Below are positions 1 to 47,050 of a stretch of 47,050 nt of DNA, piece after piece. The position numbers and the translations under genes are program-made. How positions within the stretch are numbered: the first letter of the stretch is position 1; each line of letters opens with the position of its first letter. The DNA is from Deltaproteobacteria bacterium. GTDB lineage: Bacteria; Desulfobacterota; Dissulfuribacteria; Dissulfuribacterales; Dissulfuribacteraceae. The DNA lies in NCBI GenBank assembly GCA_026994795.1, contig JALWQB010000196.1, forward strand, positions 1-47,050, in the 5' to 3' direction. The notes beneath the pieces were generated by a model, which did no database searches, had not been told where the DNA came from, and was given only the letters and a program-made list of their open reading frames with translations.

Positions 1-2982
1 TGTTGCATTTACATTAAACGTGCCGTATGCATTGAGACTGACATTAATATGGAGATAAATCTCTGAGCCGATGTCAAGGCCGTCCACATGCCACCTTAGC
101 CGCGTAGCATTCGTGGCATTGCATTGCTCATCTCCATTGGTGGCATTGTGCGAGAGATATTGAATGCCATCAGGTAAGGTAATTGTGATATTTGCATCCA
201 TTATATCTTCTCCCCTATTGCTTAACGCTACGGTAAATGTGGCGTTATTGCCTAATATAGCGGTTGAATTATCAACAAAGACTGATATGCCTGCGTCAGC
301 ATAGGGGCGGCGATAGCCTTGATGAGATGGGTCGTAATGGAACATTGGCCAAGGGGTAGCCGCTAACCCGCTGGAGCTGGGATAAAATGCATAAAAATTA
401 CCGTCAGATGACCCAACATATATGGTCCCATCGCTGCCTATGGCTGGAGACGAATCTATCCAGTCTCCTGTAGTATAAGACCATTTTAAAGTGCCGTTAG
501 AGGCTATAGCATAAAACTTATAGTCATCTGACCCAACATATATGGTCCCATCGCTGCCTATGGCTGGCGATGAATATATACAGTCGCCTGTAGGATAAGA
601 CCATTTTAAAGTGCCGTTAGAGGCTATAGCATAAAGATTATTATCATATGACCCAACATATATAGTTCCATCGCTGCCTATGGCTGGCGATGATTCTATA
701 TAGTCTCCTGTAGGATAAGACCATTTTAAAGTGCCGTTAGAGGCTATAGCATAAAGATTATTATCATATGACCCAACATATATAGTTCCATCGCTGCCTA
801 TAGCTGGCGATGAATATATATAGTCGCCTGTAGGATAAGACCATTTTAAACTGCCGTTAGAGGCTATAGCATAAAGATTATTGTCTAATGACCCTACATA
901 GATAGTCCCATCGCTGCCTATGGCTGGCGATGAATATATATATCCTGTAGGATAAGACCATTTTAAAGTGCCGTTAGAGGCTATAGCATAAAGATTATTG
1001 TCTAATGACCCTACATAGATAGTCCCATTGCTGCCTATAGCTGGCGATGAATATATATAGTCGCCTGTAGGATAAGACCATTTTAAAGTGCCGTTAGAGG
1101 CTATAGCATAAAGATTATTATCATATGACCCAACATATATAGTTCCATCGCTGCCTATGGCTGGCGATGATTCTATATAGTCTCCTGTAGGATAAGACCA
1201 TTTTAAAGTGCCGTTAGAGGCTATAGAATAAAGATAACCGTCATCTGACCCAACATATATTGTCCCATCGCTGCCTATAGCTGGCGATGAATATATATAG
1301 TCGCCTATCTCAAACATCCACCTAACATCCCACTCTCTTGTTACATTCCATGATGCATGATCATTTAATGAATTTATATCCGTTGGATCAGTAGCATTTA
1401 GGCCGGCGTTAACTATATATGTCCCCAAATTTTCTACTCTGACTGTTACATTGAGGGTAACACTCTGTCCAACTTCCATGCCATATATATTCCATAGTCC
1501 AGTAGTGCTGTTATATGAAGATGAGCCTTCATCATCAGCGCCATACTTGTGAGACAGATAGGTAAGCCCCTCAGGTATGGTTAAGGTTATATTGGCAGAA
1601 ATAATATAGCTATTCCCAACATTATTTGCCGTTATGATAATGGTCCCATTTTCTCCATCCTGACTCCCTATTATGTTTAATCCTACATCAGGACCATTCA
1701 CGCAACAGTTCACTCTGCCTGTACGCCTCTGGTCATGACGAAACATTGGCCATGAGGATTCATAAGGCCCGAGGCTATCAGATGCGATGGCATAAAGATA
1801 ATTATCATTTGATCCCACATAGATCGTGCCATCATCTCCTATCACAGGCGATGATTTTACTGCCCCATATGTGATAAAATGCCACTTCTCAGTGCCGTTT
1901 GAGGCAATGGCATAGAGGTTGTTGTCATCCGAGCCAACATATATAACCCCGTCTGAGCCTACGGCAGGGGAGGATTCTATAGAGCCGTTTGTGATGAAAT
2001 GCCATATCTCAGTGCCGTTTGAGGCAATGGCATAAAGGTTGTAGTTATTAGAGCCAAAGTATATAGTCCCGTTCATTCCAATGGCGGGAGAGGAATAGAT
2101 GGAAGCATTGACTGAATAATGCCATCGCTCTGTCCCGTTTGAAGCAATGGCGTAAAAGGTGCCGTTGGCTGTTCCAAAATATATTGTCCCATCCATCCCA
2201 ATGGCAGGGGAGGTTGTTATGGCAGGGCTGGAGCGTTCTACATGAAAGTGCCATTTTTCAGTGTGATTTGCCGAATAGACTGCAGTGAGATTTCCATTTT
2301 CGCTCCCTACATAGATAACGCCCTCACTATCCATGACAGGAGAGGCGGTTACTGGGCTTCCAATTTGAAAAGACCAATTTAGCGTGCCCTCACTCCTGTC
2401 ATAGGAGTTGAGCGCACCCTCGTCAGTCCCTATATATAAACTAAGGCCGTCCGATGATATGAGAGGGCCAGAAGAAGAGGTATCTCCATTGGTATAAATA
2501 CTCCCGACCTCCCATTGATTTATTCCATTAGATGTATAACGTGCGTCAAGCGTCCCATTTTCTTCTCTTCCATACACCACCCCTGCATCGTCCACTGCAA
2601 GGGATGAACCCACATCAAATGAAACGCTACAGTTGTTATAGCTTGGCCCGCTCCATATAATATCACCTGTACTATCAGTTGTTGTGGCGTTCAGGGTATA
2701 TATTTTACAAATAAGCGTATCCGAGGCTGTAGCAACCTGCACGGAGATTCTCCCGTCTCCATCCAGAGCAGGCGCTGAGACTACCTCGCCTCCGAGGTCA
2801 GCCTGCCATATCATAGAGCCAGCAGTATAAGCCCCTGCTGCATATATAAAAGTAAGCATCCCACAACATATTACCCATAACGATATTGCTAAGGATATAA
2901 GAAACTTACAAAGGATATGGTGAGTTAGAAAGGTATTTGATACTTGACTATAATCATTATTATAATTCTTCAAGAACACCAT
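1..2982 (-). CDS. Large exported PQQ-like beta-propeller protein (partial, 3' end off window)
   Basis: The minus strand is open for 994 codons from an ATG at 2982 to the window edge, with AAAGGGGG 7-8 bases upstream as ribosome binding site. A hydrophobic segment near residues 29-48 (about ILCKFLISLAISLWVICC) is a signal peptide or anchor. Eight PQQ-like blades follow (roughly residues 55-410), ending in WPMFRHD, a sequence typical of the edge of PQQ-like repeat domains. A DUF11/CARDB-like domain follows (about 420-550). A second set of eight nearly identical 40-residue blades (about 555-875) ends in WPMFHYD, and then another DUF11-like domain starts. Each blade carries SSPAIGSDGTIYVGS and LYAIASNGT. 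The function is unknown; such proteins are usually cell-surface or periplasmic scaffolds or adhesins, and no catalytic quinoprotein residues are recognised. It is a single gene, with no operon partner seen upstream. Confidence 0.9.
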   Translation of the reverse strand, partial: MVFLKNYNNDYSQVSNTFLTHHILCKFLISLAISLWVICCGMLTFIYAAGAYTAGSMIWQADLGGEVVSAPALDGDGRISVQVATASDTLICKIYTLNATTTDSTGDIIWSGPSYNNCSVSFDVGSSLAVDDAGVVYGREENGTLDARYTSNGINQWEVGSIYTNGDTSSSGPLISSDGLSLYIGTDEGALNSYDRSEGTLNWSFQIGSPVTASPVMDSEGVIYVGSENGNLTAVYSANHTEKWHFHVERSSPAITTSPAIGMDGTIYFGTANGTFYAIASNGTERWHYSVNASIYSSPAIGMNGTIYFGSNNYNLYAIASNGTEIWHFITNGSIESSPAVGSDGVIYVGSDDNNLYAIASNGTEKWHFITYGAVKSSPVIGDDGTIYVGSNDNYLYAIASDSLGPYESSWPMFRHDQRRTGRVNCCVNGPDVGLNIIGSQDGENGTIIITANNVGNSYIISANITLTIPEGLTYLSHKYGADDEGSSSYNSTTGLWNIYGMEVGQSVTLNVTVRVENLGTYIVNAGLNATDPTDINSLNDHASWNVTREWDVRWMFEIGDYIYSSPAIGSDGTIYVGSDDGYLYSIASNGTLKWSYPTGDYIESSPAIGSDGTIYVGSYDNNLYAIASNGTLKWSYPTGDYIYSSPAIGSNGTIYVGSLDNNLYAIASNGTLKWSYPTGYIYSSPAIGSDGTIYVGSLDNNLYAIASNGSLKWSYPTGDYIYSSPAIGSDGTIYVGSYDNNLYAIASNGTLKWSYPTGDYIESSPAIGSDGTIYVGSYDNNLYAIASNGTLKWSYPTGDCIYSSPAIGSDGTIYVGSDDYKFYAIASNGTLKWSYTTGDWIDSSPAIGSDGTIYVGSSDGNFYAFYPSSSGLAATPWPMFHYDPSHQGYRRPYADAGISVFVDNSTAILGNNATFTVALSNRGEDIMDANITITLPDGIQYLSHNATNGDEQCNATNATRLRWHVDGLDIGSEIYLHINVSLNAYGTFNVNAT
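385..1315 (-). repeat. Eight tandem 120-bp coding repeats (propeller blades)
   Basis: Eight in-frame units of about 120 bp (40 residues) run head to tail, most differing at only a few bases. One unit, near 945, has lost three bases, which keeps the frame. The units differ mainly at a few codons (GDYIE or GDYIY; SYDNN, SLDNN or SDDGY). This points to recent duplication or gene conversion. The older propeller at about 1790-2800 has the same periodicity but diverged sequence. Confidence 0.9.
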
Positions 2983-3346
2983 AATTCCCCCTTTGAAAGA
3001 GAGTTTTAGTCAAGCATGATAATACTGCCTATCTGGATAATTTTACAATAATTCTTATCACTATATTTTACAGAATGGCAACATAAGCGAACTGACATAA
3101 TTACCTTGTTAAAACTCCCCTTTTTTATTAAATATCAAGCAATAGTTGCCTGAATTATATTAATCGTCATATGTCAATTTGGAGTTTACGATATTATAAG
3201 CCCTATATAATAAAAATAAATATAATAGTATAAATTTTTATCATGTCAATATGTATTATACAAGTTTCCCTTTATTTCCCCTTCCTCCTTTCTCTCTTGG
3301 CCTAATATCCACATCTTATTCCTCTTGTCCAGTTTTTGGGGTCATC
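2983..3346. other. AT-rich intergenic region, no gene seen
   Basis: This 364-base stretch lies upstream of the minus-strand propeller gene and downstream of the minus-strand HAD gene. It is strongly AT-rich and has no coding potential on either strand. It presumably holds the promoter of the propeller gene, but I could not pick a convincing -35/-10 pair, and a GGC/TTGCT sequence near 3135-3150 has the wrong spacing for sigma-54. No clear hairpin terminator was found. Confidence 0.6.
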
Positions 3347-3943
3347 TTATTCCACAAGACCTGTTAACTTCATAAGCTCATTCCATGAAGTGATGCGCTT
3401 AAATGGGGTCTCATTCCTGTTCCATGGCTGGTCAAATACAATTGCCCCAATCCCCTCCTTATACAACTGCTTGCAGGTATCAAGGTTATCTTCAACAAAA
3501 TACCTGAAGCCATGTTCTTTTAATATGCCTGTCTTTTTATCGTGCTCTCCAGTCGCTATAATATGGATGTGGTCTTCTGGTATTGAAGAAAGCATCTCAG
3601 AGAGCCATAGGCCAATTCCATCATTTTCAGGGCGGGCAGTAACAAATGTAAGGCTTCCCACATCTTCATAAAAGGCCATTAATGCCTCTTTTGCCCCTTC
3701 AATTGGCTTAAGACCTGCATCTAATGGGGTCTTAATTAACCTGTCAACAATCTCCCACACAATCTCTTCAGGCACAGGCAGGCACTCTTCAAGCCAGTAA
3801 CTGGTAATATCTTCCTTTCTCAGGCCATTAATCCCATATTCATTATGGGCAATATCAATAAAGGCGCCCATTGTGTCTGCAACTACGCCATCAATATCAA
3901 ATGCAAAAAGGTATGGACTTAATTTTTCCATTTGGTATTTCAT
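3347..3943 (-). CDS. HAD-superfamily phosphatase / 5'-nucleotidase-like protein
   Basis: A protein of 198 residues. The N-terminal FAFDIDGVVADT is HAD motif I (DxD nucleophile and acid). VTARPEN has the motif II Ser/Thr position, and FVEDNLDTCKQL is the motif IV region. The size and helical cap between motifs I and II resemble the 5'(3')-deoxyribonucleotidase / YqfW-like branch. The likely job is dephosphorylating a small phosphorylated metabolite in the cytoplasm, but the substrate cannot be read from sequence. The start is uncertain: ATG at 3943 (MKYQMEK) or ATG at 3931 (MEKLSPYL), neither with a good ribosome binding site. The open frame continues further upstream, but it crosses into the antisense of the ferredoxin gene and is not believable. 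It is divergent from the ferredoxin gene by about 60 bases. Confidence 0.8.
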   Translation of the reverse strand: MKYQMEKLSPYLFAFDIDGVVADTMGAFIDIAHNEYGINGLRKEDITSYWLEECLPVPEEIVWEIVDRLIKTPLDAGLKPIEGAKEALMAFYEDVGSLTFVTARPENDGIGLWLSEMLSSIPEDHIHIIATGEHDKKTGILKEHGFRYFVEDNLDTCKQLYKEGIGAIVFDQPWNRNETPFKRITSWNELMKLTGLVE

Positions 3944-4004
3944 AAAAAGTATGATAAAATGTTTTTTTAAAATAGTAAACCCTTTCATGGAGGTAAATTG
4001 ATAT

Positions 4005-4427
4005 ATGTACACAAGGGTCCTGGTATTAAGATTTCCGCCCGACATTACCGATAAGCCGTTAGTATGCAGGCTTGCAAGGGATTTTGATTTGGACTTTAAT
4101 ATCTTAAAGGCAGAAATACTCCCTGAGGAAGAAGGGCTTATGGTGCTTGAGCTTTCGGGACACAAAAAGAATGTCTCAGAGGGGCTTAAATACCTCAAGG
4201 CCCAGGGAGTCAAGATAAAATCAGTTGCGCAGCAGATACGCCGCAATGAAGATGTCTGCATCCACTGCGGGGCATGCACCGGTATATGCCCGACAAATGC
4301 CTTGACTATTGACCCTGAGACAGCTTATGTAAACTTTGAGCCCTCAAAGTGTAAAGGATGTGAGTTTTGCCTTATAGTGTGCCCTGTAAGGGCAATGGAA
4401 ATAAAATTTGCAAAGGAAAAGGTATAA
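4005..4427 (+). CDS. NIL-domain ferredoxin, 2x[4Fe-4S]
   Basis: A protein of 140 residues with a GGAGG site before the ATG. Residues 1-75 match the NIL domain, a small ligand-binding fold also found at the C-terminus of MetN transporter ATPases. Residues 80-135 carry two classic cluster motifs, CIHCGACTGICP and CKGCEFCLIVCP, so it should bind two [4Fe-4S] clusters. In methanogens and several anaerobic bacteria, NIL ferredoxins act with a COG1900/DUF39 protein in an alternative homocysteine synthesis route (established knowledge). No COG1900 gene is visible in this window, so the partner is unknown. It is probably an electron carrier in sulfur or methionine metabolism. The cysteine-related fusion gene lies two genes downstream. 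Confidence 0.88.
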   Translation: MYTRVLVLRFPPDITDKPLVCRLARDFDLDFNILKAEILPEEEGLMVLELSGHKKNVSEGLKYLKAQGVKIKSVAQQIRRNEDVCIHCGACTGICPTNALTIDPETAYVNFEPSKCKGCEFCLIVCPVRAMEIKFAKEKV

Positions 4428-4502
4428 AAAGTATAATTTAAGGCTAATTATGATAGTTAAATGATATTAAACTAAATATATTAAACTTAAAGGAGGTTTA
4501 AT

Positions 4503-6242
4503 ATGAATTTTTTCAAAAATATGGGGATTACTTCAAAGGTCATATTATCTGTCCTTATAGTTATAATGTTTGTAGCTGTTGTTATAATACTGTTCGGCGG
4601 TTACAGAGAGTATGAAAAGACAAAAAAGGCTGCGCGGCATGAGGCAAAGGCCATCCTGTTACAGGGTGAAGCCGTAAGAGAAATGATAGCCAATTTAAAC
4701 TCAAAGGGGGCATTTAACGCTTATCTTGATGAGATTAAAAAGAAGATCAAATCTGACAATATTGAAGATAAGCAAAAGGCCATAGCAGATTTTTTGGATA
4801 CAGTGCCTGTTGTCTCTTCTATTTATATGCTTTCTAAGAATGCTGAAAAGGGTGGATATGTATTAAGGGTTCCAAAAATTATGCCGAGAAACCCTGCAAA
4901 CACCCCAAGCCCCATTGAATTAAAGGCTCTTAATGAGCTTAAAACTAAGGGACTTGAAGAGCTTACCATATATTCTGACTTTAATGACCCAAAGACAGGA
5001 AAAGTAAGGCCAGTCCTTAGATATTTCAGGCCAATCGTCCTTACAAAAGAATGTGAGCTCTGTCATGGAGACCCCTCCCTTTCAAGGGAGCTATGGGGCA
5101 ATGATGAGGGCCTTGACCCAACTGGCGCAAGGATGGAGGGCTGGAAGGCAGGAGAGATACATGGCGCATTTGAGATTATCTATTATCTTGATGTGCCTAT
5201 GAAAGAAATGTTAAAAAATCAGGCAGTAGTAGCTGGCCTTATCTTAGTGGGCATGTTACTGGTGGTATTCTTTGTAAGCCTTGCAATAAAGATACTGGTA
5301 AAAAGGCCATTAGATGCCCTGATCGTTCAGGCTGAGCGGATGGCAAGAGGAGACCTTTCTGGCAGTGTGGATATAGGCTCTAATGACGAGATGGGAAGGT
5401 TTGGCGCTGCATTTAAGGCAATGCAACAAGGGCTCATAAGGCTTATATCAAGCACAAAGACAAGCGCAACTGATGTGGATGATTCATCAAATAGCCTCTT
5501 AAATGTAAGTGATGAGATGTACTCACAGACCCAGAATGCAACTGAATCTGCAAGGGAGGCTGCTGAAATAACCCAGCAGGCAAGCCATAATATAGAGTCT
5601 ATTGCCTCTGCTGTTGAAGACTTCTCCATAGCCTCTCAAGAGATTGCAACAAATGTCTCACAGGCAGCCTCTATAAGCAATAATGCAAGGGAGCAGATGG
5701 AAAATTCAAGCCAGTTTGTGGAAAAACTTGGCTCAAGCTCACAAGAGATAGGCAGGGCAATAAAGCTTATAAGCGATATTGCGGAGCAGACAAACCTGCT
5801 GGCGCTTAACGCTACTATTGAGGCGGCAAGGGCTGGTGAAGCTGGAAAGGGCTTTGCCGTGGTTGCCAATGAGGTAAAGGAGCTTGCCAAGCAGACCGCT
5901 CAGGCAGCGGAAGACATTACTGGCATGATCAATACCATTCAGGCAGATAGTAACAGCGCCGTCAACGCAATTGGAGAGGTCAGACAGATAATTGAGCAAC
6001 TTAATGATATTAATAATACTATTGCCTCTGCCGTTGAAGAGCAGACTGCTACAGTCAATGAGATAACAGAAAACATCTCAAACGCTGCCAACTCTACAAA
6101 AGAGGTATCTGATATTGTGGCAAATGTTGCGGAGGTAAATGAAAATGCCTCTTCAAGCGCTATGCACACAAAAGAGCAGGCGGAAAGGCTTGCCTCCCTT
6201 GCAAACGAGCTGTCAGCAGTAGTGGCATCTTTTAAGGTATGA
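4503..6242 (+). CDS. Methyl-accepting chemotaxis protein with haem-binding (DUF3365-type) sensor
   Basis: A protein of 579 residues with a strong AAAGGAGG site. The first membrane segment is at about residues 12-34. The extracytoplasmic domain, about 35-238, resembles the Tll0287/DUF3365 PAS-like fold and contains CELCH (residues 184-188), a c-type haem attachment motif. The second membrane segment is at about 240-263, HAMP at about 264-316, and then a long cytoplasmic signalling domain follows. The conserved hairpin tip [19 protein letters not shown] is present. It should sense redox state, oxygen, NO or another haem ligand and signal through CheA/CheW to the flagellar motor. There is no C-terminal CheR/CheB pentapeptide. 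Glu/Gln-rich methylation helices are visible. Confidence 0.92.
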
Positions 6243-6285
6243 AGAAAAGCATATTAGCAGGAGAAAATAACTTATAAAAGATAAT

Positions 6286-8745
6286 ATGTCTTACAACTCA
6301 ATATTAGGCCTTATTGGAAATACCCCCCTTGTGCCCATAAGGAGGCTTAATCCTTATAGGAATGTAAAGATATACGCAAAATTAGAGGGGGTTAATCCTG
6401 GCGGTTCCGTAAAGGACAGGATTGCCCTTTCTATGATAGAAGGGGCGGAAAAGAGGGGTGAGCTTACGAAGGAGAAAATAGTCCTTGAGGCAAGCAGCGG
6501 CAACACCGGAATTGGCCTTTCTATGGTATGCGCGATTAAGGGCTATAAGTGCCTAATAGCCATGAGCGAGGCGGCAAGCATTGAAAGGCGAAAGATTATG
6601 GAGGCCTATGGCGCTGAAATACTCCTTACCCCTGCACGCCTCAGCACAGATGGCGCAATAGAGGCGGTATATGAGATATACAGGAGGGGAAAGGGGAAGT
6701 ATTTCTGCGCAGACCAGTTTAACAACCCTGACAACTGGAAGGCCCACTACCATACCACCGCCCTTGAGATATGGGAGCAGACAGGCGGAAGGGTAGATTG
6801 CATATGCGCCACAATGGGCACAACAGGGACCCTTATGGGCATTACAAGGCGCATGAGAGAGCTTGACCCATCTGTAAGGATTGTTGGCGGAGAGCCTACT
6901 TACGGGCACAGGATACAGGGGCTTAAAAATATGAAGGAGTCATATAAGCCAGGGATATATGACAAGTCCATACTAAATGCAGTAAGGAGCGTCTATGATG
7001 ATGAGGCGTTTGAGCTGTCAAGGCTCCTTGCAAGGGAAGAGGGCATATTTGTCGGCATGAGCTCAGGCGCAGCCCTTAGCGTTGCGCTAAAGGAGGCAGC
7101 GGAGCTTGAGAACAGGCTAAGTGAGGGGGGAAGAGACGGTGAAAAAGAAGGCGTCATCGTAGTCATATTTCCTGATGGAGGGGAGCGGTATTTAAGCACC
7201 CCCCTTTTTCAGATCCATGAGGATATAGAGGCGAATAAGGGGGTTTTAAGGCTTTTTAACTCTCTTACAAGGCGAAAGGAGGCGTTTGAGCCTATCTCTA
7301 AGGGCAAGGTCGGGATATATTCCTGCGGCCCAACCGCCTATGAGCATGCCCACATAGGGCTTTGCAGGCGCATGGTAATGGCTGATGTATTGAGAAGGAC
7401 CCTTGAGCATAATGGATATGAGGTAACCCATGTTATAAACATAACTGATATTGATGATAAGACAGTTAATGGGGCGTTAAAAAAGGGAGTATCTCTTCAG
7501 GAGTTTACAATACCCTATATTGACAGCTTCATAGAAGACATAGAATCGCTTGGCGTAAAACCCCCTGAATACATGCCAAAGGCAAGCGAGCATGTAGAAG
7601 ACATGATAAATATCGCAACCTACCTTATAGAAAAGGGGGTTGCCTATGAAAAGCACGGTTCCCTTTATTTTGACATATCAAAACTCAACGGCTATGGCTC
7701 ATTATCACGGATTGACACATCAAAGATAAGGGTTGGGAGCACTGTTGACCTTGACGAATACGATAAGGACAGCCCGTTAGACTTTACCTTATTAAAGCGC
7801 ATAACCCTTGAAGAGCTAAAGGCAGGCATTGGCTTTGAATCCCCCTGGGGCAAGATAAGACCCGGCTGGCACATAGAGTGCGCGGCAATGGCGAGGAAAT
7901 ATCTTGGGGAATTCTTTGACATACACACGAGCGGCGCTGACCTTATCTTTCCGCACCATGAAAATGAGATAGCCATCTCAAGGGCTGTGAGCGGCACCAC
8001 TCTGGCAAAGACATGGCTCCATAGCGAGCTTGTCCTCATAGATGGAAAGAAGATGTCTCGCTCATCAGGAAATGCCATTACGCTTAAGCAACTTATAAAG
8101 AAGGGTTATAGCGGAAGAGAAGTGCGGTTTTTCCTCCTGCGCTCACACTATAAAAGCCCCATAAGGTTTTCATTCTCCTACTTGGATGAGGCTCTGAGGG
8201 CATTTAAAAGGCTCAATGGCCTTATAGGTGAGATTGTGGCGTTAAAGGCATTGACCGCACTCACTGATACTGATGAACCCAGATATTGGGGCAGCCATAC
8301 AATAAATAAGTCAGCAGATAAGACGGAAAATACAGGGGATAAAACAGCTAATGACGCCATCATAAAAGAGCTTGAAGGGCTTAAAGAGGACTTCTGGGCC
8401 TCTTTATACGATGACCTCAACACCCCGAGGGCAATAGGAATGCTTTTTCAGATAGGGCGCCTCCTCTCAAATAAGGCATGGGGCCTGCCCCCCTCTTCAT
8501 ATAAAGAGGCAATTGAGCTCGCCTATGACCTCTTGGTGTCATTTAATTCTGTGCTCAACATCTTAGACCTTTCTCTTCCGTCCAAAGAGACGCTGAATAA
8601 GGTTTTAGAGCTTATTCACTCAAGGCAGGAGGCAAGGACAGCAAACGACTGGAAGCGTGCTGATGCAATCAGAAAAGAACTACTAAACATGGGGGTTGAG
8701 GTGCTTGATGCCCCAAAGGGTGTGAGGTGGCGAATAATATCTTAA
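6286..8745 (+). CDS. cysK-cysS: Fusion of cysteine synthase (CysK) and cysteinyl-tRNA synthetase (CysS)
   Basis: One uninterrupted frame of 819 residues. Residues 1-310 are a complete O-acetylserine sulfhydrylase/cystathionine-beta-synthase-type enzyme: PLP lysine K43 in NPGGSVKDR, substrate loop ASSGNTG, PLP phosphate loop GTTGTLMG and the C-terminal FPDGGERYLST. Residues from about 330 on are a complete class I CysRS: zinc ligand C347 in SCGPT, HIGH-type motif HAHIGL (354-359), WHIECAAM, HHENE, KMSRS (589-593) and the C-terminal helical anticodon region ending at DAPKGVRWRII. The protein would make cysteine and load it on tRNA-Cys. The fourth HIGH residue is Leu instead of the usual His/Asn. 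No frameshift or stop lies at the junction. Its end overlaps murJ. Confidence 0.95.
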   Translation: MSYNSILGLIGNTPLVPIRRLNPYRNVKIYAKLEGVNPGGSVKDRIALSMIEGAEKRGELTKEKIVLEASSGNTGIGLSMVCAIKGYKCLIAMSEAASIERRKIMEAYGAEILLTPARLSTDGAIEAVYEIYRRGKGKYFCADQFNNPDNWKAHYHTTALEIWEQTGGRVDCICATMGTTGTLMGITRRMRELDPSVRIVGGEPTYGHRIQGLKNMKESYKPGIYDKSILNAVRSVYDDEAFELSRLLAREEGIFVGMSSGAALSVALKEAAELENRLSEGGRDGEKEGVIVVIFPDGGERYLSTPLFQIHEDIEANKGVLRLFNSLTRRKEAFEPISKGKVGIYSCGPTAYEHAHIGLCRRMVMADVLRRTLEHNGYEVTHVINITDIDDKTVNGALKKGVSLQEFTIPYIDSFIEDIESLGVKPPEYMPKASEHVEDMINIATYLIEKGVAYEKHGSLYFDISKLNGYGSLSRIDTSKIRVGSTVDLDEYDKDSPLDFTLLKRITLEELKAGIGFESPWGKIRPGWHIECAAMARKYLGEFFDIHTSGADLIFPHHENEIAISRAVSGTTLAKTWLHSELVLIDGKKMSRSSGNAITLKQLIKKGYSGREVRFFLLRSHYKSPIRFSFSYLDEALRAFKRLNGLIGEIVALKALTALTDTDEPRYWGSHTINKSADKTENTGDKTANDAIIKELEGLKEDFWASLYDDLNTPRAIGMLFQIGRLLSNKAWGLPPSSYKEAIELAYDLLVSFNSVLNILDLSLPSKETLNKVLELIHSRQEARTANDWKRADAIRKELLNMGVEVLDAPKGVRWRIIS

Positions 8746-10313
8746 GGCTTGCACGTTCTTTTAGCTCTGTCAGCATAGCAGTATTCCTGTCGCGCATACT
8801 CGGGCTTGTAAGGGAGCAGGTCCTTGCAGGGCTATTTGGGGCAGGCACCCAGATGGACGCCTTTGTAGTGGCATTTCGCATCCCGAACCTCTTGCGAGAC
8901 CTCCTTGCAGAAGGCGCTTTAAGCAGTGCATTTGTTACAGTATTCTCAGAATTTGATGAAAAACGCCCACGCCATGAGACTCTTGAGCTTGTAACATGCA
9001 CATTTTTTGCGTTTGCAACCATCCTCTCCATTATCGTATTGACAGGGTTATTTTTCTCAAGGGAGCTTGTCCTCTTAATGGCCCCTGATTTTTCAAAGAT
9101 AGAGGGAAAAGTGGCGCTTACTGTAACTCTCACAAGGATTATGTTCCCCTTTATCCTCATGGTCTCTATGGCATCCCTTTTTATGGGCATATTAAATGTA
9201 AGAAGGCACTTCTTTATCCCGTCCCTTGCATCTGCAATGTTCAACCTCTCTTCCATAATTATAGGCGGCGGGCTTTCCCTGCTGCTTCCTCAGTATGGAT
9301 ATGAGGCAATTACAGGTATGGCAATCGGGACGCTTCTTGGCGGGGCATCTCAGATGGCTATTCAGACGCCGCTTCTAAAAAAAGAGGGGATTAGCCTATT
9401 TGCCTGTCTATCCCCAGCGCTCCTTCGCAATATGTTCTTTCACCCCGGGGTAAAGAGGATAATGCTCCTTATGCTCCCTGCAGTAATAGGTATGTCTGCC
9501 ACGCAAATCAACATCTTTATAAACACCAACTTTGCATCTCAATGTATGGAGGGAAGCGTTGCATGGCTTAATTATGCCTTTAGACTCATACTCTTTCCCA
9601 TAGGGGTATTTGGCGTCGCCATCTCAATTGCATCAACGCCTGACTTTGCGAAAAGGGCAGCGCAAAATAATATGAGCGCATTCTCAGTCGCCCTTGTTGA
9701 CTCGCTTGGCCTTTCAATGACCCTTGGCGTCCCCGCCTCTTTTGGGCTATGGGTAATGGCAGAGCCAATAGTAAGGCTCATATTTGAACATGGCGCATTC
9801 TCTCAATTAGATACCCTGATGACAGCTCAGGCAGTAAGGCTTTATGCCATTGGCCTTGCCGCCTATTCAGCAGTAAAGATTATTGTCCCTGCATTTTACG
9901 CCATAAAAGACACCAAGTGGCCTGTTGCTGTGAGCTTCGCATCAGTTGTCTTAAATATCCTGATTATCCTGACAACTATTAATGAGCTGCAACATAAGGC
10001 GATTGCCCTGTCAACATCCATTACGGTTATGATTAACTTCTTTATCCTTGCAGTTGTCCTGTATAAAAAGATAGGCGGATATGATGTAAAAGGCCTTATT
10101 ATGGAGTTTTTCAAGATAGCCGTCTCATCTCTTATTATGACTGCTGTTATAAAGTCTATATTAATATGGTTTTCAGCAGATGCCCTTACTAAAATAGGGT
10201 TATTTTTGTATGTGGCGGGGCTTATAATAGCTGGCGTATTGAGCTATGGCATATGCGGTTATGCATTTAAGATAGGCGCAATAAAAAATGTTTTTTCTCT
10301 ATTTTCCCCTTGA
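8727..10313 (+). CDS. murJ: MurJ lipid II flippase
   Basis: A protein of 528 residues in the MATE/MOP exporter superfamily, with about 14 hydrophobic segments. The N-terminal RILGLVREQVLAGLFGAGTQMDAFVVAFRIPN-like stretch (residues about 23-54) is the family signature, including the substrate-contact arginines. It moves lipid II across the inner membrane for peptidoglycan synthesis. The start is GTG at 8727, behind AAAGGG, inside the last codons of cysS (19-base overlap), which suggests translational coupling. The length matches the family (about 510-530). Confidence in function is high because there is no sign of a polysaccharide flippase context. Confidence 0.94.
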   Translation: MANNILRLARSFSSVSIAVFLSRILGLVREQVLAGLFGAGTQMDAFVVAFRIPNLLRDLLAEGALSSAFVTVFSEFDEKRPRHETLELVTCTFFAFATILSIIVLTGLFFSRELVLLMAPDFSKIEGKVALTVTLTRIMFPFILMVSMASLFMGILNVRRHFFIPSLASAMFNLSSIIIGGGLSLLLPQYGYEAITGMAIGTLLGGASQMAIQTPLLKKEGISLFACLSPALLRNMFFHPGVKRIMLLMLPAVIGMSATQINIFINTNFASQCMEGSVAWLNYAFRLILFPIGVFGVAISIASTPDFAKRAAQNNMSAFSVALVDSLGLSMTLGVPASFGLWVMAEPIVRLIFEHGAFSQLDTLMTAQAVRLYAIGLAAYSAVKIIVPAFYAIKDTKWPVAVSFASVVLNILIILTTINELQHKAIALSTSITVMINFFILAVVLYKKIGGYDVKGLIMEFFKIAVSSLIMTAVIKSILIWFSADALTKIGLFLYVAGLIIAGVLSYGICGYAFKIGAIKNVFSLFSP

Positions 10314-10373
10314 ATTTTATTTTAGTTGACATTATAGTCTCTCCTAATCCTAAAAAAGGAAGGGGGGATACCC

Positions 10374-10568
10374 TTGGCTATAGTTGTTGAGGTCCAGGAT
10401 GACAACCTGGAAAAGGCTCTGAAGGCCCTCAAAAAGAAGATGCAGTTAGACGGCCTTCAAAAAGAGCTTAAGATGAGGCGCTTTTATGAAAAGCCCAGCG
10501 TAAAACGCAGAAGAAAGATGCAAGAGGCTGAAAGAAGGCGCCGCAAGGCCAGAAAAAAGAGGGGATAA
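10374..10568 (+). CDS. rpsU: Ribosomal protein bS21
   Basis: A protein of 64 residues, the usual S21 length. The N-terminus ([19 protein letters not shown]) and the very basic C-terminal tail ([21 protein letters not shown]) are typical. It is a small-subunit protein near the mRNA anti-SD region. The start is TTG, rescued by a strong AAGGAAGGGGGG site, and an unusual start for a ribosomal gene. It follows murJ by 60 bases and is closed by the terminator at 10594. Confidence 0.95.
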
Positions 10569-10593
10569 CTGACAAGATAAAAAATCGCTATAA

Positions 10594-10637
10594 AAAGGCC
10601 ATAAAGTAATGATACTTTATGGCCTTTATTTTTATTT
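10594..10637 (+). terminator. Rho-independent terminator after rpsU
   Basis: A perfect 15-bp inverted repeat, AAAGGCCATAAAGTA at 10594-10608 and its complement at 10613-10627, flanks a 4-base loop. It is followed by ATTTTTATTTT. It lies 26 bases after the rpsU stop, and its A-rich lead and T-rich tail could let it work in both directions. Confidence 0.9.
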
Positions 10638-10727
10638 GTATTGCCCCGCCATTTTACTGTACAAAGAGGCAGAAATTTTTAGAGGCAGAAAAATTGATTT
10701 CAGAATTAACAAAAAGGATGGAGAAAG

Positions 10728-10925
10728 ATGAGATTTGAGGAAAAGTATGGTGTTTGGCAAAAAAGAGAGGGGTTTTCCAGCCCAAAATCATACGACCTCA
10801 CTGGCCATCCATCGCCCTATTTATTACCTTTATACCCAGTGCGTTACAACCTTTTTTTCATCGCTACGGGGTGTGCTAATCTACACATGAATGTTTATAT
10901 GAATGTTTTTAGAACTAACTATTAG
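10728..10925 (+). pseudogene. Possible remnant of an IS transposase N-terminus
   Basis: A 65-codon frame with a plausible GGAGAAAG site begins MRFEEKYGVWQKRE. From memory this resembles the first residues of helix-turn-helix transposases of some ISNCY-type elements (MRFE..YG.WQ..). The remaining 50 residues look like no protein I know and lack the expected helix-turn-helix and DDE parts. I read it as a decayed fragment in a degenerate intergenic region (10640-11160). Two direct copies of AGAGGCAGAAA lie just upstream (about 10662-10690). It could equally be a chance frame. Confidence 0.25.
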
Positions 10926-10962
10926 CGCTGAGATAAGGCGCTTTGCTATCACTATTCCCTAC

Positions 10963-10984
10963 ATCCTGCACGGCAAAAGGGGCA
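10963..10984 (+). repeat. 22-bp repeat shared with 46100-46121
   Basis: A 22-base stretch containing CCTGCACGGCAAAAGGGG occurs identically here and at 46100-46121. A related inverted copy of its core (ACGGCAAAAGGGG) lies at 46219-46231. Both places are gene-poor, which fits the end of a mobile element or MITE. Confidence 0.6.
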
Positions 10985-11049
10985 AAAAGGCGTTAAGCTT
11001 GTTCTGCTCGAAACCCCATGATGATGACTATGGCATCTAATATTTATAG

Positions 11050-11065
11050 TGGCATCCCTTTTGCT
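11050..11065 (+). promoter_or_regulatory. Sigma-54 (-24/-12) promoter
   Basis: TGGCATCCCTTTTGCT matches the sigma-54 consensus TGGCAC-N5-TTGCW in 15 of its 16 positions if spacer bases are ignored, with exact GG-to-GC spacing. The expected start of transcription is near 11076. It lies ahead of the TPR gene, the sigma-54 activator and the flagellar genes, exactly where flagellar sigma-54 control would be expected. The TPR frame can be read back through it to a GTG at 11049, but the promoter argues for a start further downstream. Confidence 0.75.
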
Positions 11066-11162
11066 ACATAAAACAGGCATGAAATGGAGTCAAATTATAA
11101 AAAAACGAAAATTACTACATTATGTATCTGCTTTTATAGACATTATCAGGCATCTACTTATA

Positions 11163-13535
11163 ATGGCTAACATAAGGGCTATAGCGTCTAATAATATAAT
11201 GATTTCCCCAGTTCTCCTGCTTATAGTAATAAATCTATCAATTATCTTTCCAACATCACCCCTATTTAACCTGACTATTGACACGGCCCATGCTGGTTCT
11301 GACAATGAGCTGCCGCTTTTAGCTGAAGACAGGTGGCGGGAGATATACCCTGAAGTGAACCTGTTTTTAAGGGAGATGGAGGATGTGCCATCGCTTGCCC
11401 GTCGCCATGCATGGAAGATAATAAGGCTCTTAAAGGGATTTATCTATAATTATCCGCGCTCACATAAGGTGCCGGAGGCATATTATATTGTTGGCCTTGC
11501 ATATAAGCATGTAGGCTTTCTGCCCGAGGCCATCTCTCACTGGCGCATAGCAGCCAAAAAGTTTACTGGCACAAAGTGGGCTGACCTCTCCCTGCTTCAG
11601 ATCATGTATTATTATGACGAGACAGGGGCGGTAAAGAAAAAAAATAAATTTTTGCGTGAGATAATCCGTCAATATCCTGACACAATAGCGGCCAAGACTG
11701 CATGGGTCTCTATTGCTATAGATATGGTAAAACAGGGAAAGGACATAGACTTTATAGATGGGCAGGTAAGGCGTCTTGAGAAGGCTGTGCCAAACATCTC
11801 AGTAGATGTCCCGTTATATCTTGAGCTAAAGGCACGCCTTAAGGAGGCAAGGGGCGATTACAAGGGCGCAATCCCTTACTGGCTTCACTACCTCAATCTC
11901 ACCCCTCATTTAGAACGCCAGGCCCTTACCCTGTTTGAGCTTGGCGAGGCATACAGAAAGTTAAAATTGTCGCTTAAGGCGCGGAAATACTATGCCCTCT
12001 GCGCAAGGGAACATAGACGCACAAGCTATGCGCTATTCTCGCAATTCAGGCTCGCTCAATTAAGGGAGCAGGCTCAAAAGGTTGCTCCATGGAGGATGCC
12101 GAAGGAAAAGAAGGAGGGAGCGGAAATATCATCCCTACTACTGTATGAAAGGATTGTAAGGGAATATCCGCGCCACCCTATTACACAGGAGGTAGAGCTT
12201 GAATTTGCAAGGTTAAGGGTAAGGAGGGATGACCCAGTAGGCGCTATCAACCTTATAAAGATGTTCTTTTTGGGCAACCCAGAAAGTAATCTCAAGGAGG
12301 CATTTTTAAAGGTTGCAAAAGATATAAGAGAGCTAATGGAGAAAAAAAGAGGGGATGAGGCGCTTTTAAGAAATTACCTTGGGGCATCTTTAAAGATAGC
12401 AGATGAAAGTATCTTAAATAAATCCATACCTGACTTTGATAAGACCTCAAGGATTATATGGAGACATCTTATTGAAAATCTTACTAAAAATAACAAACTT
12501 TCTGACGCCGCAGATGAAATAAGGCTGTTATATGAACGCTTCCCTGACGCTAAGGGGTTTGTGCAGGAGGTATGGAAAGATTTTATTGCGCAACTACTCT
12601 TAAAAAAGAGGTTTCTCTTTACGATAAACGAGGCCAAATCCCTTCAAGACACATTCTTATCTTATGGCGATACCCAAAGGTTTGCCATCAAGAAAAAGCA
12701 AGAGGCGCTAAGGCAATATTTTTCCATGCTTCTCAAAAAAGAGGAGCCAATGACCTTGTTAAATTATTTTTATGATAATATGGATAAGATAAAAGACGCC
12801 CTTTTAAGAGAACATCTTTACAAGATAGCCCGTGCATGGTCAATGTTATATTGTCTTGATGAGGCGGGGCTGTATTTTGGCAGGGCGTATATCCAGAAAA
12901 ATCCGCCTCCGCCAGACTTTGAGGTACTGACAAACTGGCTTGACATGCTGGTAGCAAGCCATGATTTTGACAATGCAAAGATGATAATGGAAATACTTGA
13001 GGACAAATTTATTGAAAAACTTGACCCTTACTATTATCACATAAAATCTCAGTACGGTCTTAACGCAATGGACTGGGAGGCGGCGTACAGCGCGGCCTCA
13101 AAGGGGCTTTCGCTTATGCCAAAGGGAAGGCTGCGCTTAGACCTTATGGCTGACCTTATAAAGGCATCAACCCGTCTTTCAATGTGGGATGTGGCAAGAA
13201 ATACCTTTAGAGAGCTTGACAGGGAGATTGGAGATGAGACAAGAAAGTCTATACTTACCTACTGGGCTGACAATGCCTTGAGATTAAAAGAATATGAAGA
13301 GGCATTTACAATCTATAACATGCTTATGGAGCTTGACCCTAAAGACATAAAGGCTCAATTTAAGATGGCCCTCGCCCTCTTGCAGCAGGGCAGAAAAGAT
13401 GAGGCTGTAACAATGTTAAAGGCCATATCTTCAGATAGCTCCCTGTGGGGCAAAGCGGCAAAGACGTTAATAGACAACGGGGCATTTTGGGACAGGCTTC
13501 CGAAGGATATAAGAAGCGCTGTTATGGAAAAATAA
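11163..13535 (+). CDS. Exported TPR-repeat protein heading the flagellar cluster
   Basis: A protein of about 790 residues. From the ATG at 11163 it has a basic N-terminus, a hydrophobic core (ISPVLLLIVINLSIIF) and an AHA-like cleavage site, so it should be exported. The rest is helical TPR-like repeats, for example PEAYYIVGLAYKHVGFLPEA, ALTLFELGEAYRKLKLSLKA and EAFTIYNMLMELDPKDIKA. No enzyme motif is seen. The frame is open back to GTG 11049 and ATG 11079, but those lie in or at the sigma-54 promoter; 11163 has only a weak AGG upstream, so the start is uncertain. It is probably a periplasmic assembly or scaffold protein whose sigma-54 control links it to flagella. The exact role is unknown. 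Confidence 0.75.
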   Translation: MANIRAIASNNIMISPVLLLIVINLSIIFPTSPLFNLTIDTAHAGSDNELPLLAEDRWREIYPEVNLFLREMEDVPSLARRHAWKIIRLLKGFIYNYPRSHKVPEAYYIVGLAYKHVGFLPEAISHWRIAAKKFTGTKWADLSLLQIMYYYDETGAVKKKNKFLREIIRQYPDTIAAKTAWVSIAIDMVKQGKDIDFIDGQVRRLEKAVPNISVDVPLYLELKARLKEARGDYKGAIPYWLHYLNLTPHLERQALTLFELGEAYRKLKLSLKARKYYALCAREHRRTSYALFSQFRLAQLREQAQKVAPWRMPKEKKEGAEISSLLLYERIVREYPRHPITQEVELEFARLRVRRDDPVGAINLIKMFFLGNPESNLKEAFLKVAKDIRELMEKKRGDEALLRNYLGASLKIADESILNKSIPDFDKTSRIIWRHLIENLTKNNKLSDAADEIRLLYERFPDAKGFVQEVWKDFIAQLLLKKRFLFTINEAKSLQDTFLSYGDTQRFAIKKKQEALRQYFSMLLKKEEPMTLLNYFYDNMDKIKDALLREHLYKIARAWSMLYCLDEAGLYFGRAYIQKNPPPPDFEVLTNWLDMLVASHDFDNAKMIMEILEDKFIEKLDPYYYHIKSQYGLNAMDWEAAYSAASKGLSLMPKGRLRLDLMADLIKASTRLSMWDVARNTFRELDREIGDETRKSILTYWADNALRLKEYEEAFTIYNMLMELDPKDIKAQFKMALALLQQGRKDEAVTMLKAISSDSSLWGKAAKTLIDNGAFWDRLPKDIRSAVMEK

Positions 13536-13609
13536 TATCGTTTAGGATTCAGGGTCATGGATACTGACTTTGTGGCATTAAAATATCGTATCAGGAGTTT
13601 TAAGGGACA

Positions 13610-15040
13610 ATGAACCAGCAGGACATAACCTATAGGTCAAGGACGCTTATATTCTCTAAAAAGACTCAGATAAGGCTTTTTGCACAAGAGGCAATTGAGC
13701 CCCTTGGCATCCATACAACCCCATGCGACAGGGAAGAGATGTTTTATGACCTATTAGGCTCAAAGGGGTTTAATCTTGCTATAGTAGGGCATGGAACTGA
13801 TGATATAAACGCTATAGACATGCTTAAAGAGCTATCATCAAGGCGCCATATAAACCTTCCTGTCATAGTGCTTGCCTCAAGTTGCTCCATAGAGGATGCA
13901 ATAAAGATTATGCAGGCAGGCGCTGAAGACCTCCTGCTTGCCCCATGGGAACAGGAGACCGTAAGGATTGCCTGTGAAAGGGCAATTTACAACTTTCCCC
14001 TGAGACTGAAGAAAAAAAACAAAGAAAAGGCGATAAAAAAAGAGATTTCAAGGCATGGGCTTATCTATAAGAGCAAGGAGATGGAAAAGGTCGTAAAGAT
14101 AGCCAGAAATATCGCCCCCAGTAAGGCATCTGTATTGATACAGGGAGAAAGCGGCACAGGAAAGGAGGTGATGGCGCGTTTTATCCATGAAAACAGCGAC
14201 AGAAAAGACGGCCCGTTTGTAGCGCTTAACTGCGCCTCTTTGCCTGACACCCTGCTTGAAAGCGAGCTGTTTGGACATGAAAAAGGGGCGTTTACCGGGG
14301 CAATCTCAAGGAAAAAGGGCAAATTTGAACTGGCCAATCACGGCACAATACTCCTTGATGAGGTTACTGAGATGGCGTTTCAACTTCAGGCAAAGCTCTT
14401 AAGGGTCCTGCAAGAAGGCGAGGTGGACAGGGTTGGCGGCTCATCCCCTGTGCCAGTAGATGTAAGGGTCATTGCTACCACGAACAGGGATATAAAGCAG
14501 ACGATAAAAGAGGAAAAATTCAGAGAAGACCTCTACTTCAGGCTCAATGTAATACCGCTTGTGCTGCCTCCGCTGAGAGAGAGAAGGGAGGATATACCAA
14601 TACTTGCAGACTATTTTTTAAGGCAGTTTTCTGCTGAATACGGGAAAACAGGCATTAAATTTGCTTCTTCAGCTATTGAATATATGATGAAGAGGGATTG
14701 GAAGGGCAATATCAGAGAACTCAGGAATATTGTTGAAAGAGGGGTATTGCTCGCGCAAGGAGATGCTGTTGAGATACAAGACCTCTTTATTGATGAGCTA
14801 AGTGAGCTTGATGTGGATATGCAGATGGATGATGTATCAGATGGGATAGATGCCCAAAATGATATTCCTTCCATACCGCAAGATACGTTTAACCTCGGGG
14901 ATATTGAGAGAGAAGTCATAAAAATGGCGCTTAAAAAGACAGAGGGCAACAGGACCCATGCTGCAAAACTTTTGGGCATAAGCGTCAGGACATTGAGAAA
15001 TAAGCTTGCAGAATACAGAAAGATGGGGCTTGTATTATGA
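13610..15040 (+). CDS. Sigma-54-dependent activator with degenerate receiver (flagellar regulator)
   Basis: A protein of 476 residues. Residues 8-125 have the receiver fold, but the acidic pair is replaced (LIFSKKTQIR) and the phospho-acceptor Asp position reads AIVGHGTDD, so normal phosphorylation looks impossible. Residues 145-380 are a complete AAA+ domain: Walker A GESGTGKE (179-186), GAFTGA (226-231) for sigma-54 contact, ILLDE Walker B and FREDLYFRLN arginine finger. Residues about 435-472 are a Fis-type helix-turn-helix (NRTHAAKLLGISVRTLRNKL). By position and form it is an FlrC/FleQ/FlgR-like activator of flagellar genes. Its stop overlaps the flgB start (ATGA), so it is in the same operon. 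Confidence 0.93.
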   Translation: MNQQDITYRSRTLIFSKKTQIRLFAQEAIEPLGIHTTPCDREEMFYDLLGSKGFNLAIVGHGTDDINAIDMLKELSSRRHINLPVIVLASSCSIEDAIKIMQAGAEDLLLAPWEQETVRIACERAIYNFPLRLKKKNKEKAIKKEISRHGLIYKSKEMEKVVKIARNIAPSKASVLIQGESGTGKEVMARFIHENSDRKDGPFVALNCASLPDTLLESELFGHEKGAFTGAISRKKGKFELANHGTILLDEVTEMAFQLQAKLLRVLQEGEVDRVGGSSPVPVDVRVIATTNRDIKQTIKEEKFREDLYFRLNVIPLVLPPLRERREDIPILADYFLRQFSAEYGKTGIKFASSAIEYMMKRDWKGNIRELRNIVERGVLLAQGDAVEIQDLFIDELSELDVDMQMDDVSDGIDAQNDIPSIPQDTFNLGDIEREVIKMALKKTEGNRTHAAKLLGISVRTLRNKLAEYRKMGLVL

Positions 15041-15459
15041 AGACGCTATTTGGAAAGGGCTTTGACATACTTGAAAAGGCCATATCCATCAGGACAAAGA
15101 GAAATACTGTCCTTAGCTCAAACATAGCAAATGTGGACACCCCAGGCTATAAGGCAAAGGACATACCATTTGAAAGGGTTATGGCCCAATACTTGCAGGG
15201 AGAAAAGAGAGACGGCCTTGAACTGACGCGGACGCAGGGCGCTCATCTTCCAAGGGACTATAGAGACGACCCGTTCTCAGAAAAGAGGCAGGGGATAGTT
15301 GTAGAGTCAATGGAGCGGGGCACGCCCAACAGCGTGGATATTGATGTTGAGATGGCGAAGCTATCTGAGAACAATCTTCAGTATCAGACATCAGTTCAGC
15401 TCCTCATACGCCGTCTTGAAGGGTTAAAGACAGCAATTACCGAAGGAGGTAAGCCATAA
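15037..15459 (+). CDS. flgB: Flagellar basal-body rod protein FlgB
   Basis: A protein of 140 residues, the usual length. The N-terminal rod/hook signature RNTVLSSNIANVDTPGYKAKD is present in the expected place (about residues 21-41), and the C-terminal helix ENNLQYQTSVQLLIRRLEGLKTAI matches proximal-rod proteins. It forms the proximal rod in the periplasm after export through the flagellar type III system. It overlaps the regulator by 4 bases and touches flgC (TAATG), so translation is probably coupled. Confidence 0.95.
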   Translation: MKTLFGKGFDILEKAISIRTKRNTVLSSNIANVDTPGYKAKDIPFERVMAQYLQGEKRDGLELTRTQGAHLPRDYRDDPFSEKRQGIVVESMERGTPNSVDIDVEMAKLSENNLQYQTSVQLLIRRLEGLKTAITEGGKP

Positions 15460-15965
15460 TGAACCTGTTTTCAGCTATTGAGATAAGCGCAAGGGGGCTT
15501 TCAGCAGAGAGGACAAGGGTAAACATTGCGTCAATGAACCTTGCAAACGCCCATGTTACCCGCACAATAGATGGCGGGCCTTACAGGGCAAAGTCTGTGA
15601 TATTTGAGGCAGTTCCATATAAGCCAAATGCGGATGAGGTTCAAGACGAGCTAAAAGAGCTTGATGAATTTGATGGCATAGACAAGATAAAAGAGGCCTC
15701 ATTTGATACGGTGTTAAAGGATGAGATGGAAAAGGTTCAGGTCGTAAAGGTTGCAAGGGTGGTAGATAACCCTGACCCATTTAAAGAGGTATATGACCCA
15801 ACTCACCCTGATGCGGATGAAAGGGGCATTGTAAGGCTTCCTAATGTGAATGTAGTTGAGGAGATGGTTGACCTTATGACGGCATCAAGGGCATATGAGG
15901 CAGGGGTTACAGCGCTGAATACCGCAAAACAGATGGCGTCAAAGGCGCTTGAGATAGGAAGATAG
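15459..15965 (+). CDS. flgC: Flagellar basal-body rod protein FlgC
   Basis: A protein of 168 residues. The N-terminal part FSAIEISARGLSAERTRVNIASMNLANAHVTRT and the C-terminal NVNVVEEMVDLMTASRAYEAGVTALNTAK-type helix (given in parts here) are the conserved FlgC ends. A middle region rich in Asp/Glu (EVQDELKELDEFDGID) is longer than in E. coli FlgC (134 residues), which is common outside the enterics. It is a proximal-rod subunit exported by the flagellar apparatus. The start codon overlaps the flgB stop by one base. Confidence 0.95.
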   Translation: MNLFSAIEISARGLSAERTRVNIASMNLANAHVTRTIDGGPYRAKSVIFEAVPYKPNADEVQDELKELDEFDGIDKIKEASFDTVLKDEMEKVQVVKVARVVDNPDPFKEVYDPTHPDADERGIVRLPNVNVVEEMVDLMTASRAYEAGVTALNTAKQMASKALEIGR

Positions 15966-15980
15966 TGGGCAGATAAAAAA

Positions 15981-16280
15981 ATGAAGGTGATGAAATTACA
16001 GGACATTGAAAACGCAATTAAAAAAATAAAGCCTGAGTTAGAGCAGAAATTCGGTATAAAAAAGATAGGAATATTTGGGTCATACAGCAAAGGATTAGCG
16101 AATGAAGAGAGCGACATTGACCTTATTGTTGATATTAAGCATCCAATAGGACTTATAAGATTTATACAGATAGAACAATATTTGACAGATATATTAAACA
16201 GGAAGGTAGATTTATTAACATTTCAAGGCATAAAGCCATATATAAAGCAGGATATATTGAAAGATATAAAATATGTCTAA
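15981..16280 (+). CDS. MNT-type minimal nucleotidyltransferase (MntA antitoxin-like), inserted in flagellar operon
   Basis: A protein of 99 residues with the pol-beta superfamily motif GSYSKGLANEESDID, an exact GSX10DXD (G33, S34, D45, D47), and a third Asp in KVDLLTF. MNT proteins of the MntA/HEPN toxin-antitoxin type AMPylate and neutralise the HEPN ribonuclease encoded next to them (established knowledge). Here it sits between flgC and fliE, where no flagellar gene of this kind belongs, and its sequence is visibly more AT-rich and Ile/Lys-rich than its neighbours, suggesting transfer. No intact HEPN gene follows; see the remnant at 16273. The start ATG at 15981 may be replaced by the ATG two codons later (MKVMK). 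Confidence 0.88.
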   Translation: MKVMKLQDIENAIKKIKPELEQKFGIKKIGIFGSYSKGLANEESDIDLIVDIKHPIGLIRFIQIEQYLTDILNRKVDLLTFQGIKPYIKQDILKDIKYV

Positions 16281-16367
16281 GCAAAATAGAAAAATCGCAT
16301 ATTATTTTTTAGACATTTTTTAAAACAAGAGATTTTAAAGATAAAAGAAAGAGAATTTAAATCCTAA
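16273..16367 (+). pseudogene. Possible HEPN toxin remnant after the MNT gene
   Basis: An ATG at 16273 overlaps the end of the MNT gene, as a HEPN toxin gene often does, and reads MSKQNRKIAYYFLDIF before a stop at 16321. In the next frame KQEILKIKEREFKS continues to 16367. HEPN/DUF86 proteins commonly begin MSK-R---L-DIL--I--I, so this 95-base, very AT-rich stretch could be the remains of a largely deleted toxin. The match is short and rests on memory of the family, so it may be plain intergenic DNA. Confidence 0.3.
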
Positions 16368-16390
16368 CAAGTTGATAAAAGGACGATACT

Positions 16391-16699
16391 ATGAGCACAT
16401 CCATCAACTCCATTAAGACATCTTTACTAAATGGCCCAAGGCCTTTTTCCCTTGAACCGCAGGATGGGGAAGGAAAGGTAAGGGGCTTTCAGGACATGCT
16501 GAAGGATGCGGTGAGCGCCGTAAATGAGAGGATGAACAAGGCAGAAGATATGTCAACAAGGCTTACGCTTGGAGAGCCCCTTGACATAGCTGATGTAATG
16601 ACTGCCATGACAAAGGCGTCTATTTCGTTTCAGCTCCTTACTCAGGTGAGAAACAAGGCCCTTAGCGCCTATGAAGAGATAATGAGGATGCAGGTATAA
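16391..16699 (+). CDS. fliE: Flagellar MS-ring/rod adaptor FliE
   Basis: A protein of 102 residues, the normal FliE length. The C-terminal half, FQDMLKDAVSAVNERMNKAEDMS and DVMTAMTKASISFQLLTQVRNKALSAYEEIMRMQV (split here), is the conserved FliE pattern. It connects the MS ring to the rod. The ATG is 110 bases after the MNT gene, and its own stop overlaps the fliF start (TAATG). Confidence 0.93.
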   Translation: MSTSINSIKTSLLNGPRPFSLEPQDGEGKVRGFQDMLKDAVSAVNERMNKAEDMSTRLTLGEPLDIADVMTAMTKASISFQLLTQVRNKALSAYEEIMRMQV

Positions 16700-18318
16700 T
16701 GGCTACCATAGACTATAAACCATATATAGAACCATATATAGAGCAGGTAAAGGCCATTTACGGGAGGCTTACGCTTATCCAGAAGATAACTATTGGCGTT
16801 GTGCTCGCTGCCTCTATCATTGGCATTGCGACATTATTTCTTATGTCTGACGACACAAAGTATGCAACCCTCTACACTGACCTTACTGCAAAGGATGCCT
16901 CAGCCATTGTGGAGTGGCTCAAAAAAGAGGGCGTAAAATATAAGCTCGTAAAGGAGGGCGCTGCCATACAGGTGCCGGAGGGGCTTGTATATGACTTGAG
17001 GCTCGCCCTTGCAAACGACGGCCTTCCCAAAGACCCTGGGGTGGGGTTTGAGATATTTGATAAGACAAACCTCGGGGCAACGGATTTTGTCCAGCATGTA
17101 AACTATCAGAGGGCGCTTCAAGGAGAGCTTGAGCGCACTATCGCCCGTTATCCTCAGGTAAAGGAGGTAAGGGTCCATATTGCAGAGCCAAAGGAGTCTC
17201 TTTTTGTAACAGAGCGCCATGAGCCATCTGCATCTGTCCTCTTGACGCTTAAGCCTGATGAGACGCTCACGAGGCGTCAATTGATTGGCATTGTCAACCT
17301 TGTGTCAAGCTCTGTGCCAAGGCTCAAGAAAAAGCGTGTTACCATAATGGATACAAGCGGCGCAGTGCTGCTTCAGGGAGAAAAACTGAAGGAAGAAAGA
17401 CCTGACCTTACAAGGGCGCAGGTGGAATATCAAAGGCGCTTAGAGACCTATTATAAGCACAAGCTGCAGACCATGCTTGAAGAGGCGCTCGGGCCAAAGA
17501 AGGCAGTTGCCAGAGTGTCTGTAGAGGTGGACTTTAGCAAGGTAGAGATAAATGAAGAGAAATATGACCCTGAGATGGTTGCCATAAGGAGCCAGCAGAA
17601 GGTGCTTGCAAGAAAGGAGGGTGCTGAGACAGGCGGCATCCCCGGGGTAAAGGGCGGGCTTGCCTCTAAATTACAGGGAAATGTAGGGCTTAAGAGCAAA
17701 AAGTCCGGCATAATGAAACAGGAAGAGATCACGAACTGGGAGATATCCAAGACAGAGAAGAAGGTAAGAGGGGCTGTCGGCAGGATTGTAAGGATATCAG
17801 CAGGGGTTCTGGTTGACGGCGCTTATGAGGTAAAGGACGGTAAGGTAAAGTATATCCCGAGGACTGAGGAAGAGATTAAAGAGCTTGAAAATCTTGTAAG
17901 GGCGGCTATTGGCTATAATGAGGAAAGGGGCGATGAGGTAAAGGTCATAAACGTCCCGTTTAGCGGCACAAGGCCGAAGGTTGCTGATGCCATGACAAGG
18001 ACGATAGAGATTATATCAAAGGTAGCAAAGCCTTTTTCAAATGTCCTGTTAGCTGTCCTCTTCATCTTCTTTGTAATAAGGCCGATCCTCAATAAGTATG
18101 TATTGGGCGTAAAGGATGAGGAGATCGAGGCCATTGAAGGGGCTGAGGAAGAAGAAGAGGAAGAGGGTCTTGAAGAAGACATTGAGGCTGCCCCCGCAAT
18201 TGAGCCTATGCCGAGCGCTCAGGAAGAATTACAGGGGCTTGCAGCGGATTATCCTGAAAGGGCGGCAGCGCTTATAAAGATATGGCTCAGAGAGCCAATG
18301 GTAGAGACAGAGGCCTAA
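16699..18318 (+). CDS. fliF: Flagellar MS-ring protein FliF
   Basis: A protein of 539 residues. A membrane segment is at about residues 28-49 (ITIGVVLAASIIGIATLFL). The YscJ/FliF ring-building domain follows, with DLTAKDASAIVEWLKKEGVKY, QRALQGELERTI and VRVHIAEPKESLF. A second membrane segment is at about 440-460 (VLLAVLFIFFVIRPIL). The cytoplasmic tail has a run of glutamates and ends in YPERAAALIKIWLREP, the FliG-binding helix. It forms the MS ring in the inner membrane, the base of the motor. It is coupled to fliE by a one-base overlap and followed by fliG after 25 bases. Confidence 0.96.
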   Translation: MATIDYKPYIEPYIEQVKAIYGRLTLIQKITIGVVLAASIIGIATLFLMSDDTKYATLYTDLTAKDASAIVEWLKKEGVKYKLVKEGAAIQVPEGLVYDLRLALANDGLPKDPGVGFEIFDKTNLGATDFVQHVNYQRALQGELERTIARYPQVKEVRVHIAEPKESLFVTERHEPSASVLLTLKPDETLTRRQLIGIVNLVSSSVPRLKKKRVTIMDTSGAVLLQGEKLKEERPDLTRAQVEYQRRLETYYKHKLQTMLEEALGPKKAVARVSVEVDFSKVEINEEKYDPEMVAIRSQQKVLARKEGAETGGIPGVKGGLASKLQGNVGLKSKKSGIMKQEEITNWEISKTEKKVRGAVGRIVRISAGVLVDGAYEVKDGKVKYIPRTEEEIKELENLVRAAIGYNEERGDEVKVINVPFSGTRPKVADAMTRTIEIISKVAKPFSNVLLAVLFIFFVIRPILNKYVLGVKDEEIEAIEGAEEEEEEEGLEEDIEAAPAIEPMPSAQEELQGLAADYPERAAALIKIWLREPMVETEA

Positions 18319-18343
18319 CTCACAAACAGAGGTAGATAAAAAT

Positions 18344-19408
18344 ATGCCTACTACTGCAGCAGAACAGATGTTACAGGCTCTTACCCAAGGGGAAGAGCTT
18401 GATCTCTCCGACCCAAAAGGGCCTTATAAGGCCGCTATATTCCTGCTTGCGATGGGAGAGGCATTTACAACTGAGGTATTTAAATACCTTAAAGAAGAAG
18501 AGGTCAAGCAGGTCTCAAGCCTTATGGCGAGGATAAAATATATACCCGGCGAGGCCATTGAGAGGGTGCTTAAAGAGGTCAGGGAAAAGATGTCAATGGT
18601 CCAGGGGGAGGTATCTGTGCCTGTAGAGGAATTTCTCAAAAAGGTGCTCTTTTCATCCCTCCCGGAAGAGCAGGCCAAAAAGATATATGAAGATATTATG
18701 AGACAGCTTCACCCAAGCACGTTTCAGAAGCTGTCAAGCCTTGAGCCAAAGGTAATCGTAAACTTCCTGAGGAATGAACACCCCCAGACCATTGCCGTCA
18801 TCCTTGCAAACCTTGAGCCTGAACTTGCAGCTGACATACTTGGCGAGCTGCCGGAAAAGCTCCAGTCGGATGTAATGATAAGGATAGCAAACCTTGAAAA
18901 GATAAACCCAGAGATAGTAGCGGAGATTGACAAGGTGCTGGAAGAAGAGCTCTTCTCTGTTGAGATGAGCGATGCCAAAAAGGTTGGAGGCGCAGAGAGG
19001 GTTGCCTCTATCCTCAATAACATTGACAGGAATCTTGAAGAGTCCCTTATGTCAAAGATTGAAGAGACAAGCGAAGAGCTTGCTGAGGAGATAAGGAAGC
19101 TCATGTTCAAGTTTGAAGACCTTCTTATGGTGGACGATACTGCAATTGTTTCAATACTTAAAGAAATAAGCACTGACGACCTTAAACTTGCGCTCAAGGC
19201 CGCAAGCGATGACCTGAAGGACAAGTTCTTTAACAATATGAGTGAGCGCGCGGCCCAGCTCCTTAAAGAAGACCTTGAGGTCATGGGCCCTGTAAGGCTC
19301 AAGGATGTTGAAACAGCGCAGCAGGCAATAATCAAGGTGGCGAAACGCCTTGAGAGCGAAGGCAAAATCGTCCTTGGCGGGAAAGGAGGCGACGAGGTCC
19401 TTGTCTGA
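18344..19408 (+). CDS. fliG: Flagellar motor switch protein FliG
   Basis: A protein of 354 residues with the standard three domains. The middle domain carries EHPQTIAVILANL, the EHPQR-type motif for FliM binding. The C-terminal domain has MFKFEDLLMVDD followed by the charged torque helix DLKLALKAASDDLKDKFFNNMSERAAQLL (split here), which contacts the stator. The N-terminal domain binds the FliF tail encoded upstream. It has a GAGG-type binding site about 11 bases before the ATG. Its end overlaps fliH. Confidence 0.96.
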   Translation: MPTTAAEQMLQALTQGEELDLSDPKGPYKAAIFLLAMGEAFTTEVFKYLKEEEVKQVSSLMARIKYIPGEAIERVLKEVREKMSMVQGEVSVPVEEFLKKVLFSSLPEEQAKKIYEDIMRQLHPSTFQKLSSLEPKVIVNFLRNEHPQTIAVILANLEPELAADILGELPEKLQSDVMIRIANLEKINPEIVAEIDKVLEEELFSVEMSDAKKVGGAERVASILNNIDRNLEESLMSKIEETSEELAEEIRKLMFKFEDLLMVDDTAIVSILKEISTDDLKLALKAASDDLKDKFFNNMSERAAQLLKEDLEVMGPVRLKDVETAQQAIIKVAKRLESEGKIVLGGKGGDEVLV

Positions 19409-20390
19409 TCTTATAAAGGCCAGTGAGACATCAATAGTTGAGATCAGGTCCATCCTGTTTGACGAGGAGGGGTGCAGCGCAAAAGATACGTCCTCATCCC
19501 ATGATGACGGCTCCCCTGACACAGCGCAGGACAACATATTCAGCCCCTTAATATGCCTTATTGAGGGCGGGGTGGATTTAGCAGGAGAAAACGCCCCTGA
19601 TGAACCTGATGACATTAAAAAGGCTGAGGAGGGGGATACGGGGTATGAAGATGAACCTTCTTCCCCTAATACGTTGACCATTACGGAAGATGAGCTAAAT
19701 GAGTTAAAGGAGAACATAAAAAAAGAGCTACAGGCAGAGATAAGGACAAAGTTAGAAGAAGAGCTGAGGGAAGAGAGAGATAAAATCATAAAAGATGCAC
19801 GGAAAGAGGCTGAACGCATTAAAAAGGAGGCTGAAAAGACATTAGAAGAATCAAAGGAGATGTCTCAAGAGATTGAAAAGAGCGCCTATCAGGACGGCTT
19901 TTCAAGAGGCGATAAAGAGGCAAGAGATAAGTGGCAAAAAGAATATGAAACAACTGTAAACAGGCTTAAAAAGATTATAGAGGCAATTAATCAGCAAGGA
20001 CTTGCCTTATTCTCAAAATATGAGGCTCAAATGATAGAGCTTATTCTCAAGGTCTCTAAGATGATTGTAAACCACGAAATATCCACCTCAAATGATACGA
20101 TTATACAGGCAGTAAGGTTCGCCTCACAAAAGGTGAGCGAGGCAACTTCAATCAAGGTCGTTTTACACCCTGATGACATGAAGGTTATAGAAGACGCAGC
20201 GCTGAAGGGCATTGACTTATCTCAGGGGCATGAGCTTGAATTTATCCCAAAGGCGTCTGTTGAACAGGGCGGCTGCATTATAGAGACAGATTTCGGCCTG
20301 ATTGACAACACTATGGAAAACAGGTGGTCTATTGTGGAAGGAACTATAAAAAATATGCTCCAGAGTCGTATAGGGGCGGAAAAAGATTGA
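19401..20390 (+). CDS. fliH: Flagellar export ATPase regulator FliH
   Basis: A protein of about 329 residues. After an acidic, low-complexity N-terminal third come a long charged coiled coil (about residues 95-180, alternating EE and KK runs) and a C-terminal FliH/HrpE domain with GFSRGDKEARDKWQKEYE, EAQMIELILKVSKMIVNHEI and a GGCIIETDFGLIDNTMENRW end. It binds FliI and holds it at the export gate. The longest frame starts at TTG 19350, deep inside fliG; I prefer TTG 19401, eight bases before the fliG end and behind AGGAGG/GAGG. The N-terminal acidic region is longer than in E. coli FliH. Confidence 0.88.
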   Translation: MSDLIKASETSIVEIRSILFDEEGCSAKDTSSSHDDGSPDTAQDNIFSPLICLIEGGVDLAGENAPDEPDDIKKAEEGDTGYEDEPSSPNTLTITEDELNELKENIKKELQAEIRTKLEEELREERDKIIKDARKEAERIKKEAEKTLEESKEMSQEIEKSAYQDGFSRGDKEARDKWQKEYETTVNRLKKIIEAINQQGLALFSKYEAQMIELILKVSKMIVNHEISTSNDTIIQAVRFASQKVSEATSIKVVLHPDDMKVIEDAALKGIDLSQGHELEFIPKASVEQGGCIIETDFGLIDNTMENRWSIVEGTIKNMLQSRIGAEKD

Positions 20391-20403
20391 GGCTGTAAAG
20401 GTT

Positions 20404-20438
20404 GTAGAGGTTATATAGGGGGTAGAGGTTATATAGGG
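20404..20438 (+). repeat. Tandem 17-bp repeat carrying the fliI ribosome binding site
   Basis: GTAGAGGTTATATAGGG occurs at 20404-20420 and again at 20422-20438, ending two bases before the fliI ATG. Each copy contains GAGG and AGGG, so the duplication doubles the translation start region of fliI. Copy-number change here could alter FliI level. Confidence 0.8.
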
Positions 20439-20440
20439 CG

Positions 20441-21847
20441 ATGCACGAGATAGACCTTGAGCCATATATAAAATCCCTTGATTCTATTAAGACATATTCT
20501 CTCCTTGGCGAGATAAAGAGAGTAAGGGGCCTACTGTTAGAAAGCGCTGGCCCTCCCCTTCCTGTCGGCGGTATCTGCGACATACTGTTATCGCGCAATG
20601 ACAGCGCCGGTGGCAGTTCAGGCAACAATAATGAGCTTAAAAAGGCAGACGATTCTGGCGGCTATGAAGGCAATAACGCTGTGGGCGAAAATAGCGTGCC
20701 TGCAGAGGTAGTCGGCTTTGAGGATAAAAAGCTCTTTTTAATGCCTCTTGGCGAGCTGAGGGGCGTAGGCCCTGGGACGAAGATCAGGGCGCGGGAGAGG
20801 GTGGCCAAGGTAGGCGTTGGCCAATCCCTTTTAGGCAGGGTGCTTAATGGCATTGGAGAGCCTATTGATGAGAATGGGCCAATAAATATAGAGGCAGAAT
20901 ATCCGCTATATGCAGAGCCTCTTAACCCCATGGAACGGCCAATTATAGACTCTCCGCTTGATGTCGGGGTGCGCGCCATAAATGCCTGCCTTACGCTTGG
21001 CAAGGGGCAGAGGGTCGGGATAATGGCAGGCTCAGGCGTAGGAAAGAGCACCTTGCTTGGCATGATAGCGCGGCACACAAGGGCTGATGTAAATGTAATC
21101 GCCCTTATTGGCGAGAGGGGAAGGGAGCTAAAGGAATTTATTGAGCGGGACCTTGGGGATGTGGGTATGAGGCGCTCTGTAGTTGTTGTCGCAACCTCTG
21201 ACCAGCCGCCGCTCATAAGGCTCAGGGGTGCGTACGTGGCGACTGCCATTGCAGAATATTTCAGGGATCAGGGTAAGGATGTTATCTTGATGATGGACTC
21301 AATCACCCGCTTTGCAATGGCATACAGGGAAGTGAGCCTTTCAATAGGTGAGCCTCCCACATCAAGGGGCTATACCCCGACAGTATTTGCCCAGCTTCCA
21401 AGGCTCTTGGAGCGCGCTGGAACAAAAAAGGGGGCAGGCACAATCACTGGCATATATACTGTGCTTGTTGAGGGCGATGATGTAAATGAGCCGATAGGCG
21501 ATGCTGTCCGCTCTATTGTTGACGGCCATATAGCGCTTACAAGAGACCTTGCGCAAGAGGGGCACTATCCGCCAATTGACGTGCTTCAGAGCGTGAGCAG
21601 GGTAATGCGAGACATCCAGGCCCCGGGACAAGTCAACTCCTATGAGGCCCTTATAAATTGCCTTGCAACCTATAAGAAGGTAGAAGACCTTGTAAATCTT
21701 GGCGCATATAAGGAAGGGAGCAATCAAGAGATTGACTATGCGCTAAAAAAAATTGGCCCCATAAGGCAATTTCTTCGTCAAAGAGTTGACGAAAAGAGCT
21801 CGTTAGAAGAGAGCATTGAACAATTAATATCATTATTTCAGAATTGA
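20441..21847 (+). CDS. fliI: Flagellum-specific ATPase FliI
   Basis: A protein of 468 residues in the F1/V1-ATPase beta family. The P-loop is AGSGVGKST with Lys at residue 202. GERGRELKEFIERDL, the Walker B-region LMMDSITRFAMAYREV and GEPPTSRGYTPTVFAQLPRLLERAG are all FliI signatures. It powers unfolding and delivery of flagellar substrates to the export gate, regulated by FliH. An unusual Gly/Asn/Ser-rich insert (about residues 52-87, including AGGSSGNNNELKKADDSGG) interrupts the N-terminal beta-barrel region. It is about 50 bases after fliH. Confidence 0.95.
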   Translation: MHEIDLEPYIKSLDSIKTYSLLGEIKRVRGLLLESAGPPLPVGGICDILLSRNDSAGGSSGNNNELKKADDSGGYEGNNAVGENSVPAEVVGFEDKKLFLMPLGELRGVGPGTKIRARERVAKVGVGQSLLGRVLNGIGEPIDENGPINIEAEYPLYAEPLNPMERPIIDSPLDVGVRAINACLTLGKGQRVGIMAGSGVGKSTLLGMIARHTRADVNVIALIGERGRELKEFIERDLGDVGMRRSVVVVATSDQPPLIRLRGAYVATAIAEYFRDQGKDVILMMDSITRFAMAYREVSLSIGEPPTSRGYTPTVFAQLPRLLERAGTKKGAGTITGIYTVLVEGDDVNEPIGDAVRSIVDGHIALTRDLAQEGHYPPIDVLQSVSRVMRDIQAPGQVNSYEALINCLATYKKVEDLVNLGAYKEGSNQEIDYALKKIGPIRQFLRQRVDEKSSLEESIEQLISLFQN

Positions 21848-21924
21848 TTTAAGGTAAAATTGAATTAAGGGCTGATAAGAGATGACCGACATTCAATCAA
21901 CTCCCCTATTCATTAAAATAACAG

Positions 21925-22359
21925 ATGGCACGATTTCACTTCAGGCTTAAGGCGTATGAACGGATTGTCCAGCATGAAAGAGAGGCAATTGGAATAGAAC
22001 TTGCTAACGCTATAAGTGAGCTTAATGCCTTAAACGCAGCCCTTAATGCTTTAATTGACTCTATAAAAGGGGCACGCATTGAGTTGCAGGAAAGATTAAG
22101 GCTTGGCACAAGCTCTGAAGAGTACAGGATGCGCTCTGAGATTATAGATGGGCTGGAGATGCAGCAGGACGAGATTTTAAAAAAAATAAAGGCTCAGGAA
22201 GATATTGTTGACGCCATACAGGGCAGGTTAAAAGAGGCAAGGCTTAAGGAAAGGGTTGTTGAACGCCTTAAAGAAAAACAGCTTGAAAAATTTAATCAAG
22301 ACGAGCTTAAGGCCATACAAAATGAATTAGATGATCTTATCAGACCTGAAAAAGAATAA
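21925..22359 (+). CDS. fliJ: Flagellar export chaperone FliJ
   Basis: A protein of 144 residues, almost wholly helical coiled coil, with the FliJ N-terminus FRLKAYERIVQHEREAIGIEL and a long charged second half (LKERVVERLKEKQLEKFNQDELKAI). FliJ acts as the stalk-like partner of the FliI ring and escorts export chaperones. Its identity rests on length, coiled-coil form and position right after fliI; sequence conservation in this family is low. No clear ribosome binding site precedes the ATG. Confidence 0.88.
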   Translation: MARFHFRLKAYERIVQHEREAIGIELANAISELNALNAALNALIDSIKGARIELQERLRLGTSSEEYRMRSEIIDGLEMQQDEILKKIKAQEDIVDAIQGRLKEARLKERVVERLKEKQLEKFNQDELKAIQNELDDLIRPEKE

Positions 22360-22399
22360 ATAAGAATATAATAAACAAAGACAATAAGGCGGCGGCATT

Positions 22400-23014
22400 A
22401 TGAAAAATATAATGAGGCTTATTCGCTTGAGCATGATCTTTAAGGTTATCTTTATCATTTTAATCTCAGCATATTACATATTAAATAATTCTATTTTTAT
22501 AACCCATTCATGGGCAGGGGCTGAAAAGGCCTCTAATGAGGCGTCTCATAAAAATGGTAAGGCGGGCAAGGGGACGGCATCTGGCGATATGTCGTTAAAT
22601 ATAGAGGACCTTAAGGTCCACAGGAAGATAAAGCAGATATTATGGTCAAGGGTAAAAAAGATAGAGGAGAGAGAAAGGGAATTGGATGAGAGGGAAAAGG
22701 ACCTTAATCTGCTTAAAAAAGAGGTTGAAGACAGGCTCGCAGAGATAAAAAAACTTCAAGAAGGTCTTAGCGGCCCGATAAAAAAGGCCCAAAAGGAGAA
22801 TGAGGCAAGATTTTCCCACCTTGTTGGCGTGTATAGCTCTATGGACCCGCAAAGGGCCGCTCTTCTACTGGAAAAGATGGAAGAGGATACAGTAGTAAAA
22901 CTATTTTCATCAATGAAAAGCAAAAAGGTTGCAAAAATACTCTCGTTTATGAATCCTGATAAGGCAGCAAGCATAAGCTCAAGGCTTTCAAGGGCAGGCA
23001 TTGGGGGATTTTAA
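22400..23014 (+). CDS. MotE-like / MgtE-N domain flagellar protein
   Basis: A protein of 204 residues. An N-terminal hydrophobic segment (about residues 11-34) serves as signal or anchor. A coiled coil (about 75-125, ERERELDEREKDLNLLKKEV) follows. The C-terminal YSSMDPQRAALLLEKMEED and FSSMKSKKVAKILSFMNPDKAA are the MgtE intracellular N-domain-like repeats found in MotE. MotE is the periplasmic chaperone of the stator protein MotC (established in Sinorhizobium), and genes of this form commonly follow fliJ in many phyla. It probably helps stator or motor assembly. It ends overlapping or abutting the next gene. Confidence 0.8.
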   Translation: MKNIMRLIRLSMIFKVIFIILISAYYILNNSIFITHSWAGAEKASNEASHKNGKAGKGTASGDMSLNIEDLKVHRKIKQILWSRVKKIEERERELDEREKDLNLLKKEVEDRLAEIKKLQEGLSGPIKKAQKENEARFSHLVGVYSSMDPQRAALLLEKMEEDTVVKLFSSMKSKKVAKILSFMNPDKAASISSRLSRAGIGGF

Positions 23015-23015
23015 G

Positions 23016-24686
23016 GTGCAGGGCTTAAACAGACAAAGGGCGGTTGCCTTTATCCCTGCAAGGCTCAATTCATCGCGCCTTCCCAGAAAGCACCTTATAA
23101 AAATAGGGGATAAGCGCCTGTTAGAATGGATATTTTTAAGATTAAATTCGTCCCGATATATAGATGACATTGTTGTTGCCGCAACTTGTGAGCCTGTTAA
23201 TGACGAATTAGAGGCGATTGCCGCCTCTTGCGGGGCGCATTGCTTTAGGTATAAAGGAGACCCTGAAGCAGTAACTACACGCCTAAAAGAGGCCTCTATT
23301 GCCTTTGACGCTGATATCTGCGTGTTAGTAAGCGGAGATTGCCCTATAATATCCCATTACGTTATAGACGCCATGATAGGGCGTCTTATAGAGGCGTGGC
23401 CAGCGGCAGACTTTGTAGAACTTGCATTAAATCAATATGGCTCAAAGGCATGTCTTGAAGGGGTTGAAGTCTCAAAAAAAAGCGCATGGGAGCTTGCTGA
23501 TGATGTATCTCAAGAGGCGCTTAAGGCGCACCTGTTCCCAGCGCTCCATATATATAAGCACCTATTCAGGCCTGTTTTACTCAGTTTAGACGATCTATAT
23601 TATGCCTTTCCCCACCATAGATACTCTATAGACACATTTGCTGACCTTGAATTTCATAATGCCCTGTATAAGCGCTTAAAGTCAATGGGCATGGAATATG
23701 CGCTTGAAAACGCCCTGAAGCTGCTCAAAAAAACGCCTCAACTTATGGCTATAAACTCCCATGTCCATCAACGGGGGATAAAGGAAGAGATAAAACGCCT
23801 CTTAATTATCGTTGACGCAGGCAGGCAATATGGCTATGGCCACCTCATGCGCTCAATGGAGATCGGCCTTCAGGTCATAGAAAGGCTCGGCTGGCCCGTA
23901 ACCTTTGCAACATCTGACGATACCGCAAGGTCAATACTGAGGCAAAAGGGCATAATGACAATAGATTATGAGCTTAATGAAAAGACATCCTTACCCCTGC
24001 CAAAATATGACATATATTTAATTGATATCTTTCATAAAAAGAAAAATATACCCAAATTTAACTCCCTCTTTCCAGAGGGGGCGATGATAGCCGCCATTGA
24101 CCACCAATCATCTCCGTGGGCAAAAGATGCCCATCTCATTATTGTCCCCGGTTTCATATCAGGGGAGCCTCATGCCTTTTCCAAACTGTCTAAAATCCCC
24201 CCTGTCGCAGGAGGGCCTGAATATATAGTAATAAGAAGGGAGATACGATATATGAAAAATGAACAAGTTAAAAAAGATATTGATCTTCTCGCATATCTTC
24301 ATTCTAATGAGCAAAAAGACGCCCTTTACAGGATAAAAGAGGATATGCCCATAAATATAATGGTCATAGATGCCTATAATGAGAAGAACTTTCCAGAGCT
24401 TTTGGCCCGCTCGCGCTTTTTTATGAGTGGCTTCGGCGTCTCTTCCTATGAGGCCCTATACCTTAAAAGCTACCCGGTAATCTGGCCGAATTCAAGCCAG
24501 CATGAAAGGGATGCCATAAGATTTTATAATAATCTCAATATAATTCCAATTATTATCCGCTCACCTGATGAGCTTTCATCCCTCCTTGAGCTCATAAGAG
24601 ACGACTGTATTAAGACAGCTTTCCCCATAATCAAAGACGGCACGCCCAATATAATTAACGCATTAAAAGAGACGGTATCGAAATAA
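23016..24686 (+). CDS. Fused SpsF-type cytidylyltransferase and SpsG/PseG-type protein
   Basis: A protein of about 556 residues from GTG 23016, behind GGGGGA at 7 bases; the alternative start is TTG 23001, overlapping motE. The first ~240 residues match SpsF/NeuA-like nucleotidyltransferases (FIPARLNSSRLPRKHL, LLEWIFLRL, VSGDCPIISHYVIDAMI). From about residue 265 it resembles SpsG/PseG, the UDP-sugar hydrolase family (IIVDAGRQYGYGHLMRSMEI; MSGFGVSSYEALYLKSYPVI; QHERDA). PseG makes an intermediate of pseudaminic acid, a flagellin sugar. Position at the end of the flagellar operon suggests flagellin or surface glycosylation. The exact sugar is not known, and SpsF and SpsG are normally separate proteins. 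Confidence 0.88.
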   Translation: MQGLNRQRAVAFIPARLNSSRLPRKHLIKIGDKRLLEWIFLRLNSSRYIDDIVVAATCEPVNDELEAIAASCGAHCFRYKGDPEAVTTRLKEASIAFDADICVLVSGDCPIISHYVIDAMIGRLIEAWPAADFVELALNQYGSKACLEGVEVSKKSAWELADDVSQEALKAHLFPALHIYKHLFRPVLLSLDDLYYAFPHHRYSIDTFADLEFHNALYKRLKSMGMEYALENALKLLKKTPQLMAINSHVHQRGIKEEIKRLLIIVDAGRQYGYGHLMRSMEIGLQVIERLGWPVTFATSDDTARSILRQKGIMTIDYELNEKTSLPLPKYDIYLIDIFHKKKNIPKFNSLFPEGAMIAAIDHQSSPWAKDAHLIIVPGFISGEPHAFSKLSKIPPVAGGPEYIVIRREIRYMKNEQVKKDIDLLAYLHSNEQKDALYRIKEDMPINIMVIDAYNEKNFPELLARSRFFMSGFGVSSYEALYLKSYPVIWPNSSQHERDAIRFYNNLNIIPIIIRSPDELSSLLELIRDDCIKTAFPIIKDGTPNIINALKETVSK

Positions 24687-24827
24687 TTATGCCTAATTTC
24701 CGCATGGCAAATCCTTTTGAAACACCCAATTTCTGCCGATAAGTAAGACAAAGGCCATTATTAATTATTTATATGGCGGATTGAGGAAGGATACTCAATC
24801 ATCAAAAAACAGGCAAGGAGGCCAGCC

Positions 24828-25010
24828 ATGACCTATTCAAGGGCGCACAAGTCAATAAAGGACAAGCTTTCACATTATCTTTGTCCGCTCCACTTAATGT
24901 CTCCAGTTATAAAGATAGCGTTATCTACAAGACGCCGCATAATAAAATTCTTGCTGTTTAAGGTAATAGGGGCATATGACAGGCTTTACAGGGGAGTATT
25001 TTTGTTTTAG
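24828..25010 (+). CDS. Small basic protein, hypothetical
   Basis: A frame of 60 residues with a textbook AAGGAGG site six bases before the ATG. The protein is very basic and has a hydrophobic-basic second half (VIKIALSTRRRIIKFLLFKVIGAYDRLY). I recognise no family. It sits alone between the flagellar cluster and mdh, in a 377-base region that is otherwise non-coding; a small hairpin-like TTGAG...CTCAA lies just upstream at about 24781-24798. The ribosome binding site is the main reason to call it, and it could be a membrane-associated small protein or spurious. Confidence 0.45.
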   Translation: MTYSRAHKSIKDKLSHYLCPLHLMSPVIKIALSTRRRIIKFLLFKVIGAYDRLYRGVFLF

Positions 25011-25063
25011 ACTGCTACACATTAAGTAAAGTCCAATCAATAATCCATGAGGGGAGAGATTAA

Positions 25064-26044
25064 ATGTCAGATAGCGCTTTGAGGGATGGCTATGGCATAC
25101 CTGTCATAAAGAGGAAACTTACAATTGTAGGGGCAGGCGCTGTTGGGACAAGCGCTTTGCACTGGGCAATGCAAAAGGCAGTAGCAGAAGAGATCGTCCT
25201 TATTGATGTGGTTAAAGGGCTTTCAGAGGGAAAGGCCCTTGACGCTGTCCAGTCTTCTTCATTATGCAGGTTCTCAGGGCAGATTACAGGGACGACTGAT
25301 TATGAGGCCACTAAGGGCTCACACTGCGTTATAATTACGGCAGGGCTTGCGAGAAGGCCGGGGATGTCAAGGGATGACCTCTTAGACAAGAACATAAAGA
25401 TAGTAAGCTCCGTTACAGAAAACATCATAAGATATAGCCCTGAAACTGTCTTGATTGTTGTAACCAATCCAATTGACGCAATGGTCTATACTGCATTTAA
25501 GGTATCCGGCCTTCCAAAGAGCCGTGTAATCGGCATGGCGGGGGCGCTGGACTCTGCCCGATATCGCTGCCTTATCGCAAGGGAGCTTGGCGTTTCTCCA
25601 GAGGATGTAAGCGCCCTTGTTATGGGCATTCATGGAGACAACATGCTCCCCCTCACGCGGCTTGCAAGCGTTGGAGGCGTGCCTGTAGAGGCCATTATCC
25701 CAAGAGAGAGGCTGGAGGAGATCGTCAAAAAGACCCAGCATGGAGGGGCAGAGATTGTAGGGCTTTTAAAGACCCAGAGCGCCTTCACGACCCCAGGGCT
25801 TTGCGCTGTAGAGATGGCTGAGGCGGTTCTGAGGGATAAAAGGCGCGTCCTCCCATGCGCTGCATACTTAGAGGGTGAATTTGGCGTTAACGGGCTGTTT
25901 CTCGGGGCGCCTGTAGTGATAGGGGGCGCTGGCATTGAGAGGATAATAGAATTTCCCTTGACAGATGAAGAGAAGGATGCCCTGAAACTCTCTGTTGAGG
26001 CCGTAGAGAGGCAGGTTGAGGCGGTTAATAGGCTCTTAATGTGA
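25064..26044 (+). CDS. mdh: Malate dehydrogenase (LDH-like type)
   Basis: A protein of 326 residues. NAD-binding VGAGAVGTSALHWA is near the N-terminus; the acidic end of strand 2 (LIDV) favours NAD over NADP. The substrate loop LARRPGMSRDDLLDKN has the arginine that selects oxaloacetate/malate over pyruvate/lactate. Catalytic parts VTNPIDAMV and MGIHGDN carry the expected Asn and His. It interconverts malate and oxaloacetate in the TCA cycle. A GGGGAGAG site precedes the ATG. An N-terminal extension of about 14 residues before the Rossmann strand is slightly long. pyrF follows after 41 bases. Confidence 0.93.
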   Translation: MSDSALRDGYGIPVIKRKLTIVGAGAVGTSALHWAMQKAVAEEIVLIDVVKGLSEGKALDAVQSSSLCRFSGQITGTTDYEATKGSHCVIITAGLARRPGMSRDDLLDKNIKIVSSVTENIIRYSPETVLIVVTNPIDAMVYTAFKVSGLPKSRVIGMAGALDSARYRCLIARELGVSPEDVSALVMGIHGDNMLPLTRLASVGGVPVEAIIPRERLEEIVKKTQHGGAEIVGLLKTQSAFTTPGLCAVEMAEAVLRDKRRVLPCAAYLEGEFGVNGLFLGAPVVIGGAGIERIIEFPLTDEEKDALKLSVEAVERQVEAVNRLLM

Positions 26045-26085
26045 TTATATTATGTGATTTTATATAATTTCTACGTAATTTTCTT

Positions 26086-26814
26086 ATGTTCCTATCTAAA
26101 AAAGATATTCCATATAATGAAAGGCTTATCTTTGCCCTTGATTTGCCAGACAATGAGGAGGCTCTCAGGCTCGTTTATGAGCTTGGGGACAGCGTTGTCT
26201 TTTATAAGGTTGGATTGCAGCTCTTTATGGCAGGCCGTTACTTTGAGCTCGTAAGGCAGTTGATTGATATGGGCAAGAAGGTATTTGTTGACCTGAAGCT
26301 CTTTGATGTGCCTCAGACTGTAGGCGCCGCCGTAAGAGAACTCAGAAGATACGGGGCATATTTTGCCACTGTCCACGGCAATGACGCCATATTAAGGGCC
26401 TCAGTTAAGGAAAAAGGAGGCATTAAAATACTTGCGGTAACAGTATTGACAAGCCTTGATCAGGCGGACATAGAAGACCTTGGCTTTAAGGCCAGCATAA
26501 AAGACCTTGTGCTCTCGCGTGCCAGACGGGCGTTAAACATAGGATGTGATGGCGTCATCTCATCAGGGCTTGAGGCGCCTGAAATCAGAAAAGGGCTTGG
26601 CGATCAACTCATTGTCGTTGCCCCGGGCATAAGGCCTGTAGCCAATGTTGACGATCAAAAAAGGACAGTTGATGTTGAAGAGGCGTTTTATAATGGCGCA
26701 GACTATATTGTAGTAGGAAGGCCGATAAGAAAACCCATTGACGGCATATCTCCAAAAGAGGCTGCTGAAAAGATACAGGCAAGGATTAAGGCAATATTTG
26801 ATGCTCCTATGTAA
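26086..26814 (+). CDS. pyrF: Orotidine 5'-phosphate decarboxylase
   Basis: A protein of 242 residues, TIM barrel, group 1 type. The active-site motif VDLKLFDVPQTV (catalytic Lys with Asp pair) and IFALDLPDNEEAL at the N-terminus, VAPGIRP and NGADYIVVGRPI (phosphate binding) are all in place. It makes UMP from OMP in pyrimidine synthesis. No good ribosome binding site precedes the ATG, where the sequence is AT-rich. It converges on cobL with only 14 bases between the stops. Confidence 0.94.
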   Translation: MFLSKKDIPYNERLIFALDLPDNEEALRLVYELGDSVVFYKVGLQLFMAGRYFELVRQLIDMGKKVFVDLKLFDVPQTVGAAVRELRRYGAYFATVHGNDAILRASVKEKGGIKILAVTVLTSLDQADIEDLGFKASIKDLVLSRARRALNIGCDGVISSGLEAPEIRKGLGDQLIVVAPGIRPVANVDDQKRTVDVEEAFYNGADYIVVGRPIRKPIDGISPKEAAEKIQARIKAIFDAPM

Positions 26815-26828
26815 CCCATTGAGCTTTT

Positions 26829-28142
26829 TCAGGTTTTTCTGCCTGTAACAAGCCATACGGGGTTCTTTGCCTTGAGATAAATATCATCTGCAATCTCTTT
26901 TGACCTGCTTACATTAAGCCCGATTACCCTACAGCCTATGCCCTTATTCTTAAAAAAGGAGACGGCGGCATTAAGGGAACTGAGCATAACACAGCTTATA
27001 ACCATAACCCCATCTGGCATCAGCCGCTTAAACACGCACTCCATTATAGAAGCAAGTCTCCTGCCTCCGCCGCCTATAAACACCTTATTGGGAGAAGGAA
27101 GGTCATAAAGACATGAAGGGGCATCCTGAGCTATTATATCTACATTAAATGCAGAAAACCGCCTTATATTTTCTGCAATAAGCCCTGCCCTCTTATCATC
27201 CTTTTCAATGGCAAATACCCTTCCAAACGGCATAAATGACGCTGTCTCAATGGAAATAGAGCCAGCGCCTGCGCCAATGTCCCATAATACAGGGGTTAAC
27301 GCCTCAGAATCGGCGGATTCACAGCCATTGCGTGATAGTAACAGGGAGATGGCAACAGACCTTACCTCTTGAGAAGTTACAGGCACCTTATCATCAGTAT
27401 CTTTCCTGTAGCAGTCCTCACTCAGGCCAAATACAGGATATTTCAAAGGGGCATCATTTTTTAACACTACAAAGTTAGGCATGAAAAATCTTTTAAGCCG
27501 CGCCTCCTCAAGGGTGAGGCTATAGACTCTTTCTTTTGAGCCAAGGCCAATGGCCTCAAGGACATACATATAAAATCTATCAGGCGTATCTGTCTTTTTA
27601 AGAATAATATCAGCTATTTTTGATGGGCTGTTTTCTAAATCGGTATATATGCCAATAATCCTGTTTAAAAAGGCATAGGGCAGAACATTTTTAATATCAC
27701 GCCCGTGAAGGCTTATTATCCTCGCCTCATTCATCGGGAGCTTTAACATTGAAAAGGCTGCCTGAGCAATTGTTGCGTTTGAATAAAACTCTATCTTTTC
27801 TCTATCAATCTGCTTTAATATATAGTTTCCAAGGCTAAAGAAAAGCGGGTCGCCTGATACAAGCACCCCAACAGCTCTACCCGCCTCCTGCAACCTCAAA
27901 AGCTCTTTCACGCCATCTGATACAGGAAGAGGCAATGGGCGGATATTTGCCGTTATCTCCTGATTAAGCAATCCCTCTTCAATAAGCCCATCAATGACTA
28001 ACTTCGCATATCTTCCAGCAAATACGACATCACACCCTTCTATCGCTTTCGCAAGATGAGGGCCAATGCCGCCACCCCTACCTGAGCCAATTCCTATGAC
28101 CTTAATCTTTTTAAACTGATTATCTCTTAAATCTTCCTGCAT
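26829..28142 (-). CDS. cobL: Precorrin-6Y C5,15-methyltransferase, CbiE-CbiT fusion
   Basis: A protein of 437 residues. Residues 10-230 are the CbiE tetrapyrrole methylase (IGIGSGRGGGIGPHLAKAI, VLVSGDPLFFSLG). Residues 245-430 are CbiT, an SAM-dependent methylase/decarboxylase (VLWDIGAGAGSISIE, FIGGGGRRLASIM). Together they methylate the corrin ring at C5 and C15 and decarboxylate it during cobalamin synthesis. No other cobalamin biosynthesis gene is in the window. It follows the glcD-like gene on the minus strand by 11 bases, so the two may be co-transcribed. Confidence 0.93.
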   Translation of the reverse strand: MQEDLRDNQFKKIKVIGIGSGRGGGIGPHLAKAIEGCDVVFAGRYAKLVIDGLIEEGLLNQEITANIRPLPLPVSDGVKELLRLQEAGRAVGVLVSGDPLFFSLGNYILKQIDREKIEFYSNATIAQAAFSMLKLPMNEARIISLHGRDIKNVLPYAFLNRIIGIYTDLENSPSKIADIILKKTDTPDRFYMYVLEAIGLGSKERVYSLTLEEARLKRFFMPNFVVLKNDAPLKYPVFGLSEDCYRKDTDDKVPVTSQEVRSVAISLLLSRNGCESADSEALTPVLWDIGAGAGSISIETASFMPFGRVFAIEKDDKRAGLIAENIRRFSAFNVDIIAQDAPSCLYDLPSPNKVFIGGGGRRLASIMECVFKRLMPDGVMVISCVMLSSLNAAVSFFKNKGIGCRVIGLNVSRSKEIADDIYLKAKNPVWLVTGRKT

Positions 28143-28153
28143 CCTTATTACGC

Positions 28154-29560
28154 CTATTTGTCCTTTTGCCGTTCTGGGAATAGCTTCCCTGCATTCAAAA
28201 GCCCTTTTGGGTCAAAAATCCCCTTTATCTCCTGCATAATCTTATATTGAGCGCCCTTTATGTCTGAGGTTAAATAAGGCTTTTTCATAATGCCTATCCC
28301 ATGCTCCCCTGATATCCTGCCGCCAAGCCCTAACGCCATATCAAATATCTCTTTGACCACCTGCTCTATCTTATTGCCCTCCCTGTTTAAGTCGCATAAG
28401 ATATTGACGTGAAGGTTGCCGTCCCCTGCATGTCCAAAACAGACAATCTTAATTGAACTGCCGGAAGAACCATTAAAGGCATCCTCTATTGCCCCTAAAC
28501 ACAAGAGGGCATCCCTTATCTTTCCCCTCGGGACAACTATGTCCTCACTTATCTTGTGAGGATAGCCAAGCTCCCTTACCCTCTGACTTAAGCTCCTCCT
28601 TATTGACCATAGCTCACCTGCTGCGTCTTTGCCCTTAACGACCACAGTTGCAGAAAAGTCATTCTTTAACAGCCCCTTTACCTGCGCCATGTCAATTCTT
28701 ACCGCCTCCTCATTACCATCAAATTCCATAAGGAGGATAGATGGGGCATTCTTACTGGAATCATAATTACGCCCTTTAAGCACGATATAAGAGCATGTCT
28801 TATCCATAAATTCAATTGACCTTGGCAGGATACCAGCAGTCAGTATGGCGTTTACGGCTCTAAGGGCAACCTCTTCACCATTGAATATGGCGAGAATAAC
28901 GCCAAGGTATTTGGGAAGCGGCAGAAGCTTCAGGGTAATTTCCGTAAATATGGAAAGTGTGCCCTCTGAACCGACTAACAGGTCATTTATGTCATATCCG
29001 ACAGATGATTTTACTGTGCTCCCACCGGTATAAAGGCGTTCTCCATCAGGAGAGAGGGCATTTATCCCGATCACATAATCCCTTGTAACGCCATACTTTA
29101 CCGCCCTTATCCCGCCAGCATTGGTCGCCACATTGCCGCCTATGGTAGAAAAGGATGCGCTTGCAGGGTCAGGGGGATAAAAAAGCCCTGCCCCCTCCAC
29201 GGCCTTCTGGATATCTCTTGTAATAACCCCCGGCTCAGCCCTTGCAATCATATCCTCCCTTGACACCTCAATAATCCTGTTCATCCTCTCAAAAGATATG
29301 ACCACATTGGGTGAACAAACGGGGATACACGCCCCTGTCCTCCCGCTGCCCGCTCCCCTTGGATATATATAGACGCCCTCATTGTAACAAAGTGATAAAA
29401 GACGAGATAATGACTCAATATCAGGGGGAAAACATACGATATCAGCAGCGCCTGAAAGCCCGCTTGCATCAAATGAATAGACAGAAGCCCCTTCTTCCGT
29501 ATCAATTACGTTGGAGATTCCAACTATTGAGATTATAGCGCCCTTAATGCCATACGACAC
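28154..29560 (-). CDS. glcD: FAD-linked oxidase, GlcD-like (glycolate / D-lactate dehydrogenase)
   Basis: A protein of 468 residues, start GTG 29560 with a GAGG site about 12 bases away. The FAD_binding_4 domain comes first: YPRGAGSGRTGACIP, ASFSTIGGNVATNAGGIRA and LLVGSEGTLSIFTEI. The FAD-oxidase C domain has FGHAGDGNLHVNIL and GGRISGEHGIGIMKKPYL, the metal/substrate site. The family oxidises D-lactate, glycolate or 2-hydroxyglutarate and passes electrons to quinone or a partner Fe-S protein. No GlcE/GlcF-like partner is next to it, so the substrate is open. Confidence 0.9.
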   Translation of the reverse strand: MSYGIKGAIISIVGISNVIDTEEGASVYSFDASGLSGAADIVCFPPDIESLSRLLSLCYNEGVYIYPRGAGSGRTGACIPVCSPNVVISFERMNRIIEVSREDMIARAEPGVITRDIQKAVEGAGLFYPPDPASASFSTIGGNVATNAGGIRAVKYGVTRDYVIGINALSPDGERLYTGGSTVKSSVGYDINDLLVGSEGTLSIFTEITLKLLPLPKYLGVILAIFNGEEVALRAVNAILTAGILPRSIEFMDKTCSYIVLKGRNYDSSKNAPSILLMEFDGNEEAVRIDMAQVKGLLKNDFSATVVVKGKDAAGELWSIRRSLSQRVRELGYPHKISEDIVVPRGKIRDALLCLGAIEDAFNGSSGSSIKIVCFGHAGDGNLHVNILCDLNREGNKIEQVVKEIFDMALGLGGRISGEHGIGIMKKPYLTSDIKGAQYKIMQEIKGIFDPKGLLNAGKLFPERQKDK

Positions 29561-29627
29561 TTTTTAAATTTTCCTCTATTTTCATTAAGTCAAACCCTTA
29601 CAAATATATAAGGCTTTCAGTTGCAAG

Positions 29628-30449
29628 TTAGGCAACAAATTGCTCAAACATGCTAAATGGCCACCTTAATGGGGGGACAGAGAGACACATCTTCTCCCTT
29701 TTTACAGGGTGAATGCATAAAAGCTTAAAAGAATGAAGCGCTATCTCGCCATAACCCATTTCTTTATATATTCTGCTTGCGCCATATTTTCTATCTCCAA
29801 CAATAGGACACCCCATGTAAGCTAACGTTGCCCTTAGCTGATGACTCCTCCCTGTATATGGCCTGAGTAAAAAAAGAGACATATCTCTTTTTTTATCGTA
29901 ATAAAGGAGTTTCCACCATGTAACAGCGAGTTGTGCCCCTTTTAATAGCTTATTGCCATTTTTAGGAACATATTCCCCTGCTATTTTAACTATATTGTCC
30001 CTTGAGAGCTTTTTAATATAAATCCTTTCTACTCCCTCTGCCCCTGCCTTCAGCTTATGAATGCCTAATTTGCCCTTCTCCATCTTACAAGGAGCGCCCT
30101 CTGATACAGCAAGATAGAGCTTCTTTACGTCTCCCCGCTTCATTGCCTCATTCATCCGCTTTGAGCATTTTGACCTCAGGCAATATGCGATTATGCCGGA
30201 TACGGGCCTGTCAAGCCTTTGAAACACGCCAATATAGACATTTCCCTTTTTAGACTTTTTTTCTCTTATATATTTCTGAATAAGGGCATAAAGCGAGGCG
30301 TCTTTAGAGCTGTCTGGAACGGATGGCATTCTTGGGGGCTTATTACACGCTATAAGGTGATTGTCTTCATATATAATATGGTCTTTTATGTCATAATCTA
30401 AGTCTATATGATAACAGGTCTTATTGTCTCTATAAATAAACCTTTCAAT
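29628..30449 (-). CDS. RluA/RluD-family pseudouridine synthase, likely ATT start
   Basis: The frame codes for FQRLDRPVSG (catalytic Asp loop, family HRLD with His replaced by Gln), LRPYTGRSHQLRATLAYMGCPIVGD and an end typical of the family. The first ATG is at 30329, but coding sequence clearly continues upstream as DHIIYEDNHLIACNKPPR, matching the conserved family N-terminus. The only plausible start is ATT at 30449 behind GAAAGGGGG at six bases (273 residues). No ATG, GTG or TTG is in frame before the upstream TGA. It should isomerise uridine in rRNA or tRNA. The target is not predictable. It lies just after the flavoprotein gene on the same strand. Confidence 0.8.
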   Translation of the reverse strand: MERFIYRDNKTCYHIDLDYDIKDHIIYEDNHLIACNKPPRMPSVPDSSKDASLYALIQKYIREKKSKKGNVYIGVFQRLDRPVSGIIAYCLRSKCSKRMNEAMKRGDVKKLYLAVSEGAPCKMEKGKLGIHKLKAGAEGVERIYIKKLSRDNIVKIAGEYVPKNGNKLLKGAQLAVTWWKLLYYDKKRDMSLFLLRPYTGRSHQLRATLAYMGCPIVGDRKYGASRIYKEMGYGEIALHSFKLLCIHPVKREKMCLSVPPLRWPFSMFEQFVA

Positions 30450-30472
30450 GATAAGCCCCCTTTCAGGTCGTC

Positions 30473-31438
30473 TTATTTTAAGAACTCTTCATATCTGGAC
30501 AGGATGCAATCCATCGTCTTTTTCGCGGTATTAAACGCTGCCATTATGCTCCCCTTTTGAAGGGCAAGGTCTCCGACAAGGAATAGACGCCTTATATTTA
30601 CTTCACCGCATTCATCAACCTTTGGCCTGTTCCCGTCAAACTCAACGCCTATTGACTCAAGGAATGTCTTTGGCGTCATCCCTCCGAGGCAATAAAATAC
30701 AGCGTCATATTCAATTACATCTCCGCCCTTAAAACGGACCCTGACCATATCTGCTGCATCTTCAAGGGCATCTATGTCTGTACCGAGCATGAGATTGACT
30801 GTGCCTTCACTGCAACAGCCGTTAAGGGAGCAGAGATTTGTCTGATTTATCCTGAAAAATTTCTCTCTCCTGTATGACAGGTCAACAGAATTATCCTTAG
30901 CAAGAAAACAGGCTGTCTCAGCGGCGGTATCTCCCCCTCCTACAACAAGCGCCTTCTTCCCTTTAAGCGGCGTCTTTGGAAGGGCAAAAAACACCTTGTC
31001 TCTCACCTCCTTAGGGATTGGATAACTGGGCTTTACAGGCTTTCCAAATACCCCGATGGCAATTATTACCACTGGCGTCTCCACCTCAAGGTCCCCCCCT
31101 GTCCTTACGACAAAAGTATCATCTTTTACCTCCACCTTCTGAGCCTCATTCCAAAACCTGACATTTAGCCCGTAATCATCTACCACCTTCTTTATCCTAT
31201 CTAAAAACTCTTCCCTTGTCTCTGTATCAAAAGAGAGCTTTCCTATAGGCTCAACCTTTACCTTTCTGTAAACAGGGTCAACCCTCTTGCCTTCATGGTA
31301 TAGGCTTACAATCGTATCGCATAAATGTCCCTTTTTCTCAAGGATGATAACATCGTCAATGCCTGCCTCTTTTGCCTCAACCCCTGATGCAATACCAGCA
31401 GGCCCTGCGCCAATAACAACTATCTTTGCCTGTTCCAT
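30473..31438 (-). CDS. Thioredoxin-reductase-like FAD/NAD(P) oxidoreductase (YpdA-like)
   Basis: A protein of 321 residues, ATG 31438, with AGGAGG six bases upstream. FAD-binding GAGPAGIASGVEA is N-terminal, NAD(P)-binding VVGGGDTAAETACFL is mid-protein, and the second FAD motif is FLVGDLALQKGS near the end. There is no CxxC redox-active disulfide of classical TrxB; the paired cysteines NGCC are not in the usual place. This suits YpdA-type bacillithiol-disulfide reductase-like or ferredoxin-NADP reductase-like enzymes. The physiological partner is unknown. It precedes the pseudouridine synthase by 23 bases. Confidence 0.82.
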   Translation of the reverse strand: MEQAKIVVIGAGPAGIASGVEAKEAGIDDVIILEKKGHLCDTIVSLYHEGKRVDPVYRKVKVEPIGKLSFDTETREEFLDRIKKVVDDYGLNVRFWNEAQKVEVKDDTFVVRTGGDLEVETPVVIIAIGVFGKPVKPSYPIPKEVRDKVFFALPKTPLKGKKALVVGGGDTAAETACFLAKDNSVDLSYRREKFFRINQTNLCSLNGCCSEGTVNLMLGTDIDALEDAADMVRVRFKGGDVIEYDAVFYCLGGMTPKTFLESIGVEFDGNRPKVDECGEVNIRRLFLVGDLALQKGSIMAAFNTAKKTMDCILSRYEEFLK

Positions 31439-31583
31439 CAATTACCTCCTTTTCAAATTCCATTAAGATTGTTACTCTATTGCCATTTTAAATTAAGTGA
31501 CCCCTTAATATCATAGGCTGTTATCTATGTCAGCTATAATTTATTGGTAAACATATAAGATATATTAGCCAATGGAGTTAAAA

Positions 31584-31772
31584 ATGCAAGAAAGAGGATA
31601 CTGCCAAAAAGACAATATTGAAAGCCCAATAGAAAAGGGTTGCAGGCACCCTACTGACTATTGTCAGTTCAGAAATATGTGTATAATCCATTTTATGGAA
31701 CAAGAAAGAAAATCGGATAATGAGAGGGGAAAAGGTATGATTGCCCCAAAAGCTGGGCAGAGAAATAATTAA
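31584..31772 (+). CDS. Small Cys-rich protein, possible zinc or Fe-S binding
   Basis: A frame of 62 residues from ATG 31584, with GGAG six bases upstream (an ATG also lies at 31572). The centre reads GCRHPTDYCQFRNMCIIHFMEQE, given in parts: CRHPTDYCQFR and NMCIIHF. The spacing C-x6-C-x4-C plus His is a likely metal site. I recall similar short C-x-HP-x-DYC-x-FR patterns in hypothetical proteins of anaerobic bacteria, but I cannot name a family. A TATAAT is at 31535-31540, about 45 bases upstream, without a clear -35. It converges on rlmN with 5 bases between. Confidence 0.6.
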   Translation: MQERGYCQKDNIESPIEKGCRHPTDYCQFRNMCIIHFMEQERKSDNERGKGMIAPKAGQRNN

Positions 31773-31777
31773 GTCTG

Positions 31778-32812
31778 TTATGCTTTAACCCTCTTATACA
31801 ATTGCCCGCAGGCAGCCTCAATATCCTGCCCCTTACTCTTCCTTACTGTAACAGTATAACCCTTTTGCCTCAAAAGTTCTTTGAATGTATCTATCTCTTC
31901 AGGGCATGGGGGCATAAATTGCGAATCTCTATCTTTATTCAAGGGAATAAGATTTATCTTGACCTTTAGGCCAGATAAGAGCCGTGAAAGCCCCACTGCA
32001 TCTTTTTTAGAGTGGTTAAACCCCCTTATCATAAGATATTCAATTGTAATGCGTCTCCTCTTTGGCAACGGAAATTTCTTTAATGAGGCTATAATGTCAT
32101 TTATTCCAAAGCGCCTGTTTGCAGGCATGATTAAAGAGCGTTTTTCATCAGTTGTGGCATGAAGGCTTATTGCAAGGCCGATGTCGTTAAGACACCGCCC
32201 CATCTCATACAGCCCTTCTCTATGGCCTACAGTTGAGAGCGTGATCCTCCTCTTTGAGAAATCAAGCCCATAAGGGTCTGTCATAATAGAGATTGCCTTT
32301 TTAACATTTGAGAAGTTATCAAGAGGCTCTCCCATGCCCATAAGGACAATATTTCTCAAGGCATTTCTTGAGCCGATGATATTTATCGCATTAATCACCT
32401 GAAATGCGATCTCTGATGGCATTAAGTCCCGTATAAAGCCCATCTTTGCAGTATAACAAAACTTACACCCCATCTTACAGCCAACTTGCGTTGACAGGCA
32501 AAGGGTATAGCGGCCTTCCTCAGGTATGATGACGCTCTCTATGATGTTTCCGTCAGATAAGAGGGTTGCAAACTTGATGGTGCCGTCACTGGAAGCAGCT
32601 CTTTCTATCACCCTGTTATTACAAATGGAAAACTCCCTTAAAAGCCTCTTTCGCATAGAAAGAGGAAGGTCTGTCATCTCCTCAAACGAAAGAGAGCGCC
32701 TTTTCCACAGCCAGCCAAAGACCTGCCTTCCCCTGTATGCTTCAAACCCAATATCCTTACTGATGGACTCAAGCTCCTTTAAGGTTAAGGAGTGGATGTC
32801 TGTCTTCTGCAT
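31778..32812 (-). CDS. rlmN: Dual-specificity 23S rRNA/tRNA adenine C2-methyltransferase RlmN
   Basis: A protein of 344 residues. The radical-SAM cluster is CKMGCKFCYTAKMG (CxxxCxxC), the helical N-terminal RlmN part includes RGRQVFGWLWKR, and the SAM-binding LMGMGEPLDN follows. The near-terminal DIEAACGQL carries the second catalytic cysteine. It methylates A2503 of 23S rRNA and A37 of some tRNAs by radical chemistry. Its length fits the family. Transcribed toward the small Cys-rich gene, it sits downstream of the phosphofructokinase gene by 27 bases, possibly in one unit. Confidence 0.95.
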   Translation of the reverse strand: MQKTDIHSLTLKELESISKDIGFEAYRGRQVFGWLWKRRSLSFEEMTDLPLSMRKRLLREFSICNNRVIERAASSDGTIKFATLLSDGNIIESVIIPEEGRYTLCLSTQVGCKMGCKFCYTAKMGFIRDLMPSEIAFQVINAINIIGSRNALRNIVLMGMGEPLDNFSNVKKAISIMTDPYGLDFSKRRITLSTVGHREGLYEMGRCLNDIGLAISLHATTDEKRSLIMPANRRFGINDIIASLKKFPLPKRRRITIEYLMIRGFNHSKKDAVGLSRLLSGLKVKINLIPLNKDRDSQFMPPCPEEIDTFKELLRQKGYTVTVRKSKGQDIEAACGQLYKRVKA

Positions 32813-32839
32813 AACCTTATAACTGACACTGCTGGATAT

Positions 32840-34204
32840 CTATTTTAAGCATGGCTGTCCTGTTGACTCCAGCACGCTCAACCAAAGCCTTCCAGTAAGG
32901 TCTATTGTCTTCCTCTTCTTTATTGCAGAGGCAAGGGGGATATGGACATATCTATCGTTCCAGAGGCTTATCATAAGCCCGGTCTTTCCTGCCATTGCCG
33001 CATGAACTGCATTTTGCCCGAGGTTTGCGCAATAGAGCCTGTCGTCAACATTTGCAGGCACGCTCCTTACAATATAGCTCGGGTCAATGTAACGGATAAA
33101 GCATTCCATACCGATAGAGTCAAAGTATTCCTTTATCTTTTGCTTTAAAAACAAGCCAATATCCCCAAGCCTTACATTGCCGGAAGGGTCTTTGCCGAGT
33201 TTTTTGGCATCAAAGAACTTTTGCCCTGCCCCTTCCGCCACTACAATAACGGCATGGTTGCGCTCAATAAGCCTCTTTCTCAACACATTTAAAAGCCCCC
33301 CATCTCCTTCAAGCTCAAAGTCGCTCTCTGGTATAAGGCAATAATTCACCTCTCTAAGGGCAGTGGTAGCAGCAGCGGCAATGAACCCCGAGTGCCTTCC
33401 CATGACCTTTACGAGCCCTATACAATTAGGCGCACCCACTGCCTCAGTATGGGCGCACCTTATTGCCTGACAAGCCATCTCAACTGCTGTATCAAAGCCA
33501 AATGTCTTGGACACCAAATAGATGTCATTGTCTATGGTCTTTGGAATGGCGACAACCGCTATCTTGAGCCTCCTTCTGTTTATCTCCTCCACTATCTTTG
33601 CACCTGCCCTGAATGTGCCATCGCCCCCGATTATAAAGAGCATTGAGGTATTGAGCCTTTCAAGCGTATCTACAATGATGTCTATTGGCTGATGCCCGCG
33701 GGATGAGCCAAGTATTGTGCCCCCAAGCTCATGTATCTTTTCAACATTCTTTGGCGTAAGCTCCATTACGGGAAGCTGATAATCAGGGATAAAGCCCCTT
33801 AGCCCATAGCGTATGCCAATAATAGAGGATATGCCATAGCCAAAGTGAAGCGTCATTACTATGGCCCTGATTACATCATTTATGCCAGGGCAAAGGCCGC
33901 CGCATGTTACTATAGCTGCCTTTGCCTTAGATGGGTCAAAGTATATATCACGCCTCGGGCCCGCATACTCAAAGCTGATAAGCTCCCCTCCCTTAGAGAT
34001 AACCTCACTTATTGAATTATAAGCGAGATGAGCAATAACCCGTTCTTCATCCCCTACAAACTGTATCCCCCTCTTTGCCACATAAGGGCTCTTTATCTTT
34101 CTTGGCCCAAGAGAGCTTATCTCTGTCTCAATATCCGCATCAAGCCCTATTTCATCAATATTGCCATATAGCCTCTGGGAAATATCACAGGCATTTGACG
34201 GCAT
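32840..34204 (-). CDS. pfkA: 6-phosphofructokinase, long (plant/trypanosome-type) form
   Basis: A protein of 454 residues with AAGGAGG before the ATG. The family motifs are GGLCPGINDVI, GGDGTFRAGAKI, PKTIDNDI, GRHSGFIAA and PESDFELEG. The ATP/PPi-choosing positions are G (in GGDGT) and K (in PKTIDND), the combination seen in plant and trypanosome ATP-using enzymes; PPi enzymes usually have D there. An N-terminal extension of about 90 residues precedes the catalytic core. It phosphorylates fructose 6-phosphate, either with ATP or PPi; ATP is favoured but not proven. Its partner in gluconeogenic flux, ppsA, lies nearby. Confidence 0.9.
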   Translation of the reverse strand: MPSNACDISQRLYGNIDEIGLDADIETEISSLGPRKIKSPYVAKRGIQFVGDEERVIAHLAYNSISEVISKGGELISFEYAGPRRDIYFDPSKAKAAIVTCGGLCPGINDVIRAIVMTLHFGYGISSIIGIRYGLRGFIPDYQLPVMELTPKNVEKIHELGGTILGSSRGHQPIDIIVDTLERLNTSMLFIIGGDGTFRAGAKIVEEINRRRLKIAVVAIPKTIDNDIYLVSKTFGFDTAVEMACQAIRCAHTEAVGAPNCIGLVKVMGRHSGFIAAAATTALREVNYCLIPESDFELEGDGGLLNVLRKRLIERNHAVIVVAEGAGQKFFDAKKLGKDPSGNVRLGDIGLFLKQKIKEYFDSIGMECFIRYIDPSYIVRSVPANVDDRLYCANLGQNAVHAAMAGKTGLMISLWNDRYVHIPLASAIKKRKTIDLTGRLWLSVLESTGQPCLK

Positions 34205-34271
34205 TTAAAATACCTCCTTTTTAACTCATAAAGGCATTATGCCCTTAATGCATTAACGCGCCTCCTACATA

Positions 34272-34868
34272 TTAACTCAATGTAACCCCCTTCAGATATT
34301 CAGTGATTGCAGCATCATATTTTGATGTCAGGGCAAATACCTTTTTAGCAAGCATAAAACGCGTCTTAAGGGCCGTGTTTCCAGTTTCTCTTATCTCATC
34401 TATAACCTGCCCGTAATCTGATGGGTCTGTTATCACGGTAACATATTTAAAGTTCTTGGCAGAAGAGCGAAGAAGGGTAGGGCCTCCAATATCTATATTT
34501 TCAATGGCCTCATCTAATTGAACATCTGGCCTTGCAACTGTCTTTTCAAATGCGTACAGGTTGACCGCCACCAAATCTATTGGGACAATGCCGTTTTCTT
34601 CCATCTGCCTTACATGCTCCTCATTATCTCTTATAGCAAGTATTGCGCCATGAACCTTTGGGTGTAAGGTCTTTACGCGGCCGTCCATCATCTCTGGAAA
34701 GCCCGTTATCTGAGCTACATCCTTTACCTCTATGCCTGCCTCCCTTATCGCTCGCGCAGTACCACCTGTGCTTATTACCTCTATCCCAAGCTCAGATAAG
34801 GCCCTTGCAAACTCCTGAACCCCTGTCTTGTCTGTTACGCTTATTAATGCCCTTTTTATCTTGGTCAT
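34272..34868 (-). CDS. purH: IMP cyclohydrolase domain of PurH, stand-alone
   Basis: A protein of 198 residues corresponding only to the N-terminal MGS-fold half of Pur[58 protein letters not shown] and [18 protein letters not shown]. It closes FAICAR to IMP, the last step of purine synthesis. The C-terminal AICAR transformylase half is missing, with no other purine gene in the window, so that reaction must be encoded elsewhere. The stop is followed by 67 non-coding bases before pfk. AGGAGG lies 12 bases from the ATG, a little far. Confidence 0.92.
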
Positions 34869-34953
34869 TGTTATATGTTACCTCCTTTTTGGGTTAATTT
34901 AAAAACATAAGATAAAACTATTTTTAGAAAAAACTTTTTTAAAAAACAATCCA

Positions 34954-36084
34954 TTATATCACAAACACGCAGTAATAACACGATGAAAAAAGATGCCCCT
35001 TCTTAATCGCCTCCTCTTTATCCTTTCCCTTTAGCTCTGTCCTTACATCCTTATTCCTATCTCTGGCTCTATCCCTATCTCGTTTTATTGACATCTCTAT
35101 TAAATCTTTAATAGCAATCATTGGGTAAAGGTTTACGATAAGCCTTAACGGAGAAGGCTGGTCACTGAGCTTCCCTCTATCCCACAGGTCTTCAATGTCT
35201 TTTGCCATCTTGTACGCCTTATCTAAATCTAACTTAGATATAAGCTGTAAGAACAGGGCAGTAAATGACTCTTTAAGCCCTCTTTTAAATGAAGGGTCAA
35301 TTAAATCAATAGAAGCAGGGTTAAATGGCAGATTGAGTAATGTTACTGGCGAAGAAGAGGCAATCTTTTCAAAGGATGTATCAATCATATCGCATAGATC
35401 TTTAGATTCTCCAAATGGTATAAGGTTGTTATCTGCCCTTTTAAGTAAGGAATTCTCTGATATTACAAGGCTCCACCATGCCCAGAGCCTCTTTTTATGC
35501 TGAGGCATTGTAAGAGGGGGGACTGTTGGGTCAACATCTTTTTTATGCGCACTTTGTTGCCCATTAACGAACTCCTGCGTTTCAAAATAAAAATCTATTA
35601 TCTCTCTTAGCTCTCCCTCCTTTTCATTAAGCATTGATAATTCCTGCATTGTCTCTTCTTCATATCTATCAAACCGCCTTGATAGCTCCAGAAACAGCCT
35701 TGCATGCAAGGGCTCATAGGAGATGCCCCCCTTTTTTATCTCGTTTATGATAGCGCTAATGGATTCAGGGTCTTCAATAGAGCTATGCAAAAAGTCACTG
35801 GCGCAGATGGTGTTTCCAAGCCCAATATTTTGCGCCCACTCAAGGTATGAGCTTACAAGGCCATAAAAGAGTTGTTCTTTGTCCTTGTCAAGAGGCGCTG
35901 GACATATCTGGGAGATATTTAAAGAGGTATCTATAGAACTATAAATGAGATCAGTGGAACTTTTCCCTTTTTTAACATCTAATGTATTAGTCGGAGTTAT
36001 GACAATAATGTCATCATAAAGGAGCGCCCCTATTTTAAGGAGCGCCCCTTTTATATAGCAAGATGGGAATAAAATGGCCTGCAT
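34954..36084 (-). CDS. Hypothetical protein next to ppsA
   Basis: A protein of about 376 residues from ATG 36084 (TTG 36090 is an alternative). I do not recognise the family. The N-terminus AILFPSCYIKGALLKIGALLYDDIIVITP looks like a beta-strand/helix start, the middle is helical and charged (RFDRYEEETMQELSMLNEKEGEL), and the C-terminus is basic then ends in a Cys/Val-rich SSCYYCVFVI. No membrane segment, nucleotide loop or metal motif stands out. It lies 41 bases downstream of ppsA on the same strand, so the two may be co-transcribed. The upstream neighbour purH is 85 bases further on. Confidence 0.7.
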   Translation of the reverse strand: MQAILFPSCYIKGALLKIGALLYDDIIVITPTNTLDVKKGKSSTDLIYSSIDTSLNISQICPAPLDKDKEQLFYGLVSSYLEWAQNIGLGNTICASDFLHSSIEDPESISAIINEIKKGGISYEPLHARLFLELSRRFDRYEEETMQELSMLNEKEGELREIIDFYFETQEFVNGQQSAHKKDVDPTVPPLTMPQHKKRLWAWWSLVISENSLLKRADNNLIPFGESKDLCDMIDTSFEKIASSSPVTLLNLPFNPASIDLIDPSFKRGLKESFTALFLQLISKLDLDKAYKMAKDIEDLWDRGKLSDQPSPLRLIVNLYPMIAIKDLIEMSIKRDRDRARDRNKDVRTELKGKDKEEAIKKGHLFSSCYYCVFVI

Positions 36085-36125
36085 CTTCAATAGATTATAG
36101 CGTCTATTGCAGTTATATTATTATA

Positions 36126-38549
36126 TTATTTCCCAATGGCCTTTTCCTTTTCTGCTACAAGTAGCCTTGTCTTTACGGCAGTATCAGGGGTAAGGCTCAT
36201 TGAGTCAATGCCGCACTCAACAAGGAACTCTGCAAAGTCAGGGAAGTCGCTTGGGGCCTGACCGCAGATGCCGATCTTTCTCCCTGCCTTCTTTGCCGTC
36301 TCTATGACCTGCCTTACAAGCCTCTTGACTGCCTCATTCCTCTCGTCATAGATGTGGCTTACAAGCTCAGAGTCCCTGTCAAGGCCAAGGGTTAGCTGGG
36401 TAAGGTCGTTTGAGCCAATGGAAAACCCGTCAAACACCTTAGAAAATTCATCTGCCAGCACAACATTGCTTGGTATCTCGCACATTACATATACCTCAAG
36501 CCCATTTTCGCCCTGCTTGAGCCCATATTTTTCCATTACGCCAATGACCTTCTTTCCCTCCTCTACAGTCCTGCAGAACGGCACCATCACCTTTACATTA
36601 GAAAGCCCCATCTCATCGCGCACCTTCTTAAGCGCCTTGCACTCAAGGGCAAACGCAGGCTCAAAGTTGGGGCTGTAGTAACGGGACGCCCCGCGCCAGC
36701 CTATCATTGGATTGTGCTCTTCAGGCTCATATATCTTGCCTCCAATAAGGTTTGCATATTCATTTGACTTAAAATCACTCAACCTGACTATGACATCATT
36801 GGGGTAAAAGCCAGCAGCTATCCTCGCTACCCCCTGTGCAAGGGTGTCAACAAAGAACTCTGCCTTGTCCTCATAGTGAGGCGTCTTTTCATTAATGGCG
36901 CTTATAACCTCTTTTATTGACTTGTCTCTCCTTGCCTTCTTTTTAAGCTCCGCATAATTGAGGAGCGCAAGCGGGTGGATGCCTATGTGGGAGTTTATTA
37001 TGAACTCAAGCCTTGCAAGGCCAACGCCGTCATTTGGTATCTGGCACTGGGTAAATGCCTGCTCAGGTATGCCCACATTCATCATAATCTTTGTCTTTGT
37101 CTTTGGGATGTCCTTCAGGTCAAGGCGCTGCACCTCATACTCAAGAAGCCCCTCATAAATCCTTCCCTCTTCACCCTCTGCACATGAGACAGTTACATCT
37201 TGTCCGCCCTTTATCTTCTCTGTCCCGTCTTCAGTGCCTACTATGCAGGGTATGCCAAGCTCTCTTGAGACAATGGCAGCGTGGCATGTGCGCCCGCCCC
37301 TGTTGGTAACGATTGCAGAGGCGATCTTCATTATTGGCTCCCAGTCAGGGTCTGTCATGTCAGTTACAAGCACCTCTCCCTTCTTAAACTTGGTGATGTC
37401 CTTTACATTGCCTATGACATTTGCCCTGCCCTGCCCTATCTTTGAGCCAACCGCATTGCCTGTGGCAAGTATATTGCCCGACTCCTTTAAGACATAGGTC
37501 TCAAAGCTCTGGGTATCCCGCTGTGAGTGGACGGTCTCGGGTCTTGCCTGAACTATAAAGAGCTCGCCTGTGCCAACAGTCTCGCCATCGCCATCCTTTG
37601 CCCACTCAATATCCATTGACTTCTTATAATGGTCTTCAATTATACATGCCCACCTTGCAAGCGTGAGGATCTCATCATCTGAGAGCACATAGGCGTTCTT
37701 TTCCTTCTTTGTAGTGGCCTTGTTCTTTACAGGGCACTTGGGGCTGTCAGTATAGATCATCTTTTTTTGCTTTAGACCCAGTTTCTTTGAGATAACAGGG
37801 CGTTTCCCCTCCTTTAATGTGGGCTTAAACACATAAAACTCATCAGGATTCACTGCGCCCTGAACCACATTTTCCCCAAGCCCCCATGCGCCTGTGATGA
37901 ATACTACATCATTAAAGCCGCTCTCCGTGTCCATAGTAAACATCACCCCAGAGCTTGCGCTGTCGCTCCTTACCATCTTCTGCACTGCAATGGAGAGATA
38001 GACATCAAAGTGACCAAAGCCCTTGTCCTGCCTGTAGGATATGGCCCTGTCTGTAAAAAGGCTTGCAAAACACCTGTGGCACGCATCTATAAGGGCGTCC
38101 TTGCCCCTGATGTTGAGGTATGTATCCTGCTGGCCTGCAAAAGAGGCATCTGGAAGGTCCTCTGCAGTGGCGGAAGAACGGACCGCAACATCGGTATCAT
38201 GCCCGTATTCCTCTTCCATCTTTTGATATGCCCCTACTATCGCATCCTCTAAGTCCTTTGGGAATGGGGCATTGAGGATTATATCCCTTACCTTTTTGCC
38301 CCGCCTCTTGAGGTCAGTAATGTTGTGGGTATCAAGGCCGTCTAAGGCGTCTTTAATGGCTGCCTCAACCCCTGCCTCCTTTAAAAGGTGCTTATATGCC
38401 TCTGCAGTTATGGCAAAGCCATTGGGCACCCTTACCCCCTTCTCCGTTAGATGCTGATACATCTCTCCAAGCGAGGCATTTTTGCCTCCAACCAGAGGGA
38501 CATCCCCTATGCCAATCTCCTTAAACCATAAAATAAATGGCTTGCTCAT
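36126..38549 (-). CDS. ppsA: Phosphoenolpyruvate synthase
   Basis: A protein of 807 residues with AGGAGG seven bases before the ATG. The order is the standard one: N-terminal ATP-grasp nucleotide domain (VGGKNASLGEMYQ, AVRSSATAEDLPDASFAGQQDTYL in parts), swivelling domain with the phospho-His in RGGRTCHAAIVSRELGIPCIVG (in parts), and PEP/pyruvate TIM barrel (GRKIGICGQAPSDFP, IGSNDLTQLTLGLDRDS). It converts pyruvate plus ATP to PEP, AMP and Pi, feeding gluconeogenesis. It is close to full E. coli length (792). Confidence 0.95.
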   Translation of the reverse strand: MSKPFILWFKEIGIGDVPLVGGKNASLGEMYQHLTEKGVRVPNGFAITAEAYKHLLKEAGVEAAIKDALDGLDTHNITDLKRRGKKVRDIILNAPFPKDLEDAIVGAYQKMEEEYGHDTDVAVRSSATAEDLPDASFAGQQDTYLNIRGKDALIDACHRCFASLFTDRAISYRQDKGFGHFDVYLSIAVQKMVRSDSASSGVMFTMDTESGFNDVVFITGAWGLGENVVQGAVNPDEFYVFKPTLKEGKRPVISKKLGLKQKKMIYTDSPKCPVKNKATTKKEKNAYVLSDDEILTLARWACIIEDHYKKSMDIEWAKDGDGETVGTGELFIVQARPETVHSQRDTQSFETYVLKESGNILATGNAVGSKIGQGRANVIGNVKDITKFKKGEVLVTDMTDPDWEPIMKIASAIVTNRGGRTCHAAIVSRELGIPCIVGTEDGTEKIKGGQDVTVSCAEGEEGRIYEGLLEYEVQRLDLKDIPKTKTKIMMNVGIPEQAFTQCQIPNDGVGLARLEFIINSHIGIHPLALLNYAELKKKARRDKSIKEVISAINEKTPHYEDKAEFFVDTLAQGVARIAAGFYPNDVIVRLSDFKSNEYANLIGGKIYEPEEHNPMIGWRGASRYYSPNFEPAFALECKALKKVRDEMGLSNVKVMVPFCRTVEEGKKVIGVMEKYGLKQGENGLEVYVMCEIPSNVVLADEFSKVFDGFSIGSNDLTQLTLGLDRDSELVSHIYDERNEAVKRLVRQVIETAKKAGRKIGICGQAPSDFPDFAEFLVECGIDSMSLTPDTAVKTRLLVAEKEKAIGK

Positions 38550-38652
38550 ATAAATTCCTCCTGCACGAATGTAAAAAATTAAAAATATGTTTCCATAAGC
38601 TCTTGATAAAATGACAACCTATCTTAGTTTTAGCCCCAAATATGAATGGTTG

Positions 38653-39036
38653 TCAACTCTCAAGTAACACAAATGAAACAGCATATTCTCTTTCATGGCT
38701 CATGCTCAAATGTATCGCCTGAATACCCAGCGCATCTATGCGCCTTTGAAGCTTATATGATAATGATATTCTGGGCATACCATTTTCTTCTCTCTCTACG
38801 CTTACATCTCTAAGGCCGCCAACCTTGCCAATGCCTGTACCAAGCGCCTTATAAAACGCCTCTTTTGCTGCAAAACGGGCAGAAAGAGCCTGCCACCTTT
38901 TTTCTCCCTGAAACATAAAGGCGTAACTCAATTCCTCTCTTAAAAAAACCCTTTTGTAAAATTTTTCTCCCCATTTAAGGCTAATCTTTTTTATCCTCTC
39001 TATCTTTACTATATCTATCCCAGCGCCATATATCAT
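38653..39036 (-). CDS. acpS: Holo-[acyl-carrier-protein] synthase AcpS
   Basis: A protein of 127 residues from ATG 39036; an in-frame start at 39084 is too long for the family. MIYGAGIDIVKIERI carries the Mg-binding Asp at residue 8, and RFAAKEAFYKALGTG carries the Glu/Lys active site. The C-terminal HLSMSHEREYAVSFVLLE is typical. It transfers the 4'-phosphopantetheine arm of CoA to apo-ACP. Gene order with ppsA (103 bases downstream) seems incidental. No clear Shine-Dalgarno is present before 39036. Confidence 0.93.
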   Translation of the reverse strand: MIYGAGIDIVKIERIKKISLKWGEKFYKRVFLREELSYAFMFQGEKRWQALSARFAAKEAFYKALGTGIGKVGGLRDVSVEREENGMPRISLSYKLQRRIDALGIQAIHLSMSHEREYAVSFVLLES

Positions 39037-39193
39037 AATCAATAAATAATAACAGATAAAACTATTTTGGTTTGTTGATATCATTTAATGGTAATTATAT
39101 AATAAAATCTTATTAAAATCTACTTTACTTTTAAGGGAAAACTGTTATTAGAATAATTTTAGTCTTTTCCTTCATTAAGGGACTAACAGATAT

Positions 39194-39199
39194 TATAAT
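39194..39199 (+). promoter_or_regulatory. Possible sigma-70 -10 box upstream of fapA-like gene
   Basis: TATAAT at 39194-39199 lies about 86 bases before the DUF342 gene in the AT-rich acpS/fapA divergent gap. The -35 at 17 bases (TTCATT) is poor. It is a plausible but weak promoter. Confidence 0.3.
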
Positions 39200-39284
39200 A
39201 ATAGTCAAGTATGGGTTTAGCTTATGAGATTATTGGCCTTTTTACATAGATTTTCCCTGTATTTTTTTTAAATGGTTAATAATT

Positions 39285-40676
39285 ATGTCTCTTGAAGATG
39301 CCTTAAATGGAATAGATTTATTTAACGATAAGGCCTCATTGTTTGTCTCAGACGACAAAATGGAGGCATATCTCATTTATTATGAAGAGCTTGACCATGA
39401 ATGGTTAAAGATTATAAATCACTATCTTGATATGCTAAATATAAGGCATGGGGTTTTGGATGAGCCGGAGATCGACGCTGAAGGACACAGGGTAATTCTT
39501 GCGCGTGGAACGCCTCCTGAGAACGGTCAGGATGGATATATAGAGACCTATCCATTTCCAGAAGATGACATCCATGACCTTTTAGGCATATACCATGATA
39601 AGAGGGTAACGCATTTTATTGTTAATGTAGCCCAACATACTGTCATAGCCCGTATAATCCCGCCGACAGAGGGTAAGGCAGGAAAGAATATATTTGATGA
39701 AGATGTCCCTCCTGTGCCTGGTAAATGGCCTGAATTTAAATTGGGAGAGGGGGTAAGGGTATCGGAAGACGGAACTCTGGCTGTTTCTGAGGTTACAGGT
39801 AAGTTAGATATAGGAACTGACGGCAGGTTATCCGTATTGAGCAAATGGGTTATTGATGGTTCAGTGGATCTGTCTACTGGTAATATAGTATTTTGGGGCG
39901 ACAGGCTTGTAGTTAAAAAGCACATATCAAATGGCATGAGGGTAGAGACCTATGGAGACCTTGAGGTTGCTGGCAATATAGAAGATCAGACATATGTTAA
40001 GGTGGTTGGAGACCTGAGGGTTGGCGGCATCATAAGGGCAAAAGAGACTACAGTATTTGTATCGCAGCGCCTATGGTGCGAGGCAATAGAATATGCCAAT
40101 GTAACAGTTATAAAAGAGTTGATTTTGAGTAATTATATACTTGATGCTACAATTAATGTAGGAGGGCATTTAGTAGCAGTAAAAGGAAAGGGGCAGGTTG
40201 CAGGCGGCACAGTGCAGGTAGGAAAGGGGGCTACATTAAAGGCATTAGGCACTCAGGCGCATGTAAAAACAGTTTTCCTTGCTGGCAAAGACCCACATCT
40301 TATTGATGAACATAAAAGGAAGCAAAAGAAAGTAGAGGAGCTTAATCAGCAGCTTTTAAGGCTGCATGAAAATTTCAACAGGTTAAAACAGCTTGGCGCT
40401 GGCGCTAACGCTTCAGCAGGAAAGGCTTTAAGGGCAAGGCTTATAGAGGCAATACATCTTACCGCAAATCAGCTAAAAGAGGCAAAGTCAGAGTTAGAAA
40501 CGCTTGAAAAGGAGATAAATGGACTGAAGGATGCAACAATTAAGGTGGGTGGCGTAATTTATGCCAATTGCATAGTTGGCATTGAAAATGCCAGACAGCA
40601 TATTTTAAAAGAAATAAATTCAGTTGTTCTTAAATATAAAAATGGAAGGATTGCAATATTTACTCATCCCGCTTGA
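39285..40676 (+). CDS. DUF342/FapA-type flagellar assembly protein A
   Basis: A protein of 463 residues. After an alpha-beta N-terminal region comes the polymer-forming beta-helix part with repeated short strands (IVFWGDRLVVKKHISNGMRV, GDLEVAGNIEDQTYVKVVGD, GDLRVGGIIRAKETTVFV). A coiled coil follows at about 345-425 (KRKQKKVEELNQQLLRLHEN). A final strand (IKVGGVIYANCIVGIENARQ) closes the helix. DUF342 proteins include FapA, needed for flagellar assembly or polar localisation in Vibrio. The likely role is surface or flagellar assembly, with its detailed function inferred from family only. Upstream, a 200-base AT-rich gap may hold the promoter. Confidence 0.85.
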   Translation: MSLEDALNGIDLFNDKASLFVSDDKMEAYLIYYEELDHEWLKIINHYLDMLNIRHGVLDEPEIDAEGHRVILARGTPPENGQDGYIETYPFPEDDIHDLLGIYHDKRVTHFIVNVAQHTVIARIIPPTEGKAGKNIFDEDVPPVPGKWPEFKLGEGVRVSEDGTLAVSEVTGKLDIGTDGRLSVLSKWVIDGSVDLSTGNIVFWGDRLVVKKHISNGMRVETYGDLEVAGNIEDQTYVKVVGDLRVGGIIRAKETTVFVSQRLWCEAIEYANVTVIKELILSNYILDATINVGGHLVAVKGKGQVAGGTVQVGKGATLKALGTQAHVKTVFLAGKDPHLIDEHKRKQKKVEELNQQLLRLHENFNRLKQLGAGANASAGKALRARLIEAIHLTANQLKEAKSELETLEKEINGLKDATIKVGGVIYANCIVGIENARQHILKEINSVVLKYKNGRIAIFTHPA

Positions 40677-40767
40677 TGTTACTTAAATTATCATCTAATA
40701 TAGAGATTAATTAATTTGATATTTACCCATTATATAAGAATAGTTGCAGGAGGAAATTTCTTAAATT

Positions 40768-41955
40768 ATGCATAAAAAAATAGTTCTGGCCTATTCAGGC
40801 GGCCTTGACACCTCTATTATCTTAAAATGGCTGAAAGAGACATATAAATGCAAGGTAGTTGCCTTTTCCGCAAATATAGGCCAGGATGAAGACTGGGATG
40901 AAGTTGAGAAAAAGGCATGGGAAACAGGTGCAGACGAGGTAATTATAAGGGATTTGCGCGATGAGTTTGTAAGGGATTTTATCTATCCTATGATGAGGGC
41001 AAACGCCATATATGAAGGGCAGTATCTATTAGGCACATCCATTGCCCGCCCGCTCATTGCAAGGGAGCAGGTCAGGGTGGCTGAGGAGACAGGGGCGGAT
41101 GCCCTGAGTCATGGGGCCACAGGCAAGGGAAATGATCAGGTAAGGTTTGAGCTATCTTATATGGCGCTTGCCCCGCACCTTAAGATAATTGCCCCTTGGC
41201 GCATCTGGGATTTAAACAGCAGGACAAGGCTTATCCAGTTTGCTGAAAGCCACGGCATACCAGTGCCTGTAACAAGAGAGAGGCCATATAGCATGGATGC
41301 AAACATGCTGCACATCAGCTATGAGGGAGGCATTCTGGAAGACCCATGGCAAGAGCCGCCTGATGATATGTTTTTGTGGACAAATTCCCCTGAAAATGCC
41401 CCTGATAAGCCTGATTATGTGGAAATAGGGTTTGAAAAGGGAGATGCTGTCTCTATAGATGGTAAGGCCGTTAGCCCGATGAAACTCTTAGAAAGGCTTA
41501 ATGAGCTTGGGGCGTTGCATGGCATAGGCAGGGTGGATATAGTAGAAAACAGGTTTGTCGGCATGAAGTCTCGCGGCGTGTATGAAACGCCTGGCGGGAC
41601 AATATTGCGCATAGCCCACCTTAACTTAGAGACGATAACGCTTGACAGAGAGGTCTTTCACCTTAAAGAGGGCATTATAACCCGTTATGCTGAGTTGATT
41701 TATTATGGTATGTGGTTCTCGCCTGAAAGAGAGGCATTACAGGCATTAATTGATAAGACTCAGGAGAGGTGCTCTGGCACAGTTCGGCTAAAGCTATATA
41801 AGGGACAGGCTTATGTAGTGGGCAGAAGGTCTGATAACTCGCTTTATAATCCTGAGCTTGCCACATTTGAAGAAGATGATGTATATGACCAGCGTGATGC
41901 AGAGGGCTTTATAAGGCTGCAGGGCCTAAGGTTAAGGGGACGAATGAAGGCATGA
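40768..41955 (+). CDS. argG: Argininosuccinate synthase
   Basis: A protein of 395 residues. The ATP-binding PP-loop AYSGGLDTS is near the N-terminus, followed by [40 protein letters not shown] and [17 protein letters not shown]. It condenses citrulline and aspartate in arginine synthesis. The length is normal. AGGAGG stands about 13 bases before the ATG, further than ideal. The gene stands alone, with no argH in the window. Confidence 0.96.
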
Positions 41956-42041
41956 TATGCGCTCAACCCTAATTGGAGAGGGGTTAAAAGTGTTAGAGAT
42001 TACTATGCAGGTCAATACAAATTTAAAGGGAGTCATAATAT

Positions 42042-42401
42042 ATGAATAAAAGACGGTATGTAAGAGTTGGCTTTGAGGCAAGTTGCGAGGTAGAATCATT
42101 AGATGGGGACTTTTCCCCTTTTGAGGCAGAATCAACAAAGGATATAAGCCTGAAGGGGTTATATCTAATAACAGACAGGCGCCTCCCATTAGGCACTATT
42201 TGCCTCCTGAAGCTAAAACTTACAGGCGCTACCTCTGAGCTCGTGCTTGATATTAAGGCCAAGGTCGTAAGGACAGATGATAATGGGCTTGCGTTTTTAT
42301 TTGAGGAGATTGACCTTGACAGCTTTTATCACCTTAAAAACATTCTTTATTATAATTCAGGAGAGCCTGAGGTGATAGATAAGGAGATTATACAGGGCTG
42401 A
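42042..42401 (+). CDS. PilZ-domain c-di-GMP-binding protein
   Basis: A protein of 119 residues, a single PilZ domain. RRYVR (RxxxR) is at residues 4-8, and DISLKG (D/NxSxxG) is about 30 residues further on; together they bind c-di-GMP. It has no other domain, so it would act by docking on a partner such as a motor, pilus or secretion protein. GGGAG lies nine bases before the ATG. The RACE-type gene follows after 21 bases. It may be co-transcribed, although no functional link is known. Confidence 0.88.
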   Translation: MNKRRYVRVGFEASCEVESLDGDFSPFEAESTKDISLKGLYLITDRRLPLGTICLLKLKLTGATSELVLDIKAKVVRTDDNGLAFLFEEIDLDSFYHLKNILYYNSGEPEVIDKEIIQG

Positions 42402-42422
42402 TCATTTATTGAATTTATTGAT

Positions 42423-44024
42423 ATGGCATCTTTTTTAAATCCCTTGAGACCATGCGGCGTTCAGGTTGATGTATCGCTATCAAGGCCGTCCTTAAATGAC
42501 AACAGGAGCCCTGAGCTCAGGTTAAGAGAATATCTGGCCAAATATGTTGGCAACTCCCCTCTCTTTATACCCATATCTTCCCTTAAACGCCTTTCTGAGC
42601 TTACCTTTAACGGCTGTTATGAGTTAAGCGTCATCTTGACAATATATAGAGACTTAACTGAAAATTCAGTAGATTGTGCTGTAAAGGTTGCTGATATTGC
42701 TGAAAGGGGCAAAATGAAAGGGCCTTATGGCCTTGCGGTTGATTTGGGGAGCACAACCATTGTCTTTTATCTTATGGATATGACTGATGGCAAGACGGTT
42801 TCAAGGCTTTCAATTGAGAACCCTCAGAGGAGCTATGGCGAGGACATATTATCTCGCATATTGCATGCCTCAAGCGAAGATGGGCTTATGGAGCTTTATG
42901 GCCTTACAATAGATGCATTTAATGCCGCAATAGATAAACTGTGTAAAAACTCAGAGATAGAGAAGGTTGCTATCCATTTTGTTACAGTTGCGGGCAATAC
43001 CACTATGACCCACTTTTTTCTTGGATTAGACCCCTCTCACCTGTGTAAAGAGCCTTATATCCCTGTTGCAAACTATTTTGACCTCATAGGGGCAAGGGAA
43101 ATTGGCCTTAACATTCACCCCGAGGCAATGGTCTTCTGTTTTCCCAATGTAGGGAGCTATTTTGGCGGGGATCTTCTGGCAGGCATTATTGCCTGCGGGA
43201 TGAATGAAGTAGATGATACCTGTATGCTCATAGATGTTGGGACAAATGCCGAGGTGGTGCTGGGGAATTCTTCATGGATGGTGGCCTGCGCAGGCGCGGC
43301 AGGCCCTGCCCTTGAAGGAGGCATACTTACATGCGGCATGAGGGCGGAAGATGGCGCTATTGAAAGGGTAAGGGTAAAAAGGGATGCTAAAAGCCGCAGC
43401 ATAAGCGTCTCTTACTCTACTATCAATAACGCCGCCCCAAAGGGCATATGCGGGTCAGGGATAATTGATCTCATTGCAGAGCTCTTTCTTGCAGGGCTTG
43501 TTGACCCAACAGGGAGGCTTCAAGAGGATAGGCGCTACATAACGGAAATAGATGGAGAGCCATCTTTTATTGTGGCATTCTCAGATGAGACAGCGCATGG
43601 AAGACCGATTTATATTACGCAAAGCGATATAAAAAACCTCATACGCTCAAAAGGCGCTATGTTTACCATCTTAAATGTCGTAATAGAGAGCGTTGGGATT
43701 CAATTTGATGATATATCAAGATATTATATTGCAGGGGCGTTTGGAAATTATATAGACCCCAAAAAGGCAATAACAATAGGCATGCTCCCTGACATATCGC
43801 TTGACAGGTTCGTAGGGATAGGGAATGCGGCAGGCAAGGGGGCGCAAAAACTCTTATTAAACGCTAACCTTATAAGAGAGTGTAAGAGGCTTATTAAGAC
43901 TATTACCTATTTAGAAATGAATGTAAGGGGGGACTTTATGTCAAAGCTCACTGGCGCGCTGTTCCTGCCCCATACTGACCGTTCCCGATTCCCAAGCGTA
44001 TGGAAGAAAATCCCTAAAACCTGA
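42423..44024 (+). CDS. RACE-type ASKHA activator of corrinoid proteins, ferredoxin domain missing
   Basis: A protein of 533 residues. From about residue 100 it matches DUF4445/ASKHA reductive activators of corrinoid-dependent enzymes: AVDLGSTTIVFYLMD, VAGNTTMTHFFLG, LIDVGTNAEVVLG, CAGAAGPALEGG, GICGSGIIDLIAELF and YIAGAFGNYIDP. Residues 1-95 match the linker region that normally follows the N-terminal [2Fe-2S] domain (PSLNDNRSPELRLREYL). The [2Fe-2S] domain itself is absent: the frame has a TGA 24 bases upstream of the ATG, and PilZ occupies the DNA before that. Such proteins use ATP to reduce Co(II) to Co(I). A separate electron donor would be needed here. Confidence 0.87.
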   Translation: MASFLNPLRPCGVQVDVSLSRPSLNDNRSPELRLREYLAKYVGNSPLFIPISSLKRLSELTFNGCYELSVILTIYRDLTENSVDCAVKVADIAERGKMKGPYGLAVDLGSTTIVFYLMDMTDGKTVSRLSIENPQRSYGEDILSRILHASSEDGLMELYGLTIDAFNAAIDKLCKNSEIEKVAIHFVTVAGNTTMTHFFLGLDPSHLCKEPYIPVANYFDLIGAREIGLNIHPEAMVFCFPNVGSYFGGDLLAGIIACGMNEVDDTCMLIDVGTNAEVVLGNSSWMVACAGAAGPALEGGILTCGMRAEDGAIERVRVKRDAKSRSISVSYSTINNAAPKGICGSGIIDLIAELFLAGLVDPTGRLQEDRRYITEIDGEPSFIVAFSDETAHGRPIYITQSDIKNLIRSKGAMFTILNVVIESVGIQFDDISRYYIAGAFGNYIDPKKAITIGMLPDISLDRFVGIGNAAGKGAQKLLLNANLIRECKRLIKTITYLEMNVRGDFMSKLTGALFLPHTDRSRFPSVWKKIPKT

Positions 44025-44087
44025 TTTTTATTTTCCCTATTGGTCGCTGAATATTATCAAATCAGAAGTAATTTTCATGGTAAATAG

Positions 44088-44116
44088 TTGACAGAGAAGG
44101 GGGCATTGAATAAATA
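44088..44116 (+). promoter_or_regulatory. Possible sigma-70 promoter for the glycosyltransferase-radC unit
   Basis: TTGACA at 44088-44093 is a perfect -35, followed by 17 bases and TAAATA at 44111-44116 as a modest -10. It is about 80 bases before the glycosyltransferase ATG, in the 173-base gap after the RACE gene. Confidence 0.45.
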
Positions 44117-44197
44117 AGAATGGGGGCTGGTTTCATAAGAATGCGCAGTTTGTAGGAAAAAATAGGAAAAAGCCTAAAAAAGGATATAAGATAACCG

Positions 44198-45331
44198 ATG
44201 AGACAAAGGATTGCTGTGCTTGCCTCCTTTTCTGGCACAAGCGGCGTTGAAAGGATGGTTACAAACCTTGTAACAGGATTTGAAAGACAGGGGCTTGATG
44301 TTGAGTTATTGCTTATAAGATTGACTAAAAAGGCAGAGAGGGAATATCTGAAAGATATTTCAACAAAGAATATCAGGATAACAAGGCTTAAAGGCGGACA
44401 TAACCTTACTATTATACCTGAATTAGTATATTTTTTAAGAAATAACGCCCCTGAAGCCATGCTTGTCGTAAAGGACAGGGCCATATTTGCAGCATCTATT
44501 GCGAGCCTTATTGCAGGTTCTTCTACAAGAATTATAGGGCGCTTAGGCACTACGGTTAGTGAGGCAATTCATGGAAAGCCCATTATTAACCGCTTAACAA
44601 GAAAGGCGATGATGAGATTCAGCTACAGGGTAATTGACAGCGCAATATGCGTATCAAAAGGGGTGGCGCATGACCTGTGCCTTATTACAGGTATCCCCGT
44701 ATCGCGATTTCACATAATACCCAATCCAGTGATTACGCCAGAGCTTTTTGAGCTGGCCTCTATGCCCTGCCAGCATCCGTGGCTCAAGGAAAAGGTGCGT
44801 CCTGTAATCCTCGGCATAGGAAGGCTTACAGAGCAAAAGGATTTTAAGACGCTCATACTGGCATTTTATGAATTAAAGAGACTATGGTCATCCTCTGGCC
44901 CATTGCCATGCCTCATAATTCTTGGAGAGGGGAGCATGAGAAAGGAGCTTGAGGCGTTGGTCGCATCCCTTGGTATAGAGGCAGATATCTCGATGCCAGG
45001 ATTTCAATCAAATCCCTATTGTTATTTAAAAAATAGCGATCTCTTTGTGTTGTCTTCCAAGTGGGAAGGCTCTCCAAACGTATTAACGGAGGCGCTTTCT
45101 CTTGGGGTGCCAGTAGTGGCTACTGATTGTAAAAGCGGCCCAAAGGATATATTGAAGAATGGAAAAGTAGCCCCGCTTGTCCCAGTAGAAGACCCAAAGA
45201 CAATGGCAAGGACAATGAAACATGTTATGATGTCTCCTCCCCCCAAAAGCGCCTTAAAAGAGGCAGTAAAAGACTATGAGCAGATTGAAAGCGTAAAAAG
45301 ATATATAAAGGTATTGCTCAATAATGAATAA
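44198..45331 (+). CDS. Glycosyltransferase family 4 (GT-B)
   Basis: A protein of 377 residues, a two-domain GT-B enzyme. N-terminal SFSGTSGVERMVTNLV is the acceptor-side start; C-terminal VILGIGRLTEQKDFKTLILAF, LIILGEGSMRKELEALV, SDLFVLSSKWEGSPNVLTEALSLGVPVVAT (in parts) carry the EGSPNV donor site. Retaining transfer from a nucleotide sugar to a lipopolysaccharide, capsule or glycan is likely, with the sugar unspecified. Its last 8 bases overlap radC, so the two are co-transcribed. Confidence 0.92.
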   Translation: MRQRIAVLASFSGTSGVERMVTNLVTGFERQGLDVELLLIRLTKKAEREYLKDISTKNIRITRLKGGHNLTIIPELVYFLRNNAPEAMLVVKDRAIFAASIASLIAGSSTRIIGRLGTTVSEAIHGKPIINRLTRKAMMRFSYRVIDSAICVSKGVAHDLCLITGIPVSRFHIIPNPVITPELFELASMPCQHPWLKEKVRPVILGIGRLTEQKDFKTLILAFYELKRLWSSSGPLPCLIILGEGSMRKELEALVASLGIEADISMPGFQSNPYCYLKNSDLFVLSSKWEGSPNVLTEALSLGVPVVATDCKSGPKDILKNGKVAPLVPVEDPKTMARTMKHVMMSPPPKSALKEAVKDYEQIESVKRYIKVLLNNE

Positions 45332-46088
45332 GTTAATAAGCGATAACCCTTCAAAAAATACCATCTATAATCCTAACAATAGGAAGAATATAGGCCATAG
45401 ACAGAGGTTGAGAGAACGCTTTTTAAAGCAGGGGATAGACGGTTTTACTGACTCAGATGTCATAGAATTTCTTCTCACCCTCGGCACGCCCAGAAAAGAC
45501 TGCAAACAAGAGGCCCGAGCGCTTTTAAGGGAATTCGGCTCATTATCAGCCGTTATGGAGGCATCCCTTGATGATCTTCAGAAGCTAAGGGGAATTGGCC
45601 CTAAAAATGCCGTTGCCATTAAGTTTGTCCATGAGGTTGCAAGGAGGTTTTTAAGGGAAAAAGTCTTAAATAAGACTTATGTGCATTGCGCAAAAGACGT
45701 AGCAGATTATCTTTCTCATAGCCTGTCTTTCAGCCAGAGAGAGCGTGTAGTTTGCATATATCTTGATAGCGCAAACGCCATATTAGACATAATCACCTTA
45801 TTTGAAGGAACGCTTGATAAGACGCCATTTTATCCAAGAGAGATATTGAAGCACGCTATTAAAATAGGGGCCAAAAATATTATTCTTGCTCATAACCACC
45901 CATCAGGCAATATAACCCCTTCTAAACAGGATATTATCTCAACTAAAAGGCTTATTATAGCCTCTTTGTCAATGGATATAGATATGCTTGACCATATAAT
46001 CATTGGAATGCCTGAGGAATTTTACAGTTTTGAAGAACACGGCCTAATAAAATCTATGAGAGATGAGGCGTTACATATTATCAGTTGA
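45324..46088 (+). CDS. radC: RadC-family JAB-domain protein
   Basis: A protein of 254 residues. An N-terminal helix-hairpin-helix region (LRGIGPKNAVAIKFVHEVARR) is followed by the JAB/MPN+ metalloprotease-like domain with the zinc motif HNHPSGNITPSKQD. The true biochemical role of RadC proteins is unsettled; the name comes from an old E. coli phenotype later traced to another gene. The N-terminus is slightly extended (MNKLISDNPSKNTIYNPNNR), low complexity. It starts inside the end of the glycosyltransferase gene. Confidence 0.92.
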   Translation: MNKLISDNPSKNTIYNPNNRKNIGHRQRLRERFLKQGIDGFTDSDVIEFLLTLGTPRKDCKQEARALLREFGSLSAVMEASLDDLQKLRGIGPKNAVAIKFVHEVARRFLREKVLNKTYVHCAKDVADYLSHSLSFSQRERVVCIYLDSANAILDIITLFEGTLDKTPFYPREILKHAIKIGAKNIILAHNHPSGNITPSKQDIISTKRLIIASLSMDIDMLDHIIIGMPEEFYSFEEHGLIKSMRDEALHIIS

Positions 46089-46099
46089 TTGTGTCATAA

Positions 46100-46231
46100 A
46101 TCCTGCACGGCAAAAGGGGCATAAAATAAATTTTAAATGTTATATTAGGGAGTTAAATAAGATGAAAGTTGTCTGTAAAGTTTACTTTTTGAGTGAACGC
46201 AAATTTCAGCTCTTTTGCCCCCTTTTGCCGT
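46100..46231. repeat. Inverted-repeat-flanked element, MITE-like, sharing a 22-bp end with 10963-10984
   Basis: A 22-base copy of the 10963 repeat begins here at 46100-46121, and CCCCTTTTGCCGT at 46219-46231 is the inverse of its core. They bound about 130 bases without a convincing gene. The surrounding 313-base gap (46089-46401) has only a weak 89-codon frame (46063-46332) that overlaps radC and shows no known family. This looks like the trace of a small non-autonomous mobile element. Confidence 0.5.
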
Positions 46232-46401
46232 CCTATGATGTTATTTGGGGCTTGAAGCGCCTAAGAACGTCTGCGGCCCCTCATGCCTCAAATCTTGGAC
46301 AAACATGCCAATTGCAGGATTTAGGCGTATAATTGAGAATAAATAATATGTTTAAATAGGCTTTATTAAATATAACTGAAAGTAAATAAAAAATTCTTTA
46401 T

Positions 46402-46881
46402 ATGCTTAAATCAGATGAATATTATATGAAAATTGCCCTTGAACTTGCCCAAACGGCATATTCTCATAATGAAGTGCCAGTGGGGGCTGTTATTATATCT
46501 AAAGATGGAGACATTATTGGAAGGGGATTTAATTTTTCTATTGCCTCTAATGATCCTACATCCCATGCTGAAATAGTTGCCTTAAGGGAGGCAGGGGCAT
46601 TTTTAAAAAATTATAGGCTCAATGATACGACCATGTTTGTTACTATAGAGCCTTGCCCTATGTGTGCCGGGGCACTGATAAACGCAAGGGTAAAGAGGCT
46701 CGTATTTGGTGCAAGTTATATAAAAGCCGGGGCTTGTGGAAGCATATATAATCTGGTAAATGACAGGCGTTTAAACCACAGGCTCATTGTTACAGGTGGC
46801 GTATTAGAGCAAGAGGCAAGGGGGCTTATACAGGGATTTTTTAGAGATAAGAGGACGACAACCCATTCAAAAAATGCCTGA
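46402..46881 (+). CDS. tadA: tRNA-specific adenosine deaminase TadA
   Basis: A protein of 159 residues. Zinc ligands and catalytic Glu are in SHAEIVAL, and the PCPMCAGAL motif supplies the other two cysteines. NEVPVGAVI and the RVKRLVFGASYIKAGACGS segment are typical. It deaminates A34 of tRNA-Arg(ACG) to inosine. The ATG has no strong ribosome binding site. A tRNA gene follows after about 60 bases. Confidence 0.95.
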   Translation: MLKSDEYYMKIALELAQTAYSHNEVPVGAVIISKDGDIIGRGFNFSIASNDPTSHAEIVALREAGAFLKNYRLNDTTMFVTIEPCPMCAGALINARVKRLVFGASYIKAGACGSIYNLVNDRRLNHRLIVTGGVLEQEARGLIQGFFRDKRTTTHSKNA

Positions 46882-46943
46882 AATCTAAATTATGCAATCA
46901 CGAAGGGAGGTAAAAGGTATAATAAGTAAAATGTAAGCATAGA

Positions 46944-47036
<93 letters not shown>

Positions 47037-47050
47037 ATCTATGATTTTAA

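Follow-up and report, generated by a model that had tools for sequence, protein, structure and literature searches.

Among the described paralogs of aminoacyl-tRNA synthetases, HisZ is the closest counterpart of the protein reported here. It is a paralog of HisRS that has no adenylation activity and mediates the allosteric control of HisG by histidine, according to two reports (PMC9437257; PMC9734150). A duplicated CysRS, designated CysRS*, occurs in the Desulfobacterales. It is reported to charge SelC* and to have no anticodon-binding domain (PMC9437257, citing Mukai et al. 2017). On the side of cysteine synthesis, the CysM of C. jejuni uses O-acetylserine only (PMC9855970). No description of a CysM-CysRS fusion was found in the open-access literature, including the papers likeliest to contain one; public databases may well list the protein under a 'bifunctional' name.

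Domain organization of the fusion protein

The fusion gene occupies positions 6286..8745 (stop codon included) on the forward strand of the window, which is the whole 47,050-nucleotide stretch of DNA that was analyzed. It is a single unbroken frame of 819 residues, starts with ATG, and joins a CysM-type cysteine synthase to a CysRS-like region; all its features described below are on the same strand. Residues 5-309 (6298..7212) form the synthase domain, a CysM-type PALP fold recognized by PF00291 (241 bits) and by TIGR01136 cysKM (345.1 bits, cut-off 344.15), which places it in that family; the equivalog thresholds for cysM (394.2) and cysK (350.95) are not reached. A short linker of residues 309-316 (7210..7233) connects it to the CysRS-like region, which in HMM scans extends over residues ~321-818, the DALR and C-terminal anticodon-binding parts included. 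The class I catalytic-fold domain of this region comprises residues ~321-640 (7246..8205; PF01406, 332 bits; structural matches 1u0b and 8qhp), and the DALR and C-terminal anticodon-binding region comprises residues 703-816 (8392..8733; PF09190, PF23493).

The PDB sequence matches agree with this two-domain assignment. An AlphaFold2 model calculated from an alignment of 38 fusions contains two confidently folded parts (mean pLDDT 87) separated by the linker, which is of low confidence, and the arrangement of the two parts relative to each other is uncertain (pTM 0.63). Foldseek matched the model best to a tRNA-Cys complex of CysRS (1u0b), to other CysRS structures and to cysteine synthase B.

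Distribution of the fusion

The fusion is kept as one frame in 38 of the 46 genomes of the class (E<=1e-170), the one-contig genome G031 among them. The family's two other genomes have it too, at 72% identity. In an even draw of 395 genomes from 246 genera of the phylum, it was found in 156 genomes and 100 genera. Thus about 40% of the sampled genomes in a large bacterial phylum, sulfate reducers included, have the fusion. Named matches include Desulfopila sp. IMCC35008, several Desulfobacterales and other 'Deltaproteobacteria' assemblies. Among them, HyVt-14 is apparently a member of the same class as the source genome, as its coordinates agree with those of G039. Such conservation across family, class and phylum excludes a chance origin of the frame, and its presence in so many class and phylum genomes therefore points to a maintained function. 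The original prediction that one continuous 819-residue frame is present, together with the search for its domain architecture across genomes that it had proposed, is borne out by these data and by the HMM scans.

Two irregular cases were encountered within the class. Genome G038 (83% complete, 5% contaminated) has two copies of the fusion, on contigs C267 and C307, where mixing of strains is possible. The open frame at the G006 fusion is 1403 aa long; the excess was attributed to open sequence upstream of the gene, in a genome of high GC content, and not to an added domain.

The cysteine synthase domain

The PLP-binding lysine, K43 (6412..6414; the position of K51 in M. tuberculosis CysM), and the (S/T)SGNTG and GT(T/S)GT loops are present in all 51 fusions of the motif survey. 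Judged by these residues, the synthase half looks active.

The substrate-loop region reads EP-TYG...LKNM in the fusion as compared to EP-RYG...LRNM in M. tuberculosis CysM. The CysK-type insert is absent from this loop, whereas it is present in the CysE-linked CysK proteins of the class. Residue R220 of M. tuberculosis CysM, which we take to contact the phosphate of O-phosphoserine, corresponds to K214 (6925..6927), a lysine in 51/51 fusions. K214 alone is no proof of O-phosphoserine use, because the residue at this position of E. coli CysM is presumably basic (Arg) too. Although the substrate choice of such an enzyme is not readable from its sequence with certainty, the synthase half appears to be independent of O-acetylserine and probably uses O-phosphoserine.

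Other cysteine genes in the genomes carrying the fusion

In the source genome the fusion is the only CysK/M found, a search for a separate cysK or cysM having returned none, and the same is true of the one-contig genome. CysE was not detected in these two genomes or in most others of the class. In 33 of the 38 fusion-bearing class genomes, no cysteine synthase other than the fusion and no clear CysE was found; a separate full CysK is present in just five. Since the synthase half is the sole cysteine synthase in most of these genomes, it must do real work. A clear CysE was detected in six class genomes (G001, G002, G006, G022, G025 and G026), in each directly beside a stand-alone cysK on the same contig, and stand-alone CysK was found in these six only. 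G025, which is 99% complete, has the cysK-cysE pair without the fusion.

The same trend is seen across the phylum. Out of 395 genomes, 79 have both the fusion and CysE, 77 have the fusion only, 190 have CysE only and 49 have neither, which corresponds to an odds ratio of 0.26 (Fisher p 3e-9, in a test that ignores relatedness). The link between the fusion and CysE is a tendency, as half of the fusion genomes do have CysE, and for this reason O-phosphoserine use is perhaps not general. The overall pattern is consistent with a synthase that can do without O-acetylserine.

The source genome contains a second CysRS gene in addition to the fusion. It encodes a canonical protein of 494 aa with intact HIGH and KMSKS motifs, and is located on contig C133, flanked by engB-like and carA-like frames. 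Contamination as its source is ruled out, because nearly all genomes of the class have such a gene: of the 38 class genomes with the fusion, 36 have a separate canonical CysRS, at least partial, and so do all seven genomes reached from the named matches. The two exceptions, G003 (90% complete) and G037 (97% complete), are probably due to incompleteness. A different fusion of cysteine-making and cysteine-charging proteins was observed in a Nitrospirota assembly (JAADHP010000119.1, L025:689-2821), where a CysRS with intact HIGH and KMSKS shares its reading frame with an N-terminal segment that looks like a serine acetyltransferase (CysE).

The CysRS-like region

In class I synthetases the HIGH motif, a glycine-rich stretch and the KMSKS motif serve ATP binding and transfer. 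All three differ between the fusions and a reference set of 104 canonical CysRS sequences. The HIGH motif is HIGL here (residues 356-359; 7351..7362), and in 47 of the 51 fusions the fourth position holds L, M or another residue that is not H or N, whereas all 104 canonical sequences have HIGH, HIGN or alike; four fusions have HLGN, which differs little from HIGN, the normal form in half of the canonical enzymes. The GGGxD motif is replaced by TSGAD (residues 548-552; 7927..7941). The motif is changed in every fusion, with T as its first residue in all 51, and the position of E. coli G226, glycine in all canonical CysRS, is Ser or Cys in nearly all of them. The third motif is KMSRS (residues 589-593; 8050..8064). 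This is a mild, conservative change, shared by 26 fusions, but the lysine equivalent to K269, which is conserved in canonical CysRS, is found in none of the 51, and in several the whole motif is gone.

The residues that recognize cysteine and the anticodon have had a different fate. The zinc ligands C347 (7324..7326; C28 in E. coli), C532 (7879..7881; C209), and H557 and E561 (7954..7968; H234 and E238) are present in 51/51 fusions. The five anticodon-contact positions of the E. coli enzyme, R427, W432, D436, R439 and D451, are all occupied by the same residues in this protein (R784, W789, D793, R796 and D808, within 8392..8733). They are kept in nearly all fusions that reach that far, and the equivalents of D436 and R439 are found in all 50 that reach those positions. 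More generally, among the 73 positions that are at least 97% conserved in the 104 canonical sequences, 47 are kept in at least 95% of 37 fusions and 26 are not. The kept positions include the four zinc ligands, T68, H224, R423, D436, R439 and D451. Those lost or relaxed include H37, G39, the fourth residue of HIGH, G226, D229, K269 and S270, as well as W184, W194, G201, S210 and Q241. On the evidence of these alignments, elements of the ATP site have changed, whereas the residues for cysteine binding and anticodon binding have stayed.

The catalytic-fold part is conserved at 60% mean identity among the fusions, and the fused regions have a mean identity of ~38% to the class's own CysRS proteins. 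In a tree of 94 CysRS sequences, all the fused regions lie on one side of a single branch (SH-aLRT 100), as would be expected from one duplication followed by fusion.

Both domains had been predicted to be intact, and the polypeptide to make cysteine and charge it on tRNA. This holds for the synthase, whose role in making cysteine is well supported by its completeness and by its being the only such enzyme found in the genome. It is not borne out for the CysRS half with its HIGL, T-S-G and KMSRS motifs, and the data lend no support to charging. The suggested check for second copies had a split outcome, a separate cysS being found and a separate cysK or cysM not. The cell probably has no need of the CysRS half for charging, since it encodes a canonical enzyme, and the ATP site of this half is degraded. 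If this reading is right, the label cysteine--tRNA ligase is probably a misannotation of the fusion protein.

Proposed function and alternatives

We favor, at about even chances, a function in which a retired CysRS paralog serves as a built-in sensor of cysteine or tRNA-Cys on the cell's CysM-type, probably O-phosphoserine-using synthase. The N-terminal domain would convert sulfide and an activated serine to cysteine. The activated serine is most likely O-phosphoserine, because no CysE that could make O-acetylserine is detectable in the genome. In the CysRS-like region, the zinc site would still bind cysteine and the anticodon-binding part probably tRNA-Cys, whereas the degraded ATP site would no longer allow Cys-AMP to be made efficiently. 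A protein that kept the recognition of cysteine and tRNA-Cys and lost the chemistry is what such a sensor would look like. Free cysteine, and perhaps the charging state of tRNA-Cys, may then set the activity of the attached synthase allosterically. Feedback would thereby be placed on the cysteine-specific step, and control at this point would be useful because the O-phosphoserine route bypasses CysE, the usual point of feedback.

If correct, this proposal would account for the making and regulation of cysteine in bacteria that lack CysE, and the HisZ idea would gain a cysteine counterpart that is built on a class I synthetase and contained in one chain. A broader version, that tRNA-Cys (charged or uncharged) and cysteine bound to a non-catalytic fused CysRS set the synthase activity in a previously undescribed form of cysteine control that is widespread in this phylum, is more tentative. 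Should tRNA-Cys sensing be true, translational demand would act directly on the making of cysteine, in organisms that for the most part have no CysE.

The foremost alternative is that the fused region still works as a second CysRS and, through its coupling with the synthase, hands newly made cysteine to tRNA-Cys. The retained zinc/cysteine ligands and anticodon-binding residues agree with this, as do the mildness of the KMSRS change in this copy, the HLGN of four relatives, the two class genomes in which no other CysRS was found, and the best structural match being a CysRS with bound tRNA-Cys. Nevertheless, charging by the fusion is unlikely, considering that the canonical enzyme is encoded in 36/38 and 7/7 of the genomes, that the fourth HIGH residue and GGG are changed in nearly all fusions, and that the KMSKS lysine is never kept.

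Next in standing, and also improbable, is a passive scaffold that binds cysteine and zinc or tRNA and, with no allostery, holds the product or docks the synthase near the translation machinery. Such a role is compatible with the invariant zinc ligands and with the flexible linker between the two parts, yet a whole CysRS-like fold is not obviously needed for it, and the catalytic-fold part is nonetheless well conserved.

MshC, a known CysRS paralog of mycothiol synthesis, matches the region in both sequence and fold, and suggests that the region could join cysteine to another small molecule. This is very improbable: such a ligation is ATP-dependent, and it is the ATP site that has been lost, the anticodon-binding residues are kept, and the MshC profile TIGR03447 gives 212.3 bits against a cut-off of 485.1. 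It is harder still to believe that cysteine synthesis is tRNA-dependent, with the synthase acting on phosphoserine carried by a tRNA-Cys held on the CysRS-like region, despite the presence of the anticodon-binding residues and a substrate loop like that of M. tuberculosis CysM on one chain. Cys-tRNA is made by the canonical CysRS, and no SepRS was found over the cut-off in the 46 class genomes; matches below it, at about 23-27 bits, are consistent with the related PheRS, and the source genome has no match whatsoever at E<=1e-5. Finally, the doubt raised with the original prediction that the fusion might be a sequencing or assembly join, which could be entertained for a window from a 275-contig draft genome, is already refuted by the presence of the same frame in dozens of independent genomes, one-contig ones included, and has practically no chance of being right.

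Genomic surroundings

The last 19 bases of the fusion gene are shared with the listed frame of murJ (lipid II flippase; 8727..10313, forward strand). In most related loci of the class, too, murJ lies downstream. This neighborhood says little about cysteine and is no part of the proposed function. A methyl-accepting chemotaxis protein with a Tll0287-like sensor domain of the heme-binding type is encoded directly upstream (4503-6242, forward strand). Two genes upstream of the fusion is a gene for a protein with a NIL domain and a 4Fe-4S ferredoxin (4005-4427, forward strand). Proteins of this type are known from the assimilation of sulfide to homocysteine; the gene was looked for as a shared neighbor of the fusion in relatives and was not found there. 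Elsewhere in the window, a frame of more than 990 aa running off its edge (1-2982, reverse strand) contains many near-identical repeats, SSPAIGSDGTIYVGSxDNNLYAIASNGT, which by eye are of the PQQ-like β-propeller type. A flagellar cluster (13610-21847, forward strand) encodes FliF, FliG, a rod protein and an export ATPase, with a sigma-54 activator ahead of it, and a tRNA-Ser (CGA) is near the end of the window (46944-47036, forward strand).

Comparison with known systems

The proposed sensor-regulated synthase has its nearest parallel in HisZ-HisG. In both, a synthetase paralog, devoid of adenylation activity in HisZ and probably also in the fusion to judge by its eroded motifs, is attached to the enzyme that makes the same amino acid, and the coexistence with a separate working synthetase, a trait of the HisZ type, is found for the fusion as well. 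HisZ is a separate class II subunit, whereas the fusion has a class I CysRS paralog in the same chain, with its anticodon-binding residues kept and a regulatory role that we infer. The synthase half shares with the O-phosphoserine sulfhydrylase CysM of M. tuberculosis the CysM-type fold, a similar loop (LRNM there, LKNM here) and the lack of the CysK insert, but it has Lys in place of Arg220 and carries the CysRS-like region. Canonical bacterial CysRS has the same fold, zinc ligands and anticodon-binding residues, and differs in that the HIGH, GGG and KMSKS motifs are changed in the fusions, which form a separate clade. MshC resembles the fusion in being a CysRS paralog with a role outside translation, which for the fusion is presumed, but it is ATP-dependent and has no synthase attached. 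CysRS* of the Desulfobacterales is likewise a duplicated CysRS in related bacteria; unlike CysRS*, the fusion keeps the anticodon-binding region and appears to have lost the ATP site.
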